Below the pieces are notes generated by a model. That model saw only the letters and a list, made by a program, of their open reading frames with translations. It was not told the origin of the DNA and did no database searches. DNA of 64,000 nucleotides from a virus: IMG/VR virus record IMGVR_UViG_3300048592_001371, positions 1 through 64,000 of that record. One strand, written 5' to 3'. Numbering within the stretch: position 1 is the first letter of the stretch; the number at the start of each line of letters is the position of its first letter. Positions 1 to 64,000 of the stretch are shown piece after piece. The position numbers were made by a program, and so were the translations under genes.

Positions 1-207
1 CTATCCGAAGATTGCGAGAACCGTGCCAAACAGGAATACCCAGAAGACGATCTCGACACGGTTCTCATCGAGGATCGTTTTCCAATCTTTTCTTTCCGGC
101 ATCGCAGTCTCCAATTTGTGTTTAAGGGCCTCGAAAATCGGGAAGGTACATATTGCGACCAACAAGACGAGGCCGAAAACGATCTCGCTCAGAATTCCCG
201 GCTCCAT
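1..207 (-). CDS. small two-helix membrane protein
   Basis: A 68-residue protein of unknown function. Residues about 6-25 and 50-67 are hydrophobic and look like two membrane segments joined by a charged loop (KHKLETAMPERKDWKT). The ATG at 207 is preferred over a TTG one codon upstream because it overlaps the stop of the gene before it (TGATG), which suggests translational coupling. It is the last gene of the leftward operon inside the window. Small membrane proteins like this occur in phage early and lysis regions; no specific role can be assigned. Confidence 0.6.
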   Translation of the reverse strand: MEPGILSEIVFGLVLLVAICTFPIFEALKHKLETAMPERKDWKTILDENRVEIVFWVFLFGTVLAIFG

Positions 208-386
208 CAAGAACCGCGCTTTCCTTGATAGGAAAGCATGAAGCTAAGAAGGCCACTCGCATAGGCAACAGTGCGCACGTATTTCTTGACGCTTACGCGC
301 ACACTGCGCATGCCGGCCGTGAGCCGAAGTGCTTTGCAAAACTGGAACACCAGCTTCGCGTTACGCATCGACAAAACTTTGTTCAT
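207..386 (-). CDS. hypothetical small basic protein
   Basis: A 59-residue, lysine- and arginine-rich protein of unknown function, starting MNKVLSMRNAKLVF. The start at 386 is chosen because AAGGAG lies a few bases upstream; a start ten codons earlier lacks a comparable site. Its stop overlaps the next gene of the leftward operon. A hydrophobic stretch near the C-terminus (AYASGLLSFMLSY) could touch a membrane. No family recognised. Confidence 0.5.
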   Translation of the reverse strand: MNKVLSMRNAKLVFQFCKALRLTAGMRSVRVSVKKYVRTVAYASGLLSFMLSYQGKRGS

Positions 387-396
387 GTCCTTCTCC

Positions 397-702
397 TTAG
401 CTTTCGCGCGACGCAAGTTTTACGCGCACGGTCGGTTTGGTCACGAAGCATTTCCGATATTGCAGGGCCGATAAGTAATGTCGGGCCTTCTTGACGGAAA
501 ATGACTTCGCCGTGTATTCCGTAACATCGGCGATGTACAGAACGCCCATCACGTGATCCTTGCCAGAGCGAACAAGCCGCTCGCGGAGATAGTCGTACCG
601 CTTGTTCATCTCCGCGATCTGCGCATCGAGAGTGCCAAGTTCGTCGACCATCATCTGGATGCGCGTCTGCTTCTTGACAGGCAGTTTGAAGTGACGGGTC
701 AT
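397..702 (-). CDS. coiled-coil phage hypothetical protein
   Basis: A 101-residue protein. The first half (residues about 15-45) has heptad-like spacing around MVDELGTLDAQIAEMNKRY and should form a helix or coiled coil. The second half looks like short strands ending in KPTVRVKL. The start MTRHF is chosen because AGGAG lies just upstream and its ATG overlaps the stop of the preceding gene (ATGA). The architecture resembles small phage proteins of unknown function that combine an N-terminal coiled coil with a compact C-terminal domain. Function unknown. Confidence 0.6.
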   Translation of the reverse strand: MTRHFKLPVKKQTRIQMMVDELGTLDAQIAEMNKRYDYLRERLVRSGKDHVMGVLYIADVTEYTAKSFSVKKARHYLSALQYRKCFVTKPTVRVKLASRES

Positions 703-947
703 TTGCGTCTCCTCGTTAAGCCGAAGCGCCTTTGGATCTCGATGTACAGCGCTTCTGCCAAGTTTGACAATTCGAGGGCCTTCAAATCCTCGTCGTCGTA
801 CTGGCTGCGCTCCGCTTTTGTCATGGGCGGCTTCTTCGGAAGCCACAAACGGGCGTACGCCAGCGGTATGTTGATCGGCTTGGAAACGCCCTCGTCGCCG
901 TTCTCGTGCTCTTCGACGATCACGATCGAAAGTTTGCGCTTTGCCAT
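699..947 (-). CDS. hypothetical protein
   Basis: An 82-residue protein starting MAKRKLSIVIVEEHENGDEG. The start at 947 is fixed by an excellent GAGGAGGT Shine-Dalgarno seven bases upstream; the open frame extends further but without a signal. The N-terminus looks like a beta strand, the rest is charged (KKPPMTKAERSQYDDEDLKAL). It overlaps the following gene by ATGA, so the two are probably translated together. No family recognised. Confidence 0.55.
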   Translation of the reverse strand: MAKRKLSIVIVEEHENGDEGVSKPINIPLAYARLWLPKKPPMTKAERSQYDDEDLKALELSNLAEALYIEIQRRFGLTRRRK

Positions 948-948
948 G

Positions 949-1242
949 TTACCTCCTCGGTTTCTCGACGGGGAACTTTTGCTCGAACTCCTTGTAGGTC
1001 CAGGCCCGACGCTTATCAGCACCGACCCCAGACATCAGGCTCGTACCGCGTCCTAGGCTAACCGTCTTGATGCCACGTTTCTTCTTGCGGCCCTCGAACG
1101 GTTTGTACTGGTATTCGGACCAGCCTTGACCGTCGCATTGTTGGCAGATCACCGCTGTTCCCCTTGCTTCGGCGAAGCCCGAGTACACGCCCGAGCCATT
1201 GCAAGCCGGGCACTGCTCGATGATTTTCTTCATTTTTGCCAT
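949..1242 (-). CDS. zinc-finger protein, DnaJ cysteine-rich type
   Basis: A 97-residue protein with two CxxCxGxG-type knuckles, C11-C14 in CPACNGSG and C33-C36 in CQQCDGQG. This is the spacing of the DnaJ cysteine-rich zinc domain, here without a J domain. The C-terminal half is basic (KPFEGRKKKRGIKT), so binding to nucleic acid or protein is plausible. GGAGG precedes the ATG. Small proteins with one DnaJ-type zinc finger are common in large phages and have no established role. The zinc site is read from sequence; the function is not known. Confidence 0.6.
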   Translation of the reverse strand: MAKMKKIIEQCPACNGSGVYSGFAEARGTAVICQQCDGQGWSEYQYKPFEGRKKKRGIKTVSLGRGTSLMSGVGADKRRAWTYKEFEQKFPVEKPRR

Positions 1243-1248
1243 GTTTGC

Positions 1249-1533
1249 CTACCTCCGAGTATGCGGAACGTTCGGGTCGTCGAACTTGCTCATTTCATCC
1301 ACGAGGTAGCCGTACCTCAGTGTGCCGAGCACCTTCACGATCTGGGTGTGCACTACCAGATGGTGCACGATCTTGCGTTGCGGGTCGTAGCAGCACAGGC
1401 CTACATCGCCTCGATCCTTGTGGATGTTGCCATCCCACTCCAGGAACAGCTCGATAGTGTTCGGTACATCACTCCAGGCGACTTCGAGCCATGTGCCCGG
1501 TTGGACCAACTTTGCAATCTCTTTCTTGTTCAT
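1249..1533 (-). CDS. hypothetical protein
   Basis: A 94-residue protein of unknown function (MNKKEIAKLVQPGTWLEVAW). GGAGG lies upstream of the ATG. The pattern of alternating hydrophobic residues (TWLEVAW, TIELFLEW, VGLCCYD, IVHHLVVH) suggests an all-beta SH3- or OB-like small barrel, which is an inference from pattern only. It sits in the leftward operon between two zinc-finger-like genes. Confidence 0.55.
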   Translation of the reverse strand: MNKKEIAKLVQPGTWLEVAWSDVPNTIELFLEWDGNIHKDRGDVGLCCYDPQRKIVHHLVVHTQIVKVLGTLRYGYLVDEMSKFDDPNVPHTRR

Positions 1534-1545
1534 GTTTGCCTCCGT

Positions 1546-1821
1546 TTAGTACATGACGTGGCGGAAACTCCAGCCACAGAATTTGCAGTGTCCCGCCTCG
1601 CCGCCGCTTTCGGGCCCACCCCAGCTTTCGTCTTGCCAATACTTGGCTGGGTGCTGGCAAGTTTTGAGACGTCGCAGCGGCGTGTAACGGCGACCTGTTT
1701 CTGGGCCGAAGCTGCCAAGTTTGGACAAGTGTCGGGACTCGGCACGTTGATGGTTATGCGAGTAACCGAATCGACTTGTCATCTTGGTGCCTGGCACGCG
1801 GTAGTTGTTCTGCGTTTTCAT
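1546..1821 (-). CDS. hypothetical protein with possible zinc site
   Basis: A 91-residue basic protein. Cys55 with His57 (TCQHPAKYW) and Cys79-Cys82 (CKFCGW) could bind one zinc ion. The start overlaps the stop of the upstream gene (ATGA) and has AGGAGG before it. Composition is rich in Arg, His and Gly. A role in nucleic-acid binding is possible but not shown; no family recognised. Confidence 0.5.
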   Translation of the reverse strand: MKTQNNYRVPGTKMTSRFGYSHNHQRAESRHLSKLGSFGPETGRRYTPLRRLKTCQHPAKYWQDESWGGPESGGEAGHCKFCGWSFRHVMY

Positions 1822-2492
1822 GACGCCTCCTGGAACCCGTCGCCATGACCTACGTCTACGAGCTGCGTGTCTCGGGGGCCCGGTTTCAGTTTTGCTAGTT
1901 CGGCCCGGTAGTATTCACGGGCGCACCCCCTTGACTTGAGAAGCCGTTGCAACAATCGACGACGATCACCAGACCGCGCGTTACTAACGCAGGCATGGTT
2001 TTCAAAGTCGCCCGGTTTGAAATCATGTTTGCACCGAGTGCATCGATGGAGGGTTCTGTTGGCCAGCGCCTCACGCTCCATCTCAGCCAGTTCGCTGACC
2101 AACTTGTAGCGATTCCGATCGGTGTCGCGGCCGAGTAACTCCGCGGCATACACACGCAGTACTGCTCGCGACCGGGCTTGCAGAAAACTACGGCCGTCGC
2201 GCTTGAGCACCAACGCAAGCTTCTCGCGGAGCGAATTCGCGCAGCCAACCGGCCCCAGCTGGATGTCAAAGATCGCGCGGGTAGCCTCTTCGCAGGCTTT
2301 GGTGCCGCCCTTGAAATTCAGATACCACTCGAAGATCGCGCGGGCGTCCTCGGCAATCTTCTTCGCAACGGCACCGACATCGCGATACGGATCGAGATCG
2401 GTGCGGATTACCGTAGACCGCCCCACCGCGATGAAATCAGCGATCATGTCTTCACCAATCAGCATATACGGATTAAACTTTGCGCTTCGCAT
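1818..2492 (-). CDS. hypothetical protein with CxxC-HxC zinc motif
   Basis: A 224-residue, mostly helical protein of unknown function. A zinc-finger-like motif lies at C151, C154, H166 and C168 (CTRCKHDFKPGDFENHAC). The C-terminus is basic (RRRLLQRLLKSRGCAREYYR), consistent with nucleic-acid binding. AAGGAG precedes the ATG at 2492. It is the second gene of the leftward operon, and its stop overlaps the next start. It may be a regulator or DNA-associated factor, which is a guess from composition. Confidence 0.55.
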   Translation of the reverse strand: MRSAKFNPYMLIGEDMIADFIAVGRSTVIRTDLDPYRDVGAVAKKIAEDARAIFEWYLNFKGGTKACEEATRAIFDIQLGPVGCANSLREKLALVLKRDGRSFLQARSRAVLRVYAAELLGRDTDRNRYKLVSELAEMEREALANRTLHRCTRCKHDFKPGDFENHACVSNARSGDRRRLLQRLLKSRGCAREYYRAELAKLKPGPRDTQLVDVGHGDGFQEAS

Positions 2493-2508
2493 CTTGGTCT
2501 CCTTCGAG

Positions 2509-2901
2509 TTAGGCGTTGCGGCCCAGCGCCTTGCTGACGATAGCGGCCGGGAACTTGAAAGTTTTGCCTGACTGTTTGTTCAGGCCCAGGATCGGGTATT
2601 TGCTGTTGCCGGCGTGCAAGCCGCTCAGCTGATAGGAAACGCCGCTGACGATAAACTTGCGGCCCAAATCGGTCGGCCGCAGTCCGTACAACTTGGCGAG
2701 TTTCTTGAAATCGGTCGTGCGCTGCGTTTGCGTCTCGCCTTTGCCGTTGACCAGAGCAAGCTCGAATTTGAGAACCATGCTGGTTTCGCCCAGTCGACCT
2801 CCGCGCGGGAGAATTGTCAGGCCGTGTTTCTTGGCCAGATCACTGCACAGCATGGAAATCTCGGAAGACAATTTGCGGGCAAGCTCTTTGCTGATCTGCA
2901 T
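2509..2901 (-). CDS. hypothetical protein, first gene of leftward operon
   Basis: A 130-residue protein (MQISKELARKLSSEISMLCS) with a helical N-terminus and a strand-rich, basic C-terminal half (GRKFIVSGVSYQLSGL). AAGGAG lies upstream of the ATG. It resembles phage proteins of unknown function in which a helix precedes a small beta domain reading like FxxxGxxYxIxGlxxxxxKYPI. It is the promoter-proximal gene of the leftward operon and faces the repeat-rich divergent region. Function unknown. Confidence 0.55.
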   Translation of the reverse strand: MQISKELARKLSSEISMLCSDLAKKHGLTILPRGGRLGETSMVLKFELALVNGKGETQTQRTTDFKKLAKLYGLRPTDLGRKFIVSGVSYQLSGLHAGNSKYPILGLNKQSGKTFKFPAAIVSKALGRNA

Positions 2902-2994
2902 TTTAAGCTCCTTCGGTTTGGTTAAGGAAGTACAAAATCAAGGTCCGTCCATTCTTGCAAAGTTTACTCCATTATTACCGTTTTACTACGTTTT

Positions 2995-3022
2995 CATTTT
3001 ACCACATTTTACCACATTTTAC
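2995..3022. repeat. tandem repeat, 10-bp period
   Basis: CATTTTAC occurs three times at exact 10-bp spacing (starts at 2995, 3005 and 3015) with CA between copies. A degenerate copy, CGTTTTAC, lies at 2979. One helical turn per unit places every copy on the same face of the DNA, as expected of a multi-site operator or iteron. It lies upstream of the leftward operon. Confidence 0.7.
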
Positions 3023-3027
3023 AAGTC

Positions 3028-3053
3028 CCTATATTAGCATTTTCTAATATAGG
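3028..3053. repeat. perfect inverted repeat, 10-bp arms
   Basis: CCTATATTAG and CTAATATAGG form perfect 10-bp arms around the 6-base spacer CATTTT. The arms are AT-rich and no T-tract follows, so a dimeric repressor operator is more likely than a terminator. Confidence 0.7.
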
Positions 3054-3069
3054 TCTCCTAGGGGAATAC

Positions 3070-3086
3070 GGGAATGTAGCATTCCC
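3070..3086. repeat. perfect inverted repeat, 7-bp arms
   Basis: GGGAATG and CATTCCC flank the 3-base spacer TAG. It lies between the AT-rich inverted repeat and the head-gene start. The short spacer and lack of a T-tract favour a protein-binding site over a transcription terminator. Confidence 0.55.
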
Positions 3087-3140
3087 TGTGGCACGTAATT
3101 TGATAACAGCGCGAATGTGTTCCTAGTTTGCGCCCAGGTG

Positions 3141-3159
3141 GGTCTCTTCCTATGAGACC
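3141..3159. repeat. inverted repeat upstream of head operon
   Basis: GGTCTC and GAGACC flank a 7-base spacer, about 35 bases before the scaffold-like gene. It could be an operator or a 5'-leader hairpin. No T-tract follows. Confidence 0.5.
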
Positions 3160-3191
3160 TTATCTTAGATCTGACGAGGAGTTCGACAACG

Positions 3192-4775
3192 ATGCCAAGC
3201 AAGAAGATCCTTGAGCGAGCCTCCGTCCTGAACACCGCAAGTGCCAAACGTGGCGCGATTGCTGTGGTGGCCTCAGCCGTTGCGGGAGTTGATCGCAAAC
3301 AGACGCTTGCCAGTTTCAAGTGCAAGCACTGCGAAACGACCTTCGCTTCCAACATGCCTGAGCCTTTCTGCGTCAATTGCGGTTCCATGTCCGTTTCGGC
3401 GAGCAATTCTCCGGTGGAAAAACTGCCAGACGATCAACACCTGTCTGCCGTGGTTTGCAAAACCGAAGGTTGTGGCACTTTCAACATCGTAACAGATGAG
3501 ACCGCCCATATTCTGGGTGATCGAATTCGTTGCGTTGCTTGCGGTACTCCGCAGAGCTTCGAGTTGGCGGCTGACGCGGATTATCAGGCTGAGGTGGAAG
3601 AGAAGCAACCCGAACCGATTACGGAGGCCGACAAAGAGGCCATCATTGATCGGGTAGAGGGTGACAAGGAAACTGCTGCAGACGGCGATGATTGGGAAGA
3701 AGAGGTTGAGGACAAGCAACCTGAGCCGATCACCGAAGCCGAGCCTGACGCAATCCTCGAAATCGAGAACAAGGTCGAAGCCCAGGAAGGCGCGGACGAT
3801 GAAATCGTTGAGCCTATTTCTGACGACGAGCTACTCGAAGACGAGAGTGCCCAAGGCGCAGACAGTGACCAGTTCGATGACCAAGACATCAGTATAGAAG
3901 CTGAAGGTGAACAGAAGGACCAGCAGCAAGATGTGCAAGAACAGGATGCAAACAAGACCTGTATGAGCATGCTTGCGATGGTTCTGGCTCAGGCTCCCAA
4001 GGCCGAGCTCCAACTGGCTCACATCGGCGACACCATCCTAGCCATGCTGAACAACGTCCATGTAGCATCCCTGGCGCAAGCCGATGCGAAGGACAATTCC
4101 AAGATTTTCACAACCGAAGCCTTCCTCAACGCTATTCTGCATACCGCGAAGGATCAGGGAGTTCGCAAAGCCCTGGCCCATTACGGATTCAAGAGCGTCG
4201 AGATCAAGGTTCCTCTCAACAAAGTTGTTTCCGCGCTGACCAAGAAACGTAGTGCCGAGAAAGCTGCCGAGTTTGACGCGAAGGCCAAAACCTTTACGGA
4301 CGAGTTCAAGCAGTGCCTCTCTATCGCAGCGGCCGGTCTCAACAAAGGTTTCTTCCGTGAGCACGACAATGTCCTGAAGGCAGCGTTTTACGAGATGCTG
4401 ACAACGGCCGGCGTCAAGCGATCGGAGAAAATAATCGACCAAGTCTTCTCAAAGTACGGGGACTCGTATCACAAGACCCTGTTCACTTTGGCGACCGAGT
4501 TGATGCAAAAGCCCGTGGATGTTCGCAACGCCCTATCTGATACAATCGGCGAAGTCCAGTATCAGGAGGTGGACGAACAAGATGCGGGTGGTGACGATGG
4601 TGAAGACCAAGACCAATCCCTCGAACAGCAGATGGAAAGCGCGGCTGTGGCCAGTACCAAGACCACTCGCCGGGTTGTCAATCTGTCGGAACACTCGAAG
4701 GGTAAGGTTCAAGAAATCGCCATTCGGGCTACCGCAAACGGTTCCAAGCCTCTGTTCAAATCCTCTTTTAACTAA
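3192..4775 (+). CDS. acidic scaffold-like head protein with zinc ribbons
   Basis: A 527-residue protein, first gene of the rightward head operon and two genes before the major capsid protein. The N-terminus holds two zinc-ribbon-like pairs: C44-C47 with C60-C63, and C89/C94 with C114-C117. Residues about 130-255 are very acidic and contain a repeated KQPEPITEA segment. The C-terminal half is helical and ends basic (KPLFKSSFN). Position, the acidic stretch and the helical character fit an internal scaffold or prohead core protein, but no family motif proves it. No Ser-His-Asp protease signature was recognised. RBS is GAGGAG. An alternative is an internal head protein packaged with the DNA. Confidence 0.5.
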   Translation: MPSKKILERASVLNTASAKRGAIAVVASAVAGVDRKQTLASFKCKHCETTFASNMPEPFCVNCGSMSVSASNSPVEKLPDDQHLSAVVCKTEGCGTFNIVTDETAHILGDRIRCVACGTPQSFELAADADYQAEVEEKQPEPITEADKEAIIDRVEGDKETAADGDDWEEEVEDKQPEPITEAEPDAILEIENKVEAQEGADDEIVEPISDDELLEDESAQGADSDQFDDQDISIEAEGEQKDQQQDVQEQDANKTCMSMLAMVLAQAPKAELQLAHIGDTILAMLNNVHVASLAQADAKDNSKIFTTEAFLNAILHTAKDQGVRKALAHYGFKSVEIKVPLNKVVSALTKKRSAEKAAEFDAKAKTFTDEFKQCLSIAAAGLNKGFFREHDNVLKAAFYEMLTTAGVKRSEKIIDQVFSKYGDSYHKTLFTLATELMQKPVDVRNALSDTIGEVQYQEVDEQDAGGDDGEDQDQSLEQQMESAAVASTKTTRRVVNLSEHSKGKVQEIAIRATANGSKPLFKSSFN

Positions 4776-4786
4776 GGAGATCACCT

Positions 4787-5488
4787 ATGCTGTATTTTCC
4801 TAACACGCGAATCGAATCGTCGGTCGAGCGTGCGGTGGCCAGCGGTGTGACGATCCAAGCCGAGGGTATCGCGCTTGTAGCGGACTACACTGGTGGCGTC
4901 TTTGGCGTCAAGCCATCAACTGGCGGTGCTGGCGACAAGTTCGTCGGTGTTGCTTTCAACCGTCCCATCGACCTGTTCTCGGTCGCTCGTATCGACAGCG
5001 GCGTCGTCCCGGTTGGGCTGACCCTGCTCGTCGGTCAACCCATCATGGCAGGTACCCTGCGCGTCGTCAACGCCTCGACCAACGCGGCTCTGACTGTCGT
5101 CCCAGGCGCCCCGGCGGCCGGCGAAGTGCAGATCGATCCGGGCAACCCGGCTCAGCTGAACTTCAACGCTGCCCAGGCCGGCATTACGGCTCGTGCTACC
5201 TACCGCTTCGCCCCGACGGTTGCTCAGTCGGTTGCGATGCAAGGCATGCAGGATCCGGGTGGCCCCGCCGGTCATTACCTCGGCCAAATCGGTGTCGTTC
5301 GTGCCGGTGACGTGTTCACCGACCAGTTCGATACCACCGCTGACTGGAACTCTGGCACAATCGACCTGAAGCTCGGGGCGAACGGCCTGTTCACGAACGG
5401 TGGCGCGGGTGTTTCGGTTCCTGGCTATGTCCTGGCAGTTCCCTCCGAGGGCTCCGCGACGCTGGGCATTCACATCAACGCTGATTAA
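4787..5488 (+). CDS. head decoration-like protein
   Basis: A 233-residue, glycine/alanine/valine-rich, beta-strand-dominated protein with almost no cysteine or lysine. It lies directly upstream of the major capsid gene with a strong AAGGAG site, and its codon use looks as polished as the capsid gene's, pointing to high expression. Head decoration or cement proteins often occupy this place. The sequence (GVFGVKPSTGGAGDKFVGVAF) resembles decoration-like proteins that report on a surface-exposed beta fold. Assignment rests on position and composition. Confidence 0.5.
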   Translation: MLYFPNTRIESSVERAVASGVTIQAEGIALVADYTGGVFGVKPSTGGAGDKFVGVAFNRPIDLFSVARIDSGVVPVGLTLLVGQPIMAGTLRVVNASTNAALTVVPGAPAAGEVQIDPGNPAQLNFNAAQAGITARATYRFAPTVAQSVAMQGMQDPGGPAGHYLGQIGVVRAGDVFTDQFDTTADWNSGTIDLKLGANGLFTNGGAGVSVPGYVLAVPSEGSATLGIHINAD

Positions 5489-5510
5489 TTGACTGCCAAG
5501 GAGAACCCTC

Positions 5511-6602
5511 ATGAAGAAAAACCCCTACGCGAAGAAGATCTCGTTCCGTAGCCCAGTCGTGGGTACCGAACTGAAGCGCCCGGGTAGCACCGAGCACTTC
5601 GTCGGTGCGAACGGCGATCTCAACGCCAACAGCAAAGCCGATCTGTTCAAGCAGATGGCCTCCTTCCTGGAGGAAGCGTCAAAGTACGGCGCCGTCTCCG
5701 AGGAGACCGCGGCCGAGCGCAAGCGTCTGGCCGACGAGCACAAGGAAATGCTCCTGGCCGCGTTCAACAGCGAAGAAGCCCATCGTGAGTTGGGTGAAGT
5801 CCTGTCGAACGAGCTCTACCTGGCAGCCAATCGTGACGGTTTCTGCCGTCGCCTCCTGGCCCGTCAGGATCTGAGCCAAGGCCAACGTCCGCAGGTGTGG
5901 ATGCGCCGCAAGAACGTGACCGCTACGGTGGCCGCGTCTGCTACGCAGTTCCATACTCAGCTGGTGCGCGACAACTACCTGACCCCGCCGGAGTTTTACA
6001 TCGGCGCGCGTCCGTTCGTTGAAGAGCGTGACATCCAGCAGTCGATCGGCGACCTTCTCCAGGAGAAATACCTGGAGGCCCTGGAAGGCATCATGGTGGC
6101 AGAAGACCGCATCTGGCGCAACCTGGCTACCCAGGCCGCTACTGTGGACAACTTCCTGACCACCTTCGTCGGCACGATGAACGCTGGTGGCCTGATGTCG
6201 TTCCGTAACCAAGTTGCTCGTTGGAACATCCCGGTTTCGGCCTGGATGATCGCCAATGACATTTGGTCCGACATCGTGGGCGATGTCTCGTTCCAGCAAG
6301 TGATCGACCCCGTGTCGAAGAACGAACTGCTGCTGACCGGCCAACTCGGCGTGATCTACGGTATGACCATCCTGTCGGATGCCTACCGCCACCCCGAGCA
6401 CAAGGTGCTGGACCAGGGCGAAATGTTCGTTGTTGGCGATCCGGTCAACCACGGTCAATACACCGACCGCGGTGGCGTGACCAGCCAGCCGATCGACATG
6501 AGCATCGAGAAGACCCCAGGTCGTGGTTGGGCGATGAACGAGCTCTTCTCCATGGCTATTGCGAACACGCGCTCGGTTGGGCGTGGCCGCCGTATTGCCT
6601 AA
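5511..6602 (+). CDS. major capsid protein
   Basis: A 363-residue protein that should form the icosahedral shell. The N-terminal 100 residues are charged and helical, followed by a beta/alpha region with features typical of HK97-fold capsids: an extended arm (PQVWMRRKNVTATVAASATQ), a long spine-like helix (LLQEKYLEALEGIMVAEDRIW), and a C-terminal domain with YGMTILSDAYRHPEHKVL. Start is fixed by GGAGAA upstream. Codon use is strongly biased to C-ending codons, as expected of the most abundant virion protein. A hairpin follows the stop. No obvious protease cleavage site was identified. Confidence 0.8.
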   Translation: MKKNPYAKKISFRSPVVGTELKRPGSTEHFVGANGDLNANSKADLFKQMASFLEEASKYGAVSEETAAERKRLADEHKEMLLAAFNSEEAHRELGEVLSNELYLAANRDGFCRRLLARQDLSQGQRPQVWMRRKNVTATVAASATQFHTQLVRDNYLTPPEFYIGARPFVEERDIQQSIGDLLQEKYLEALEGIMVAEDRIWRNLATQAATVDNFLTTFVGTMNAGGLMSFRNQVARWNIPVSAWMIANDIWSDIVGDVSFQQVIDPVSKNELLLTGQLGVIYGMTILSDAYRHPEHKVLDQGEMFVVGDPVNHGQYTDRGGVTSQPIDMSIEKTPGRGWAMNELFSMAIANTRSVGRGRRIA

Positions 6603-6613
6603 GAAGCAAGTTC

Positions 6614-6640
6614 CGGGGTGGTGTGAATAGCGCCACCCCG
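6614..6640 (+). terminator. hairpin after capsid gene
   Basis: CGGGGTGG and CCACCCCG form a perfect 8-bp GC-rich stem with an 11-base loop just after the capsid stop. There is no T-tract, so it may be a partial terminator or a stabiliser of the capsid mRNA. The same stem sequence recurs in the terminator at 45773. Confidence 0.5.
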
Positions 6641-6671
6641 ATTCATCAAACACCGGATCAGGAGAATTCCT

Positions 6672-7175
6672 ATGGCTACAGCAAAGAAGTACCGCCGTGC
6701 AAAGGATCTGATTATCGCCGGCGCGTTTGCCTTCTCGAAGGGCAAATTCAACCTGGCCGCGAAACATCTTACGGAAGCTGCGCAGGAGGGTGATTTCCAG
6801 CAGACTCTGGAGGACATGGACGCGGAACAGCAACAAGCCGCCGAAGATCAGAACCAAGATCAGCAGGACCAGAAGCAGGACCCGCAAGAGTCCACCGCCG
6901 CTAAGGCGTTTGCCAAGTTTCACGAGATCCTTGCTGCTGAAGAGCAGCAACTCCTGGAAGACGAAGGCGACGACGAACTGAACCTGGATTTCCAGCAAGA
7001 GCTGGATCAAGATCCGGTTGCAACCGCGGAAACCGAAGGCGTTGAAGTCGAAACGCCGAAGGCGGCCGAGCCGGTTGTTGTGGACGACGAGGGGTCGGGA
7101 GACGTCTCCATGTCTGCTCTGGCGCGTGCTCAGCGTGCGAAGCGCAATCATCTGCGCCTCAAAGGCAAGAAGTAA
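6672..7175 (+). CDS. acidic head-region hypothetical protein
   Basis: A 167-residue protein with a basic N-terminus (MATAKKYRRAKDL), a very Gln/Asp-rich middle (residues about 50-75) and a basic C-terminus (RAQRAKRNHLRLKGKK). AGGAG precedes the ATG, and a strong terminator follows. The charge pattern and the place after the major capsid gene suggest a head-associated or assembly protein. No family recognised. Its final segment (MSALARAQRAKRNHL) could be a capsid-binding helix like those of scaffolds, which is inference. Confidence 0.45.
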   Translation: MATAKKYRRAKDLIIAGAFAFSKGKFNLAAKHLTEAAQEGDFQQTLEDMDAEQQQAAEDQNQDQQDQKQDPQESTAAKAFAKFHEILAAEEQQLLEDEGDDELNLDFQQELDQDPVATAETEGVEVETPKAAEPVVVDDEGSGDVSMSALARAQRAKRNHLRLKGKK

Positions 7176-7189
7176 CCGTTGCTAAGAGA

Positions 7190-7227
7190 GGGCCTGGAGT
7201 CGCCATGATTCCAGGCCCTTCCTTTTT
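7190..7227 (+). terminator. Rho-independent terminator
   Basis: GGGCCTGGA and TCCAGGCCC form a perfect 9-bp stem with an 11-base loop, followed by TTCCTTTTT. It closes the capsid transcription unit. The next gene starts 11 bases later, so read-through or a downstream promoter must serve the tail genes. Confidence 0.85.
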
Positions 7228-7238
7228 CGGAGCAAGAA

Positions 7239-7943
7239 ATGGCTAATGAGCGCAAACTGTCCAAGTTGATGCCGATGCACGATTTGACTCTCAAGGGCGT
7301 CCTTCAGAGTCTTTCGGTTCTGTATGAGATGAAAGAACCGGACCTGTTGTTTATCTCGACGACAGACAAGTATCGCATAGCCCAACGCTTCTCCGAGCAG
7401 AAAAATCCCGGAGGCGCTCTCAAGTATCCCAAGTTGTTTCTTCACATTGTGAACATGATGATTGATCGAGAACGGATCAATGTCAAGTCACTAGCACGTC
7501 ACGGCGTCTACGGACCAATAAACGACAACCAAAACGCTGTCCGCAAGATGACGCTGGTTCCAACCATATACGAGTTGGAAGCGATCTACGTAGTGGACGA
7601 CTTCCTCAAGGCCATGACGTTTGCGTCTCAATGGCTTGCGAACAGCATCAACAACCGATTGAATTTCACCCTGACGTATTATGGATTACCCGTGGATATC
7701 AGGGTGGAGATGGTGGACAGCGTGTCGACTCCTGACAGAGACGAAGGTGTTGACTTAGCCAATCACTACGAGTACGTACTTGGACTCAAGGTGTTTAGCT
7801 ACGTCCAATCCGATCATGCAGACGACAACGCAATAGTGTCGATCCTGAAACAGCGCGTGACTACGATCACGATAGACCCTTTGTCAGGAAAAGATCCTCA
7901 GATATGGGATTCACACCGCGCTGAGAACGTCGAAGAGTATTAA
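7239..7943 (+). CDS. neck / tail-terminator-like protein
   Basis: A 234-residue protein between the capsid and sheath genes, where myophages usually encode neck and tail-completion proteins. The pattern in the middle (LKYPKLFLHIVNMMIDRERI, then LVPTIYELEAIYVVDDF and LNFTLTYYGLPVDIRVEM) resembles tail-terminator proteins that cap the tube and sheath. This match is by eye and moderate. GGAG lies before the ATG, only just downstream of the terminator. Alternatives are a head-completion or joining protein. Confidence 0.45.
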   Translation: MANERKLSKLMPMHDLTLKGVLQSLSVLYEMKEPDLLFISTTDKYRIAQRFSEQKNPGGALKYPKLFLHIVNMMIDRERINVKSLARHGVYGPINDNQNAVRKMTLVPTIYELEAIYVVDDFLKAMTFASQWLANSINNRLNFTLTYYGLPVDIRVEMVDSVSTPDRDEGVDLANHYEYVLGLKVFSYVQSDHADDNAIVSILKQRVTTITIDPLSGKDPQIWDSHRAENVEEY

Positions 7944-7960
7944 TACAAGAAGGAGCAAGA

Positions 7961-8383
7961 ATGGCCGGACAAAATACAGTTGAAACACCGGGCGGCTTCG
8001 TAGTCAACTGTCCGTGGAAGACGCTGGACAAGGCAGTCTATGTTGATCTGAAAGCCACTCTAGCTTCCGAACGTGTGGCGCGCAACGTACTTTCCGTTCG
8101 CAACGCCGCCAAGTCTCGCAATAATTTACTACTAGAGCAAACGGTTAAGCTCGGCGTTCCCATTAATGGGATACCACAGTCGTATGAGCTGAAAGGGGTT
8201 GCCGGGAATGTCATGACGATCTTTGCGTCAAACTATCCCGTCAGCCTGGAACTCACTACGGAAACCGGCACGTTGCTCTTGGGCCAGAACACCTTGTTTG
8301 TAATCACGGCCAGTATAGTTGGACTCAAGATCACAAATGATCAGGGTCTCGGAGATGCCGAATGCAACATCATTCATGTGTAA
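7961..8383 (+). CDS. hypothetical structural protein
   Basis: A 140-residue protein of unknown function between the neck-like gene and the tail sheath. Alternating hydrophobic residues (NVMTIFASNYPVSLELTT, TLFVITASIVGLKIT) suggest a beta-sandwich. AAGGAG precedes the start. Position suggests a neck, collar or tail-completion part; no motif confirms this. Confidence 0.5.
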   Translation: MAGQNTVETPGGFVVNCPWKTLDKAVYVDLKATLASERVARNVLSVRNAAKSRNNLLLEQTVKLGVPINGIPQSYELKGVAGNVMTIFASNYPVSLELTTETGTLLLGQNTLFVITASIVGLKITNDQGLGDAECNIIHV

Positions 8384-8395
8384 GGAGATCGTAGC

Positions 8396-8710
8396 ATGTC
8401 TTTGGTGATCATCAATCACTCCACAGCTACCGTGCACGTCCCGATTATTCGCAATGGTAAGCCGGACGAAGTGCATGTGCAGCCCCGTGGGAAAGTGAAT
8501 CTGTATGTGGGAGACAAACCGGCCCAGAAAGCCTACGCCCTTGAAGGCATCCGGATCGTCGAACGAGGGAAGGCTTTCCAGAGCATCGCTCAGGAGGCAG
8601 AGACGGCCCGCGTGATCGAGGCGGCACCGGCGCAACCTGATCCGGCGCCTCCGAAATCGACCAATGCCAATGTTGACGTGAAACTTGGCGTCAAGTTCAC
8701 GAAGAAATAA
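8396..8710 (+). CDS. hypothetical small structural protein
   Basis: A 104-residue protein just upstream of the tail sheath. An N-terminal beta domain (residues 1-50) is followed by a proline/alanine-rich linker (AAPAQPDPAPPKSTN) and a lysine-rich tail. The domain-plus-linker form suggests a small virion attachment piece. AAGGAG lies before the ATG. Family not recognised. Confidence 0.5.
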   Translation: MSLVIINHSTATVHVPIIRNGKPDEVHVQPRGKVNLYVGDKPAQKAYALEGIRIVERGKAFQSIAQEAETARVIEAAPAQPDPAPPKSTNANVDVKLGVKFTKK

Positions 8711-8722
8711 GGAGAAATCGAC

Positions 8723-10693
8723 ATGCCACTTGGATACCAACGCTCTGACGTCTACGTTGAGGAACGCGACCTCTCCGAAATCCCGCCTACTATCGCCACG
8801 TCAATTGGCGCTATCGTCTTTGCTTCCAAGAAGGGACCGAAGGGTCGCTTCAAGGTCACGGACGTTGACAAGTTCCTCGCCAAATACGGCCCACCGGATG
8901 CAGCTGTTTCGTTCGGCCACTACTGCTCGCTCGCCTTCCTGGAACAGTCAAACCAACTCTGGTGCGTGCGCGCCGTGGGCCCAGGCTATTCCTACGGTGG
9001 TGTGGCGCTGCAGATGCGTCAAACGCCTCCCGTCGATACAGTCCCGACTCTGCGTCCGGCGACGGCGGACGACCCGATCGAATACGGCGTGGACTTTGCC
9101 ACGCTGGGTGGTGCAGGAAGCATCTTCGACAACCTGTTCTATCTCCATGCGATTGGCCCCGGCAGTTACAGCGCCAATCTGTATGCCCGGATCGTTTCCG
9201 ACAACCTGGTTCCGCCCTCGAACGTGCAAGCGGTGGACTTCTCGACCGTCGGTCCTCTGATCGTTGGCATGTCGACTGCGGGTAGCATCAACCCAGGTAC
9301 ATATGAGTACCGAGTGACGGCGCAGAATGCGGTCGGTGAGACAATCGCCTCGGCGCTGGCTTCTGTCACAATCACCATCGTCGGTACTTCTGTGTATCTG
9401 TCGTGGGACCCGGTTGCTGGAGCTACGGCCTACAACATTTACGGGCGCGACACTACTCCAGCGACTTGGGGTTACATCGACACCGTGGGTGGTGGCACGT
9501 ACTACTTCATCGACCGCGGCACAATCGTTCCCGACATCCTGCGTCAACCGCCCGTTACGCAGACGATGACAGACGAATTCAAGATCGAGATCTACGATCA
9601 TGAAATCTCCACGGCCAATCCGCAAGAGACTTTCGAGTGCTCGATGCTGGAGAAGGTGGACGGCATGGGTCGCCAGTTGGAACTGACGCAATCCATCAAC
9701 CCGTTCTCCGAGTATGTTCGTGTGATTTCCAACGTGGCCAGCTTCTTACCGTCGACATTGCCCACGATCTACACAACTCCGAAGGTTGGGTTTGCTGCGG
9801 GCAACTCCGGAGCGGCTGTGTCCAGTTCCGACATCAACACGGGCTGGGATCAGTTCGCAGACAACGAGGAAGTGGATATCCGTCTGCTGATCAACGGTGG
9901 CTACGCTTCGCCTTCCGTTCAGATGAAGATGGATGGCCTGTGTCATTCGCGGAAGGACTGCGTTGCTATTCTTGACGTTCCTTCTACTTCCCAGAAGTCG
10001 CAACAGGCGATCGACTACAGAAACATCTCGTTGAACCTGAATTCGAACCGCTCGGCGCTCTACACACCGGACGTACTCATCGAAGATCAATACAGCGGGA
10101 AAGTGCTGTACGTTCCTCCGTCGGGACACGTTGCGGCCGTCTATGCCTACACCGATGCAACGACGTACCCCTGGTTTGCACCAGCAGGTCTGAACCGTGG
10201 TCTGCTGCGCGTGCTGGGCATACGTTACCGCTACAACAAGGGCGAACGGGATGCGATGTGGGCCGCGCAAGTGAGCTACATCCGCAACTTCCCGGGACTT
10301 GGACGAGCCGTGTGGGAACAGCGCACATTGCAGGCCAAGACCAGCGGATATTCGTTCATGAACGTTCGTCGTTTGATGGACTTCATCCACATCTCGCTGT
10401 CCCGCGCCGTGCTGTATCAAGTCTTCGAACCGAACGATGACTTCACTCGCTTCCAGATCAAGGAAATCTGCGACCTGTTCTTGCGTGCCGTGAAGAAGGC
10501 CCGTGGTATCAACCGCTGGCTCACCGTTTGCGACGGTCGCAACAATGACGCGATCAGCGCCGGTAACGGTCAACTGAACGTGGACATCTTTGTGGAACCG
10601 ACTCTGCCGGCTGAGAAGATTCGCTTGCGTTCCATCCTGACACGTCAGGGTGCGAATTTCGAGGAATTGATCGGTGCTGGGGCGCTGTTCTAA
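8723..10693 (+). CDS. tail sheath protein
   Basis: A 656-residue contractile-sheath subunit. The N-terminus (PLGYQRSDVYVEERDLSEIP) and especially the C-terminus (FIHISLSRAVLYQVFEPNDD, CDLFLRAVKKARGINRW, LTRQGANFEE) carry the conserved sheath core found in T4 gp18-type proteins. Between about residues 171 and 272 it has an inserted fibronectin-III-like module (GTYEYRVTAQNAVGE, YNIYGRD) that would decorate the tail surface. A related module ends the baseplate J-like protein at 19686-21419. AAGGAG precedes the ATG and AAGGAGAT follows the stop for the next gene. Expression is likely high. Confidence 0.95.
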   Translation: MPLGYQRSDVYVEERDLSEIPPTIATSIGAIVFASKKGPKGRFKVTDVDKFLAKYGPPDAAVSFGHYCSLAFLEQSNQLWCVRAVGPGYSYGGVALQMRQTPPVDTVPTLRPATADDPIEYGVDFATLGGAGSIFDNLFYLHAIGPGSYSANLYARIVSDNLVPPSNVQAVDFSTVGPLIVGMSTAGSINPGTYEYRVTAQNAVGETIASALASVTITIVGTSVYLSWDPVAGATAYNIYGRDTTPATWGYIDTVGGGTYYFIDRGTIVPDILRQPPVTQTMTDEFKIEIYDHEISTANPQETFECSMLEKVDGMGRQLELTQSINPFSEYVRVISNVASFLPSTLPTIYTTPKVGFAAGNSGAAVSSSDINTGWDQFADNEEVDIRLLINGGYASPSVQMKMDGLCHSRKDCVAILDVPSTSQKSQQAIDYRNISLNLNSNRSALYTPDVLIEDQYSGKVLYVPPSGHVAAVYAYTDATTYPWFAPAGLNRGLLRVLGIRYRYNKGERDAMWAAQVSYIRNFPGLGRAVWEQRTLQAKTSGYSFMNVRRLMDFIHISLSRAVLYQVFEPNDDFTRFQIKEICDLFLRAVKKARGINRWLTVCDGRNNDAISAGNGQLNVDIFVEPTLPAEKIRLRSILTRQGANFEELIGAGALF

Positions 10694-10702
10694 GGAGATA
10701 TC

Positions 10703-10942
10703 ATGGTTAAAGTACTCGGAGACGCGGCTCCTAATCGACAGGAAGTGATGAACAGTTTGTTTCGTGTTCGTAGCCTGATCGTTAGTGGACAGGTACATCT
10801 GCGCAATCTGGCGAAAGAGGTCGACGCTTTGCAGAAATCAATGCGCGCCATGAAACCGAACTTTGAGGAAATCGACATCCGGATCGGTGAATTGGAGACA
10901 GACCTCGAAACGACTATCGGCAAACTCGGAGAACTCGTATGA
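10703..10942 (+). CDS. small coiled-coil protein
   Basis: A 79-residue, almost wholly helical protein with heptad spacing (LRNLAKEVDALQKSMRAMK). It lies between the tail sheath and the papain-like protease, has AAGGAG upstream and overlaps the protease start by ATGA. Coupled translation suggests the two act together; it could be an inhibitor or adaptor of the protease, which is inference. No family recognised. Confidence 0.5.
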   Translation: MVKVLGDAAPNRQEVMNSLFRVRSLIVSGQVHLRNLAKEVDALQKSMRAMKPNFEEIDIRIGELETDLETTIGKLGELV

Positions 10943-11691
10943 AACGGGTGTTCAACTGGAAGCCTGATTTGCCTGACAAGCGCGACTTCAAGTACGCAAC
11001 CACGACCAAGAAGTTTCCGCAAATCGTCAATCTGAGGGCCTATTGTCCAAAGGTTGAGGACCAAGGTTCCTTGGGTAGTTGTACGGCCAATGCGATTGTG
11101 GGAGCTGTTGAATACCTTGACCGTCGTTTCGACAACACCTATGTCGATCTGAGTCGTTTGTTCGTGTATTACAACGAACGAGCGATGATGGGTACGGTGA
11201 ACGAGGACTCGGGTGCCTATATCCGAGACGGCATCAAGACACTCACCAAGCAAGGCATCTGTCTTGAAGCTACCTGGCCGTACAAAGTTGCCGGGTACAA
11301 GCGCAAGCCTTCGACCAAGGCCTACACCGAAGCGGCGTCTCGAAAGGCTGTGTCGTACTATCGTGTCGAGCAGCAGGAAAAGCTCCTGCTGGGTGCGCTT
11401 GCCGATGGATACCCCGTCGTCTTCGGATTCACAGTCTACGAGAATTTCGATTCTCCGACAGTTGCCAAGACGGGCAAACTGACGATGCCGAAACCGGGCA
11501 TGGAGATGTTGGGCGGACACGCTGTCCTGGCGGTAGGTTACAACTTGAAGAACAGAACGTTCTATGTTCGCAATTCCTGGGGCTCGTCATGGGGCACACA
11601 GGGTTATTTCACCATGCCGTTCGAATACCTGTTGGACTCTGATCTGTCTGAGGACTTCTGGGTGGTCAAGCGCGTGACCAATGTCAAATAA
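10939..11691 (+). CDS. papain-like (C1) cysteine protease
   Basis: A 250-residue peptidase of the papain family. All key elements are visible: Gln42 of the oxyanion hole and nucleophile Cys48 in DQGSLGSC, His194 in GGHAVLAVGY, and Asn212 in RNSWGSSWG. The length is that of a mature C1 enzyme with no propeptide and no signal peptide, so it would fold active in the host cytoplasm or in the virion. It lies inside the tail operon, between sheath and tube, coupled to the small coiled-coil gene. Possible jobs are maturation of virion proteins or attack on host proteins at infection. The catalytic assignment is strong; the target is unknown. Confidence 0.85.
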   Translation: MKRVFNWKPDLPDKRDFKYATTTKKFPQIVNLRAYCPKVEDQGSLGSCTANAIVGAVEYLDRRFDNTYVDLSRLFVYYNERAMMGTVNEDSGAYIRDGIKTLTKQGICLEATWPYKVAGYKRKPSTKAYTEAASRKAVSYYRVEQQEKLLLGALADGYPVVFGFTVYENFDSPTVAKTGKLTMPKPGMEMLGGHAVLAVGYNLKNRTFYVRNSWGSSWGTQGYFTMPFEYLLDSDLSEDFWVVKRVTNVK

Positions 11692-11707
11692 GGAATAGGA
11701 GTTCAGA

Positions 11708-12217
11708 ATGACGACACGTACCTCCTTCGACGATGTGAACAGTCTGGTCGATCCGCTGTTGCTGTACAACTTTGACCTGATCTTCCCGACAATCCCAGGT
11801 GGTGGGAACAGTCGAGGAATGACGGTCAAATGTATGTCGGCGACGTTGCCGGGCATGCAGATCGACCAAGTCACAGTGCCGCTCCACGGGGTCGAAGTGA
11901 ACTATGGTGGCCGCCAGATCTACACCAAGACGTTCACTGCTACATTCCTCGAAACACGCGACGTTACCACCCGGAAAGCGATGCGCGAGTGGCTGCGTTT
12001 CTGCCGCAACAACGATACCAACAAGGGCAACTACAAGGCGCAGTATGCCGTCGATGCTTCGATGATCCTGTATGACGACATCCCGAACGTCATTCAGACA
12101 ACGAAGATTCTGGGTTGCTTCCCGATTTCCATCGACGACCTGCAATTGGACGGCGGGCAATCAGCTTACGCACAGTACAATGTGACGTTCAGCTTCGACA
12201 GAACACAGGATGAGTGA
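11708..12217 (+). CDS. tail tube protein
   Basis: A 169-residue protein matching the T4 gp19-type tube fold: an N-terminal FDLIFP strand, the central TRKAMREWLRFCRNN helix and the C-terminal LQLDGGQSAYAQYNVTFSFD strand. It should polymerise into the inner tube inside the sheath. It follows the sheath gene in the usual order, separated only by the protease pair. GGAG precedes the ATG. The next gene starts on the last base of its stop codon. Confidence 0.85.
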   Translation: MTTRTSFDDVNSLVDPLLLYNFDLIFPTIPGGGNSRGMTVKCMSATLPGMQIDQVTVPLHGVEVNYGGRQIYTKTFTATFLETRDVTTRKAMREWLRFCRNNDTNKGNYKAQYAVDASMILYDDIPNVIQTTKILGCFPISIDDLQLDGGQSAYAQYNVTFSFDRTQDE

Positions 12218-12870
12218 TGGCAATTGCTGATTTCATCGACTTCATTGAGAATTCGTTTGAAACCAGCAGTGCCTCTCTGACTCCACGCCAGCAAGCTGAT
12301 ATTCCTCAAGCCTTGATTCCTTCCTCAAGTGGAGGGAACAGGCCTTTGCCTAGGACTGGTTCAGTAGCCGCCGAGCCTAGTGCCACAGGTTGGCTGGGTC
12401 GGGCGCTAAACAGGCCCGACCCTTTGTTCCAATTCGATTGGGACGTGATTGTGAAAGGCCCTAATGGCATAGCAATCCCTTCCGAATACATTGAGGAAAT
12501 ACAGTGCCCGAATTTTCGTACTGAATCAGAAGGTGTCTTTCGCGCCAGTTCGAAGACGTACATAGCTAAACACTATGACATCAGCGCGGTAACACTTCGA
12601 TTGTACGAAGACCAGCGCCTGACGTCGTTGAAGGCACTGCGTTCCTGGTTCAATGCAATTCACAAACCAGGTGGTGATTACGAAATACCTGCTAGGTACA
12701 AGGGCGAGATCCGGATCATGCCGAAGAACGTAGAGCAAGCGACTATCGCTACTCTGATTCTGCGTGGCGTGTTTCCCACAACGCATCCCACGATCCCCTT
12801 TACCTCGCAGAATGAACGGACAACCTATGATGTGGAATTCAGCGTCGACTGCCTCGACATTGAATTCTGA
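12217..12870 (+). CDS. second tail-tube-fold protein
   Basis: A 217-residue protein whose C-terminal 150 residues follow the tube-protein pattern (FDWDVIVKG, LKALRSWFNAIHKPGGDY, GVFPTTHPTIPF, TTYDVEFSVDCLDIEF). The first 65 residues are low-complexity and proline/serine-rich. It may be a tube variant, a tube initiator or a tube terminator, as in T4 gp54/gp48 and related injection systems. The ATG at 12217 shares its A with the stop of the tube gene and is preferred over an overlapping GTG. Confidence 0.65.
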   Translation: MAIADFIDFIENSFETSSASLTPRQQADIPQALIPSSSGGNRPLPRTGSVAAEPSATGWLGRALNRPDPLFQFDWDVIVKGPNGIAIPSEYIEEIQCPNFRTESEGVFRASSKTYIAKHYDISAVTLRLYEDQRLTSLKALRSWFNAIHKPGGDYEIPARYKGEIRIMPKNVEQATIATLILRGVFPTTHPTIPFTSQNERTTYDVEFSVDCLDIEF

Positions 12871-12913
12871 TCTGTTGGTAGAGTTGTGAGTCCACTAACA
12901 CCGAAAGGTATAT

Positions 12914-13864
12914 ATGCAAAAACTTCCCGATGTCAGTCCCGCTGACAAAGTAGGTTCATTCTCTGCTTCTGTCCCGAAGCAAATTCGGCGCGTTTCCATC
13001 GAACCTCAAGATGGGAGCTTCAAGAAGCAACTCTCTCCCGTAAAAGAGCCCGTCGTTTCCGGTTCGGCACAGCGTATGGAAGGACCGAAGGACGCCAAGA
13101 TGGAGTCCATCGGTCTGCCTAGTGGGTTTCGCTACTACTCCTTCAAGGTTCTGTACGTTCGCAAATTGGTTGTAGCCGATCTGCTGAAGATATACGACGC
13201 ACGGGTGAGAAAGAACTTTCGTCACTTCGTGGAAGCGATCTCTAACACCTTGCACAACGTCTCCGCTTTCGATCTGACGTTTGAGGACTTCTGGTACGTG
13301 CTGTACTGGCACCGTCTGAACAGTTACCGAAAGTCACCGTTCGTGCTCGAATGGCAATGTACCGAAACAAAGCACTTGGACGCCATCATTGCAGGGGAGA
13401 AGAAACCGGAATCGGTCTTCCAGTCTGAGATCCTGAACAAATCGAAACTCACAGTCAACGATCTCAAAGTCGACCAAGTGCTGCCACTTGAGGAAGAATT
13501 CTTCTCCGAGTATGGGATCAGACTCACTCCTATCTACATGCACTCGTACATCGAGGCAATGGAAGAGGACGAAAAGGAGGAGGAAAGCGTTAAGGCGGAT
13601 AACCCTGCTCGGGACGCTAGTATCTCCCACCTGAACAGATATGCCTCCCAGATCTCGCCAATACACGGGGAGACAATTGCAGACCGACGACGATTCTTGG
13701 AGGACTATCCAGATCCGGAAGTGCTGCAAAGCATGGAACAATACATCGACGCCCTGGAGTACGGCGTTGTCGAAACCTTCAAAGTGAAATGCAAGGAGTG
13801 TGGGGCGGAGGTGGAGGTAGCAAATTCCATCGACGCCCTCACGTTTCTTCCCCAGTTATACTGA
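12914..13864 (+). CDS. tail assembly chaperone-like protein (0 frame)
   Basis: A 316-residue protein immediately before the tape measure gene. The N-terminal 65 residues are basic and disordered-looking, the middle is helical with aromatic clusters (FDLTFEDFWYVLYWHRL), and the end has a CxxC pair (CKECGAEVEVA) with a hydrophobic DALTFLPQLY tail. This resembles T4 gp26-type hub-assembly proteins (T4_baseplate family), judged by eye. Position matches the tail assembly chaperones of other phages. Just before the stop, the +1 frame stays open for 68 more residues and ends 3 bases before the tape measure. AAAGG precedes the ATG. Confidence 0.6.
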   Translation: MQKLPDVSPADKVGSFSASVPKQIRRVSIEPQDGSFKKQLSPVKEPVVSGSAQRMEGPKDAKMESIGLPSGFRYYSFKVLYVRKLVVADLLKIYDARVRKNFRHFVEAISNTLHNVSAFDLTFEDFWYVLYWHRLNSYRKSPFVLEWQCTETKHLDAIIAGEKKPESVFQSEILNKSKLTVNDLKVDQVLPLEEEFFSEYGIRLTPIYMHSYIEAMEEDEKEEESVKADNPARDASISHLNRYASQISPIHGETIADRRRFLEDYPDPEVLQSMEQYIDALEYGVVETFKVKCKECGAEVEVANSIDALTFLPQLY

Positions 13865-14057
13865 GCAAGCGATCTTCGACCGAGACTACTCTGTCCTAGC
13901 TCGGTTGAATGCTTCGCTTGATTTCGATTCAGTATCCTGGAGGCGTTTTCATTACATTGCGGACTGTGTAGCACGCGATGTGAAGAAGGAGAAGGAAGAG
14001 CAGCAGAAGATAGAAGCGCAGATCAAACGGTCGTCATCGAGGTCTAAACGGAGATAA
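13851..14057 (+). CDS. candidate +1 frameshift extension of tail chaperone
   Basis: The reading frame one base ahead of the upstream gene is open from 13821 to the TAA at 14055-14057 and encodes a helical, highly charged segment (RRFHYIADCVARDVKKEKEE). It has no ATG or GTG start with a ribosome site near its beginning. The upstream frame ends CCC CAG TTA TAC TGA; CCC followed by C at 13850-13853 would allow a proline tRNA to re-pair one base ahead. A frameshifted tail chaperone before the tape measure is well established in dsDNA phages, though usually -1. The slip position shown is inferred. Confidence 0.45.
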   Translation, partial: PSYTEQAIFDRDYSVLARLNASLDFDSVSWRRFHYIADCVARDVKKEKEEQQKIEAQIKRSSSRSKRR

Positions 14058-14059
14058 AC

Positions 14060-16366
14060 GTGGCATTCAAGCCTATCAAGATGTTCAAGGAAACTGTCAA
14101 GGAGACCAAAAACACTGCGGTCTCTCTGAAGGACCGCGCGGCGTTCCAGAAGGAATTGCGCGCTACCTTCGGGCAGGAACGCCTTGCCTTGACCAAGGCG
14201 GCTGATCTTATCAATCAGCACATGCAAATCTACGCTAAGACGAACAAGGAAGTACCGGATGCCCTTCGTAGTCTCATGAGGGAGGTTGTTACCGGTCAGA
14301 AGACGATCGCGCAGTTGGAAACAGGGAAGATCGAAGGCTACGACAAGCAAATCAAGGCCGTCGAGGGATTGCAGAAGGTTATCACCACTCTCAATGAAGT
14401 TGCTTCAGATACCAAGCATCAGAAGAATTCTGTTATCCGCTTCAACGAGGGTGGAAAACTGCAAACCCGTTCTCTCACGCAAGATCTGCGTCGTGATGTT
14501 GAGCTGAAACGTGTGGAGCAGGACCGGCATCAGGAACTCATTGACACTCTGAGCAAGCAGCGCGAAGAGTCTCAGGCCTGGCAGGAGAAGAAGGACAAGA
14601 TCAAGGATTTGGGAACGAACCTGCTGCTCACGACGGTGTTCGGACCCGCCGCTCCTATCATCATGACCTTACGTGATGTGAAGGACGCGGCGAAGGAATC
14701 CCTTGGCATACAAGGAAGCCTCTTCGAAGCTACCAAAAACAAGCTGAACAAGCTGATCGGAAAGCAGACAGAAGCCAATGAGAAGCTGACAACGGTCACC
14801 GAGCAGAACGAGAACGAGAAGAAAGACAACAAGAAGCAAAAAGGCTTGTTCGAGAAGCTTCTGAAGAAGGTTGGACTGATGGGTGGTGCCGGCGGTGGTC
14901 TGTTCGGTGGTCTGCTAGATATGATCCCCGGTGGGAAGTATCTGGGTAAAGGCCTGGGCAAACTAGGCTCTCTTGCGAAAGGTCTAGGTGGATCCCTGTT
15001 AAGCAAGGGTGGTTCTCTGATCGGGAAGGCTGTTCCGGCCGTTCTTAGTGGAGCTGCCGGCTTGGGCAAGGCGGCCTTGCCCTGGCTCAGCAAGGCCGCT
15101 GGCTTTGCCGGTCCTGCGGCAGCAGTTGCCGGTGCCGGATACACAGGCTGGCAAGCCGGTGGCCTATTGAACAAGTATGCCATCAATCCACTAGCCGCTA
15201 AAATCACTGGCGACAAAGATGCAACGCTGGGAACCGCTGTGTTCGACGCGGTTGAATCGCTGAAGAAGGGCTTCGACAAGGTAACAGACAAAGTATCCGC
15301 CTTCTTCGACAAGTCCTTCGTCGATATGGCCAAGGACGCATGGAAGGATATCGGGGACAAGGCCGAGGAAACGTGGAAGGCGGCCGGTCGTGGACTGTCT
15401 TATGCGTGGAACGTCACCAAGCAGACCGGGCAGAAGGGTCTGGAAGCGGCCAAACAGGTTGGGCAAGCGGCAGTTGGCGCTGGTCAAGAAGTAAAGCGTC
15501 GGGCCTACGGAGCAGCACTGGGTGCTACGGGCATACACGCTGGAGTTGCTGCGGGCCGCTGGTCAGATGAAGAACTGCAATCCATTGCAAAAGGACAAGG
15601 ACAGCAAGTCAGCTTCAGAGGCGGTACTGGTCTGACGCAGGAGACCAAGGACAAAATCACAGCCGCTTCGCAGAAGTATGGAATCGACCCTCAGCACATG
15701 ATGGCTATTGCTCAGATGGAGAGCGGGGGCAACGCTACAGCAGTGTCTCATACTGGAGCGGCAGGTCTGTACCAATTCACGGGTGGCACAGCGAAGCAAT
15801 ATGGGCTGAAGAATCGTTTCGACCCAGAACAGAACATAGACGCGGCCGCAAGACTCTACGCGGACAATGCGAAGTCCCTAAAGGCGCGTGGCATCGAACC
15901 TACTCTGGAGAACGTCTATCTGGCGCACCAGCAAGGCGCCGGCGGAGCTGCTCAGATCATCGCCGCTAGCGAAGGACGAGGCACCGTTTCTGCCGACGTG
16001 GCGCGCAACATGGGCCTGAATGTAGGCGCCGGGCAAGACGCAGCGGGTTTCCGTAACACGAATGCGCGACACATTCAGGCTGCGATGGCTAAAGCAGAGA
16101 AGGTTACGGTTGCCGCGGATGCATATAGTGGTGTTCCAAAGGCGGGTACGGCTCAAGCCACAATGACCGCAGCGGCTGCTCCAACCGCCGAGTCCTACGA
16201 ACGAATAGCAATGGCTTCCAAGCAGCCTATTGTCCAAATGGAGTCGCAAAACCCGGCCTCCACTTCTACTTCTACCGCTGCTTCCTCACGTACGAATATG
16301 GATGACATTCCGTTCTATGTTGAGGACGTTGGTTTGCTGGTCATGAACGGTGGGTACATTGGATAA
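14060..16366 (+). CDS. tape measure protein with lytic transglycosylase domain
   Basis: A 768-residue protein. Residues 1-270 are long charged helices, about 275-370 are hydrophobic and glycine-rich (typical of tape-measure cores that cross membranes), and about 530-640 form an SLT-type transglycosylase domain with catalytic Glu554 in AQMESGGN, then TGAAGLYQFTGGTAKQYG and ENVYLAHQQGAGGA. It should set tail length and open peptidoglycan during DNA entry. Start is GTG with GGAG upstream, three bases after the end of the frameshift extension. It is short for a tape measure, which fits a modest tail or a separate hub-lysozyme role. Confidence 0.75.
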   Translation: MAFKPIKMFKETVKETKNTAVSLKDRAAFQKELRATFGQERLALTKAADLINQHMQIYAKTNKEVPDALRSLMREVVTGQKTIAQLETGKIEGYDKQIKAVEGLQKVITTLNEVASDTKHQKNSVIRFNEGGKLQTRSLTQDLRRDVELKRVEQDRHQELIDTLSKQREESQAWQEKKDKIKDLGTNLLLTTVFGPAAPIIMTLRDVKDAAKESLGIQGSLFEATKNKLNKLIGKQTEANEKLTTVTEQNENEKKDNKKQKGLFEKLLKKVGLMGGAGGGLFGGLLDMIPGGKYLGKGLGKLGSLAKGLGGSLLSKGGSLIGKAVPAVLSGAAGLGKAALPWLSKAAGFAGPAAAVAGAGYTGWQAGGLLNKYAINPLAAKITGDKDATLGTAVFDAVESLKKGFDKVTDKVSAFFDKSFVDMAKDAWKDIGDKAEETWKAAGRGLSYAWNVTKQTGQKGLEAAKQVGQAAVGAGQEVKRRAYGAALGATGIHAGVAAGRWSDEELQSIAKGQGQQVSFRGGTGLTQETKDKITAASQKYGIDPQHMMAIAQMESGGNATAVSHTGAAGLYQFTGGTAKQYGLKNRFDPEQNIDAAARLYADNAKSLKARGIEPTLENVYLAHQQGAGGAAQIIAASEGRGTVSADVARNMGLNVGAGQDAAGFRNTNARHIQAAMAKAEKVTVAADAYSGVPKAGTAQATMTAAAAPTAESYERIAMASKQPIVQMESQNPASTSTSTAASSRTNMDDIPFYVEDVGLLVMNGGYIG

Positions 16367-16368
16367 TC

Positions 16369-17169
16369 ATGGCAAAACTAGACTTTGCTGACTACGACAC
16401 AGCTAAGGGTCAAAAGAATCCGAACTACATGGTTCAGATCACGTTCGAGGCCAACGCACAAGATTCGCAATCGGCCGGGGAACGTCTAGGCGGTCTGAAC
16501 ACCCCAGGAGGGAACGTAATCTCTGCGTATTTGCCAGAGAATTTCCAGTTCGCCTTCTCCAGCGCCTACGATCAACCGTTCTCGCAAGGCTTCATCCAGA
16601 ACAGCCCGCTACAAGGATTGGCTAAGATGATGGGTGGGAGCCTGACCACGCAAGCTATGACGGCCCAAGTGTGGCAAGGAACTCCTTCTCCAGAATTCTC
16701 ACTGTCCTTGGTATTCATGGCCGAGAACGATCCAATAGAGGAAGTTGTCAGGCCGATATCCCGCTTGAGCAAGATGGCTTTGCCAGGAGTGATAAACGGC
16801 TTGGGTGGGATGTTGACGCCTCCTGGCCCTCGCATAAGCTTAACCGACGTGGCGAAGGCTGCGTCTAATGCGGCCGGGTCGCCCGGTTCGGCCAACAATC
16901 AGGACCTGGCATCTAACACGGATTTCGTGCAGACGGCCAAGCAAAAGTTGGCCGGTCTTAGCAAGACATTAAAAACTCCGACAAATAACATCTCGCTGCG
17001 TGTAGGCCGTTTCCTGTATTTTCCCTCCGTGGTCATATCCTCCGTCAGTCAGACATACGACACGATGTTTGATACACGAGGGAAGCCGCTGAAAGCGACA
17101 GTCGATGTAACCTTTACTACGTTCTTTGTTCCCACAAAGGATGACGTGGACGAAATCTTCCAATTGTGA
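16369..17169 (+). CDS. baseplate / tube-junction protein
   Basis: A 266-residue protein between the tape measure and baseplate genes. The C-terminal strands (RVGRFLYFPSVVISSVSQTY, then DTRGKPLKATVDVTFTTFF) follow the pattern of tube-fold proteins that sit at the tube-baseplate junction, such as T4 gp48/gp54. A flexible Ala/Ser/Asn segment lies at about residues 165-195. The assignment rests on position and on that C-terminal pattern. Confidence 0.5.
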   Translation: MAKLDFADYDTAKGQKNPNYMVQITFEANAQDSQSAGERLGGLNTPGGNVISAYLPENFQFAFSSAYDQPFSQGFIQNSPLQGLAKMMGGSLTTQAMTAQVWQGTPSPEFSLSLVFMAENDPIEEVVRPISRLSKMALPGVINGLGGMLTPPGPRISLTDVAKAASNAAGSPGSANNQDLASNTDFVQTAKQKLAGLSKTLKTPTNNISLRVGRFLYFPSVVISSVSQTYDTMFDTRGKPLKATVDVTFTTFFVPTKDDVDEIFQL

Positions 17170-17176
17170 GGCGGAC

Positions 17177-17551
17177 ATGACCATTGGATACCAGCGAGAT
17201 ACCTATTGCCCAAAAGTCGTATTGAAGGAATCGGGCCGCAGCCGCCAAGAAGTATCGCTCGACGTGCTATCGGCCTCGTACAACAACATCCACGAGGACG
17301 TCACTTCCTTTCAATACTTCGTAGTGACGGAGAGCGAAGCGGGTCTACCAGACGCTATCTCCAAGAAGTTCTACGACACGGAAGAACTCTGGTGGATGGT
17401 TTGCGTGTATAACGCTATCATCGATCCTTACACGGAGCTGGTTGCTGGCATGCGGATCAAGATTCCTGATTTGCAACAGGTAACACTATCGCTCTACAAC
17501 CAGAACAAGGAACGGGAATCCTCCAATCTGGGACGACGCAGGGAAATCTAA
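17177..17551 (+). CDS. baseplate wedge protein, gp53-like
   Basis: A 124-residue protein with the gp53-like pattern FYDTEELWWMVCVYNAIIDP followed by TELVAGMRIKIPD. In T4, gp53 joins neighbouring wedges of the baseplate. The ATG at 17177 has GAGGCGG upstream; the frame is open further back but overlaps the previous gene. The following gene begins directly after the stop. Confidence 0.7.
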   Translation: MTIGYQRDTYCPKVVLKESGRSRQEVSLDVLSASYNNIHEDVTSFQYFVVTESEAGLPDAISKKFYDTEELWWMVCVYNAIIDPYTELVAGMRIKIPDLQQVTLSLYNQNKERESSNLGRRREI

Positions 17552-18703
17552 ATGCTACGGATACGTGACAACGTATGGATAAACCTGACAATAGATGGGA
17601 AAGAGTATCCGCTGGAGCAAGGTGGCTTCAGCAACGCTCTCATTACCTCGTCCCAGGACGCCTTCGTACCCGGTCTTGAGATCAACCTGTACGACTCTCG
17701 TCAATTCTTCGTCCGTAGTGTAACTCTTGCGGACGGTACGCCGATTGTTCTGCAACTTGGCCCCGACCAGAATAGTTTCAAGACATTCGCCTTTAGGGTG
17801 TTCAAGTTCAAACAGGTGAACAGCCAAGGCACGCCGATGTATCAGATCAAAGCGTATCTGGATCGTCCGATGTGGTTTCATGGTTCCCGCGTTTTACCCA
17901 TCCGGGGATTGTCGTCAGATGTCATCTCACAACTTGCTTCCGAGAGCAATCTCACAGTAGAGTTGTTGGACAAGACAGCGGACCAGATGATTTGGTATCC
18001 GAAGAACGAACGACGTTGTGTATTTGCCAATCGCGTTTGCTCTATGGGGTACCTGAATGCAAGCAGCTTCATGCGTCTCGCGGTTACCGCCGAGGGCAAA
18101 ATACGCTATGTGAACATTGACAAGTACGATCCGAAGAGTCAATACCAGATGTATGTCAATGGCGATCCCGCAACTGGATCGATGCAATACGTCGACAGTC
18201 GCAATCTGAACAAGTCCGGATTCAACAACATCATCGGAGGCTACAAACACTGGATCGTCGAACAAAACGTTCTTGTCCCGAAGGCGTTCGACATCACCAA
18301 AACGGTTCAAGCGAAGTACATGACGGAGAAGTTGAACCAAGCGAAACAGGTTAAGCAAATGCTTGACCGTAGCCGACTGGATTTCAAACCTATCAATTGC
18401 GGAAACGTTCATGAGAACTATTGGAAGGCGGAGTACCAGAACGCTCGGATTGCCAAGACGTATTCGCAGGGAGTGATGTTCATGGTGCAGGAAATCACGC
18501 CTACTGAGTTGCTCGATCCTTTCATGTACAAGCGCATCGCTGCTCCAGGACATACAACGCTACAGGAAGATCGTGCCATGATTGGCATGTACATTACTAC
18601 GGCTAAGTCCATATTTGTCGATCAAGGAAACTACTACGAGAAGCTCCAGGGTTTCACGACAGGTATGAACGACGATCCGGACAACGAAGACTCGCAGGAG
18701 TAA
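17552..18703 (+). CDS. baseplate hub protein, gp27/gpD-like
   Basis: A 383-residue protein in the gene position of the hub ring that links tube and spike, directly upstream of the gp5-like spike. The N-terminal beta domain (VWINLTIDGKEYPLEQGGF, GLEINLYDSRQFF) and the phage late-control-D-like progression (GLSSDVISQLASESNLTVE, YLNASSFMRLAVTAEGKIRY) fit this family. AGGGA lies before the ATG, and the gene starts on the base after the previous stop. Confidence 0.7.
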   Translation: MLRIRDNVWINLTIDGKEYPLEQGGFSNALITSSQDAFVPGLEINLYDSRQFFVRSVTLADGTPIVLQLGPDQNSFKTFAFRVFKFKQVNSQGTPMYQIKAYLDRPMWFHGSRVLPIRGLSSDVISQLASESNLTVELLDKTADQMIWYPKNERRCVFANRVCSMGYLNASSFMRLAVTAEGKIRYVNIDKYDPKSQYQMYVNGDPATGSMQYVDSRNLNKSGFNNIIGGYKHWIVEQNVLVPKAFDITKTVQAKYMTEKLNQAKQVKQMLDRSRLDFKPINCGNVHENYWKAEYQNARIAKTYSQGVMFMVQEITPTELLDPFMYKRIAAPGHTTLQEDRAMIGMYITTAKSIFVDQGNYYEKLQGFTTGMNDDPDNEDSQE

Positions 18704-18705
18704 AA

Positions 18706-19287
18706 ATGACAACCGGAATGAGTGAACCGACGCGACAAATAGAAAAACAGTCTGACTACAAGGGAGTAGTGTTCATTGCCGAGGTTGTCGAGAACAACGA
18801 TCCAGAAAAGCGCCAGCGTGTTCGTATCAAAATTCCTGAGATACACGGTGAGGCCAACCCACCAGACTGGTATCCGTGGGCCGTTCCTTGTGGTCTAAGG
18901 ATGCGCGGTATGGCGAACAATGTCGGTTCGCAAGCTATTCCGATTATTGGTGCCGAGGTCTATGTCGTGCTGCAGAATGGAGACCCTCACTTCCCACTAT
19001 ACATCGGGGGAGTGGTCAGCCAAAGGACGCAACTGCCGCAGCTTGAAGTGAATTACCCCTTCCGCTACGGGATGCAAGATGACAAAGGGAACTATCTGTG
19101 GGTGGATACGCAAGTCGGGGACATAGAACTCTACCACTTCTCCGGACTCAAGATCCGAATCGAGCCAACGGGCCAGATAACCATTGATAGTCCGTCCAAT
19201 CTAATCGCTAATTTTAATGGACACGTGAACATTAACGTGGTCGAGGATGCAACCATTGACGCTCGCAACATCTATTTGAATCCGTGA
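18706..19287 (+). CDS. baseplate spike protein, gp5/gpV-like
   Basis: A 193-residue protein with an N-terminal OB fold (YKGVVFIAEVVENNDPEKRQ, RVRIKIPEIHG, PIIGAEVYVVLQNGD, PLYIGGV) and a C-terminal beta-helix-like end (GQITIDSPSNLIANFNGHVN, NVVEDATIDARNIYLNP). It should be the trimeric central spike on the hub. Unlike T4 gp5, it has no lysozyme domain, in keeping with the muralytic domain being in the tape measure. No PAAR gene was seen next to it. Confidence 0.85.
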   Translation: MTTGMSEPTRQIEKQSDYKGVVFIAEVVENNDPEKRQRVRIKIPEIHGEANPPDWYPWAVPCGLRMRGMANNVGSQAIPIIGAEVYVVLQNGDPHFPLYIGGVVSQRTQLPQLEVNYPFRYGMQDDKGNYLWVDTQVGDIELYHFSGLKIRIEPTGQITIDSPSNLIANFNGHVNINVVEDATIDARNIYLNP

Positions 19288-19293
19288 CGATAT

Positions 19294-19689
19294 ATGGCCT
19301 CTATCAGTCCTAACGCAATCTGGCTGGACATCAACCTAAACTACGGGGTGGATATCTACCCAGAACTCGTCTCGGACTTGCGTGCCATCAACAACAGTCT
19401 GCAGGCTATCTTCACTACGATGGTAGGTACTCGTCCTTTCCTGAGAGAGTACGGGAGCTATCTGCCACACTTCCTGTTCCAACCCATCGACAGAATCACG
19501 GAAGACCAGATCAAGGTTAGCCTGATCGAATCGGTCAAGCGTTGGGAACCGCGCATCAAGCCGCTCTTCGACCAGACTCTAGTAGAGGCGCTTCCTGAAG
19601 AAGCCGCCTACAACATTCGATTCTCATACATTGTCCCATCCCTGCAAAGACAAGCGTCTTTCCAGTTCGTAGCTAGGAGATTGTCGTGA
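19294..19689 (+). CDS. baseplate wedge protein, gp25-like
   Basis: A 131-residue gpW/gp25-family protein with the classic pattern DLRAINNSLQAIFTTMVGTR followed by PFLREYGSYL, and SLIESVKRWEPRI. This subunit contacts sheath and wedge and starts sheath assembly. It overlaps the following J-like gene by GTGA. No strong ribosome site is visible before the ATG. Confidence 0.88.
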   Translation: MASISPNAIWLDINLNYGVDIYPELVSDLRAINNSLQAIFTTMVGTRPFLREYGSYLPHFLFQPIDRITEDQIKVSLIESVKRWEPRIKPLFDQTLVEALPEEAAYNIRFSYIVPSLQRQASFQFVARRLS

Positions 19690-21419
19690 CCACAGTAACC
19701 CTCAGCCGCGTTCACCCAGACTACGCCCAAGTCAAGGCCCAGCTGCAGCTGGCACTACAGAACAAGGACACGTGGCAGGATTTGCTCGATACCGCCACCG
19801 GCGATGCCATCATTAGCTTCATTGCTGGTGTAGGGGACTACGACCAGTTCAGCATCGAGCAAGGTTTCAAGGAAGGCTTCTTCGACACCGCGCGCAAGGA
19901 CAGCAGTATCTATGCCGGATCCCGTCACTTGGGTGTACGACTGTCGCGCAAGCTTCCCGCCTCGCTTACTGTCACACTTACCCGTCCTACACCCTGGACA
20001 GCTACTTACGCAATTCCGGCGCTGGAAGCTTTCAACATCCAAGGCGCACAGTTGTTCAACCGAGACCCTATAGTCTTCGGCGTAGGCGTCGGGTCGGTCC
20101 CGGTCCAACTTCACGAAGGTTACGTCATCAGCTCAGCTCGTCTGAGCGATGGCAGTGATTTCCAAATGTTCCTGTCGCCGGAAACGTCGTTCAACGTCTC
20201 CGACGAGGACGTAATCGTGTCTGTCGGCTCCTTGACAGTAGAGGTTCTGAAACAGGGTTTGTGGCACGCTAAGAACCTCGAAGGTGTTCAAGACACTACT
20301 TGGCCAGACGGAAGGCTGCTCCTGACATTCGGCAACGACATCTACGGCACAAAGCCCGCGACAAACGACACAGTAACGATTCAGTATGCGATCACTCAGG
20401 GTGTGAATGGGAACAACGCGGCCCTGGCAGGAAAGACGATTACGTATTCGGCTGATCCCGATGTTCAAGGGCCGGCTACTACAGGGTTGGCCAACGGCTC
20501 CGACGAGAAGCCTACCATCTTCTACAAGAAGTTTAGCCCACTTCTGTTTGCTGCAGACGGTGGTGCTACCAAGGAAGAGGAGTGGCGCGCCGTGGCTGTT
20601 CAATACCCCGGTGTGTATGATGCAGAAGTGATCGGCCAGCACAAGCTGTCACCTTCCGATTTGCGCTACATGAACCTCACCCGCGTATCCCTACTTACGG
20701 ATACTCCCATGAGTGCTTTGCAATGGGACGAGTTTTCCGAGTGGTACAAACAGCGCATCATGTTCCCGGTTCGTTTCTACCGTGAAGACCCGGTTCCGGC
20801 AATAGTGAATATCGAGGCAGACATCTACTGTACGAACCAAGCCGATCTGACGGAAGTTCAACTACTGGCCATAGACGCAGTACAAGAGCTGTTCGTGCCG
20901 CGTCCCGGTATCCTCGGTGCCAATCTGTACATCTCGGATATCATCACCGCTATCAAGAACAGCCACTCGACAATCGACTATGTGAACTTGCGTCTGCCGA
21001 CGACGAACATTTACACCCATTTCGACCCAGCTCCGCAGATGGATATTTCGATTCCCATCACCGGAGTTGGTTTGGCACCGGGACATTATTCATACTCGTT
21101 AGTGTATATCACTCCGATCGGAGAAACACTTGCCAGTAATTTCAAGTCAACGGACGTAACGGTTGGAATGGTCTCAGGTACCATCCAATTGGACTGGGAA
21201 CTGATTCCCGGCGTCCTAGGCTACAAAATCTACGGACGCACGTATCCTGGATCAATTGGTCTGCTTGCAACTCTTGGGCCGACAGTAGATACGTGGCAAG
21301 ACGATGGCACCGCCGTGACCGGCACAGCTCCTCCAACGGTAGAATCGATCGGAGTCCATTACGTAGAACTAGGGACGTTGGCACTGAACATGGATTACGC
21401 AGATAGGTTGCTGACATGA
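19686..21419 (+). CDS. baseplate wedge protein, gp6/J-like, with FN3-like end
   Basis: A 577-residue baseplate J family protein that forms the wedge ring. Typical features are the repeated SRHLGVRLSRKLPASLTVTL region and the DLRYMNLTRVSLLTDT and NIEADIYCTNQADLTEVQLL segments. Residues about 460-555 carry an extra fibronectin-III-like module (GHYSYSLVYITPIGETLASN, YKIYGRTYPGS) related to the insertion in the tail sheath. Start is GTG within the overlap with the gp25-like gene. Confidence 0.85.
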   Translation: MTTVTLSRVHPDYAQVKAQLQLALQNKDTWQDLLDTATGDAIISFIAGVGDYDQFSIEQGFKEGFFDTARKDSSIYAGSRHLGVRLSRKLPASLTVTLTRPTPWTATYAIPALEAFNIQGAQLFNRDPIVFGVGVGSVPVQLHEGYVISSARLSDGSDFQMFLSPETSFNVSDEDVIVSVGSLTVEVLKQGLWHAKNLEGVQDTTWPDGRLLLTFGNDIYGTKPATNDTVTIQYAITQGVNGNNAALAGKTITYSADPDVQGPATTGLANGSDEKPTIFYKKFSPLLFAADGGATKEEEWRAVAVQYPGVYDAEVIGQHKLSPSDLRYMNLTRVSLLTDTPMSALQWDEFSEWYKQRIMFPVRFYREDPVPAIVNIEADIYCTNQADLTEVQLLAIDAVQELFVPRPGILGANLYISDIITAIKNSHSTIDYVNLRLPTTNIYTHFDPAPQMDISIPITGVGLAPGHYSYSLVYITPIGETLASNFKSTDVTVGMVSGTIQLDWELIPGVLGYKIYGRTYPGSIGLLATLGPTVDTWQDDGTAVTGTAPPTVESIGVHYVELGTLALNMDYADRLLT

Positions 21420-22090
21420 CAAAACGCCAGATACTGATGCCGCCGGCGCAAGGACAGAATCAACTGTACCTTGATCTGGCGGATGCAACCGACGAAGCGT
21501 TTGACGTTCTAGGGATCGATCTCAACATCGAAGCTCTTCGTACTTTGCGACAGCCGTTCACTATCAGCGACATGGTAGTATCTGAGGCAGAAGAGCAGGG
21601 AAAATTGGTCTCGCTGTCACAAGTTACAACGCAGGATCTGGAAACATTGATTCTGTCGGCGAACATGTTGGGCTTTCGTTTCCGGCAATCGGACATCTTC
21701 ACCCAGGAAGACTTCCTGCGGCTCGTTACCTATCTAGGCGAATACTATCACGCGGATAAGGGAACTCAGAGCTGGGAAGACTTCTTGGGTTTTGCGCTTA
21801 ATGCGGAATTCAGAGTGCTAAACACGTGGACAGAAGACTACGTCCATTTCTACACCGAAGGGGATCCCGCGATAGGAACGCCGATTCACGATGGCGGCAC
21901 GTGGTATCCAACAACTCACGTCGTTCTTGAATACGACATTACTCGATTCGCGGGACAATCAGCGTCGGTGGTAGAGTTCTTCTACTACTTTGCGAACATC
22001 AATCTGGTCCTTTGGGCGATTCGCCTCACGCAGACGGCTAAGATGAGCCTGAACGTAGCATTACACGGAAAAATGACTGTCGTCTATTAA
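21416..22090 (+). CDS. baseplate / tail protein I-like
   Basis: A 224-residue protein that follows the J-like gene, the usual place of tail protein I or its equivalent joining baseplate to fibres. It contains helical (DLETLILSANMLGFRF) and aromatic-rich segments (SVVEFFYYFANINLVLWAIR). ATGA overlap with the J-like gene. No specific family motif was recognised; position is the main evidence. Confidence 0.5.
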   Translation: MTKRQILMPPAQGQNQLYLDLADATDEAFDVLGIDLNIEALRTLRQPFTISDMVVSEAEEQGKLVSLSQVTTQDLETLILSANMLGFRFRQSDIFTQEDFLRLVTYLGEYYHADKGTQSWEDFLGFALNAEFRVLNTWTEDYVHFYTEGDPAIGTPIHDGGTWYPTTHVVLEYDITRFAGQSASVVEFFYYFANINLVLWAIRLTQTAKMSLNVALHGKMTVVY

Positions 22091-22105
22091 TGTTTAGGAG
22101 CTAGC

Positions 22106-23641
22106 ATGTCCTCGATTACCTTCACGAATACCGTAACGCACATTCCGGCGGACTGGGCCAATGACGCAGACGCTCTCATCTATGACATCTTCGGTGGCGC
22201 GCAGACCGTAGTGGCGGCTCGATCGGCCCTGGGTATTGGAAGCATGGCGTTGCAGAACGCCACTGCTGTGTCCATCGCCGGTGGCGCTATCGACAACGTC
22301 AACATCGGTCAAACAACTCCTGCCAATGCGAAATTCAGCAACGCCGAGGTCATCAACGTCGGCGGAGGGGCTCAGGCTGTCCCGAACAAGGGTTATGTCG
22401 ACGCGGGCCTGTCGGGAATCTCCTCTTCACTCGGAACAATGGCGGCGCAGAACTCGAACAGCGTCGTGGTGACTGGTGGTACGATCAATGGAGCCACTAT
22501 CGGCGCAACGGTGCCAACGACCGGTGCCTTCACCAGTCTGGTTGCAACGGCTGTCCCAGCAAATCCAACCGACGTCGTGAACAAGAGCTTCCTGGATGCA
22601 CAATGGGCCACGCTGCCTGTCTTCGGCAACATAGTGACGCAGAACTCGGGAAGTATCTCTCTGACCGGTGGTACGATCAATAGCGTGGTGATTGGTGGTG
22701 TGACGCCGGCTGCGGGTTCCTTTACCGCCGTGGTTGGGCAGACGTACAATGGCCAGCACGGTACTATCGAGCTGGATGCAACAACCGCTCTGAATTCAGG
22801 TGTGTATCTGGAATCGGCCGTTGCCAAACCGGACATTACCGCTCAGCTCGGCTCCGGTGGCTACTTCGACATACTCGACAGTCTGCAACAACCCGTGGCA
22901 CGCTTCGTAGAAGCTACCCGAGCTTTGGTCGTAGGCCCGACTGTGGACAACGGAGTCGACATTCTGCAAGTGGGTGGTTCCATTACCGGCACGATCATCA
23001 AGCTGTCCGGCGCCATCACTCTTGCCAATCAGGGTGCCACGAAACAATACGTGGATACGCAGATCGCTACCGTCCCGGGATTGATTGCTGCGGACATTGC
23101 TTCCTTTGCGGCCACGCTGGGTACAATGGCGGTACAGGACGCAAACAACGTCGCGATCACAGGTGGTGCGATGGACGGTGTGGTCATCGGAGCCAGCGTT
23201 CCTCAGCAAGCTACGTTCACAACGGTGAACGCTATCCAACTGACAGACGCGACCAGTTCATTGGTTACTCTGAACGGCTCCGGCTCGGTGATCGTCGGTT
23301 GTGGATTGATGCTGAAAGCAACTACGGGTATCAAGCCGAACGTGGTTGTCGAGCCAGGCGTAGCAGGAGCCTTTGTTGTCAAGGGTGGCTTGACTCCGGC
23401 CATGCAGGTTCAAGACACGGGTCGTACCTTGCTGAACCAGACGGGAGACGATGGCTCGTCCATTCTGCAGATGACAGGCAATCTGAACATTATCGGCGAG
23501 ATCGTGTTCAACGGCCCGACAGCTTCCGGTGCGCAGACAGCGAACCTGGGTACTACGGGCCCAATGACGACGTTGACCCCGACCTGGATACGTTGCAAGA
23601 TCGGCGGTGTTTCCGGAGTGATCCCGTTCTGGCCGCTGTAA
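22106..23641 (+). CDS. tail fibre, shared-N-terminus family, copy 1
   Basis: A 511-residue fibre. Residues 1-110 are the attachment domain shared by five fibres here (TNTVTHIPADWANDADALIY, then ALGIGSMALQNA and GGAIDNVNIGQTTPANAKF). The shaft has several repeats of the type GTMAxQNxxxVxITGGTI-xGATIG, each ending in a xKQYVDxQI-like segment, as in other phage fibres. The C-terminus (GATASGAQTANLGTTGPMT-like) resembles fibre tips with a beta-sandwich end. TAGGAG precedes the ATG. It should sit on the baseplate and bind a cell-surface receptor. Confidence 0.8.
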   Translation: MSSITFTNTVTHIPADWANDADALIYDIFGGAQTVVAARSALGIGSMALQNATAVSIAGGAIDNVNIGQTTPANAKFSNAEVINVGGGAQAVPNKGYVDAGLSGISSSLGTMAAQNSNSVVVTGGTINGATIGATVPTTGAFTSLVATAVPANPTDVVNKSFLDAQWATLPVFGNIVTQNSGSISLTGGTINSVVIGGVTPAAGSFTAVVGQTYNGQHGTIELDATTALNSGVYLESAVAKPDITAQLGSGGYFDILDSLQQPVARFVEATRALVVGPTVDNGVDILQVGGSITGTIIKLSGAITLANQGATKQYVDTQIATVPGLIAADIASFAATLGTMAVQDANNVAITGGAMDGVVIGASVPQQATFTTVNAIQLTDATSSLVTLNGSGSVIVGCGLMLKATTGIKPNVVVEPGVAGAFVVKGGLTPAMQVQDTGRTLLNQTGDDGSSILQMTGNLNIIGEIVFNGPTASGAQTANLGTTGPMTTLTPTWIRCKIGGVSGVIPFWPL

Positions 23642-23658
23642 TACAATAAGGAGTTAGA

Positions 23659-25665
23659 ATGTCCTCTCTTCACTTCACGGACACCGTAACCCATGTGCCA
23701 GCCCATTGGGCGAATGACGTAGATTCCCTCGTCTACGACATATTCGACGGAGCCCAGACGAAACTCCAGGCTCGAATGGCTATGGGGTTTGGTACTCTCG
23801 TCTATCAGAACGCAAACCAAGTTCAGATAGCCGGTGGTACTATCGACAACACCGTGATCGGTTTTGCACACCCAGCCGCCGCCAAGTTCACGGACGCCAT
23901 CATCGAGCACGCTCCGTATCAGCAGTATCACGTCACGAACAAGAAGTACGTCGATGGCAAATTCGACATGCTCGTCGACATGATAAACGTGGCTAGCGGC
24001 AATCGCTACGTTGCAATGGTTGTAGACGGCACACCTGTTCCAGCAATCTCTGGATTCGACGCCTTCTCGTTTGTCGCAGGTGCGAACATTGTTCTGACTC
24101 CTCAGGTCGGAACACGCACTATGACGATTGCTGCGTCCATTCCTCCACCCTCGAATGACTACTCCATCCTCGACGTAGACGGGACACCTGTCCCGGCCCT
24201 GTCTGTGGGCGATACATTCTCGCTCGTAGCCGGCACAAATATCACGCTTACACCGAACGTAGGTGGCCGCTCCGTGACCATCGACGCAAGCGGTGGGGGT
24301 GGTGGGGGCAATGTCGTTACCAATTCTCAACTCGTCAATGCTTCCGGTGCCTGGGCGGCCGAATGGGCTGATTCCGAAGAGGTTGCTGCGTCCAGTCTTT
24401 GGACAGGTAATACCAGTCTCATCTTCGGTCGTGATAATGGAGGCAATCCCGATGTGTCTCCTTTGCGTGACACGGACGGCATCATCGAACTGCAATGGGG
24501 CGCGTACGACGCGACGCATACAGTACGTTCTCCGCTAGGTACGATCCTGGGCAGTTCGAGTTGCTATATTGGTGATGGCACTGGTTCTGTACTCAGCCAA
24601 GAGTACAACATGATTCTGGCGTCGAGTGATAGCGGAATCAGCCGAAACTGCACCTACTGCTCCATCGTCAATGGAGATACGGTCTCCTTGCTGAATGCAG
24701 ACGGGGCCATGAAAGGACACGTCTTCATAGCGTCGGCAGAAACATCGGAGATTGCCAACCTGAACCGGGGTTTCTTTGGATCGATACGCGACGTTATTGT
24801 AGGAACAACGACTACCAATTGCGAATCGATCTTTGTTGGATGTGCCTTCGGTGTCAGCATAGGCGATACAGGTGGCGACTGCACAAATATCGCCTTAGTC
24901 GTTGGAAACAGCAACACGATTACAGACGCTTCCAATGTAGGGATACTTTTCGGTAACTACAACACGATCACTACTTCAGCCGGCGTAGGTATTTTGGCCG
25001 GGGAATCCAATACCGTCGCGGATAACAACAGGAGCGCAATCGTGGCGGGTTGGGACAATACGTTCGAGATCCAACGTTCGGTATTGGTGAATGCACAGTA
25101 TTCGGACTTTGACATCGATCCAACAAACCCGGACATCATCAGAACAACGGTGTTGATGGGGATACACAACCGGCAACGTGTGTCCAATTCGGTTCAGATT
25201 GGTAGCGACTTCGCCGAAGGTATTAACGCAGACCATCCGTTCAAAACAGCGCAAGCGATTACTTTTGTAGCAGGAGCAATCACAGATTCCAGTTCGGCTG
25301 TTTTGAATTCACGAGGACCCGACTACGATGGAGTACAGGAGGGGGTGTATTGCTTCCCCGAAGAGAACGGCACTGCCGGATTTGAGGTGTTAGTGACAGC
25401 GTCCGATGTAGAGAACGGCTATTTTGAGGTTTGGAAAATTGTAGGTATCCTGTACAAGGATGGGTCAAATCAATTCGTATCCGCTACTATTGATGGACAA
25501 GGTGCTAATCCAAGGGGTGATTGGAGCATTACCGTCCTAGATCCAAATCTGGCTCTCTTCTTTGGAATCCATGTTGAAGTAGCGTCTTCCTCATACGGTA
25601 GAACCATATGGACGGCACACTTCAAAGTAATCGAAAACACCTGCAACATTCCTATAGGTTGGTAA
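23659..25665 (+). CDS. tail fibre, shared-N-terminus family, copy 2
   Basis: A 668-residue fibre starting with the shared attachment domain (TDTVTHVPAHWANDVDSLVY). Residues about 130-200 hold two DGTPVPA-x6-F-x2-VAG repeats. From about 360 to 480 there is a trimeric beta-roll of short repeats (NSNTITDASNVGILFGNYNT, ILAGESNTVADNNRS), like the head repeats of trimeric adhesins. The C-terminal 120 residues are a distinct beta domain and probably the receptor-binding end. AAGGAG lies before the ATG. Confidence 0.8.
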   Translation: MSSLHFTDTVTHVPAHWANDVDSLVYDIFDGAQTKLQARMAMGFGTLVYQNANQVQIAGGTIDNTVIGFAHPAAAKFTDAIIEHAPYQQYHVTNKKYVDGKFDMLVDMINVASGNRYVAMVVDGTPVPAISGFDAFSFVAGANIVLTPQVGTRTMTIAASIPPPSNDYSILDVDGTPVPALSVGDTFSLVAGTNITLTPNVGGRSVTIDASGGGGGGNVVTNSQLVNASGAWAAEWADSEEVAASSLWTGNTSLIFGRDNGGNPDVSPLRDTDGIIELQWGAYDATHTVRSPLGTILGSSSCYIGDGTGSVLSQEYNMILASSDSGISRNCTYCSIVNGDTVSLLNADGAMKGHVFIASAETSEIANLNRGFFGSIRDVIVGTTTTNCESIFVGCAFGVSIGDTGGDCTNIALVVGNSNTITDASNVGILFGNYNTITTSAGVGILAGESNTVADNNRSAIVAGWDNTFEIQRSVLVNAQYSDFDIDPTNPDIIRTTVLMGIHNRQRVSNSVQIGSDFAEGINADHPFKTAQAITFVAGAITDSSSAVLNSRGPDYDGVQEGVYCFPEENGTAGFEVLVTASDVENGYFEVWKIVGILYKDGSNQFVSATIDGQGANPRGDWSITVLDPNLALFFGIHVEVASSSYGRTIWTAHFKVIENTCNIPIGW

Positions 25666-25674
25666 GGATAACAC

Positions 25675-26382
25675 ATGTCTTCGATCAATTTCATTGACAC
25701 AGTAACACATCTTCCTGCCGAATGGGCCAACGACGTAGATGCCTTGATCTACGATGTGTTTCAAGGTGCCCAGACGCTAGGGGAAGTAAAAGACATAATG
25801 GGCTTTGGAACGTGTGCCTACCAGGACGCGAACAATGTTCAGATCGTGGGCGGTGATATCAACGCTACGGTCATTGGTTTGACAACCCCTGCGAACGCGA
25901 AATTCGAGAACGCTTGGCTCGTTTTCGATCCTACGAATGCGAGGCACGCTGCGTCCAAGAACTATGTTGATAACTCGGTGCTGAACGCTATTCAGAACTT
26001 CTTGACCGGCGTGCAGGCCGAAGTGCCTCTTGCAGGTTTCGGCACGATAGCAACTCCGTTGCGTCTGAATGTCAACCCCGTTGCGTTGCCGGGTGTAGGC
26101 GCACGTGTTCTGGTACAGAACCCCGATGACTCGGTGGATTCAATCCCACTAGGAGCAATTGGAGGATCGAACGTTCTGTACTACCTCTACTCAGGAATAG
26201 CCAATACCGTACATCTGGTCTCGCACATGCTGGGCCAGAAATACGTCAGCGTGACCGTACTCAACGACCTCACCGATGAAGTGATGATTCCACTCTCGAT
26301 TCAATATCTCGATCAGGACTCTCTCTACATCACATTTACGAACCCGACGTCTTGCAAAGCGATCATTATGGGAGCTCCGTGA
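25675..26382 (+). CDS. short tail fibre, shared-N-terminus family, copy 3
   Basis: A 235-residue fibre: shared attachment domain, a short linker and a tip domain of about 70 residues (YYLYSGIANTVHLVSHMLGQ, then MIPLSIQYLDQDSLYITFTN). The tip resembles the ends of the fibres at 26453 and 28337. Its first 26 coding bases after the start region are identical to those of copy 4 (25681-25706 versus 26459-26484), pointing to recent duplication. AAGGAT precedes the ATG. Confidence 0.75.
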   Translation: MSSINFIDTVTHLPAEWANDVDALIYDVFQGAQTLGEVKDIMGFGTCAYQDANNVQIVGGDINATVIGLTTPANAKFENAWLVFDPTNARHAASKNYVDNSVLNAIQNFLTGVQAEVPLAGFGTIATPLRLNVNPVALPGVGARVLVQNPDDSVDSIPLGAIGGSNVLYYLYSGIANTVHLVSHMLGQKYVSVTVLNDLTDEVMIPLSIQYLDQDSLYITFTNPTSCKAIIMGAP

Positions 26383-26452
26383 CGGGAGTATTCACGCATT
26401 CTCGTTAATTTTATAGACGAAGAAGCTACTAAGGATCGGACAAGGAAAGCGG

Positions 26453-28288
26453 ATGGCCTCGATCAATTTCATTGACACAGTAACGCATCTGCCGTCTCAT
26501 TGGGCTAACGCTGTAGACGCTCTCGTCTATGACGTTTTCTCAGGAGCCGCGACACAGACCCAGGCGCGTGCTGCGCTGGGAATAGGAACTCTTGCTCTGC
26601 AAAATGCCTCAGCCGCGAACATTACCGGCGGGGTAATCAACAACGTCAACATTGGTCAAGTTACGCCCTGCACAGGCAACTTCTCCATTCTGCAAGTCCA
26701 AAACGATCCGATCAACATCCTCGATGTAGCCAACAAGAAGTACGTCGATAACACCTTCCTGGCTGTTCAGCCGATCATCACCCAGGCCCTGTTGCATTTC
26801 GGGGACAACAACATCCACGTAACCTCTGCGCAGAAGACGATGCTCAACGGCCTCATAGTAGGCTCGGTTGAGATCAACATGCTGCAGGGTGTTAGTGGAA
26901 ATGTCCAATCCCAGATAGATTCGCTGGTTGCTCTACAGCCGCTGTACGTAGAGGTAGCCGGCGATGTGATGTCGGGTGATTTGCACATCCAGAAAACCAG
27001 CCCGGTATTCTGTCTGAAGAATACGATCGCTGGAACGGTTCAGTGTTTGACGCTTCGAGTCGATGGCGGAACAGAATACTTCTACGTCGGGTACAACGGT
27101 GGCCCACCTAACGCTACCGATCCGGTGACATTGATCGGAGCCTACGCAACGCGGGTTGTAATCGGCGGATACACGGAAGATGACGGAGTAACGGATTTCC
27201 AGATTCACCGAGATACGCTGCTGGATGGTAATCTGACATTCACGGCAGCAAAGACAATTGACTTGGTATCCTCTTCGAGAATCGTCAATTCGCCCAATCC
27301 TGTGAACCCGTTCGACGTGGCAACAAAGGACTACGTCGATACCGTTTCGTATTTAGGACCAGCCGCAGCACCTGTACAGGACGCAATGGATCTGGTCAAC
27401 GTGCCCCAAGCGCAGACAGCGGATAAGCAGATGCGCTTGGCTGAGAACCAAGGAAGCATCTACCGTTACGACGCACAAGCAATCGATCCTCCGGTGGGTA
27501 CTGACGTTATTCAGCCAGCGTTTGGAATAGGACGTTGGTTCAAGATGTCGACGTCGATTCCCTCGCATAATGGACTGACAGGGTTGCAAGGTGGCGTCTC
27601 TGGAGAAATGTTCCACTTCGACAACGCGGAACACACCTATCTGTCGACGCTGGTTTCGCAAGCTGTTCCCGTAGGTTACTTCTCCGGCATTACGTCAAAC
27701 ATTCAAACGCAGCTTGACGGAAAACTGGACACAGGGGATTTCGGAGCTGCTAGCGCGGGTGATTACTTGTTCTTCAACGGCACGAACTGGATTGCCAATT
27801 CCGTCATCCAGAACGTTGGCGGTGGCACGATCATTATCGATCCAGTCGAGTTCATCGTCAAGCAAGGGTCGAACAAGATATATCTGGACAGCACGAGCCA
27901 ATTGCGTTTGGACTGCGACGGTGCAATTCCCTTCCGGTTGAATGCCGCGGGCAGCGAAAGATTGCGTATCAGCTCGACGGGCGCCTGGGGCCTAGGTGGT
28001 GCCAACTTTGGCAACCTCGGCCAAGTAATGACTTCGAATGGAGTAGGCTCTCCGCCGACGTGGCAGAACGCGGGTACAGCAACGCTGGCGTATGAACATG
28101 TCCAGGCAGTTGCAGCTACCTCGTGGGTATTGAGCCACGGTTACGGAACAGAAAAACACGTCATTTCGATCTACGACAGCACGGGTAACGCCATGATCCC
28201 GCAAAACGTGCAGATCACAGACGCAAACACTTTAAACATTACGTTCTCCTCTGCGCAAGCCGGAAGAGCATTCGTAGTATTCTTCTAA
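26453..28288 (+). CDS. tail fibre, shared-N-terminus family, copy 4
   Basis: A 611-residue fibre with the shared attachment domain (IDTVTHLPSHWANAVDALVY), repeated shaft segments (VNMLQGVSGNVQSQIDSL-like, NIQTQLDGKLDTGDFGAAS), and a tip domain related to copy 3 (WVLSHGYGTEKHVISIYDST). AAGGAAA lies upstream. The 70 bases before it contain TTAATTTTATAG, an AT-rich stretch that might be a promoter. Confidence 0.78.
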   Translation: MASINFIDTVTHLPSHWANAVDALVYDVFSGAATQTQARAALGIGTLALQNASAANITGGVINNVNIGQVTPCTGNFSILQVQNDPINILDVANKKYVDNTFLAVQPIITQALLHFGDNNIHVTSAQKTMLNGLIVGSVEINMLQGVSGNVQSQIDSLVALQPLYVEVAGDVMSGDLHIQKTSPVFCLKNTIAGTVQCLTLRVDGGTEYFYVGYNGGPPNATDPVTLIGAYATRVVIGGYTEDDGVTDFQIHRDTLLDGNLTFTAAKTIDLVSSSRIVNSPNPVNPFDVATKDYVDTVSYLGPAAAPVQDAMDLVNVPQAQTADKQMRLAENQGSIYRYDAQAIDPPVGTDVIQPAFGIGRWFKMSTSIPSHNGLTGLQGGVSGEMFHFDNAEHTYLSTLVSQAVPVGYFSGITSNIQTQLDGKLDTGDFGAASAGDYLFFNGTNWIANSVIQNVGGGTIIIDPVEFIVKQGSNKIYLDSTSQLRLDCDGAIPFRLNAAGSERLRISSTGAWGLGGANFGNLGQVMTSNGVGSPPTWQNAGTATLAYEHVQAVAATSWVLSHGYGTEKHVISIYDSTGNAMIPQNVQITDANTLNITFSSAQAGRAFVVFF

Positions 28289-28336
28289 GTCGCCTCTTTG
28301 GCAGCATACCGACTCTAATCCTTCTGGAGAAAACAC

Positions 28337-30367
28337 ATGCGTATCATAGGTAATATCGTACTGCCAACAGATGGCTCGGCAGAGATTCAGAATCTGATCA
28401 TCGAACGTCGGGTATCGAACCCGTCGTTCAATGCGGCAGAAGAAGGCCGTGCCATATACAACACCACAAGCAAGGTGGTGTCCTTCAACAACGGAACATC
28501 GTATGTCGATCTGGCGGCGGCCGGTGCGGTTCAGACCGAGATCGATGCAATCGAAACATCGCTGGGTACTGGCGTCAACGCCAGCGGCGTGTTTGTTTCC
28601 GGTTCGTTTGTTGGTGCCGCCTTCGGCGTTGCCCCGACAGACTTTACCGATGCGATCAACAAGGTTGCGGCCTACGCCGGTTTGCACGACACCCTGTCCG
28701 AGCTGGACGACGTCAATCTTACCGGCCTCGCCGACAAGAACCTGCTGTACTACGACAACGGTACAAGCGAGTGGAAGAACGGTGCCGCCGGTGCGACAAC
28801 GGGCGTGCAGGCCTATGACGCAGATCTGACCACAATGGCTGGTTTCGCACCGGCCGTGGACAGCTCGGAAATCACAGGCCCGATTACCCGCAACGGCTTG
28901 AACGACATCATGGTCGGCACAGGTGGAGCGGAAGGTTCGCGCTGGACACTGAAACGTGGTGCCGCGGCTCGCACTTCTCTGGGTATGGGCGACATTGCCA
29001 TTCACGATGACGCCGAGTATGTGCGTGTGGATGGTACAAACGCCCTGACGGCCAACCTGAATGCGGGTGGATTCCAAATCTCCAGTTTGGCTGCGCCGAC
29101 CGTTTCCACACATGCTGCGACCAAGGGCTATGTTGATAGCCTGATCTCCGGTCTGAAGTGGAAAGCGTCGGTTCGCGTTGCAACAACCGGTGACATCTCG
29201 CTCAGCGGCACGCAGACAATCGACGGCGTTGCAGTCATCGCTGGAGATCGTGTTTTGGTTCGCGCGCAGACTTCGGGTGGTGGCGCAGCCGATAACGGTA
29301 TCTACGTGGTTGCAGCTGGTGCTTGGTCGCGCGCCACCGACGCCGACGATGCTGCAGAAGTTGTGAATGCCTCGGTCTTCGTGGAAGAAGGCACGACCTA
29401 CGGTGACACCGGTTGGACATGTACTACGAACGCCCCGGTAGTGATCGGCACGACCAACCTCGACTTCGCTCAGTTCACCGGTGCGGCTTCTTTCACCGCC
29501 GGCATTGGCTTGTCGCAAGTTGGCAACGTCGTGAACGTGAACGTGGGTGCTGGTATCGTTGAACTGCCGTCGGACGAGATCGGTATCGATCTGTACGATG
29601 CCTCGACCGGTGCTATCATCCTGACCGCGGACGGTTCCACTCGCGGTACTGGCGCAGCAACCAAACTGCACCTGTTGCTGGATCTGGGTGGTAACGGCCG
29701 TCTGGTGCAATCGGCCAACGGCTTGAAGGTCACGACCAATACCATTACGGAGAATGAGCTGACCGCTTCGGTGGCCGGCGCAGGTCTGAGTGGTGGTAAC
29801 GGTACGGCCCTATCGGTCAATGCCGGAGCCGGACTGGGAATTTCCGGAGACGACGTCATTATTGCTACCGGCGGTGTTACGGGTGCAATGCTTGATTCGG
29901 CTATCGCGGGCGCTGGCCTGGTGTTCAACGCGAACGTCCTGGACGTGAACGTGGGTGCTGGCCTGGCAATCTCTGCCGATCAGGTGATCATCAGCACAGG
30001 TGGCGTTACCAATGCGATGCTGGCCAACTCGGCGGTGTCCTTGGGTGCCGATTCCGGTTCGGGCACTGTTTCGCTCGGTGGCACACTGACGGTGACGGGT
30101 GGCGCGGGTATTGCGTCCAGCGTATCCGGCAGCACTGTGACACTGTCCCTGGAGCAGGCTGGTCTGTACTATCTGTACTCCGGTGCCTCCTCGGTGTCGC
30201 ATACAGTGACACACAACCTGGGTCAGAAGTATTGCAACGTGACAGTGGTTGATGGCAGCGACAACGTCGTTATCCCGCTGGGTATTAGCTATGTCGACAA
30301 CAACTCGTTGACGGTTACCTTCAGCGTAGCTACAGCGTGTAAGGTGGTTGTGACTGGCGTGGCCTAA
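28337..30367 (+). CDS. tail fibre without shared N-terminus
   Basis: A 676-residue fibre starting MRIIGNIVLPTDGSAEIQN. Residues about 275-390 carry a module common in phage fibres (SLSGTQTIDGVAVIAGDRV, ADNGIYVVAAGAWSRATDAD) that is also in the giant fibre at 30455. Repeats of VNVGAGLxIxxDxVxIxTGGVT form the shaft from about 400. The tip (YLYSGASSVSHTVTHNLGQK, VIPLGISYVDNNSLTVTF) matches copies 3 and 4 above. GGAG lies before the ATG, and a GC-rich hairpin follows the stop. Confidence 0.8.
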   Translation: MRIIGNIVLPTDGSAEIQNLIIERRVSNPSFNAAEEGRAIYNTTSKVVSFNNGTSYVDLAAAGAVQTEIDAIETSLGTGVNASGVFVSGSFVGAAFGVAPTDFTDAINKVAAYAGLHDTLSELDDVNLTGLADKNLLYYDNGTSEWKNGAAGATTGVQAYDADLTTMAGFAPAVDSSEITGPITRNGLNDIMVGTGGAEGSRWTLKRGAAARTSLGMGDIAIHDDAEYVRVDGTNALTANLNAGGFQISSLAAPTVSTHAATKGYVDSLISGLKWKASVRVATTGDISLSGTQTIDGVAVIAGDRVLVRAQTSGGGAADNGIYVVAAGAWSRATDADDAAEVVNASVFVEEGTTYGDTGWTCTTNAPVVIGTTNLDFAQFTGAASFTAGIGLSQVGNVVNVNVGAGIVELPSDEIGIDLYDASTGAIILTADGSTRGTGAATKLHLLLDLGGNGRLVQSANGLKVTTNTITENELTASVAGAGLSGGNGTALSVNAGAGLGISGDDVIIATGGVTGAMLDSAIAGAGLVFNANVLDVNVGAGLAISADQVIISTGGVTNAMLANSAVSLGADSGSGTVSLGGTLTVTGGAGIASSVSGSTVTLSLEQAGLYYLYSGASSVSHTVTHNLGQKYCNVTVVDGSDNVVIPLGISYVDNNSLTVTFSVATACKVVVTGVA

Positions 30368-30379
30368 TAGGGAGTAAGA

Positions 30380-30403
30380 GGTGGGCTGGGAAACCAGCCC
30401 ACC
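30380..30403 (+). terminator. GNRA hairpin after fibre gene
   Basis: GGTGGGCTGG and CCAGCCCACC form a perfect 10-bp GC-rich stem with a GAAA tetraloop. The following bases (CTTCCCATC) are only weakly T-rich, so it may be a terminator or an mRNA-stabilising hairpin. Confidence 0.65.
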
Positions 30404-30454
30404 CTTCCCATCAACGAATTCCGAATTTCATGCAGTGAACGGAGATAGAACGTC

Positions 30455-33400
30455 ATGGAAATTGATAGCCCTAAGGTACGAGAGGGTACTGGCGTAACGA
30501 ACCTGACAGCTCCTTCTGGTGCTAATCTGCCGACGATAGACATCTCGATCGGCGAGCTGTTCTACAAAACAGGAGCTGGCGCGGGCTTCTACGGAGCCGA
30601 CGGTAGTGTCTTCTCCCGATTCATCTACGAGAGCGAGCTTTCGGCTCACGCGGGCGATGCGGCATTGCATCTGACCGTGGGCCAGAATTCGTTCCTCGAC
30701 GCCATCACGGTTAGCTCCGCAGAAGTGAACTATTTGTCCGGTGTGACGAGCAACGTACAAACGCAGCTGACCGGGAAGCTGAATCTATCCGGTGGTACGA
30801 TGACGGGAGCACTCACTCTGAGTGCCGACCCGACTCTTGCGTTGCACGCTGCGACAAAACAGTACGTCGATTCCTTGGTTGGGGGCGGTGGAACCGTTAC
30901 TTCGGTGGCGGCGACGGCTCCCATCGCCGGGTTGACCGTCTCTGGCAGCCCTATTACTGGAGCGGGCACGCTAGTCTTTGCTCTAGCAAACGACCTTGCA
31001 GCTCTCGAAGGATTGTCAGGTAATGGAATAGCGGTACGCTCCGCGTCCGATACCTGGGTGCAACGCAGCCTCATAGGGACAAACGACCAAATCTCCGTGC
31101 AAGACGGGAACGGCGTTGGTGGTAACCCCACCCTCAGCATAGCGGACAATCCCATTCTGCCAGGCACGGGAGCCGTGACGGTGCCGATCGGGACGGCCGC
31201 TCAGCAGCCGGGTTCTCCTGTCAATGGCATGATTCGGTACAACTCAACGGACGACAAGTTCGAAGTCCGTGAGGCTGGCGCGTGGGCTCCTGTCACCGGT
31301 GGTGGCATACTGGAGCAATACACGGCTACGGCTACAGCAAGCCAGACCGTGGTGAACCTGCCTTGGTCGTACTCGACGGGTGCGAATCAGATCCTGGTGT
31401 GGATCGAAGGTGTCAAACAAGTCACCTCTGTGGATTTCACCGAGACAAGCAGCACCTCGATCACATTCGGCACCGGCCTGGCACTAGGCGACCGGATCGA
31501 GGTCATCAAACACGTCAAATCCAACGTCGTTACTTTGCCGGATGTCGGTACTCCAGGTACTTATACACAAGTCACAACGGATTCCAAAGGCCGTGTGACC
31601 AGCGGTGCGAACCCAACAACGCTCGCGGGTTATGGCATCACGGATGCGGCACCTATCAGCCACGTCAGCGACGAAACAATCCACTTAACCTCTGGTCAGA
31701 ATACGTGGATTGACGCGATCACCGCCACCTCGGCAGAAGTGAACTATCTGTCGGGTGTGACGAGCAGTATCCAGACGCAGTTGAACAACAAGCAGGCCAT
31801 CCTGGGTTACACCGCGGAAGACGCAGCCAACAAGAACGCAGTCAACGGATATGCCGGTCTCGATGGTAGTGGCAAGATCAGTTCGTCGCAATTGCCGTCG
31901 ATTGCCATAACGGATACGTTCGTGGTTGCTTCGCAGGTTGCCATGTTGGCGCTGACTGCGCAGACGGGTGACGTAGCGGTTCGCACAGACGAGAACAAGT
32001 CCTACATTCTTCAAGGTACTGATCCTACCAACCTTGCTCACTGGCAGGAATTGCTGACACCGACGGATTCGGTAGCGTCCGTGAATGGCATGACGGGTGT
32101 CGTTACGATCAGCACGATCACCGGCAATGCTGGTTCTGCAACGATTCTGCAAACGGGACGCACTATCGGAATGACAGGCGACGTGACGTGGACCAGCGCC
32201 TCCTTCGATGGTTCTGGTAACGTCACGGGTTCTTCTACTCTGGCAAACTCCGGCGTCTCTCCCGGAACATACACCTCCGTGACGGTCGATGCCAAGGGTC
32301 GTGTGACTTCCGGTTCCAATCCAGGTGGTGGCACGTTTGCGGACGGAACGGCCGGTTCACCCAGTATTACCTTCACTGCCGATACAGACACAGGTTTCTA
32401 CCGCCAAGCTGCGAACACGATTGGAGTAGCGGCGGGCGGAATCGAGATAGGGCGTCTGTACAACAATGGTGGATACGGACAATTCCTGGTCAACGACACC
32501 AACCCGAACCCGTCTCGTCCGATATATAGCGCGGTTGGCTTTGGCACTACCGGCTTCCACATCGGTAGCGCGACTTATGCGGGTATCTCGATCCAAGGAA
32601 CAATGCGCCTGACAGTAGATAACACCGGGGCTGGCGTTAATGGCACCTTGAGCTGCAATGCTTTCACGGGTGGCGAAATCTCGATGAAGCCTGGCATAAG
32701 CAATCCAGCGTATGGTGTAACGATCGAGGCCGGAGAGAATTCTGCTTCGGGGAACACGTCGGGAACGGTGTCGATCAAAGGTGGCTCTGGCGCGACGTGG
32801 AACGCTCACGGTGGTTCTGTCCTACTCAGAGGTGGCGTGGCAGGCGCTACGAACCGCAACTCAGGTGATGTGAACATTGAGACTCCGGTTCCTACAGGCT
32901 CCGGCAATGCTGGTAACATCTACATTCGTACGAATAACGTCCTGCGCTTCCGTATCAATGAATCAGGAGCCTTGGGTGTAGGTGTTGGCGCAAGCTACGG
33001 CAGTACGGGGCAGGTTCTTACGTCCCAGGGTACTAACTCGATTCCCATCTGGAGCACCATTTCGTCCACGCCGGCTGGTTCCAATACGGAGATTCAGTAC
33101 AACAACGCGGGAGCGTTTGGTGCCAGCTCCTACCACGCCTGGAATAACACTACTCGTGTGCTGACAGTTGCGGGCCCTGATTCGACAACGGCTACCATAG
33201 AAAACTTGACTGGCGACCAAAGACACCTTCTGATTAAAGCTGGAACGGCTGGGGCTAGCATGAATGGTGGCAACCTATCATTGCAGGCTACTGCTGGTTT
33301 GGCCGGTTCCAATGGTGGTAACGTCTTAATTACGGCCGGCGATGCTACTCTGGCTGTCGCGAACGTAGGCAAGATAGTGCTGCAGGCCGGATTGGCACCC

Positions 33401-34735
33401 TCCGGTAGCTCCACCGGGTACATCCAACTGGCCACATCAGCAGCTAACGCTTCCGTAAGTAGGTTGGTCATCAATCAAAACGGCTCGTGGTCCCTCGGTA
33501 ACCCAGGTGCCGGCACTGGTACAGCGGGGCAGTATTTTCAATCCGCTGGCTCCGGATCCCCGCCAACGTGGCAGTCATTCCCGACGACTGTGGCTGGATA
33601 TGGTATCACCGACGTCTATACCAAGACCGAGGTGGACAGTCTCATCACGGGACTTGATTTCAAAGCTTCTGTCCGTGTAGCTACTACGGCTCCGATTACG
33701 CTGTCGGGCACGCAGACAATCGACGGTGTTTCCGTGATTGCCGGTGACAGGGTACTCGTCAAGGATCAGGGAACGGCTTCCGAGAACGGCATTTACGTCT
33801 GCGCGGCCGGGTCCTGGTCACGGTCTACAGACGCGGACGTCAGTGCCGAAGTCACTACGGGAATGTATGTCTTCGTCAGCGAAGGTACATCGAACGCAGA
33901 TTCGGGCTGGGTGTTGTCGACCAATGACGCAATCACGTTAGGAACAACGGGTTTGACCTTCGTCCAGTTCAACGGCTTGGGGCAGATCACTGCGGGGGCC
34001 GGTCTTACCAAGACTGGCAACCAGTTGGACATCGTTACGGCCTCCTCTTCCCGTATCGTGGTAAACGCCAATGACATCGATCTGGCGACTACGGGTGTTG
34101 GCGCGGGAACGTACAATTCGTTGACCGTTGACGTGTATGGACGCGTAACGGCTGGTTCCAATCCGACGACACTTGCTGGGTACGGAATCACCGACGCACA
34201 GGGACTTGACACTACTCTGACTGCGCTGGCTGCGTTCAACACCAACGGTCTGATGGTGCAAACGGCTGCGGACACGTTCAACGCCAGAACACTGACAGGT
34301 ACGGCCAATCGCATCACCATTACGAACGGTGATGGTGTATCGGGCAACCCCGTGTTCGACATTGGTACAGACGTCGTGACGTTGACAGGCACGCAAACGC
34401 TGACCAACAAGACGATGACCAACGCTGACAATACGGCCCAAACGCTGACGGACGCGGCAACCATCAGTTGGGATATGAACAGCGGTGGTATTGCTACTGT
34501 GACGCTGGGTGGAAACCGGACGATGGCGGCGCCGACCAATCTCAAGAAAGGCACGTACATCTTGAAGGTGATTCAGGACGGTACGGGTAGCAGAACATTG
34601 GCCTGGAACGCGGTCTTCAAGTGGGCCAGCGGCACGGCACCTACTCTGTCGACAGCGGCCGGCACGGTGGACATACTGACATTCGTGTGCGACGGTACGA
34701 ACATGTACGGAAGCATTGTCAAGGCATTCTCTTAA
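30455..34735 (+). CDS. giant tail fibre
   Basis: A 1426-residue fibre, the longest gene in the window. It repeats ITVSSAEVNYLSGVTSNVQT-type and LALHAATKQYVDSL segments and NPTTLAGYGITDA segments, all common in long fibre shafts. Residues about 1065-1180 hold the TLSGTQTIDGVSVIAGDRV module shared with the preceding fibre. The C-terminus (VTLTGTQTLTNKTMTNADNT, then GGIATVTLGGNRTMAAPTNL) is a widespread phage fibre tip. GGAG precedes the ATG. Likely the main long fibre. Confidence 0.85.
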   Translation: MEIDSPKVREGTGVTNLTAPSGANLPTIDISIGELFYKTGAGAGFYGADGSVFSRFIYESELSAHAGDAALHLTVGQNSFLDAITVSSAEVNYLSGVTSNVQTQLTGKLNLSGGTMTGALTLSADPTLALHAATKQYVDSLVGGGGTVTSVAATAPIAGLTVSGSPITGAGTLVFALANDLAALEGLSGNGIAVRSASDTWVQRSLIGTNDQISVQDGNGVGGNPTLSIADNPILPGTGAVTVPIGTAAQQPGSPVNGMIRYNSTDDKFEVREAGAWAPVTGGGILEQYTATATASQTVVNLPWSYSTGANQILVWIEGVKQVTSVDFTETSSTSITFGTGLALGDRIEVIKHVKSNVVTLPDVGTPGTYTQVTTDSKGRVTSGANPTTLAGYGITDAAPISHVSDETIHLTSGQNTWIDAITATSAEVNYLSGVTSSIQTQLNNKQAILGYTAEDAANKNAVNGYAGLDGSGKISSSQLPSIAITDTFVVASQVAMLALTAQTGDVAVRTDENKSYILQGTDPTNLAHWQELLTPTDSVASVNGMTGVVTISTITGNAGSATILQTGRTIGMTGDVTWTSASFDGSGNVTGSSTLANSGVSPGTYTSVTVDAKGRVTSGSNPGGGTFADGTAGSPSITFTADTDTGFYRQAANTIGVAAGGIEIGRLYNNGGYGQFLVNDTNPNPSRPIYSAVGFGTTGFHIGSATYAGISIQGTMRLTVDNTGAGVNGTLSCNAFTGGEISMKPGISNPAYGVTIEAGENSASGNTSGTVSIKGGSGATWNAHGGSVLLRGGVAGATNRNSGDVNIETPVPTGSGNAGNIYIRTNNVLRFRINESGALGVGVGASYGSTGQVLTSQGTNSIPIWSTISSTPAGSNTEIQYNNAGAFGASSYHAWNNTTRVLTVAGPDSTTATIENLTGDQRHLLIKAGTAGASMNGGNLSLQATAGLAGSNGGNVLITAGDATLAVANVGKIVLQAGLAPSGSSTGYIQLATSAANASVSRLVINQNGSWSLGNPGAGTGTAGQYFQSAGSGSPPTWQSFPTTVAGYGITDVYTKTEVDSLITGLDFKASVRVATTAPITLSGTQTIDGVSVIAGDRVLVKDQGTASENGIYVCAAGSWSRSTDADVSAEVTTGMYVFVSEGTSNADSGWVLSTNDAITLGTTGLTFVQFNGLGQITAGAGLTKTGNQLDIVTASSSRIVVNANDIDLATTGVGAGTYNSLTVDVYGRVTAGSNPTTLAGYGITDAQGLDTTLTALAAFNTNGLMVQTAADTFNARTLTGTANRITITNGDGVSGNPVFDIGTDVVTLTGTQTLTNKTMTNADNTAQTLTDAATISWDMNSGGIATVTLGGNRTMAAPTNLKKGTYILKVIQDGTGSRTLAWNAVFKWASGTAPTLSTAAGTVDILTFVCDGTNMYGSIVKAFS

Positions 34736-34752
34736 TAGCAACTGGAGGTATC

Positions 34753-35229
34753 ATGCAGAAAAGATACTGGAGAACATTGGGTGGGCTGGACGCGTATCTT
34801 GGCCAGTCGTTCAAGAACGACGATGGTACGAGTTACCCCGCGAATTGGTTGTCGCTGTCTAGCCCAGAAGAGAAACTGGCTATAGGTCTGCAGGAAATAG
34901 TTGAGGAAGTTGTGGAAGAGCCTCCGACACCCGCAACAGCCTTGGAGCTGATCGAAAACGCCAAGAATGCCAAGTTGGCAGGAGTCGTTTCGTGGAATGG
35001 TTATTTCTTTCCTGCGAATCCGATGTTCCAAGCACAGATAACAGGACTTGTACTCTCCTTCCGGGAAGGTATCCTGCCTGCGGATAGTCAGGTTGAAGTG
35101 CGAACAGCGGATAACGTGACCTTGATGCTGACCAAGGCCCAACTCCTAGAACTGTCTGGCGTTCTGTTGCAATACGTTCGGCAGGCTTACAAAGACGCTT
35201 GGGATGCGATCGACGCTTTAGCAGTCTAA
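34753..35229 (+). CDS. tail fibre assembly-like protein, DUF4376-like
   Basis: A 158-residue protein. The C-terminal half follows the DUF4376-type pattern found beside fibre genes: AGVVSWNGYFFPANPMFQAQ, an aromatic Trp/Tyr pair, and a final helix (LLQYVRQAYKDAWDAIDAL). The ATG at 34753 has CTGGAGG upstream; the frame is open earlier but runs through the giant fibre. Proteins of this type probably act as fibre chaperones or tip adaptors. Confidence 0.6.
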   Translation: MQKRYWRTLGGLDAYLGQSFKNDDGTSYPANWLSLSSPEEKLAIGLQEIVEEVVEEPPTPATALELIENAKNAKLAGVVSWNGYFFPANPMFQAQITGLVLSFREGILPADSQVEVRTADNVTLMLTKAQLLELSGVLLQYVRQAYKDAWDAIDALAV

Positions 35230-35238
35230 GGTGATACG

Positions 35239-36021
35239 ATGCTTCTGAATCCCATAGCATTTTGGTCGCCTGAAGTAGCGCCGACAAGTTTCGTATTCAA
35301 CGCGACAATCGCGTCCAACATCTACAATTACAACATAAAGTCTGCGGCCATAGCAGCCGGATGGAATCAGATATTACCCTTAACCGCTAACATCGCTATC
35401 AACAGCGGTATCTTTGTCGGTTCCACCTCCCCGGGAACACCAGCCTTCGATACTGGAATAACCTTCCCTGTAGGCAGTACGCTCGCGCTCATAAATCTGG
35501 GACGCATACAAGGGAAGGGTGGACAAGGAGGTTACGGGGCCGTTAGCTACAACGCCGCGAATGGATCTGCGGGTGGTACGGCGCTACGTGCTCAATACGC
35601 CATTTCCATTACCAACGGTAGTGGTTTAATATACGGAGGTGGCGGTGGCGGTGGCGGTGGTAGCAAAGTCTACTTCATGTCAGGCGACAAAACCCCCACC
35701 TGTTCAGCTGATGGATTCGGCGGTGGTGGTGGCGGTGGCGGTCAAGGATTCGATGGTGGGGCTTACGGCACAGGCTGGCATCCATACAATAACGGAAATT
35801 CCGGTACGTACTCGGCAGCCGGTGGTGTGAACACAATCAACTGTAGCCCGGCTGGCGTTGGTGGTAGCGCGGGCTCCTCTGGAGCAAACGGTGGACATCA
35901 GGCGGGTTACTGCGGAATTCATTATTCGGCGGGAACCGGGGGACCAGCCGGGTATGCGGTAATAGGTAACTCGTACATCACTTGGTTATCGGTAGGTACT
36001 CGACTCGGTCCAATTATCTGA
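35239..36021 (+). CDS. polyglycine gp38-like receptor-binding adhesin
   Basis: A 260-residue adhesin. An N-terminal domain of about 120 residues is followed by glycine-rich motifs (runs of nine and eight glycines at about 133-141 and 158-165, then GGSAGSSGANGG) that would form a polyglycine-II sandwich as in T4-like gp38 adhesins. The end GPAGYAVIGNSYITWLSVGT is typical of glycine-rich tip proteins. The variable loops between glycine runs would contact the receptor. The first residues (MLLNPIAFWSPEV) match those of the propeller adhesin at 37661. AAGGTG lies before the ATG. Confidence 0.75.
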   Translation: MLLNPIAFWSPEVAPTSFVFNATIASNIYNYNIKSAAIAAGWNQILPLTANIAINSGIFVGSTSPGTPAFDTGITFPVGSTLALINLGRIQGKGGQGGYGAVSYNAANGSAGGTALRAQYAISITNGSGLIYGGGGGGGGGSKVYFMSGDKTPTCSADGFGGGGGGGGQGFDGGAYGTGWHPYNNGNSGTYSAAGGVNTINCSPAGVGGSAGSSGANGGHQAGYCGIHYSAGTGGPAGYAVIGNSYITWLSVGTRLGPII

Positions 36022-36031
36022 TAGGGAAATC

Positions 36032-36367
36032 ATGAATATCAAATGGCGAATCCTTGAATTGAATAAGGCTACTGGAAGTATCGTTGTCAATTTCTTCGAC
36101 GACACATTACTACCCGTAGGAGTTTCTTACAACTTTGATCTTCCAATCACAAACGGAGCCTTGCCCTCTGAAGAAGCTATCAAGGCTATGGTAAACGCTC
36201 AGATACCAATGCATATCTTCGATCGTATTGTTCAGCTACAATCGACAATAGACTCGACTTCGGTCGAAGAAATGATGTCCAAGACATACATAGCTGAGCC
36301 GCCCATCGGAGATATTCCGCCAATTGAAGTAATAGTGCAGCCAGCAATCGGGGTTGAGAATGTCTAG
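36032..36367 (+). CDS. hypothetical adhesin-associated protein
   Basis: A 111-residue protein of unknown function between the polyglycine adhesin and a hypothetical gene. The N-terminal half looks beta-rich (ITKWRILELN-like, GSIVVNFFDDTLLPVGVSYN), the rest helical then proline-rich. Proteins of this kind lie next to fibre tips and may be chaperones. It overlaps the next gene by 8 bases. AGGGA precedes the ATG. Confidence 0.5.
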   Translation: MNIKWRILELNKATGSIVVNFFDDTLLPVGVSYNFDLPITNGALPSEEAIKAMVNAQIPMHIFDRIVQLQSTIDSTSVEEMMSKTYIAEPPIGDIPPIEVIVQPAIGVENV

Positions 36368-36866
36368 TGTTAAATTCTCGAATCGCGTCGTTGGAGATTT
36401 CATCTTATACGAAGCAATTGGGGAAATCGGGGATACGCACGCGTTACGTTTCCCAGTAGAGATTCTTCCTGGGGAAGAACCCTACATTCCTGTGATTTTG
36501 TCCGGGAAATGGACATTCGGTCCCTTCCCCGATGACGTCACTATTGAGATGCTTCCTGGACATACTGGACATCTCAATCCCAAACCGGCCGGTTCTCGCG
36601 TCATCACTTGTGTCGAACCTGGCAAGTACATCTGTTGTCATCCAGTAGCCCGGGGTAACAAATTCGGACACCGACGCATAGTGCTTGCTCAAAACGAGGA
36701 AACAACAATTCGACAGGGTGCTACGCTCGTGGTTGCAACAGGAGACTTCAACCTCAATGCGGGTGTAACGAAAAACTCCCCTTTGATTGCAAATGTCCAA
36801 TCAGGCGACGCTGTGCTGAAAGCTATCTCGGCCCAGGTAATAGCAGTAGAGCTCTGGAAGCTGTGA
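36360..36866 (+). CDS. hypothetical adhesin-region protein
   Basis: A 168-residue protein of unknown function, predicted strand-rich (VVGDFILYEAIGEIGDTHAL, GATLVVATGDFNL). Position suggests a tail or fibre component or a modifier of one. The ATG at 36360 is preferred to a TTG two codons upstream. Its stop overlaps the GTG start of the sulfotransferase, so the pair is probably translated together. Confidence 0.45.
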   Translation: MSSVKFSNRVVGDFILYEAIGEIGDTHALRFPVEILPGEEPYIPVILSGKWTFGPFPDDVTIEMLPGHTGHLNPKPAGSRVITCVEPGKYICCHPVARGNKFGHRRIVLAQNEETTIRQGATLVVATGDFNLNAGVTKNSPLIANVQSGDAVLKAISAQVIAVELWKL

Positions 36867-37639
36867 AGAAGCTTCATGTAATAGCCGGCTTGCCGCGCTC
36901 GGGGTCAACTCTGTTATCGGCGGTTCTGAAACAGAACCCCAAGTTTTACGCGGACATTACTTCGCCTCTGCTGAATTACGCAAGGGCGATTATAGACGAG
37001 ACGAGCAGGATTCCAGGAGCGGAAGCAACGGTTTCGGAAGAGGCTAGAGAACGCATCATTCGTGGGATTTTTGAGAGCTTTTACCTCGACTCCCCGAACG
37101 TAGTGTTCAATACGAACAGGACATGGTGTTCTGAGCTGCCTCTGTTAAAGGAAGTCTTTCCAGAAGCAAAGGTGATAGCTTGCGTTCGAGGATTAGGCTG
37201 GATAGCGGATTCGTTAGAGTTGCTATACCGAAAACATCCTACCTCTGTGCCCGGTATGTTCTTCAACGGGGACAGTAGGGCGAATGTGGAGCAACGAATC
37301 TCTACTTTGCTCAAGGACAACAGATTAATCGGAAGCGCTTTATCCTCGTTACGGGAAGGTCTTGCAAGTGAGCATTCGAAGGACGTACTGTTAGTCGAGT
37401 ATGACATGCTGACATCGAATCCAGGTGTCGAACTGCGACGCATATACGACTTCCTAGGTGAGCCAAATTTCGTTCATGATCTTGGATCTGTTTCGTATAA
37501 GAACGTAGCGTTCGATGAATCAGTTCGGATACCGGGCTTACATACAATCCGAAGACAGGTAACACACGTTCCGAGAAAGACCATTTTGCCGTATTCGCTG
37601 TTTGAGTCGCTAGAAGCGCAGAACTTCTGGCGTGTGTGA
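36863..37639 (+). CDS. PAPS-dependent sulfotransferase, adhesin region
   Basis: A 258-residue sulfotransferase. The 5'-phosphosulfate loop is GLPRSGSTLL (residues 9-18), and the 3'-phosphate region is CVRGLGWIADSLE (107-119). VFNTNRTW at 81-88 matches the conserved segment of bacterial sulfotransferases. It would transfer sulfate from PAPS to a hydroxyl or amine; the acceptor is unknown. Start is GTG in an overlap with the previous stop. It lies between two tail adhesin genes, so an adhesin or a surface sugar are possible substrates. The APS kinase at 61905 could help supply PAPS. Confidence 0.8.
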   Translation: MKKLHVIAGLPRSGSTLLSAVLKQNPKFYADITSPLLNYARAIIDETSRIPGAEATVSEEARERIIRGIFESFYLDSPNVVFNTNRTWCSELPLLKEVFPEAKVIACVRGLGWIADSLELLYRKHPTSVPGMFFNGDSRANVEQRISTLLKDNRLIGSALSSLREGLASEHSKDVLLVEYDMLTSNPGVELRRIYDFLGEPNFVHDLGSVSYKNVAFDESVRIPGLHTIRRQVTHVPRKTILPYSLFESLEAQNFWRV

Positions 37640-37660
37640 TAACTCTTCTAAGGACAGAGA

Positions 37661-38662
37661 ATGTTACTAGCACCCATGTCCTTTTGGACACCAGAAGTAG
37701 GAGGTGGAGGTGGGCCGTCTGGATCATCCTTGGTAGTAACGCACAATAACTCCCCGTATCTGATTAGGTACAATACGAGTGACTGGAGCCAGCTGGCAAA
37801 TCCAGGGACGTTACCTACAGGAAACGCAAACCACGCGGCATTTTCTCCAAACGGATCATTGCTGGCGATAGCGCATAACACGGCGCCGTACATAACCATC
37901 TACGAGACGGCGACGTGGACAAAGCTGCCGAATCCCTCGACGCTCCCGACCGGAGATGCGAACCGTGTGCGTTTTTCTCCGGATGGCAGCAAACTTGTTG
38001 TCACTTCGTATAACGCCTATTCTGGTGCGTCTAAGCTCCTTGTTTATGACACCAGTACGTGGGCCGCAATTTCTCCCGCATCACTCCCAGGGGGTATCCG
38101 GTGCTGGGGCGTTGATTTTTCACCCGACGGAACGCGATGCGCTGTCGGAGGTGTCTCGGCACCTAGGTTAGTGATATACGATACGGCCACATGGACGCCG
38201 ATTACCGGGCCTTCTTCGTTACCTACAGGTACGGGAACCTTTTATTGCTCCTTCTCACCGGACGGAACAAAATTAGCGGTTACGGATACGCTTACTCCCT
38301 GGATCTATATCTACAATACGAATGATTGGAGCAAACTAGCAAATCCCGCGGTATTACCGGGTTCTAACGGTCGAGGATGTTCTTGGTCGCCAGATGGGTC
38401 AAAATTGGCAGTAACCTCTACCTCGTCTCCTAGCTTGTCTGTCTATGAGACAACGGGGTGGACAAAGCTTACAATTCCGGGAGCCGCTCCAGCCGCGGGT
38501 AACCGATGCAAGTTTTCCCCCGATGGTACAAAGCTCGCTGTTTGCGATGGAACGACGTCTCCGTACATATTGCTGTATGAAACTGCCGGTTGGACACGTT
38601 TAGCTAACCCAGCTGTTTTACCCGCCGGTGCCGGCCAATCCCCGGCCTGGTCTCCGAATTAA
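37661..38662 (+). CDS. seven-bladed beta-propeller tail adhesin
   Basis: A 333-residue protein made of a short N-terminus (MLLAPMSFWTPEV plus a glycine run) and seven WD40/YVTN-like repeats of about 43 residues. Each reads roughly SKLAVTxxxxPYIxIYETxxW, TKLANPAxLPTG, then FSPDG. Seven repeats fill a closed propeller, and the last ends AWSPN so that strand exchange with the first repeat is possible. The N-terminus matches that of the gp38-like adhesin, suggesting the same docking site on a fibre. It is probably a receptor-binding tip; enzyme activity is not indicated. Confidence 0.75.
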   Translation: MLLAPMSFWTPEVGGGGGPSGSSLVVTHNNSPYLIRYNTSDWSQLANPGTLPTGNANHAAFSPNGSLLAIAHNTAPYITIYETATWTKLPNPSTLPTGDANRVRFSPDGSKLVVTSYNAYSGASKLLVYDTSTWAAISPASLPGGIRCWGVDFSPDGTRCAVGGVSAPRLVIYDTATWTPITGPSSLPTGTGTFYCSFSPDGTKLAVTDTLTPWIYIYNTNDWSKLANPAVLPGSNGRGCSWSPDGSKLAVTSTSSPSLSVYETTGWTKLTIPGAAPAAGNRCKFSPDGTKLAVCDGTTSPYILLYETAGWTRLANPAVLPAGAGQSPAWSPN

Positions 38663-38681
38663 CTTTGTCTGAGGAAATATC

Positions 38682-40553
38682 ATGGTCACAAGAGTAGGCT
38701 CGACAGTTCTAAAACCGAACCTTGTCCTTCCGGGCAATGAATCACTGACGATCCCCAAGGGTACGACGGCGCAAGCTCCTTCACCTGTGAATGGTATGCT
38801 CCGTTACGATGAGACGACCAACAAGTTCCGGGTAGTCGAGAACGGCGTCTGGGTTGATGGAGTTGGCGGTGGTGGTTCGAGTATCTTCAGTGATCTAGCG
38901 GCCGCGACTGCCGCTAACACCATCAATAACGGAGATCATCAACAGATCTGGAACTGGTCGCTTACCACGCTCAACAAGGTGGCGTTAAGCCTTGCGGAAA
39001 ACGTGGCGTCGACAGGCGTGAACTCCAAGATTCTTGAGATAGCGACGCTTGCTGGATCTACTGCCTCCCCTATACTCGTAAGCATTGGCGGACAAGCCGT
39101 ATTCCAAGTAATGAATACAGGAAGTGTTTCGCTAATCGCCACCGACGATGCCGGTAACGCCCTATCGTTAGCGGCGGGTAGTGGAGGGGCCTCTAGCCAG
39201 GGTGGGGTCGTGTCCATCGCAGCAGGTTACGCTGGCACAGGCAGTGCGCCGAATCGAGTTGGTGGGTCAGTGAACATAGAGGGTGGCAGTGGTCAGAACT
39301 CTGACAATATCGGCGATGGTGGCTATGTTGAGATTCGGGGTGGTGGCGCCGATCCGACGCAAGGTAACGGAGGATACGTCTGGATGTACGGAGGCAATTC
39401 CGATACATTAGGAGGCGGTGGTTACGTCCTAATAGAAGGGGGTTCTTCCGCCGTCGAAGGAAATGGAGGAAACCTAACGCTGAATGGTGGAAACGGGGCC
39501 GGCACAGGTACTCCGGGTTCCTTGATGTTGAATGGTGGAACGAGTGATCTGCTCGGAGGTGCCATCACCATTCAAGGCGGGGCTGCGGGTGGTACAGACC
39601 AAAGCGGTGGTAACGTCGTTATCGTTTCAGGCGATTGCACAGGAAACAATGGTTTCTCCGAAGTAGACCTGCGCAGTGGTCTGCTCGATTCCGGTACGAT
39701 GACAGCTAGTCTCATCGCGGTACAGACGCCAAGCAACGACGGCATGGGAAATAAGTCTGGTGGATCTATTGTGATCCAGGGTGGTGATGGAGACGATGGT
39801 GCTACTCCAGAAGACGCGCAAGGTGGTGGAATAAACATCTTTGCTGGATACGGTGGTCTGACAGGCGGCAATGGTGGAACCATTTCTATCTACGCTGGTG
39901 GTGCTCAGGGTGGTAATGATGACGGTGGCGATGCTGTTATCGGGGCCGGTGCCGCAGATGGTACGGGACAACACGGCAGTGTTATGCTTGTTGCAAACAA
40001 CACCAACGTCCAGCTCACAGGAACAGGGTCACTCGCGCATTGGCACCCATCGAATACTCTGCAAACAACCGACACCGATGGTTTCCTCTACATCCGTGGT
40101 ATGCCCGGTGTTCCAACAGGGACGCCGAATGCGTATGGTACTAGTCACCCCTTGGCGTGGGACAGCAGTGGCTCAGCTCTGTACGTCTACGACACGGCTT
40201 GGCACAAGTTAGCAACTGTAGATGCCATCAACATCTATACCAAGACACAGATCAGCGAAGCTGTGAGCTTGGGTCATAACACGGCTTGGGACGCAAGTGA
40301 CAACCAACATCTGATGGTGAACGTGAACGGAAGCGCTTTCACTGTTGCCAATCCGACAAATCAGCAGAACCAAGCGTACTACTCGATGTATATCGAATTC
40401 ACCACGACACACTCGGTCTCCTTCGGCAATGCATTCAAAGGACTGGCCGGATACACTCCCTCAGCTACGGCGGGCAAGAAGGACCACCTCACATTCAGAA
40501 GCGACGGTACGAACCTGATGTGCACAGGTATCGCTACGGACATTGGAGCCTAA
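38682..40553 (+). CDS. glycine-rich tail fibre
   Basis: A 623-residue fibre. The N-terminus (LVLPGNESLTIPKGTTAQAP, VNGMLRYDETTNKFRV) is common in phage fibres. Residues about 165-440 consist of GG-x-V-x-I-x-GG repeats (GGYVEIRGGG, GGNLTLNGGNG, GGAITIQGGA) that should form a long beta-helix or collagen-free glycine shaft. The C-terminal 120 residues (NIYTKTQISEAVSLGHNTAW, IEFTTTHSVSF, LTFRSDGTNLMCTGI) are a tip domain. GAGGAAAT precedes the ATG. Confidence 0.75.
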   Translation: MVTRVGSTVLKPNLVLPGNESLTIPKGTTAQAPSPVNGMLRYDETTNKFRVVENGVWVDGVGGGGSSIFSDLAAATAANTINNGDHQQIWNWSLTTLNKVALSLAENVASTGVNSKILEIATLAGSTASPILVSIGGQAVFQVMNTGSVSLIATDDAGNALSLAAGSGGASSQGGVVSIAAGYAGTGSAPNRVGGSVNIEGGSGQNSDNIGDGGYVEIRGGGADPTQGNGGYVWMYGGNSDTLGGGGYVLIEGGSSAVEGNGGNLTLNGGNGAGTGTPGSLMLNGGTSDLLGGAITIQGGAAGGTDQSGGNVVIVSGDCTGNNGFSEVDLRSGLLDSGTMTASLIAVQTPSNDGMGNKSGGSIVIQGGDGDDGATPEDAQGGGINIFAGYGGLTGGNGGTISIYAGGAQGGNDDGGDAVIGAGAADGTGQHGSVMLVANNTNVQLTGTGSLAHWHPSNTLQTTDTDGFLYIRGMPGVPTGTPNAYGTSHPLAWDSSGSALYVYDTAWHKLATVDAINIYTKTQISEAVSLGHNTAWDASDNQHLMVNVNGSAFTVANPTNQQNQAYYSMYIEFTTTHSVSFGNAFKGLAGYTPSATAGKKDHLTFRSDGTNLMCTGIATDIGA

Positions 40554-40554
40554 G

Positions 40555-40785
40555 ATGAGAGTACGTAGCCGTAGCGAAATCGTTGGTCTGAGAAGGCAGC
40601 GTGGCTTCCTAGGAGGTATGGGCCCCGCAGCGAGCGGAGGAATTTCAGCCCTTCCTGAAATCGGACATTCCCTCCGTTTCAATTCGGCAGACTCGGCCTA
40701 TGCAACAATGGTTCCCGCAGTAGGGTATTTCGGCGCAATTCTAACACCCAAGGAAGTCCAGCAATTCCGGGACATGTACGAATGA
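40555..40785 (+). CDS. small hypothetical fibre-associated protein
   Basis: A 76-residue protein starting MRVRSRSEIVGLRRQRGFLG, with a basic N-terminus and a C-terminal helix (TPKEVQQFRDMYE). The ATG at 40555 overlaps the end of the upstream fibre by one base beyond its stop. Small proteins with this kind of ending follow fibre genes in several phages. Unknown function. Confidence 0.45.
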   Translation: MRVRSRSEIVGLRRQRGFLGGMGPAASGGISALPEIGHSLRFNSADSAYATMVPAVGYFGAILTPKEVQQFRDMYE

Positions 40786-40793
40786 CGATAGTC

Positions 40794-40807
40794 ACAATAA
40801 TTTAAGA
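40794..40807 (+). promoter_or_regulatory. candidate phage promoter element, copy 1
   Basis: ACAATAATTTAAGA lies in the short gap before the fibre gene at 40831. The identical 14 bases occur at 62553-62566, in the only sizeable gap after the enzyme block. Two exact copies, both intergenic and both upstream of a gene, suggest a phage promoter or activator site. Function not shown. Confidence 0.4.
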
Positions 40808-40830
40808 GTGACGGATATAGGAAGGAAAAG

Positions 40831-42978
40831 ATGTCCTCCATACATTTCACAGATACCGTAACTCATCTTCCCGCCGAATGGGCGAATGACGTAGACGCTC
40901 TTGTCTATGACATTTTCTCCGCCGCGCAAACGCGCGCCGAAGCGCTGGTAGCCCTAGGATTGCGAGGGATGGCGTTGCAAAGCCCGGAATCGGTGAACAT
41001 CACCGGCGGGAACATTAACGGAGTTCAACTCGGCACCTTGAATGCGGTGCCGTTTGCCGTTATTGACATCCTGACATTGCAACAGGATCCTGTAGCCGAC
41101 GAGCAAGCGGTTCGTTTGGGCTACATGAAGTCCTTTGTCGATTCCGAAGTCGACGACAAGATATCCGTGTTCTCCAGCTCGCTTGGAGACATGGCATGGC
41201 AGAATGCGAACAACATCGCTGTCATCGGTGGCGTTCTTGACAACGTCACGATCGGCGGTTCTTCTCCGGCCAACGGCAAATTCATCAACCTGAAGATGAC
41301 GTCTTCTCCTTCGCAGGGTGACGATGTAATCACTCTGGGTTGGCTGCAAGCGGCCTATGGCCCGTTGTTCTCAAGCATCAAGTCGATGGCCTTTCAGGAA
41401 GACACGGCTGTTGACATAAACGGTGGCACGATCGACGGTGTGGACATTGGAAACGATGTTCCCGGATCGGGTATCTTCAGCGTTCTGCAAACAGCTACTG
41501 CGCCTACGTCAAACAACGACGTTACGAACAAGCTGTACGTCGATAACACGGTTGCAACTCTGATTTCCGGCCTTGGTACGATGGCGTACCAGAACCACGG
41601 AGCTGTGAACATTCTCGGTGGTACGATCCAGAACACCGTCATCGGTAGCTCCTTCCCAAATACTGGTCGATTCACTCAGGTGCAAATCGACAACAACCAA
41701 GCCTCGTTGTTCCTCCGAGCGGGAACAGCGGTGCCGGCCTCGGCCGAAGCGCGCATCTCCTTCCAGGAAGCTCTTGTCGAGCGTGGTCTGATTACGCTGG
41801 TTGGAGCGTCCAATACGGCCTACGATGCTTCGCTGCAAGGCTCGCTGTATATCCAAGCTGCGGCGACTCTTACGTTGCAAGGCTACTCAGCGGTTGCTAC
41901 GCTGACCGACTTAAACGGTCTGCATGTGAAGCATGGAACTCCGATTGCCAATCCGCTGACGATTACAACCTACACTCCCTCGATCACTGCCGGTGCCATT
42001 ACGGGAGCGGTCAAACGTGGCTCGGTAAGACTGTACGGCTCAGCAGTAGACTTTGGCACGATTCAGCAGAGCGCAACTTCGATGCATGTGGATGCGGGAT
42101 CCATTGTTCTGAACGGTATCGGGACAGGCACGATTCTCTTGAACGGTGCCGCGCCGGTCCTGGGTTCCGAACGGGCTCAGGCCCTCGACGGATTGTACGC
42201 AAACGTCCTGCGTTCACAGACCGCTTCTTTCGGTAATGTCGGTGCCACGGATACGGGATTATTGCTCAACGGCGTTACGATCAAACGTGCGAACATGTCG
42301 GGTGCCGAGCCCAACTCTACGTTGCGGATCGCGAACGCCAAGCAAGCGGGATCTACATTCTTGCAAGACACGCTGGCGGTTGATTTCTGCGCCGGCACTG
42401 ACACGGCTGTCGGTACAAAGATGGCCCAGATTCGAGTGCCTACGGAGGGTAGCGATCCTTCGTTCAATATCCGGGTGTATGATTCGGCCACTCTCGACCT
42501 GGAGCACATCGCGGCCTTCTACAAAGTTGGCATGGTTCTGGACAAGGACGGAATCGCCAAAGGCTGGCATTCGTTCTACGAATCTGCACTGGGCGTTACC
42601 GGAGCTGTGAACCTGGACATGGGCCTACATACGGTGTTCTATCAGAACATTGTGGGCGCTGTGACCTATACATTCTCGAACGTCCCTGCCCTGCCCGGCG
42701 TGATGCAACGCTTCGAGCTTTATGTCTATCAGGGTACAGGCGGAGCCGCGATCACTCTGCCTGCCGGTGTGTATTGGGCCACGCAGGTACCAAACTTTGC
42801 AGGAGCCCCGATAGGGCAAACGGACGTTATCGATCTGGTGACGTTCAATAGTGGAACAACGTGGGTAGCAAGCTGGAGACGGGGCCGTCCTGTGCCGTAT
42901 GGCGGAACCGTTGGTCACGTTCTTACTCGGGTTGCAGGTAGCGCTGATCCGTATGCCTGGCAAGCAGGTGGCGGTTAA
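40831..42978 (+). CDS. tail fibre, shared-N-terminus family, copy 5
   Basis: A 715-residue fibre. It begins with the shared attachment domain (TDTVTHLPAEWANDVDALVY), has repeats of GTMAYQNHGAVNILGGTIQN type through residues about 60-300, and ends in a distinct domain (TYTFSNVPALPGVMQRFELY) followed by GGTVGHVLTRV and DPYAWQAGGG. That last segment recurs at the end of the protein at 44623. It is separated from the other four copies by about 12.5 kb of unrelated fibres. AGGAAGG lies upstream. Confidence 0.78.
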   Translation: MSSIHFTDTVTHLPAEWANDVDALVYDIFSAAQTRAEALVALGLRGMALQSPESVNITGGNINGVQLGTLNAVPFAVIDILTLQQDPVADEQAVRLGYMKSFVDSEVDDKISVFSSSLGDMAWQNANNIAVIGGVLDNVTIGGSSPANGKFINLKMTSSPSQGDDVITLGWLQAAYGPLFSSIKSMAFQEDTAVDINGGTIDGVDIGNDVPGSGIFSVLQTATAPTSNNDVTNKLYVDNTVATLISGLGTMAYQNHGAVNILGGTIQNTVIGSSFPNTGRFTQVQIDNNQASLFLRAGTAVPASAEARISFQEALVERGLITLVGASNTAYDASLQGSLYIQAAATLTLQGYSAVATLTDLNGLHVKHGTPIANPLTITTYTPSITAGAITGAVKRGSVRLYGSAVDFGTIQQSATSMHVDAGSIVLNGIGTGTILLNGAAPVLGSERAQALDGLYANVLRSQTASFGNVGATDTGLLLNGVTIKRANMSGAEPNSTLRIANAKQAGSTFLQDTLAVDFCAGTDTAVGTKMAQIRVPTEGSDPSFNIRVYDSATLDLEHIAAFYKVGMVLDKDGIAKGWHSFYESALGVTGAVNLDMGLHTVFYQNIVGAVTYTFSNVPALPGVMQRFELYVYQGTGGAAITLPAGVYWATQVPNFAGAPIGQTDVIDLVTFNSGTTWVASWRRGRPVPYGGTVGHVLTRVAGSADPYAWQAGGG

Positions 42979-42990
42979 GAGCAACTCGTG

Positions 42991-43000
42991 TGACCGGTCA
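42991..43000. repeat. 10-bp palindrome in intergenic gap
   Basis: TGACCGGTCA is a perfect palindrome in the 81-base gap between the copy-5 fibre and the next gene. It is followed by the AT-rich TGTAAATTAACA. It could be an operator half of a control site for the genes from 43060; nothing more can be said. Confidence 0.3.
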
Positions 43001-43059
43001 TGTAAATTAACATTGGCCGGGTACGGCACATTCAACCAAACCGTAATAGGAGAAGTAAC

Positions 43060-43413
43060 ATGGCAAAAATCGACGTCGCGCAGTCCCTGAAAACCATCGA
43101 TGGCAAATCCGACCTGACCCAGGTGGTCAAACAAGGTGATGCTCCGGTTCCTGTCACGCTGCGCGAAGTTTGCGTCCAGTGTCTTCTGACACCGACCGAC
43201 AAGGACGCCAATATCGGGGGCGACGAGAAGCACAAACGCTACACGCTGGCGCGCAAGATCGCTACGGCCGAAACAGGTGAAGATGGCACAAGCCTCGTTT
43301 CGCTGAAGTCGGACGAAATCCAGCTGCTGAAAGCCCAGATTCCCAACCTCTATACCTCGCTCGTTACCGGCCAGGCCTACAACCTGCTGGAAGGCGAGGC
43401 GGAAGCTGAGTAA
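43060..43413 (+). CDS. hypothetical protein, tail region
   Basis: A 117-residue protein. The pattern VTLREVCVQCLLTPTDKD, then EKHKRYTLARKIA and DEIQLLKAQIPNLYTSLVTG, occurs in small proteins of unknown function found near tail or fibre genes of many phages. It is helical and probably dimeric. AGGAG precedes the ATG. A regulatory or assembly role is possible. Confidence 0.55.
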   Translation: MAKIDVAQSLKTIDGKSDLTQVVKQGDAPVPVTLREVCVQCLLTPTDKDANIGGDEKHKRYTLARKIATAETGEDGTSLVSLKSDEIQLLKAQIPNLYTSLVTGQAYNLLEGEAEAE

Positions 43414-43415
43414 GA

Positions 43416-44300
43416 ATGCAAAACTACCAGATAACACAGGCCGGAATCACTGCCGCGTTCTACGCTGGCTCAGGTGGTCCCAAGATCGAGATCAACGAAT
43501 TTCGTCTTGGGACAGCCTACGGTTATACGCCGAGTCTAGCGGATACTTCCCTTCACGGGAGCGTCCTCTATTCCGGCGTGCCTCTGGGTTATGCTGTCAT
43601 TAATCAGGACACGTGTCAGTACTCGCTTCACGTCGACGAAACGGTAGGGAATTTTGACTTTGGCGAAATAGGATTGTACATCAACGGCGGAGTTCTCTTC
43701 GCCTTGCAATCCTTGCAGTTGCCGCAGCGCAAGATCGCTCAACCGGATTCCGACTGGAACGAGATTCTGCTGAAAGCTCAACTTCAGCTGACCAATCTGC
43801 CGGCCTTGATTCAGTGGACAGTTGAGAACCTGACGACAGGTGTTATTCTGGAGTTGTCGCAGTTCGAGCTGGTCGATCCACCGGATACGAGCGATGTGAA
43901 CGCATGCATCGTACACCAGGGGGATGAAGAAGGAAATCATGCGTTCATAACCAAGCGTGACGGTGACATCTGGGATGTTTCCACTCACCGTCACGCGGTG
44001 GTTGCGCAGGGTACTGTAGGTTCTGCAACGGGAGTGAGCGTGTCTTCTCCGGACATCTTCGGGGTGGACAGTTTGTTCCCATTAGGCAAATACCTGTTAC
44101 GATTCAGAACTGGCGTCCACAGGGGACAGTTTCGCAGGTTGGCGTATTCTCTGGGCTCAACCGTAGGTTGGGCTACCGCCTTCCCGACTCCAGCGAACGT
44201 AGGAGACAAGTTTGACATTCTTCAGTCGGACGTCAGTCTGCTGCAAGGTAGCGATGATCTATCGTTCCTGCATGCCCTGATGCTGAGGAAGACCAACTAG
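43416..44300 (+). CDS. tail-collar-type fibre protein
   Basis: A 294-residue protein whose first 150 residues follow the phage tail-collar fibre (DUF3751) pattern: ITQAGITAAFYAGSGGPKIE, INEFRLGTAYGYTP, FDFGEIGLYINGGVLFALQS and a TVENLTTGVI end. The C-terminal half is a separate domain with RDGDIWDVSTHRH and an aromatic, strand-rich end. It should attach near the baseplate or form a short fibre. Confidence 0.6.
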   Translation: MQNYQITQAGITAAFYAGSGGPKIEINEFRLGTAYGYTPSLADTSLHGSVLYSGVPLGYAVINQDTCQYSLHVDETVGNFDFGEIGLYINGGVLFALQSLQLPQRKIAQPDSDWNEILLKAQLQLTNLPALIQWTVENLTTGVILELSQFELVDPPDTSDVNACIVHQGDEEGNHAFITKRDGDIWDVSTHRHAVVAQGTVGSATGVSVSSPDIFGVDSLFPLGKYLLRFRTGVHRGQFRRLAYSLGSTVGWATAFPTPANVGDKFDILQSDVSLLQGSDDLSFLHALMLRKTN

Positions 44301-44308
44301 GTGGCTAT

Positions 44309-44626
44309 ATGTCCATTCAATATACGGGTCCCGGTGTAGCACTTGGGGTAGCACCAGTCACGGTCTACGCGTGCCCGATGACAATCAAGGCAGGAAACAT
44401 TGCTGGCGGTTTGATTGCCAACAATGATTCCGTGTTCCACAGAACGATCCTCGTCTCCGGTATGATTACGGGACGCAATCTTTCAGTCTTTACGGAAGTA
44501 GAAGTGCCTTACGGTTCCTCGCTTCCTTTGCCGGTCATGACGTTAAACCCAGGAGAAGAATTGCGTATGTGGGCTAACATTAGCGGCGTGGTCAACGTCA
44601 CACTATCAGTTGGGGAGCAGAAATGA
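44309..44626 (+). CDS. hypothetical beta-rich tail protein
   Basis: A 105-residue protein of unknown function with alternating hydrophobics (TVYACPMTIKAGNIAGGLIA, VVNVTLSVGEQK) that suggest a small beta-sandwich like those on fibre tips or carbohydrate-binding appendages. It overlaps the next gene by ATGA. AGGTGG precedes the start. Confidence 0.5.
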   Translation: MSIQYTGPGVALGVAPVTVYACPMTIKAGNIAGGLIANNDSVFHRTILVSGMITGRNLSVFTEVEVPYGSSLPLPVMTLNPGEELRMWANISGVVNVTLSVGEQK

Positions 44627-45060
44627 ACCACTTTGGATTTCCGTATATTCCAAGAGCGGCCCCGTTCGCCTTCAAGGAAGTGCCTCTGGGTTATGTCATC
44701 GGCCCCGATGATGTTGGCCTGACGCTGGGTTTGAATTTCACAGGAAGCATTTCCCTGCCCAAGATCAACGCCTTGCCATTCCCCAGAGCGTACTGTTTGA
44801 TGCTCGCGGCATTGGCCGGAAGCGTAACAATCCTCGTTCCCAGCGGTGACAACATTCGGGATGGGGTAGCAGATGTTGGGACGATGGTTCTGCCGCACGG
44901 AGCCTCGGCCCTTTATATACCGTGGGATATTTCCGCTTCTGGACGTTGGTGGTTGATACGTCAAGGGCGGACAGTGCCTCATGGTGGCGCAATCGGGCAA
45001 GTTCTTACTCGTGTTACGGGTACGGGCGATCCCTATGCGTGGCAAGCAGGCGGTGGTTAA
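44623..45060 (+). CDS. small tail protein with shared C-terminal segment
   Basis: A 145-residue protein with an N-terminal domain of unknown fold and a C-terminal segment, GGAIGQVLTRV plus DPYAWQAGGG, nearly the same as the end of the fibre at 40831. The DNA of both ends is also similar. The shared tail suggests a common docking or trimerisation site. Starts within the stop of the upstream gene. Confidence 0.5.
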   Translation: MNHFGFPYIPRAAPFAFKEVPLGYVIGPDDVGLTLGLNFTGSISLPKINALPFPRAYCLMLAALAGSVTILVPSGDNIRDGVADVGTMVLPHGASALYIPWDISASGRWWLIRQGRTVPHGGAIGQVLTRVTGTGDPYAWQAGGG

Positions 45061-45107
45061 TAGACCCGCCAATTTCGTGAACTAGTCACTTACTCTAGGA
45101 GAGAAAC

Positions 45108-45758
45108 ATGGGAATTCGTGCCATCATCAACAAGAAAACCGGGCGTCTGGTTTCGACCATAGCCGGGGACAGAACGTATGAAGCTTCTGCGGTTCTGGAA
45201 AGCAACCCGGATTTGCGCGTTCGCTACTTGAACGTCAAGCTCCCGACAGGTTACCGCCACGTCGACGCCTCGCGTTACAAGATCAATGCTCGAGGCGTGG
45301 TGTTCAAGTCGGCAGTGACTGCTGACGAAATCGTCGGCCTCCGTGTGGATGCGGCCAAGATTCGCGCTACAGCTCTGATCCGCACATTGGTCGAACTGAA
45401 ACGTCGGCCTCTGACCAAGAACTACACGCTGCAGGGTCAAACCTACCGCGAGAAAGCGTTGCAAGCCAAGGCCCTGAAAGACGCGCTTGTTGCCAATCCG
45501 GGAATGTCAGACACACAAGTCGAGGCCGTGGCACCTATGGTTCTCGACTACGCACGTCTGAAGGGCATTTCCAATTCGGCGGCCGCTGACGACATCTGTC
45601 TGAAGTGGGACGCGGTTCTGGCTACCGCGCGTACGACGGAGAACCAGCGCCAGACCTTCAACGAGCGCATCAAAACGGCGACTACAGAAGAAGAAGCTCT
45701 GGCTATCGAGCAAGAACTGCGCGACCTGATCACTGCCGCAACGCAGCCGGCCGCGTAA
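45108..45758 (+). CDS. tail-module protein, helical-domain family, copy 1
   Basis: A 216-residue protein at the end of the tail module. The N-terminal part is strand-rich (AIINKKTGRLVSTI, LPTGYRHVDASRYKI), and the C-terminal part is a helical domain (KALQAKALKDALVANPGMSD, then a helix ending TTEEEALAIEQELRDLI). The same architecture recurs in three proteins inside the enzyme block (52976, 57557, 59166). A terminator follows the stop. In tail modules such proteins may be fibre chaperones or small structural parts; the role is not known. Confidence 0.5.
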   Translation: MGIRAIINKKTGRLVSTIAGDRTYEASAVLESNPDLRVRYLNVKLPTGYRHVDASRYKINARGVVFKSAVTADEIVGLRVDAAKIRATALIRTLVELKRRPLTKNYTLQGQTYREKALQAKALKDALVANPGMSDTQVEAVAPMVLDYARLKGISNSAAADDICLKWDAVLATARTTENQRQTFNERIKTATTEEEALAIEQELRDLITAATQPAA

Positions 45759-45772
45759 TTCGTAGTACAACA

Positions 45773-45803
45773 AACGGGGTGGCTTTCCACCCCGTTACCT
45801 TTA
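45773..45803 (+). terminator. Rho-independent terminator closing tail module
   Basis: AACGGGGTGG and CCACCCCGTT form a perfect 10-bp stem with a CTTT loop, followed by ACCTTTATT. It separates the tail module from the enzyme block. The next gene starts 12 bases later, so the block may depend on read-through or an unseen promoter. The stem sequence matches that of the hairpin at 6614. Confidence 0.75.
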
Positions 45804-45814
45804 TTGGTACAGAA

Positions 45815-46543
45815 ATGTTGAGACTGTCCGAAATCTACAAACCTGTGTTCTCGGCAGATGATGTGAGACTGGTATCGGAAACATTCTGCCACTCACTCGC
45901 TCCCGGATACGCAGACATTATCGGCCGACTATCCAAAGGCCTGCAAGTCCGCTCTGCCTCTGATGCAGACCTTGACATGCTCAAGTATCTACGCGGACTT
46001 AACGTCCTCTCGTATGAGGACACTGCTCTCTCCAGCGAGAACCCACTCATGTACTGGCGCCTATTGGGTTACAGTACAGAGTACGTCCAGAAGCAAATCA
46101 AACACAATACAATTCGGGTACTAGGAGGGGACAACCCAGACATCGATGCCTTCTCAGAACAACTGGCCGCTCTGGGATGGACAATATGCGATGACAGTCG
46201 AGTACGGGTGATTCTGCTGAACAGCCAGGCTCAGATAGATGAAGCACTGTCGTTCTACGGTCTGCGTATGGCGACTATCCCAATAGTGCTAGATCGATTT
46301 CGCGCCTCAATTGGGCCGTTGTACTACCCCGGTTTGCTCGAATGGCCGAATCTGAGCAAACAAGCGGAAGCCTCTCCGGTCTACTTGAAAGAAGGGGCCG
46401 GACTGATTCCAGCGTACAAGTCGATTCAGCTAAGACTGGTTGCCTTGTACGTTGCAAGAATTCTGATGTGCCTTGAGGACATTGCGAGCTGTTTCCTAGA
46501 GCTCGATCTGACGACCATGCGAGTGAAGGAGCGACATGTCTGA
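45815..46543 (+). CDS. E1/ThiF-like (cyclodehydratase-partner-like) protein
   Basis: A 242-residue protein opening the enzyme block. The N-terminal 75 residues look like a winged-helix or peptide-recognition segment (DADLDMLKYLRGLNVLSYED). It continues with a Rossmann-like stretch (NTIRVLGGDNPDIDAFSEQL, RVRVILLNSQAQIDEALSF) and IGPLYYPGLLEWPNL. The IGPxxxPG element is a hallmark of the E1-like partner of azole-forming cyclodehydratases. The usual zinc cysteines after it and a YcaO gene are absent here. Similarity is judged by eye and modest. The start at 45815 is close behind the terminator with only GGTACAGA upstream. Confidence 0.35.
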   Translation: MLRLSEIYKPVFSADDVRLVSETFCHSLAPGYADIIGRLSKGLQVRSASDADLDMLKYLRGLNVLSYEDTALSSENPLMYWRLLGYSTEYVQKQIKHNTIRVLGGDNPDIDAFSEQLAALGWTICDDSRVRVILLNSQAQIDEALSFYGLRMATIPIVLDRFRASIGPLYYPGLLEWPNLSKQAEASPVYLKEGAGLIPAYKSIQLRLVALYVARILMCLEDIASCFLELDLTTMRVKERHV

Positions 46544-47450
46544 GATCACGAATTTCGACTTGTTCGTAGGGTACAATCAAAGGCCATGGACATTCTCTAC
46601 GAATCCTTCCGACAAGTTCATGGTCTGGTCGAAGCGCCTGAAGCGCAAAATCTTCCCCTTCCGAGACGAGCTAGCACAAGCGGCGCAAGAATTATCAGTA
46701 CGCGGACTAGGTCCCTTCTACGTTCTGTATTCTGGTGGCTACGACAGCGAAGCAATCCTAGCAGCCTTTCTGGAGAACGGTCTGCCTGTTGTCCCGATCA
46801 TGGTGCGATATACCGATGAGAGCAACTCGGAAGACTTTGAACACGGGCTAAACTACTTAGCCCACTACGAGATGTCTCCGATCATCTACGAGATAGATCT
46901 GGCGAAGTGGATACACTCACAGGAGTGTCGTGACCTAGCAGAGAAGGTGCAAGCCGGTGATCTAGCAACGACAGCCATCTACAAGGCTGTGCTAGATATG
47001 CCGCAACTGCGCGAAGGCTTCTTTATCATGGGTTTGCACGAACCAGCCATCTACGCCCAGGACACCGAAGAGAAGCGTGAATGGGTACTGCTGGAAGAGG
47101 AGAAGTGGTACGCACATCACAAATTCCTACTGGCCCACAATCTACGTGGGATAGGTGCCTTCATACACTACAGCCCGGAGCTTTACACGTCCTTCGTGGT
47201 CAATCCAGCGTACATGCGTGTGTATGCGAACATGTTCAATCCTGAGCTGTGGCAAGCCGAGTGGGTGAAGCATCAGTTGTTCTCAAAGTATCTGCGCTTG
47301 GAGCGTAGAGAAAAACGGACAGGGTTCGAAGCGATTCAAGGTGAGGTCAATCGTATCAACCACGAATGGATACGAGAGCACGAAGGATTGTGGGATAGGC
47401 ACTACGTGACGCCTGTCCTAGATTGGGTACGTGGAGTAGGCCACCTATGA
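46536..47450 (+). CDS. PP-loop ATP-dependent enzyme
   Basis: A 304-residue protein with the PP-loop SGGYDS (residues 66-71) in FYVLYSGGYDSEAILAAFLE, the ATP-pyrophosphatase signature shared by asparagine synthetase, GMP synthetase and QueC-type enzymes. It would adenylate a carboxylate, thiol or similar group and release pyrophosphate. It is more distant from the three asparagine-synthetase-like proteins downstream and lacks their GDGxD element. It overlaps both neighbours. The acceptor is unknown; amide formation is a reasonable guess from context. Confidence 0.65.
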   Translation: MSEITNFDLFVGYNQRPWTFSTNPSDKFMVWSKRLKRKIFPFRDELAQAAQELSVRGLGPFYVLYSGGYDSEAILAAFLENGLPVVPIMVRYTDESNSEDFEHGLNYLAHYEMSPIIYEIDLAKWIHSQECRDLAEKVQAGDLATTAIYKAVLDMPQLREGFFIMGLHEPAIYAQDTEEKREWVLLEEEKWYAHHKFLLAHNLRGIGAFIHYSPELYTSFVVNPAYMRVYANMFNPELWQAEWVKHQLFSKYLRLERREKRTGFEAIQGEVNRINHEWIREHEGLWDRHYVTPVLDWVRGVGHL

Positions 47451-47905
47451 ATATAGTCAAGATCACAAACGACAAAGACGTGATGCGTCTCATGCTGGAG
47501 GAAAAGCGACCTCTGCAACAGGTCTTTGGCGTAGAGAACGTCATGCGCGGCTACACTGACGAGCAAAGCGGCTACTTCGGCGTCTACAAAGAGCTCTGTT
47601 TGTCTAGTGCCTATCAGTGCTCGGCTTGGTCTGATGTCCTGTTCGTACATGACATCGTTGGAGCAATTCAGGATGTCTGGTTGCACATACGAAACGGACG
47701 CAACTTTGTAGCATACGTCCGAAAGGGTAACATGCCGAGCCTGGGGGAGCTAGAAGGTCTGTTTGGCCTTCCCGTCTTCGCCAACAGCACACGGAATTTG
47801 GACTACGCAATGCTCCATTCTCTGTTCAACTACGTTCTTCCTCAAGAGAACGGTTACGTTATAGCGAGCCAAAAATGGGACATTCCATTGATGATAAGCC
47901 TGTAA
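47447..47905 (+). CDS. hypothetical protein of enzyme block
   Basis: A 152-residue protein of unknown function (MNIVKITNDKDVMRLMLEEK). It contains two cysteines in LCLSSAYQCSAW and an aromatic, hydrophobic core. The ATG overlaps the previous stop, and the end overlaps the sulfotransferase by 31 bases, so it belongs to the same coupled operon. No motif recognised. Confidence 0.5.
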   Translation: MNIVKITNDKDVMRLMLEEKRPLQQVFGVENVMRGYTDEQSGYFGVYKELCLSSAYQCSAWSDVLFVHDIVGAIQDVWLHIRNGRNFVAYVRKGNMPSLGELEGLFGLPVFANSTRNLDYAMLHSLFNYVLPQENGYVIASQKWDIPLMISL

Positions 47906-48762
47906 TCATTTGCTCCTTCCCGAGGAGCGGCAGTACGTTGCTTCAACGATTGCTGAACACACATGACGATCTATGCATCTGGGGAGAGAACCTCGGTCTT
48001 CTGACAGCTATGCTAGACCAGATTGCAGCCTTGCGCTGGACGGGAACAGATCCCAAGACAGCGGCCCAAGTCAAACAATCTTCCGAATTTTCTCCGGTCA
48101 GCACTCCCTACACGGCTTTCGATCTGCAAGAAGCGTTCAAGAAACTCCTCGTCGGCTTTTACGCTAGAGGGTTGAAAGAGAATATACGCTGGGGCTACAA
48201 AGACCACAATCACTACTACCCATTCGATCTAATTGAGATCAACAAGATATTCCCCGGGGCTCAGTTCATCGTATTGAGAAGGAACGGTCCAGACTGTTGC
48301 ACGAAAGCTATATTGGCGCCTTGGGTGCGCGAGAAGATAGAAGGCACTCCGAGCCTGTTAGGAGTAGACGTGCGTGCCAGTATGGACAGCTTGGTCTCTT
48401 CCGTCATTCTCACCTATCTGCAATTCAACACCTTCGCTTCGAACGTCTACAAAAACAGAACAGACGTGAGGGTGATTGAGTACGAGGATCTGGTGCGAAG
48501 TCCTGAGCATGTGATCGAGCACTTGTCGCAATTCTTGAATCTACGGCAGGACGGCTGGAATATTGAAGCCTTCGAGACACAGCTATCAACGAAGCTGGGG
48601 AAAACGCCCAGTCAGGGAAGCTATGGCTTCATGACAGAAGAGTTGGTACGGGAGTACGTGGACAAGTGGTGGAGGAAACTGGTAGTAGAGGGCAACGTCG
48701 AACGGCGAGAGCGTGATCTTCGTTGGAACGTTGTGACGGGTAGACACTGGCGCTGGTACTGA
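47875..48762 (+). CDS. PAPS-dependent sulfotransferase, enzyme block
   Basis: A 295-residue sulfotransferase. The 5'-phosphosulfate loop is SFPRSGSTLL (residues 14-23), GYKDHN lies at 107-112, and the 3'-phosphate motif is LRRNGPDCCTKAI (134-146). It would move a sulfo group from PAPS to an unknown acceptor in the pathway. The start is the only ATG before the loop and lies inside the previous gene. It is not closely similar to the sulfotransferase at 36863 beyond the motifs. An APS kinase ends the same operon. Confidence 0.85.
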   Translation: MGHSIDDKPVIICSFPRSGSTLLQRLLNTHDDLCIWGENLGLLTAMLDQIAALRWTGTDPKTAAQVKQSSEFSPVSTPYTAFDLQEAFKKLLVGFYARGLKENIRWGYKDHNHYYPFDLIEINKIFPGAQFIVLRRNGPDCCTKAILAPWVREKIEGTPSLLGVDVRASMDSLVSSVILTYLQFNTFASNVYKNRTDVRVIEYEDLVRSPEHVIEHLSQFLNLRQDGWNIEAFETQLSTKLGKTPSQGSYGFMTEELVREYVDKWWRKLVVEGNVERRERDLRWNVVTGRHWRWY

Positions 48763-48769
48763 GGAAATC

Positions 48770-49189
48770 ATGACTTCTGTTCGTGTATCGCAAGAGAAAC
48801 TGAAAACAGGCTCGCTGGACGTGGCGGAACTGGTTCTGGAAACCCAGCTCGATCTAGCGCGTAGAAACATTACCGCTGCGTACTTCCCAATACGAGAGGA
48901 ACTGGACGAGACATTAGTTCTGCGCGCCATGAACGGAGAACTGGCGGCTGTTCTCGTTTGGCGAAAGTATGTCGACTCTATCTGGATCATCATAGCAGCC
49001 GTGAAGGATGGCTTCCGAGGGCAAGGACTGCATCAACTGCTGCATCAAGAACTGGACAAGGTAGCGCGCCAACTTGGCATCGGCGTCATTGAGACGTATG
49101 TCGGGACAGAGAACAAATCAGTGCTGCGGTCCTACGAAAAGATGGGTATTACGCCACAGATGTACTACATCAAGAAAAAGGTGCCGTAA
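48770..49189 (+). CDS. GNAT acetyltransferase, copy 1
   Basis: A 139-residue GNAT-fold acyltransferase. The acetyl-CoA motif A is R83-G-Q-G-L-H in FRGQGLHQLLHQ, and YEKMG lies at 122-126 where the catalytic tyrosine is usually found. It would acetylate an amine using acetyl-CoA. It directly precedes and is coupled to a radical SAM gene (TAATG). Two further copies lie at 50652 and 52542. Confidence 0.75.
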   Translation: MTSVRVSQEKLKTGSLDVAELVLETQLDLARRNITAAYFPIREELDETLVLRAMNGELAAVLVWRKYVDSIWIIIAAVKDGFRGQGLHQLLHQELDKVARQLGIGVIETYVGTENKSVLRSYEKMGITPQMYYIKKKVP

Positions 49190-50655
49190 TGCTGTTGGAG
49201 AACGTCGATCTGTTGCTCATTTCGGATTGCTACGAAACTCCGTATGTAAGGTATAGCGGCCCCTACGTCCTCGCTTCCTACCTTCGCAGGCATGGTCTGA
49301 GAGTGCAGGTAGTAGACTACTTTTCCCGCTTCACAGATACCGAGATAGAAACCATAGTAGACGTGTGCGTTGGCTCCAATACCAAGGCGGTAGGAGTATC
49401 GGATACATTCTCCGGCAAGCCCTTGCATGAGCTCGCAGATGGATCGACCTATGGTTGGCCCTTCTTCGAGAGGCATGACAGGATACGTCGCTTCATCGGC
49501 AATGTCAAGCGCAAGAATCCGAAAACGCGACTGTTGATGGGTGGGCAAAAGACCACTCAAGGACTAAGCGCCGGGTACATAGACACATACTTCCATGGGT
49601 TCGCCGAACAGTCACTTCTCGCTTATCTACAAAGCGAAGGACATGAAGTTCCACGTGTCGTCAAAGAAGCCACCATCCCGAATTGGAAAGACATCCCAAC
49701 CATTCATCACGAGTCCGACAACATCCTCGAAGGAGAAACGCTGCCGTTAGAAGTGTCTCGTGGCTGTATCTTCAACTGCAAATTCTGCTCATACCCCCGT
49801 CGAAATGCCAAGGACTTGAACTACATAAAGTCGGAGGAAGCTATCTACCAGCAGCTTCTGCACAACTATGAGCAATATGGCACTACCTGTTACACGCTAC
49901 TGGACGATACGCACAACGATTCGAAAGCCAAACTCGAAACCATTCGGAACGTTCTAGATCGTCTGCCGTTCAGCATCGAATTTGCTACCTATCTGCGGCT
50001 CGATCTGATAGCCAAAGATATGTCCACCGCGGAGTTGCTCATACGAAATGGACTACGTGGAGCCTTCTTCGGAATAGAGACACTACACAAGGAAGCGGGA
50101 CGACTCGTTGGAAAAGGCCTAGAGCCTGACGAAACGAGAAAGGCGCTGCGAAAATTACGGGAGTTGTGGGGAAACGAAGTAGGAACGCAAGGTGCTTTCA
50201 TCCTAGGCTTGCCGAAACAGCCAGAAGCTGATGTGATACTGATGTGCGAAGAGGTCTGCGACCCTTCCTTCCCGTTACATGGCCCAATATTCTTTCCGTT
50301 GATCATGTATCCAGGCAGGACAAATCCCTCACCGTTCGAGAAAAATCCGTCCCTATACGGGATACGCTTGGAGGAAGGGGATCGGCACGGGTATTGGCAT
50401 AATAGTGAAACCGGCATGGACTTCGAACGCGCGATAGAGATTCAAAACGAATACACGACGCGCATCTACCGCAATCACAGACGCCAATGTGGAGGTTTCT
50501 TGCCCATCATGGCAGTTAATCTAGGTATCAAAGCGCGGGACTTAATCGGCATGCCCGCGAGGGTCGCTCATAAGAAGTACAATATGCAGTCGAGGGAGTC
50601 TCCCTATTTGGCAAAGTACAAAGCAAAGGTTCTGGGAACAACGGAGGGGCAATGA
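49189..50655 (+). CDS. B12-type radical SAM enzyme, copy 1
   Basis: A 488-residue enzyme. The N-terminal 150 residues look like a cobalamin-binding Rossmann domain (YSGPYVLASYLRRHGLRVQV, LLMGGQ), without the classic DxHxxG. The radical SAM cluster ligands are C193, C197 and C200 in SRGCIFNCKFCSYPRR. It would make a 5'-deoxyadenosyl radical for methylation, C-C bond formation or another alkylation. It starts MLLENVDLLL, as do copies 2 and 3, on a TAATG overlap with the GNAT gene. Substrate unknown. Confidence 0.85.
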   Translation: MLLENVDLLLISDCYETPYVRYSGPYVLASYLRRHGLRVQVVDYFSRFTDTEIETIVDVCVGSNTKAVGVSDTFSGKPLHELADGSTYGWPFFERHDRIRRFIGNVKRKNPKTRLLMGGQKTTQGLSAGYIDTYFHGFAEQSLLAYLQSEGHEVPRVVKEATIPNWKDIPTIHHESDNILEGETLPLEVSRGCIFNCKFCSYPRRNAKDLNYIKSEEAIYQQLLHNYEQYGTTCYTLLDDTHNDSKAKLETIRNVLDRLPFSIEFATYLRLDLIAKDMSTAELLIRNGLRGAFFGIETLHKEAGRLVGKGLEPDETRKALRKLRELWGNEVGTQGAFILGLPKQPEADVILMCEEVCDPSFPLHGPIFFPLIMYPGRTNPSPFEKNPSLYGIRLEEGDRHGYWHNSETGMDFERAIEIQNEYTTRIYRNHRRQCGGFLPIMAVNLGIKARDLIGMPARVAHKKYNMQSRESPYLAKYKAKVLGTTEGQ

Positions 50656-51074
50656 AGGTAACATTCAGGACGGAGAAGGTATTTGAGTTGAACAACGAGG
50701 TCATAAAATTCATACTGTTGTCCTATGTCGAACTCCTGGATAGAAGTTTGTCCGGTATGGGAATTCCCTTCGCGAATACCGACGACGTTCTCATGGCTAC
50801 GAACGAAAAAGGGGACTTGACCGGCTGTATTGTGCTGAGGAAAACGAACGACGCCATCCCTACCTACTGGGTGATCCTAACGGCTGTGAAGCAAGAGTTC
50901 CGTGGTAAGGGACTGCATAAGCAAATGCACAGTCGCCTAGATGCGATTGCTCGGGCCAACGGCATCCAGTACATCTCATCCTACGTCTCTCCGAACAACA
51001 AGGAAAGCTTGAGGGCGTATGAGAAATTCGGCGCAGAACAGTCTATGATAAAGATCAACCGGAAGGTCTCGTAA
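50652..51074 (+). CDS. GNAT acetyltransferase, copy 2
   Basis: A 140-residue GNAT protein, paralogous to copy 1. RGKGLH at 84-89 is the acetyl-CoA loop and YEKFG at 123-127 the C-terminal motif. It lies between two radical SAM genes and overlaps both (ATGA before, TAATG after). Duplicated GNAT-radical SAM pairs suggest one chemical step repeated on different positions or substrates. Confidence 0.75.
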   Translation: MKVTFRTEKVFELNNEVIKFILLSYVELLDRSLSGMGIPFANTDDVLMATNEKGDLTGCIVLRKTNDAIPTYWVILTAVKQEFRGKGLHKQMHSRLDAIARANGIQYISSYVSPNNKESLRAYEKFGAEQSMIKINRKVS

Positions 51075-52540
51075 TGCTGTTAGAGAACGTCGACTTGCTA
51101 ATCGTTAGCGATTTCGCCAATCCCATCTACAAGTCACGCTACAGCGGTCCATACGTTCTCGCCTCCTACCTTCGCAGATTGGGTCTGCGCGTTCAGATAG
51201 TTGATTACATCTCCGAATTCTCGGACGAACAACTGCGGGATATCGTAGACGTTTGTGTCGGGAAGAATACCAAGGCCGTTGGCATTTCTGACACCTTCAG
51301 TTACTTCCAGACACACATGAACGCCAATCGAGTGAATGAGTTCACGATAGCGGGTTGGCCTTTCCTACGAGAGGAGCGGATCAAGGCCTTTGTCGCTAGA
51401 ATCAAGGGTATCAACCCCGATACGCAGATCATCATGGGTGGTGCTAAGTCGACGCGCTTCGATCAACCCGTTCCCTACGTAGACGTTCTATTCAGAGGAT
51501 TTTCCGAAGCGTCCCTAGCAAAGTATCTGATGTCCCGTCACCTGGGTTTGAACAGTTCGTCCTTCGTCGAGGAGCTTCCGATAGATGATTGGATAGACAC
51601 GGTCACTCATATGAGTCCGGAAGACAACCCCTTGGTCAACGAAACCGTTCCTTTGGAAATCTCCCGCGGATGCATATTCAACTGTAAATACTGTTCATAC
51701 CCACGTAAGGGAGCGAAGGACTTCGATTACATCAAGACGGAGGAATCGCTCTACCAAACGCTCTTTACGAACTACTCGGAGTTCGGCATTCGTCGCTACA
51801 TGCTGACGGATGATACGCACAACGATTCGATGTTCAAGCTTGAGCGCTTGCATCGCGTCACTCAACGGCTTCCCTTCAAGATCGAGTATAGCTCGTACAT
51901 CCGAGTCGACTTGCTTCACCGCTATCCTGAGATGATAGACCTGTTGAAAGAGATAGGTCTGAAAGGAGCGATGATGGGGATAGAAACCTTGAATTGGGAA
52001 ACGGGCAAGATAATCGGCAAAGGATTGCAGCCTAAGAAAACGATTGAAACGCTCCAGCTCTTACGTGAGAAGTGGGGCGACACGATCGGTACCCAAGGTA
52101 TGTTCATTCTTGGTTTGCCGCGCCAATCATACAAGGATGCTATCGCGATGTGTGAACGCATAAGCGCAGAAGACTTCCCATTGCATGAGGCACTATTCTT
52201 CCCTCTGTATTTCTTGACCCAGGCTCGCGTCAAGTCGGCTTTCGATATGGACTACGAAAGTTTCGGGTACAAGGTAGAGGGAAAAACGTGGGTCAACGAT
52301 CAAGGGATGACGTCCGAACAGGCAACAAAGCTGGCTAGGTATTACACGAACAAGAACAGAAAGAGCGGGCGTGAGAAGTTCGGTGGCAATCTGCCATTAC
52401 AGCTAGCCAATAGCGGATATGTCGTCGACGACTTGATAGGGAAACCGTTGGGCTCGTTTTTCGAGTCTGAGGAAGCAAAGGGACGCACTACTGAATATGT
52501 GCGTCGATACAAACGAAAACTTTTTGACGTAGAGGAATGA
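51074..52540 (+). CDS. B12-type radical SAM enzyme, copy 2
   Basis: A 488-residue paralogue of copy 1 with the same N-terminal start (MLLENVDLLIVSD) and layout. Cluster ligands are C200, C204 and C207 in SRGCIFNCKYCSYPRK. The N-terminal domain has YSGPYVLASYLRRLGLRVQI. Conserved DDTHNDS, GIETLNWETGKIIGKGLQ and IGTQGMFILGLP segments are shared by all three copies. Coupled to the GNAT gene before it. Confidence 0.85.
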   Translation: MLLENVDLLIVSDFANPIYKSRYSGPYVLASYLRRLGLRVQIVDYISEFSDEQLRDIVDVCVGKNTKAVGISDTFSYFQTHMNANRVNEFTIAGWPFLREERIKAFVARIKGINPDTQIIMGGAKSTRFDQPVPYVDVLFRGFSEASLAKYLMSRHLGLNSSSFVEELPIDDWIDTVTHMSPEDNPLVNETVPLEISRGCIFNCKYCSYPRKGAKDFDYIKTEESLYQTLFTNYSEFGIRRYMLTDDTHNDSMFKLERLHRVTQRLPFKIEYSSYIRVDLLHRYPEMIDLLKEIGLKGAMMGIETLNWETGKIIGKGLQPKKTIETLQLLREKWGDTIGTQGMFILGLPRQSYKDAIAMCERISAEDFPLHEALFFPLYFLTQARVKSAFDMDYESFGYKVEGKTWVNDQGMTSEQATKLARYYTNKNRKSGREKFGGNLPLQLANSGYVVDDLIGKPLGSFFESEEAKGRTTEYVRRYKRKLFDVEE

Positions 52541-52541
52541 C

Positions 52542-52976
52542 ATGGAACTAAAAATCCATAGTATTTCCATCATGCGCGTGTCAAACGATGTGCTGTCATT
52601 CATCCTTCGTACAATGGCCGATTTGGTAGAGGACGGACACTCGGGAAGAGGAATCGCTGTTACCAATGCGGACCACGTAGTCGTAGCAAGGCGTTCTGAC
52701 AATGGCGAACTCGTAGGAGTGCTTGTCTACGTAATAAATAGGCCGAAGGATTTGCTGTGGGTAAATCACGCCGCCGTCAAAGAGCAATATCGCGGACAGG
52801 GGATACATCGAAAGATGCATGCGATGCTCAAAGACATCGCCCGAAAGGAGAATGTCTACGAAGTTGGTTCCTACGTCTCTATTGAAAACAGGGCGAGTGT
52901 AGGGGCGCACAGCAAACGACCCGGCGTCAAGTTCCCAATGATGCGAGTATCCGTGCCCGTTACAGAGGACAAGTAA
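52542..52976 (+). CDS. GNAT acetyltransferase, copy 3 (divergent C-terminus)
   Basis: A 144-residue GNAT protein. The acetyl-CoA loop RGQGIH is intact at 84-89, but the YEKxG motif of copies 1 and 2 is replaced by AHSKRPGVK, so the usual catalytic tyrosine is missing. It may use another base, bind without catalysis, or be degenerating. AGAGGA precedes the ATG. It is coupled to the helical-domain protein that follows. Confidence 0.65.
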   Translation: MELKIHSISIMRVSNDVLSFILRTMADLVEDGHSGRGIAVTNADHVVVARRSDNGELVGVLVYVINRPKDLLWVNHAAVKEQYRGQGIHRKMHAMLKDIARKENVYEVGSYVSIENRASVGAHSKRPGVKFPMMRVSVPVTEDK

Positions 52977-53602
52977 TGAAACAATTCCGACGATTTTGGT
53001 TCTGCGTTGATCTACGCGACAATACTGTGCTGTATCTGGAGCACGACTTCGGTCACAATCAGCCTCCTGGAATAGACCCGGAGGCAAACGTCTTCCCTCT
53101 TGCGGGTATGTTCCCGACCGATTTTACACCGGCGACGTGTGCGAAATTCGAGTACGTCGATGGGGCACAAGTAGCATTGAAGAAGGAGAAGCTAACCCAG
53201 CGCCAAAGTCTGTTGCGCCAAAAATACGTAGCTTTGGCAAAGATCATGAAAGTGGTCTACTGGGGCAGAACGAAGGTCAACAAAGGTTGGCTGCAGCAGG
53301 ACGCCGTCTACAAAATGAAGTTGGACGCGGCTGTTGCCTATCTCAACAAAGAAGAGAATCCTCCGGGCCTAGCAATGCTGCAACATGAAGCCGATTTGCG
53401 GAAAACGACCGTCTATGCGATGGCGAAAGCAATAACCATCGCGGCGCAGGATAACGAGCGCATCCTGATCGACACGGAGAACTTTCGTCAGGAGTGGACT
53501 CAAAAAATCCGAGCTTGCTCAAGTCTGCTAGAGCTGCAGCAAGTGATGGATACTCTCCGCAGCGAAAGCTACATTCCGGTCACTATGGGGTTCCTGCAAT
53601 GA
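52976..53602 (+). CDS. helical-domain family protein, copy 2
   Basis: A 208-residue protein of unknown function in the family of the tail-module protein at 45108. It starts with strands (FWFCVDLRDNTVLYLEHDF) and has a C-terminal helical domain (YKMKLDAAVAYLNKEENPPG, TVYAMAKAITIAAQDNERIL, CSSLLELQQVMDTLRSE). It overlaps the asparagine-synthetase-like gene by ATGA. The same order is found twice more downstream. It may be a carrier, substrate or partner of that enzyme, or a tail protein modified by it; this is inference. Confidence 0.5.
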   Translation: MKQFRRFWFCVDLRDNTVLYLEHDFGHNQPPGIDPEANVFPLAGMFPTDFTPATCAKFEYVDGAQVALKKEKLTQRQSLLRQKYVALAKIMKVVYWGRTKVNKGWLQQDAVYKMKLDAAVAYLNKEENPPGLAMLQHEADLRKTTVYAMAKAITIAAQDNERILIDTENFRQEWTQKIRACSSLLELQQVMDTLRSESYIPVTMGFLQ

Positions 53603-54621
53603 AATTCCTCGTCTTCCAACCAATGCCGAATACGGCGCACAAAGGACTGGCCCAGACACAGGTGGTGATAGGGAACTGCAATTCTCCGATCTCTCGTCTG
53701 AACCGATTCAAGACAGGGGACGTGCTCGATTACAAGTGCGTCTACCCAATCTTGGATTTGCGGACGGATATCAAAATGGCGGATCCGTTCGCCGAGTTCG
53801 ACGCGGCAATGTTGGCCGCGGCCGGTCGTATTCGAGACTTCTCCGAGAAGAACAATGTTCCTGTTCACGTGATGTGGAGCGGCGGTCTAGACAGCACCTG
53901 TGCCTTGGTAGCCCTTGTTCGGGCTGGCGTCCGACCGGTTGTGTTCTTGCATGGATATTCGATCCACGAGAACCCAACAATGTTCTACCAATTCGTCAAG
54001 GACTACGAAGTAGCACACGTCCGAGACACGGACAGGCTGTTCTCCGGGGCCGTTGTTATGGGTGAAGCCGGGGATCAACTCTTTGGTTCGGACATGATGA
54101 TCAAAATGCACAGGCGAGACCTGTTCGCTCCGAATTGGAAGGACTCGATCATCAACAATCTGAAAGAACGCGGACGCAGTCTTCTGGATACATTCTTGCC
54201 TATAGTGGATGAATGTCCACGACAGATCGAGTGTGCGGCCGATTTCTTTTGGTGGTGGAACTTCTCGCAGAAGTCTCAAGCGGTAGCTCTGCGCTACTTG
54301 ATAAACGCGAAGGATCCGGCGGACGCGGCCACGCGCTGGAGCCCTATCTTCATGGACAAGCAAATCCAGGAATGGTCGTTGAACGCACCGAGAGAGGCAA
54401 AGATCGATCCAAGCGTTGGCGTACCTAGCTACAAGCTGGCCATTCGTCGGTTCATTTCCAAGTACGCCAGCCCAGATTATGTACTGCCTTCGAAGATAGG
54501 TAGTTTGTATCGGACAATGATCATCTCGCAGCACAAACACCCCGCACTCGATGAGAACTATAACAAGGTGTCTGCGCTCGATGTCGACAAGCAACTACAC
54601 GTGAATTGGAGCTTCGCCTAA
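53599..54621 (+). CDS. asparagine-synthetase-like amide ligase, copy 1
   Basis: A 340-residue protein with the synthetase half only of class-B asparagine synthetases. The PP-loop is SGGLDST (residues 94-100), GEAGDQLFG lies at 155-163, and a C-terminal SYKLAIRRFISKY segment leads to PSKIGS with the likely catalytic lysine. There is no N-terminal Cys glutaminase domain, so the amine must come from ammonia or another compound, as in beta-lactam synthetase-type and lasso-peptide cyclases. It is preceded by a helical-domain protein and followed by a radical SAM gene (TAATG overlap). Confidence 0.75.
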   Translation: MKFLVFQPMPNTAHKGLAQTQVVIGNCNSPISRLNRFKTGDVLDYKCVYPILDLRTDIKMADPFAEFDAAMLAAAGRIRDFSEKNNVPVHVMWSGGLDSTCALVALVRAGVRPVVFLHGYSIHENPTMFYQFVKDYEVAHVRDTDRLFSGAVVMGEAGDQLFGSDMMIKMHRRDLFAPNWKDSIINNLKERGRSLLDTFLPIVDECPRQIECAADFFWWWNFSQKSQAVALRYLINAKDPADAATRWSPIFMDKQIQEWSLNAPREAKIDPSVGVPSYKLAIRRFISKYASPDYVLPSKIGSLYRTMIISQHKHPALDENYNKVSALDVDKQLHVNWSFA

Positions 54622-56078
54622 TGCTGTTGGAGAACGTTGATCTACTGATCCTTAATGAGTTCTCTGATCCGTACTTCAAAGTGAGGTACTCGGGACCTTA
54701 CGTGCTTGCTTCGTACCTGCGTAATCGAGGATACCGTGTTCAAATACTCGACTATGTTTCGCATTTCACGGATGCTCAGTTGGTAAAGGCGCTACGAGTA
54801 TGCGTCGGCCCGAAAACGTTGGCTGTTGGCCTAGCCGGAACCTTCACGGTTTCCTTGAAGGCGACGTATTCGGCCAAGGATACGCCGGAGGCACGTACTG
54901 GATGGCCACTATGTCAGCCACGGCGCATCGACTTGTTCCTCGACACTGTACGGTCTATCAACCCAGAGACAAAGATCATCATGGGTGGGCATAGACACGG
55001 GTATGACTACCCGAGAGACGTGGACACCCTGTTCTTGGGGTTTTCCGAGGTATCTCTGTTCAATTACCTCGAGACTCTAAGAATAAACAACAGCTGGGTT
55101 CCCAAAGTCGTCCAGGAAGAAAAGCAAGAGGGTTGGAACAGAGACGTTTTTCTGTACTCGGAGGAGGACAACATCCTTCCCGGCGAGACGCTGCCTCTTG
55201 AGATTTCTCGCGGTTGTATTTTCAACTGCAAGTATTGCACGTATCCAAGACGCGGGGCGAAGGATTTCACCTACGTCAAAGACGAGGATGTGATACGTAC
55301 TCAACTGTCACACAACTATGACAAGTTCGGGGTTCTGAATTACACGCTGACGGATGACACACACAACGACACTGAAGAAAAACTGAAACGTCTCATTCGT
55401 GTTCAGAAGGAGTTGGGCATTCAAATACGCTATTCGGCGTATGCTCGTCTGGACCTCATTCATACCTTCCCACACACCGCGGACCTTCTATTCCAGGCCG
55501 GTATGCGTGGTCCCATGTTTGGCATCGAGACGCTGAATTGGGAAGCCGGGAAGATGATTGGCAAGGGCTTGCACCCAGACAAAGTCCGTGCGACATTGCA
55601 CCGACTACGCGCAGAATGGGGAGACGAAGTAGGCACGGAGGGGATGTTCATTCTCGGCTTGCCTAAGCAAAGTCGGTTAGACATGGTACGAATGGCCAAG
55701 GAACTGATGGATCCTTCGTTCCCTTTGCATTACGTGATTTTCTACGCCCTGATCATACAACCGTTGAAGGAAGACTCGGCCTTCAATCGAGAACCCGAGA
55801 AGTTTGGGTACGATACTTCAGTCAAAGCGGCGGGGAACTGGGTACGTGATGATGGTTTTACTGCTGACGAAGCGCGGCAGATGCAAATACTCTATACCAA
55901 TCAGATGATCGAGACGCAGCGAAACAAGTTTGGTGGTGTTCTACCGTTCTTGGTATCGAACGGTGGACGCTCTCTGCAAAGCATGATTGGAAAGCCATTG
56001 GAGTTGTCGCAGCGTGATTACATTGACGCGACACGCTACATGGAACGTTATCTAGCCAAGGTGTTTTCGGAGGACTAA
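54621..56078 (+). CDS. B12-type radical SAM enzyme, copy 3
   Basis: A 485-residue paralogue of copies 1 and 2 with the same start (MLLENVDLLILNE). Cluster ligands are C199, C203 and C206 in SRGCIFNCKYCTYPRR. The N-terminal domain includes YSGPYVLASYLRNRGYRVQI and KIIMGGHRHG. The ATG at 54621, on the TAATG overlap with the ligase gene, is chosen because it matches the starts of the other two copies; a start five codons upstream is also open. Confidence 0.85.
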   Translation: MLLENVDLLILNEFSDPYFKVRYSGPYVLASYLRNRGYRVQILDYVSHFTDAQLVKALRVCVGPKTLAVGLAGTFTVSLKATYSAKDTPEARTGWPLCQPRRIDLFLDTVRSINPETKIIMGGHRHGYDYPRDVDTLFLGFSEVSLFNYLETLRINNSWVPKVVQEEKQEGWNRDVFLYSEEDNILPGETLPLEISRGCIFNCKYCTYPRRGAKDFTYVKDEDVIRTQLSHNYDKFGVLNYTLTDDTHNDTEEKLKRLIRVQKELGIQIRYSAYARLDLIHTFPHTADLLFQAGMRGPMFGIETLNWEAGKMIGKGLHPDKVRATLHRLRAEWGDEVGTEGMFILGLPKQSRLDMVRMAKELMDPSFPLHYVIFYALIIQPLKEDSAFNREPEKFGYDTSVKAAGNWVRDDGFTADEARQMQILYTNQMIETQRNKFGGVLPFLVSNGGRSLQSMIGKPLELSQRDYIDATRYMERYLAKVFSED

Positions 56079-56942
56079 ATGTATTGGAACAGGTTGTTTG
56101 ACGACGTGGTTGACTTCACCCAGCATCGGTATTACTCACAGTTCGAGAATCTGAAATCCACGAACCCGCAGAATTTTCGCTGCGACCCACTAGCCCCGAG
56201 TCCTGTTCTTTTCTTGGGTTCCTGTGACATGGGTGGTCCTGTCAATAACGCAGACGAAGTGTGGCCGCGACGCGTGTATAGAAAACTATGTGAGTCGCAG
56301 GGGCGGTTCCCGTACATGGCTTTGTCCAAGATCAGCTCTGGACTAGAAGCCACGTTGCGTCGACTGTACATCTACTGCGAACTCGTAGGTCCGCCGAAAG
56401 TGCTCTATATGGTCATGCCTCGGCCAGTAAGCATTGAAATTCCTGTGAAGCGGTCGATGACAGATCCTCTCGTTGGAGTAACGGACATAGAGCGATACTT
56501 GACGTTCCTCGGCAAACTCCCAACAATCACAACCGAAGAGGTGTTCCTCTTCAAGAAGATTTCTGAGGTACTGATCGGTTTGTCTGAGAATGAGTCGTAC
56601 CAACTGTACCAGTTTGAAAAAGGGACCGCCTTCTTGCAGACGCTCTGTCGTTTGCACAATATCGAGTTACGCTGGACGCCCAATCTTAGTGCCACTGCCA
56701 TAGAGTACTACGCCAAATACTTTTCTCTGTTCCTGAGGGAGAATGATTTCATGCGGCAGACGTGTCTGGGTGTTGGCAAGGCTCTGGATTTCTCAGGCGA
56801 CGGATCTGTGGGCGACGAGACACAGGGCGTTATCGCTAATCTGATGCTGGATGGCAAACCCGGTGAATTTTCTCTAGACGCAACAAAGAAGCAGCTGGTC
56901 GAGAACTTGGAATTCAAACGCACAACCCTGGAGGAAAAATGA
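56079..56942 (+). CDS. SGNH-hydrolase-like protein
   Basis: A 287-residue protein. SPVLFLGSCDMGGPVNNADE followed by VWPRRVYRKL and VLYMVMPRPVSIEIP follows the layout of phage SGNH/GDSL-like proteins, where a GxS block, a WP segment and a late P-x-R segment recur. The catalytic histidine block near the C-terminus is not clear (DGSVGDETQGVIANLM has no His). It may be an esterase, an acyltransferase or an inactive binding protein. CGGAGGA precedes the ATG, and the stop overlaps the next gene. Confidence 0.35.
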   Translation: MYWNRLFDDVVDFTQHRYYSQFENLKSTNPQNFRCDPLAPSPVLFLGSCDMGGPVNNADEVWPRRVYRKLCESQGRFPYMALSKISSGLEATLRRLYIYCELVGPPKVLYMVMPRPVSIEIPVKRSMTDPLVGVTDIERYLTFLGKLPTITTEEVFLFKKISEVLIGLSENESYQLYQFEKGTAFLQTLCRLHNIELRWTPNLSATAIEYYAKYFSLFLRENDFMRQTCLGVGKALDFSGDGSVGDETQGVIANLMLDGKPGEFSLDATKKQLVENLEFKRTTLEEK

Positions 56943-57547
56943 TACCACTACACGTAGCAAATCTCAATACACGGGACTATGTCCATGGCACGTCTATCAT
57001 GACAGGGCTGACGCGCTTCCTACTAGAAAATCACGATACCGTAACGGAATTCACCTTCCGTCTGTACAAGAAGCTCCTGACTTTGCCGCTACTGAGCATT
57101 ACCGAGAAACAGGTCGACAATCCAAAGGACTACGTCGCTACGGGTTCCTTCATGGGAAACGGCTCGCAATGGTTCTTCCAAATTCAGCCTTCAGTCCTTC
57201 CCGTGGAGCACGTTCTGCACATTGACGAGTCCGCTCTAGTAAATAGGATAGAACTGAGAGGAGACAGGTACGTCATAGACGTTGAAGAAAAAGACGACGT
57301 CTTTGTCACCTGGAATGCCATATCAAAGACGCACAACCTGAGAGTGTTCAGCGAGCTCGGCGTGACAAAGCCGGGTGGCCAGACATGGCTAACAGGACAA
57401 ACATTCAAAGACTTGTCCTTCTTGAGAACTCGGCCTGCGACATTGGGAAATTCGGTCGCGTTTCAGAGACTGTCCGAGCGCTGTATCAAACATGACATGT
57501 ACTACGACGAGGCAATAGTCGGAGACAAGACTATAGTCTATGCCTAA
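56939..57547 (+). CDS. hypothetical protein of enzyme block
   Basis: A 202-residue protein of unknown function starting MIPLHVANLNTRDYVHGTSI. Two Trp-containing beta stretches (GSQWFFQIQPSVLPVEHVL, KPGGQTWLTGQTFKDLSF) suggest a mainly beta, possibly double-psi or cupin-like fold, though no metal motif is visible. It is coupled to the SGNH-like gene by ATGA. No family recognised. Confidence 0.5.
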   Translation: MIPLHVANLNTRDYVHGTSIMTGLTRFLLENHDTVTEFTFRLYKKLLTLPLLSITEKQVDNPKDYVATGSFMGNGSQWFFQIQPSVLPVEHVLHIDESALVNRIELRGDRYVIDVEEKDDVFVTWNAISKTHNLRVFSELGVTKPGGQTWLTGQTFKDLSFLRTRPATLGNSVAFQRLSERCIKHDMYYDEAIVGDKTIVYA

Positions 57548-57556
57548 GGGGACATA

Positions 57557-58165
57557 ATGCTGCAACTTGCTATCGATGTGACGGATGGTACGGTCATATA
57601 TGCCTTACCGGATGCGTACCGAATCTGCATGCCCAAATTGCGGACATGGATAGAAAACATCATACTCGATGTTCGGCTTCCCAAGGATTTCCCGATACGC
57701 GCATTAGGTTCACAGAATTTTGTCCGTATAGGGCTGGAAATTCAACGACGGGTGGATAGCGTCCCGGAAGCAGCTATGCTTCTGAATCTGAAATACCACT
57801 CCGTGGACAAAGTGAACATGCTGGTTAATGGACATCGCTTTGCAACGATGAACAAGTTGCTGTTGCAACCACGAGTGTACGAGCTAAAAATAGCGGAGGC
57901 TGAAGCCGTATTGAAGTCGGGCTCCAGTTTGGAGCCCGTAGAAAACGCGCCTATGCTGATAGAGGAAGCAAAAGCGCGGGGCCTATCTGTACGAGATGTT
58001 GCCAAGACTGTTCTACTGGCCAGAGACGATCAGGACGACATGCTGAAAAGGACGGAAGGTATGCGAATATCCGCCACTATTCGCATCTCCGAGGCAAAAA
58101 CACCGCAAGAGGTTTTCGAGATAATGTCGGGCTTCGAGGAAAGTTTCCACAACCGAGGCCTATGA
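57557..58165 (+). CDS. helical-domain family protein, copy 3
   Basis: A 202-residue protein clearly homologous to copy 4 at 59166: both have LAxDxxDxTxIYAxPxxYR, an LPxxFPIRxLxSQxFV stretch, ALLNxKYxxxD, and NGxRFAxxNKLLxQxRxYExK. The C-terminal helical domain runs to TPQEVFEIM. It overlaps the following asparagine-synthetase-like gene by ATGA. GGGGA precedes the ATG. Unknown role; the fixed pairing with the ligase is the main clue. Confidence 0.55.
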   Translation: MLQLAIDVTDGTVIYALPDAYRICMPKLRTWIENIILDVRLPKDFPIRALGSQNFVRIGLEIQRRVDSVPEAAMLLNLKYHSVDKVNMLVNGHRFATMNKLLLQPRVYELKIAEAEAVLKSGSSLEPVENAPMLIEEAKARGLSVRDVAKTVLLARDDQDDMLKRTEGMRISATIRISEAKTPQEVFEIMSGFEESFHNRGL

Positions 58166-59169
58166 TGAGACCGTTGATCTACATAGGTACTCCTAGATAT
58201 CGAAACAGGGTTTTGCGTACTCTGTACCAAGTTCTGCATATCGACGTACCGATGTCTCGTTGTGCTTATCAGGAGTGCAACGTCGTCCCAGTCAGTCATG
58301 CTTTCCCTTTGATGTCCGAACATCGAATAGCGCCGTGTGCCCAGCCGCTTTATGAATTAGAACGCTTGGTCCTAGACAGGGCGACACAGCTTGTGTCGGA
58401 ATCGTCTCAGACGGGAAGGCCCATTTGCGTTAAATACTCCGGTGGTCTGGATAGTATGTTGGCACTCCTGGCCTTCGAACGAATTTCCGCAGAATACAAA
58501 GTCTTCCTGACGCCCAACTCCATCAAAGAAAATCCCACCGTCTTCAAAAAGTTCATTGCCCATCGTGAGTATTTTCACGCGAACGACCCTTCTGTCTTTG
58601 ACGGGCTCGTGATAACAGGAGACGGAGGGGATGCTCTATTTCTAGACGCTATCGTTAAAGGGCCGCAGATGAGGCATGGCGATGCGGTATTGGACTGGGA
58701 CTGGAAAGACGGTTTCGTGAAGGGTATGTGGGGCACGCCAGAAGAGAACAAGTTTGTCTTGGGACTACTAGAGCCGGCGATGCACGATTGTCCCTGGCCA
58801 GTGAAGACGGTTCGGGACTTCTTCGCTTGGACTGGCCTAGCGATCTTCTACCAACCGGAAGTATTGCGTTGGCTTCCTACACTACAGGATCCAAAGAAGA
58901 ACTGGCCTTGGGTCCGGCCGTTCTTTGCAACGAAGGAATTCGTGGAGTGGTCTCTTGGGCAAGAGCCGAAAATCAAGTATCCAAGTACGTCTGACTACAA
59001 ACCAACATTCCGAAAACTGTGTGAGAAATTTTCGGGACTGGATCTATCGGACATGAGGAAAGACTTCTCGCTAGGTAAGACGAGGGGTGCTGCTCCTATG
59101 GTGGTAGGCGTGATGGAAGACTTGACACACGTCACCACCGAAGGAATCGAAAAACTGGTAAAGGAATGA
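58162..59169 (+). CDS. asparagine-synthetase-like amide ligase, copy 2
   Basis: A 335-residue synthetase-only asparagine synthetase homologue. It has SGGLDS at 93-98, GDGGDALF at 153-160 and a C-terminal YKPTFRKLCEKFSGLDLSD-MRKDF segment that holds the catalytic lysine position. The N-terminus carries PMSRCAYQECNVVPV in place of the glutaminase domain, nearly the same as copy 3. It lies between two helical-domain genes and overlaps both. A second ATG follows directly and could also serve as start. Confidence 0.78.
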   Translation: MMRPLIYIGTPRYRNRVLRTLYQVLHIDVPMSRCAYQECNVVPVSHAFPLMSEHRIAPCAQPLYELERLVLDRATQLVSESSQTGRPICVKYSGGLDSMLALLAFERISAEYKVFLTPNSIKENPTVFKKFIAHREYFHANDPSVFDGLVITGDGGDALFLDAIVKGPQMRHGDAVLDWDWKDGFVKGMWGTPEENKFVLGLLEPAMHDCPWPVKTVRDFFAWTGLAIFYQPEVLRWLPTLQDPKKNWPWVRPFFATKEFVEWSLGQEPKIKYPSTSDYKPTFRKLCEKFSGLDLSDMRKDFSLGKTRGAAPMVVGVMEDLTHVTTEGIEKLVKE

Positions 59170-59801
59170 ATATGGGCGCTCCGAATCTCTATCAACTCGC
59201 GGTTGATACACACGACAATACCATCATCTATGCGATGCCGGAAAGTTATCGGTTGTCCCTGCCAGATTTGAGAACCTGGGTGGAGAACAAACTGTTCTAC
59301 GGAAGCTTGCCTGAAGGCTTTCCAATACGCAATCTGGATAGTCAAAAGTTTGTGCTATCTGAGGGAAAGGTCCTAGCACGGAAGGACGAGGTTCGGGAAG
59401 GTGTCGCTTTGCTGAACGTGAAGTATTGGGCGATCGATCAGGTTCTAATGATCATCAACGGACAACGCTTCGCGGTAACAAACAAGCTGTTGATGCAGGA
59501 TAGGATATACGAGGCAAAGGTCGAGGAAGCGCGTCTGATTCTGGCAAGACAAGACGAGGAGCTCAGGAAGTCACACTTTGAGACATCTTGTCCTATGCTG
59601 TATGCTGAGTCCGAGGACAAAGGACTGAGTCTAAACGTCGTAGCAAAAACAGTGATGGTAGCATACGAAGAACAAATGTCTCGCTTGAAGAAAACGGAGA
59701 TCATGCGAATGGCGATAACGAACAAAATCGCCAATGCCGAGACAGAGGAACAAGTTCGGGCTCTGTTGAAGGACGTCAAACTCTATTTCTACACGAGATG
59801 A
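59166..59801 (+). CDS. helical-domain family protein, copy 4
   Basis: A 211-residue paralogue of copy 3, with LYQLAVDTHDNTIIYAMPES, LPEGFPIRNLDSQKFVL and GVALLNVKYWAIDQVLMIIN. The C-terminal helices (YEAKVEEARLILARQDEELR, LNVVAKTVMVAYEEQMSRLK, AETEEQVRALLKDVKL) match the phage tail-associated type. Its start overlaps the stop of ligase copy 2, and its stop overlaps the start of copy 3; an ATG two codons later is an alternative start. Confidence 0.55.
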   Translation: MNMGAPNLYQLAVDTHDNTIIYAMPESYRLSLPDLRTWVENKLFYGSLPEGFPIRNLDSQKFVLSEGKVLARKDEVREGVALLNVKYWAIDQVLMIINGQRFAVTNKLLMQDRIYEAKVEEARLILARQDEELRKSHFETSCPMLYAESEDKGLSLNVVAKTVMVAYEEQMSRLKKTEIMRMAITNKIANAETEEQVRALLKDVKLYFYTR

Positions 59802-60805
59802 AACTCCTCAGCTACCACAACAATCCGATGTTCAAGAACAGGACGTTGAATACATTCTTCAACGTGCTCAACGTCGAGGCACCTATGTCTAGGTGTTCTT
59901 ACCAAGGATGCAATGTCCTACCTGTTCATCACTTGTTGCCTCCAATGTCGGAGTATGCAATACGTGTCGTTTCGCAGCCGGGTGCCGAGCTGGAGACGAT
60001 AGTCGAAGCAAGGGTGCGCGAGCTGGTCAACGAAGCACGCCAATTTGATCTGCCAATTCACCTCAAGTACTCTGGTGGTTTGGACAGCCTGCTCGTGCTG
60101 CTCATGTTACATAGGTGTGACGCGGATTTCGTTGTCTATCTGACTCCCGATTCCATCAAAGAGAACCAAGACGTATTCAAGAGATATGTCTCGAACCGAG
60201 ATTTCAAACACGTCAATTGTCCTAGTCTGTTCGACGGACTGATAATTTCAGGAGACGGGGCCGATGCTCTGTTCATAGACATGCTGGCAACAAGCGTAGT
60301 TTCCAAACACGGAGAGACGTCCTTGGATTGGAAATGGGAAGAAGGCTTTGTGAAAGGCATGTACGGAACGGAACAAGAGAACAACGAAGTGCTCGAATTG
60401 CTCTTTCCCGCTCTCGACGAATGTCCTTGGGAGGTAGAGACAGTTCGGGACTTCTTCGCTTGGACTGGCCTAGCGATCTTCTACCAGCACGAGACGTATC
60501 GTTGGCTTCCGACCATGCCTAATCCGGCAGAGAATTTCGCGCGCTTCCGACCGTTCTTTCCAACGAAGGATTTCGTCGAATGGTCTTTGGGACAGGAAAC
60601 GAAGGCCAAGTTTCCGAGCTTCACCGATTACAAACCGGCATTTAGGAAGCTGTGCGAAAAGCTAACGGGTCTTGACTTTTCCTACATGCGGAAAGACTTT
60701 TCGCTGTGGAAGACCGTAGCAGGTAATCGTCTGCATCCCGGTGTCAAAGATGATCTCTCGATTGCAACTATCGAAGAAATAGAACAGGCCGCTATCTATC
60801 CATGA
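59798..60805 (+). CDS. asparagine-synthetase-like amide ligase, copy 3
   Basis: A 335-residue paralogue of copy 2 with SGGLDS at 92-97, GDGADALF at 152-159, TVRDFFAWTGLAIFYQHETY and the C-terminal YKPAFRKLCEKLTG then MRKDFSLWK. The DNA of copies 2 and 3 is also similar around the TVRDFFAWTGLAIFYQ region, so the duplication is fairly recent. It overlaps the PLP decarboxylase by ATGA, which could supply the amine it uses. Confidence 0.78.
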   Translation: MKLLSYHNNPMFKNRTLNTFFNVLNVEAPMSRCSYQGCNVLPVHHLLPPMSEYAIRVVSQPGAELETIVEARVRELVNEARQFDLPIHLKYSGGLDSLLVLLMLHRCDADFVVYLTPDSIKENQDVFKRYVSNRDFKHVNCPSLFDGLIISGDGADALFIDMLATSVVSKHGETSLDWKWEEGFVKGMYGTEQENNEVLELLFPALDECPWEVETVRDFFAWTGLAIFYQHETYRWLPTMPNPAENFARFRPFFPTKDFVEWSLGQETKAKFPSFTDYKPAFRKLCEKLTGLDFSYMRKDFSLWKTVAGNRLHPGVKDDLSIATIEEIEQAAIYP

Positions 60806-61908
60806 CCGCAAATCTTCTCGATATGTACAAGCCCTTCGTCGAGGACTATCAAGGACCGTGTCTTGTCATCGACCGGGCCTCGATTTTCGAGCGCATAAAA
60901 CGCTTCCTTCGCGCGGTGCCGAACGTCCTCCCGTATTATGCAATGAAGGCGAACCCGCATCCCGGTGTTCTACAGACGGTTTCGGACGCGGGTATAAACT
61001 TTGACGTTGCCTCGGCAGACGAGATTCTCTTGCTGGAGCGTACTGGTCTGAACGTGCGTCATGTGCTGTTCAGCAATCCTGTCAAGAAACCAAGCGACAT
61101 CGCTTACGCAGCTTGGAATGGCATTCAGAACTATGCAATAGATAGCCAAGAGGAAATGTTCAAGATACTGTCTATCGTGCCGCACGCCAAGATGTACGTT
61201 CGTTTGTCTTTGCCACCCAGCACCGCGGATTCCCCACTCAATGACAAATTCGGTATTGACTTGTATGAGCTAGAAGGCCTGCTCCGGATAGCTAAAACGG
61301 TCAAGGCGGACATCTGTGGAGTAACATTCCACGTTGGCTCTCAATGTCGCTATCTCGACAGTTGGGGAGACGCTATAGGAATTGCTCTCAAAGCCGGCGA
61401 GATGCTTCTGCGCGAAGGCTTTCGGTTCGAGTTGCTCAACCTGGGTGGCGGCTTTCCCGTTTCCTACACGCGTCCAATACCTGAGATCGAAGACATTGGT
61501 CTGGTGCTGGATAGGCTGTTGCAAGATCTGCCGAAAGAAACACGAGTGGTTGCCGAGCCGGGACGACACCTGGTTGCGGAATCAGGCATGCTGATCTGCC
61601 AAGTAATAGCAACCTCTACGAGGAAGGGTACTCGTTGGGCCTACTTGGATGTCGGTACATACAACGGATTGGTAGAAACGATCCAAGGCGTTGAGTGTAA
61701 TTTCTGCTATACGCAAGAAGGCGACACGGATCTTTGGAATGTAGCGGGTCCAACGTGTGATTCAAACGACATCATGTCTAAGAGGGTCCGTCTACCCCGG
61801 AATCTGGCAACTGGAGATTTTCTCTATGTGCCGAATGCCGGGGCCTATTCGGTAGCCAGTGCAAGTACATTCTGCGGAGCACACATTCCGGAGGTTATCC
61901 TATTGTGA
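60802..61908 (+). CDS. PLP decarboxylase, ornithine/diaminopimelate type
   Basis: A 368-residue alanine-racemase-fold decarboxylase. PLP-binding Lys49 lies in YYAMKANPHP, with HVGSQC at 177-182, GGGFP at 215-219, EPGRHLVAES at 252-261, GPTCDSND at 316-323 and AGAYS at 346-350. The GPTCDS form fits ornithine or lysine decarboxylases better than diaminopimelate decarboxylase. The expected product is a di- or polyamine such as putrescine, but a peptide-linked or modified substrate cannot be excluded. It overlaps both the ligase before and the APS kinase after it. Confidence 0.85.
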   Translation: MTANLLDMYKPFVEDYQGPCLVIDRASIFERIKRFLRAVPNVLPYYAMKANPHPGVLQTVSDAGINFDVASADEILLLERTGLNVRHVLFSNPVKKPSDIAYAAWNGIQNYAIDSQEEMFKILSIVPHAKMYVRLSLPPSTADSPLNDKFGIDLYELEGLLRIAKTVKADICGVTFHVGSQCRYLDSWGDAIGIALKAGEMLLREGFRFELLNLGGGFPVSYTRPIPEIEDIGLVLDRLLQDLPKETRVVAEPGRHLVAESGMLICQVIATSTRKGTRWAYLDVGTYNGLVETIQGVECNFCYTQEGDTDLWNVAGPTCDSNDIMSKRVRLPRNLATGDFLYVPNAGAYSVASASTFCGAHIPEVILL

Positions 61909-62429
61909 ATCATGGACGCGTACTGTGGCTGACAGGTTTGAGTGGGTCGGGCAAGACCACTCTGGCTTGGGCACTTGACGAATTCCTACAACGCAAAGGA
62001 ATTGCTACTTCTGTCATCGACGGAGACGAGATACGCAAAACCCTGTGTAAGGATCTGGGGTATACGGCGGAGGACAGAACAGAGAACCAGCGGCGCATCG
62101 CAGGACTGGCGAGAAAACAAGCCGATCTCGACCTCACAGTAATCGTGGCCACCATCAGCCCGAGATTCAAACATCGGGTACTGGCCGAAGAGATAATCCA
62201 CCCGATCGACTTCTACGAAATCTACCTAGCCACTCCCCTCGAAGAATGCGAGAGGCGCGATCCGAAAGGGATGTACGCCAAAGCCAGAAGAGGGGAGATC
62301 AGTGCCTTCACCGGAGTTACCGATCCGTATGAGGAACCCGAACACCCCGATGTGAAAATCCCTCCGTCTTTCTCCCTCCGAGAAGCACTTCAAGCAATCG
62401 AACGGTCTGTCCGTTTCACGATTCTCTAG
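61905..62429 (+). CDS. cysC: adenylylsulfate (APS) kinase
   Basis: A 174-residue APS kinase. The Walker A motif is GLSGSGKTT (residues 11-19), followed by DGDEIRKTLCKDLGYTAED and RTENQRR, and the C-terminal GMYAKARRGEISAFTGVTDP loop with YEEPEHPDV. It phosphorylates APS to PAPS, the sulfate donor of the sulfotransferases at 36863 and 47875. APS itself would have to come from the host ATP sulfurylase, as no such gene is in the window. Start is GTG within the overlap with the decarboxylase, with GGAGG upstream. It ends the enzyme block. Confidence 0.92.
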   Translation: MNHGRVLWLTGLSGSGKTTLAWALDEFLQRKGIATSVIDGDEIRKTLCKDLGYTAEDRTENQRRIAGLARKQADLDLTVIVATISPRFKHRVLAEEIIHPIDFYEIYLATPLEECERRDPKGMYAKARRGEISAFTGVTDPYEEPEHPDVKIPPSFSLREALQAIERSVRFTIL

Positions 62430-62500
62430 TCTCTCACTAATTTCCCTTTGCGTTGCATTGAGTCTCCATTCACCACCCCTCCTCCTCTTGGTGTGGTTTT

Positions 62501-62537
62501 AAGGCCGGCCGGACTTTGTCTTACCGGCCTTCTTTCT
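62501..62537 (+). terminator. Rho-independent terminator closing enzyme block
   Basis: AAGGCCGG and CCGGCCTT form a perfect 8-bp stem around a 15-base loop, followed by CTTTCT. It lies 70 bases after the APS kinase stop. The remaining 62430-62605 gap holds a pyrimidine-rich stretch and the promoter-like motif at 62553. Confidence 0.7.
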
Positions 62538-62552
62538 GCTGTCCGTTCCGGA

Positions 62553-62566
62553 ACAATAATTTAAGA
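62553..62566 (+). promoter_or_regulatory. candidate phage promoter element, copy 2
   Basis: ACAATAATTTAAGA, identical to 40794-40807, lies after the terminator and 40 bases before the spanin genes. This is where a new promoter would be needed. Confidence 0.42.
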
Positions 62567-62605
62567 CTGTAGAGCAAAATCCCATTTTTGGTAGAAAGGA
62601 CCGAT

Positions 62606-63001
62606 ATGCTCAAGGGTATACTCGAGACACTAACGCCGCCCCAAGTGAAGATAGCTATCTTCGGGTTGCTGTCTTTGGCAATGATTGGCCTGTTGCTTGG
62701 CGTGTACTTCTACGGACGACACGACGGAGCAGCGGCCAACGAAGTGAAGTGGCAGAAATGGCAAGCGGAATACTTCGAAGAACTGAAGGAGAAGATCGAA
62801 GGTGTGCAAAAGTACGCTTCCGAACAAACGGCCGAAGTCAAGAAGGGAACCGCGTCCACGAACGCACGAGTGAATACCGTGCTTGAAGAAATTCGCAAGA
62901 AGGGACCGACGGTAATCTACGACGCGGAGAAAAAGGCCTGCGAATTCAAACCCGGGTTTCAGTTGAACTGGTCAACCATCAATAAGGAGGCCAACAAATG
63001 A
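62606..63001 (+). CDS. inner-membrane spanin (Rz-like)
   Basis: A 131-residue protein with one N-terminal membrane helix (residues about 14-36, AIFGLLSLAMIGLLLGVYFY) and a periplasmic coiled coil (EYFEELKEKIEGVQKYASEQ, VNTVLEEIRKKG). CEFKPGFQLNWSTINKEANK resembles the ends of phage i-spanins. The ATG at 62606 has AAAGGA upstream and is preferred over an upstream TTG. It overlaps the lipoprotein gene by ATGA. Together they should fuse the two membranes at lysis. Confidence 0.7.
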   Translation: MLKGILETLTPPQVKIAIFGLLSLAMIGLLLGVYFYGRHDGAAANEVKWQKWQAEYFEELKEKIEGVQKYASEQTAEVKKGTASTNARVNTVLEEIRKKGPTVIYDAEKKACEFKPGFQLNWSTINKEANK

Positions 63002-63261
63002 GACTCCTCGGAATAGTCCTTGTGCTGTCTTTGACGGCCTGTGGTGGTAATCCTCTGAAAGATTTGGGTAGTGGCGCTATCGAGATAGACAGCTACCTAC
63101 TGGAAGAGTGTCCAGCCCTCGAAGAAACTGTTGTCATCAAGGACGAGACCCAGCTGTGGGAAGTGAAGGTACGAGAAACCAAACAGTATGCGGAGTGCAG
63201 AAAGAAGCAGAAAGGTTTGGCGAACGTAGTGAAGAAGGCTTTCAACCTCGAAAAGAAGTAA
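62998..63261 (+). CDS. outer-membrane lipoprotein spanin (Rz1-like)
   Basis: An 87-residue lipoprotein. The signal peptide MRLLGIVLVLSLTAC ends in a lipobox with Cys15 as the lipidated residue. The mature part is charged and helical (VREXKQYAECRKKQ type). Pairing with the overlapping i-spanin-like gene makes it the o-spanin candidate. Its presence argues for a Gram-negative host. AAGGAGG lies upstream of the ATG. Confidence 0.65.
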   Translation: MRLLGIVLVLSLTACGGNPLKDLGSGAIEIDSYLLEECPALEETVVIKDETQLWEVKVRETKQYAECRKKQKGLANVVKKAFNLEKK

Positions 63262-63271
63262 CGGAGGCTAA

Positions 63272-63637
63272 GTGGAAACGCCACATATCGACATCACCAA
63301 GAACGCAACGTGGTTGCGTTCTTTCTCATTAACGGACAACCTCGGAAGACCTTTCGGTAACTCCAATTGGGACTTGTCCTTCGCACTTCTCGATTCGCGC
63401 GATCCGAACGTGGTCTTGCTTGCTGTTGACAAGGCCTCCGGTCGTTGCTGGTGGGACGGACAAAACACCGTGATGGTCTCGCTACCGGATGAAGTGACGA
63501 ATGCGCTTCAGGTCCCTCAGGCGAGATTCTACCTCAAAGTGATTTCCAACGATCCTGTGATCGACCCTACCGGGTACGGAAGAATCGTCTGTAATGGCGT
63601 CCTTAACATCAACCCAGCGGCTCCAGCGCCGCATTAA
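63272..63637 (+). CDS. hypothetical virion-type protein
   Basis: A 121-residue protein with a beta-sandwich-like pattern: IDITKNATWLRSFSLTD, LSFALLDSRDPNVVLLAVD, VMVSLPDEVTNAL, ARFYLKVISND. This resembles small Ig-like or baseplate-adaptor domains of phage tails. Start is GTG with ACGGAGG upstream. It lies between the spanins and a glycine-rich gene that runs off the window. Confidence 0.5.
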   Translation: METPHIDITKNATWLRSFSLTDNLGRPFGNSNWDLSFALLDSRDPNVVLLAVDKASGRCWWDGQNTVMVSLPDEVTNALQVPQARFYLKVISNDPVIDPTGYGRIVCNGVLNINPAAPAPH

Positions 63638-63649
63638 CGGAGAGAAAGA

Positions 63650-64000
63650 ATGGGAACAGTCTACGCACCCGATCCTTTGATTAACGTGTCGCTGGGCTTT
63701 GGCGGCGGAGGAAGCGGAAGTGGTAGTGGCAGCTGTGGCTGCTCTTCCTCTTCGATCTACGCTCTGTGCCCGGCCAACGCGGGGAACGGTCTCGCCAATA
63801 ACCCTCCAGGAGTCAATCCTATGCAAGCTGCTGCAATCGTCTATGTGCCGGCGTTCAAAGCCGTGGCCATGGGAACCAATGGTGTTACGTTGGCGGACAA
63901 TACAAATCCGGCACACCGTGATGTTGTCCTCGGCCTGTCAGACAACAACTATACGCCGGGCGCGATGGTGAACATCTTCCACGGTGGTCCCATCACCAAT
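63650..64000 (+). CDS. glycine/serine-rich virion-type protein (partial)
   Basis: The first 117 residues of a gene that runs past the right edge. It starts MGTVYAPDPLINVSLGFGGG, has a Gly/Ser linker and a Cys-rich SCGCSSSSI stretch, and continues as a beta-rich domain (AVAMGTNGVTLADNTN, VVLGLSDNNYTPGAMV). AGAGAAAGA precedes the ATG. The linker and domain suggest a tail fibre or head fibre; the rest is outside the window. Confidence 0.5.
   Translation, partial: MGTVYAPDPLINVSLGFGGGGSGSGSGSCGCSSSSIYALCPANAGNGLANNPPGVNPMQAAAIVYVPAFKAVAMGTNGVTLADNTNPAHRDVVLGLSDNNYTPGAMVNIFHGGPITN

Follow-up and report, generated by a model that had tools for sequence, protein, structure and literature searches.

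Phage-encoded sulfotransferases (STs) are statistically linked with APS-kinase-like genes, and the phage described here carries both. Within the window, the 64,000-nucleotide stretch of viral DNA that was analysed, the gene at 61905-62429 encodes what its sequence identifies as a bona fide full-length APS kinase with predicted activity, and two sulfotransferases are encoded at 36863-37639 and 47875-48762. As an enzyme this kinase is ordinary; its interest lies in the recurrent sulfotransferase link without cysH. We consider it probable, though well short of certain, that during infection the phage produces PAPS and adds sulfate to some acceptor, and we infer the PAPS flux, the substrate and the benefit from sequence.

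The window belongs to a 123,553-bp record that covers part of a jumbo myovirus genome; the baseplate wedge protein of this phage lies nearest (~32-36% identity) to those of the jumbo myoviruses Erwinia phage Ep032, Xanthomonas phage PhiXhv-12, BcepSauron and Motura. Outside the window, at 75744-80830 of the record, QueD-, TGT/DpdA-like and QueE-like ORFs recognized by eye possibly specify 7-deazaguanine DNA modification. The kinase gene is the last of ~20 genes that fill 45815-62429, all on the + strand and tightly packed: adjacent genes are spaced by -31 to +9 bases, and many overlap by 4 bases. This cassette also contains the second sulfotransferase (ST 47875), four PP-loop proteins, three B12-type radical-SAM proteins, three GNATs, several ~200-aa proteins without assigned function and a PLP decarboxylase. 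The initial annotation had placed the kinase and ST 47875 in the same operon, and the gene spacing supports this predicted operon well. The features of the cassette are:

45773-45796, + strand: strong terminator-like hairpin with a 10-bp stem, at the upstream edge of the cassette
45815-46543, + strand: first cassette gene, no function assigned (start codon inferred)
46536-47450, + strand: PP-loop (N-type ATP pyrophosphatase-like) protein
47875-48762, + strand: sulfotransferase 2 (PF13469), 295 aa
48770-49189, + strand: GNAT acetyltransferase 1
49189-50655, + strand: B12-type radical SAM protein 1, of a phage-enriched family
50652-51074, + strand: GNAT acetyltransferase 2
51074-52540, + strand: B12-type radical SAM protein 2
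52542-52976, + strand: GNAT acetyltransferase 3
52976-53602, + strand: ~200-aa protein, paralogous with 45108, 57557 and 59166, possibly tail-associated
53599-54621, + strand: PP-loop protein, asparagine-synthase-like by motif only (PF00733 sub-threshold)
54606-56078, + strand: B12-type radical SAM protein 3
56079-56942, + strand: hypothetical protein with an SGNH-like GSCD motif (by eye only)
58162-59169, + strand: PP-loop protein with SGGLDS and GDGGDALF motifs
59798-60805, + strand: PP-loop protein, 55% identical to 58162
60802-61908, + strand: PLP-dependent decarboxylase (Orn/DAP/Arg type), lysA-like but below the lysA cut-off
61905-62429, + strand: APS kinase (CysC-like), 174 aa, GTG start, matching the PF01583 and TIGR00455 profiles

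The four ~200-aa paralogs (45108, 52976, 57557 and 59166) are scattered between enzyme genes, and two of them weakly match phrog_21671. A profile built from the three radical-SAM paralogs of the cassette recovered relatives in at least 80 viral contigs, ~15 of which have a PP-loop relative in the locus, and gave a strong match in one cellular contig only; single-sequence searches of viral contigs and known phages with the PP-loop and radical-SAM proteins returned no matches.

The kinase scores 185 bits against PF01583 (cut-off 21) and 186 bits against TIGR00455 apsK (cut-off 138.7), and its residues 4-152 cover profile positions 2-151/152, approximately the whole domain. Alignments reveal every expected motif, namely the P-loop GLSGSGKT, DGDEIR, DLGYTAEDRTENQRR, ISPRFKHR and the lid RDPKGMYAKARRGEISAFTG; the APS kinase signature of P-loop, DRxEN..RR APS-binding motif, ISP motif and RDPKGxYxKAR..FTG lid is kept. 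Among solved structures it lies nearest to CysC domains, first of all that of M. tuberculosis (4bzq, 6e-47). An APS kinase had been annotated at exactly these coordinates, and the score above the equivalog cut-off and the complete motif set bear this out. The start of the gene overlaps the 3′ end of the decarboxylase gene by 4 bases, and a 158-base gap separates it from the next gene, which is i-spanin-like. Directly 3′ of the kinase gene, at 62588-63261, lies a pair that by eye resembles an i-spanin and an o-spanin lipoprotein. No other gene of the 123,553-bp record matches PF01583. Neither cysH/PAPS reductase (PF01507) nor ATP sulfurylase (PF01747) is matched in this 123.5-kb fragment, the missing part of which could hold cysH or cysDN, and the HxGH pattern is absent from the called proteins of the record. 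The earlier proposal that ATP sulfurylase is left to the host agrees with this result, read on a fragment.

Both proteins previously called sulfotransferases match PF13469 above cut-off and carry PAPS-binding motifs, and they are the only two PF13469 matches in the record. ST 47875 scores 77 bits (cut-off 27) and displays a 5′-PSB motif FPRSGSTLL, a 3′-PB motif RRNGPDCCT (Arg with Thr, not Ser, at +8) and WGYKD. As a single query, its sequence retrieved no relative from the phage collection or from the viral contigs scanned; its top, weak match among solved structures is protein-tyrosine sulfotransferase 1.

The first sulfotransferase (ST 36863) scores 54-56 bits against PF13469 (cut-off 27). 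Its 5′-PSB motif reads GLPRSGSTLL, and the 3′-PB residues R109 and S117 are invariant in an alignment of seven phage STs. Relatives are encoded by at least 590 viral contigs, and the family includes the STs of cyanophages S-SKS1, S-SRM01 and S-SCSM1. ST 36863 also has a weak match to the nodulation ST NoeE. The best solved-structure match of the family profile is protein-tyrosine sulfotransferase 1 (2.8e-13), and polyketide STs match well too. The GEETR motif of TPST holds the catalytic Glu and Arg. The phage family does not conserve this motif, and the aligned positions of ST 36863 are not Glu/Arg; we therefore do not claim tyrosine as the acceptor. The ST 36863 gene lies inside a tail-fibre block, where it overlaps the gene at 36354-36866 by 4 bases, and its surroundings are:

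35239-36021, + strand: tail-fibre-like protein upstream of ST 36863 (phrog_2056, 7e-13; phrog_11439)
36863-37639, + strand: sulfotransferase 1 (PF13469; phrog_27463), 258 aa, of a widespread phage ST family
37661-38662, + strand: propeller-like repeat protein directly downstream of ST 36863 (phrog_19311)
43416-44300: tail-collar fibre protein (PF12571 match)

These neighbours confirm the annotated position of one ST among tail adhesins. At least five large adhesin-like paralogs with the common N-terminus MSSIxFTDTVTHxPAxWANDVDALxYD are encoded at 22106-28288 and 40831-42978. The ST 36863 gene and the kinase gene lie 24 kb apart in the window; among its relatives, some have the two genes overlapping.

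The link between ST and kinase was assessed across 50 large records that encode a member of the ST 36863 family and 50 radical-SAM phage records that served as controls. A PF01583 match above cut-off is found in 32/50 ST records and in 3/50 controls, which are unmatched for habitat or contig size; PF13469 is above cut-off in none of the 50 control records. Since the records are related, and one lineage that makes up 35/78 ST loci inflates raw pair counts, lineages were counted instead. An APS-kinase-like gene is present in 11/22 ST lineages versus 3/37 control lineages at 70% identity (Fisher p=4e-4), and in 4/6 versus 3/24 at 50% identity (p=0.016). The ST loci studied are the best-scoring 80 of at least 590; the kinase follows the ST by no more than 200 bases in 32 of 78 loci, nearly always with a 4-base overlap, and these represent only two lineages (70% identity), in which the kinase gene begins inside the last bases of the ST gene. 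In ~4 further lineages the kinase lies 2-4 kb from the ST on the same strand. The initial annotation had considered it rare for a phage ST to come with a PAPS supply of its own; the 32/50 records and 11/22 lineages (70% identity) contradict this part of it, while its overall reading of sulfation draws partial support from the intact kinase, the two STs with PAPS motifs, the ST-kinase link and a fragmentary record in which neither cysH nor ATP sulfurylase is matched.

Full-length APS kinases occur in 16 viral loci, and in three of these records an ST scores above a Pfam cut-off as well. One of the three, L100, has 2.7 kb between the kinase and the ST, and a tail-fibre-like ORF (by eye) comes immediately after that ST. 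A GC-rich viral contig (L096, 1571-2946) has an APS kinase ~270 bases from a Sulfotransfer_2-type-like ORF with an HIPKTGG motif (by eye), and a 15.6-kb viral contig (L105, 486-2303) encodes a CysN/CysC-like fusion. The record 'Pseudomonas phage Y4' (OQ572406.1, L009) was tried as a further example of a phage with APS kinase and ST, and is not counted because the neighbours look bacterial (glycosyltransferases, histidine kinase); the seemingly bacterial surface-polysaccharide genes there possibly reflect mis-assembly or contamination. The families around the STs of 25 lineages include Nol/NodU-like carbamoyltransferases (8), RCC1-like propellers (6), methyltransferases (6), GT9 (5) and several tail-fibre families, which points to decoration of adhesins or glycans.

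Most ST-linked kinases are shortened. They keep the P-loop and equivalents of DGD.IR, DLGFS..DR and ISP....R but have no RDPKGLYxKAR lid, which leaves some doubt whether they act as APS kinases; the first solved-structure matches of their profile are APS kinases. An HxGH nucleotidyltransferase is present in 23 loci, nearly always fused to the kinase (phrog_10255), and in L097, L100 and L103 the same family is a separate neighbour of a full-length APS kinase. In L126 and L103 the kinase carries a fused DUF2061. By sequence, the HxGH nucleotidyltransferase is closest to NMN adenylyltransferases (NMNAT-like); its identification as a known ATP sulfurylase was accordingly set aside and is kept only as speculation. 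A serious alternative is that the kinase-nucleotidyltransferase has a NadR-like role in NAD salvage, even though this nucleotidyltransferase family also adjoins the full-length APS kinases of L097, L100 and L103. In the speculative version, to which we attach little credence, many phages would encode a self-contained sulfation module of ST and APS-kinase-like enzyme, extended in some lineages by an HxGH mini ATP sulfurylase into a ~270-aa PAPS synthase; it would sulfate the phage's own adhesins or a glycan and alter adsorption or superinfection, and the window phage would be the full-length-kinase version with host-supplied APS.

In the reading that we favour, the phage APS kinase would raise or secure the PAPS pool of the infected cell from APS supplied by host ATP sulfurylase, and the two STs would transfer the PAPS sulfate in late infection. 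The acceptor of ST 36863 would most likely be a tail adhesin made by the neighbouring genes or a glycan tied to adsorption, whereas ST 47875 would most likely tailor the product of the radical-SAM/PP-loop/GNAT/decarboxylase cassette that contains both it and the kinase. The sulfate might instead be placed on host surface glycans (LPS or capsule) rather than on the virion, for example to block superinfection or change a receptor. The carbamoyltransferase, methyltransferase and GT9 neighbours of the STs are consistent with this, as are the weak NoeE match of ST 36863, the cyanophage S-SRM01 ST that adjoins a glycosyltransferase and a nucleotide-sugar epimerase, and a full APS kinase among GDP-sugar enzyme genes (L106, by eye). 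In the window, however, no glycosyltransferase was identified near either ST, and ST 36863 sits among tail genes; we regard host glycans as a possible but doubtful target. If the STs were TPST-like enzymes acting on tyrosines of tail proteins, this would account for the structure matches of both (weak for ST 47875) to protein-tyrosine sulfotransferase 1, yet the absence of the GEETR motif at the aligned positions and the good polyketide ST matches make this reading improbable.

Alternatively, the kinase could be an assimilatory auxiliary metabolic gene that speeds the host's conversion of sulfate to cysteine via host CysH, with the STs unrelated. This is the published interpretation of phage cysC, 62 copies of which were reported among 7,334 freshwater phage genomes (PMC10914622) and which is likewise read as assimilatory elsewhere (PMC8190135, PMC9529941). 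Against it stand the record, itself a fragment, without a cysH match, the absence of cysH above cut-off from all 34 related phage records with APS kinase/ST (0/34), the placement of the kinase in one gene cluster with an ST and the ST-kinase association across phages, and we consider it unlikely. Since the pairing with related STs recurs in many uncultured phages, phage cysC may often serve sulfation rather than cysteine synthesis. Ecological studies count phage cysC as an assimilatory sulfur gene, and this reading would be wrong for many phages if the enzyme mainly feeds STs. If sulfation is what these genes serve, it would be an unrecognised chemical modification at the phage-host interface, and sulfated virion proteins or envelope glycans are predicted in infected cells.

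Phage sulfotransferases have been reported with their function stated as unclear (PMC10580990), and neither the pairing of a phage ST with a phage APS kinase nor a sulfation reading of phage cysC was found in the literature searched, which was mostly open-access. The assimilatory cysC genes of other phages (PMC10914622, PMC9529941, PMC8190135) resemble the window kinase in being APS kinase genes on large phage genomes; the window kinase differs in its pairing with sulfotransferases and in that no cysH was found. Relative to bacterial and eukaryotic CysC (PF01583, TIGR00455), the window kinase has the same full domain with all motifs and a score above the equivalog cut-off, but is phage-borne, stand-alone and clustered with a sulfotransferase instead of cysDN/cysH. 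The phrog_10255 'kinase' shares the APS-kinase-like N-terminal domain and is often directly downstream of an ST; it has a shortened lid and often a fused NMNAT-like nucleotidyltransferase domain, which the window record lacks. The cyanophage STs of S-SKS1, S-SRM01 and S-SCSM1 (phrog_27463) share family and PAPS motifs with ST 36863 at ~29-31% identity. Rhizobial Nod-factor sulfation employs NodPQ with NodH/NoeE, along with the NodU carbamoyltransferase. While the phage is without Nod-factor backbone genes, both systems combine PAPS supply with a dedicated ST, and phage ST loci often have a carbamoyltransferase nearby.
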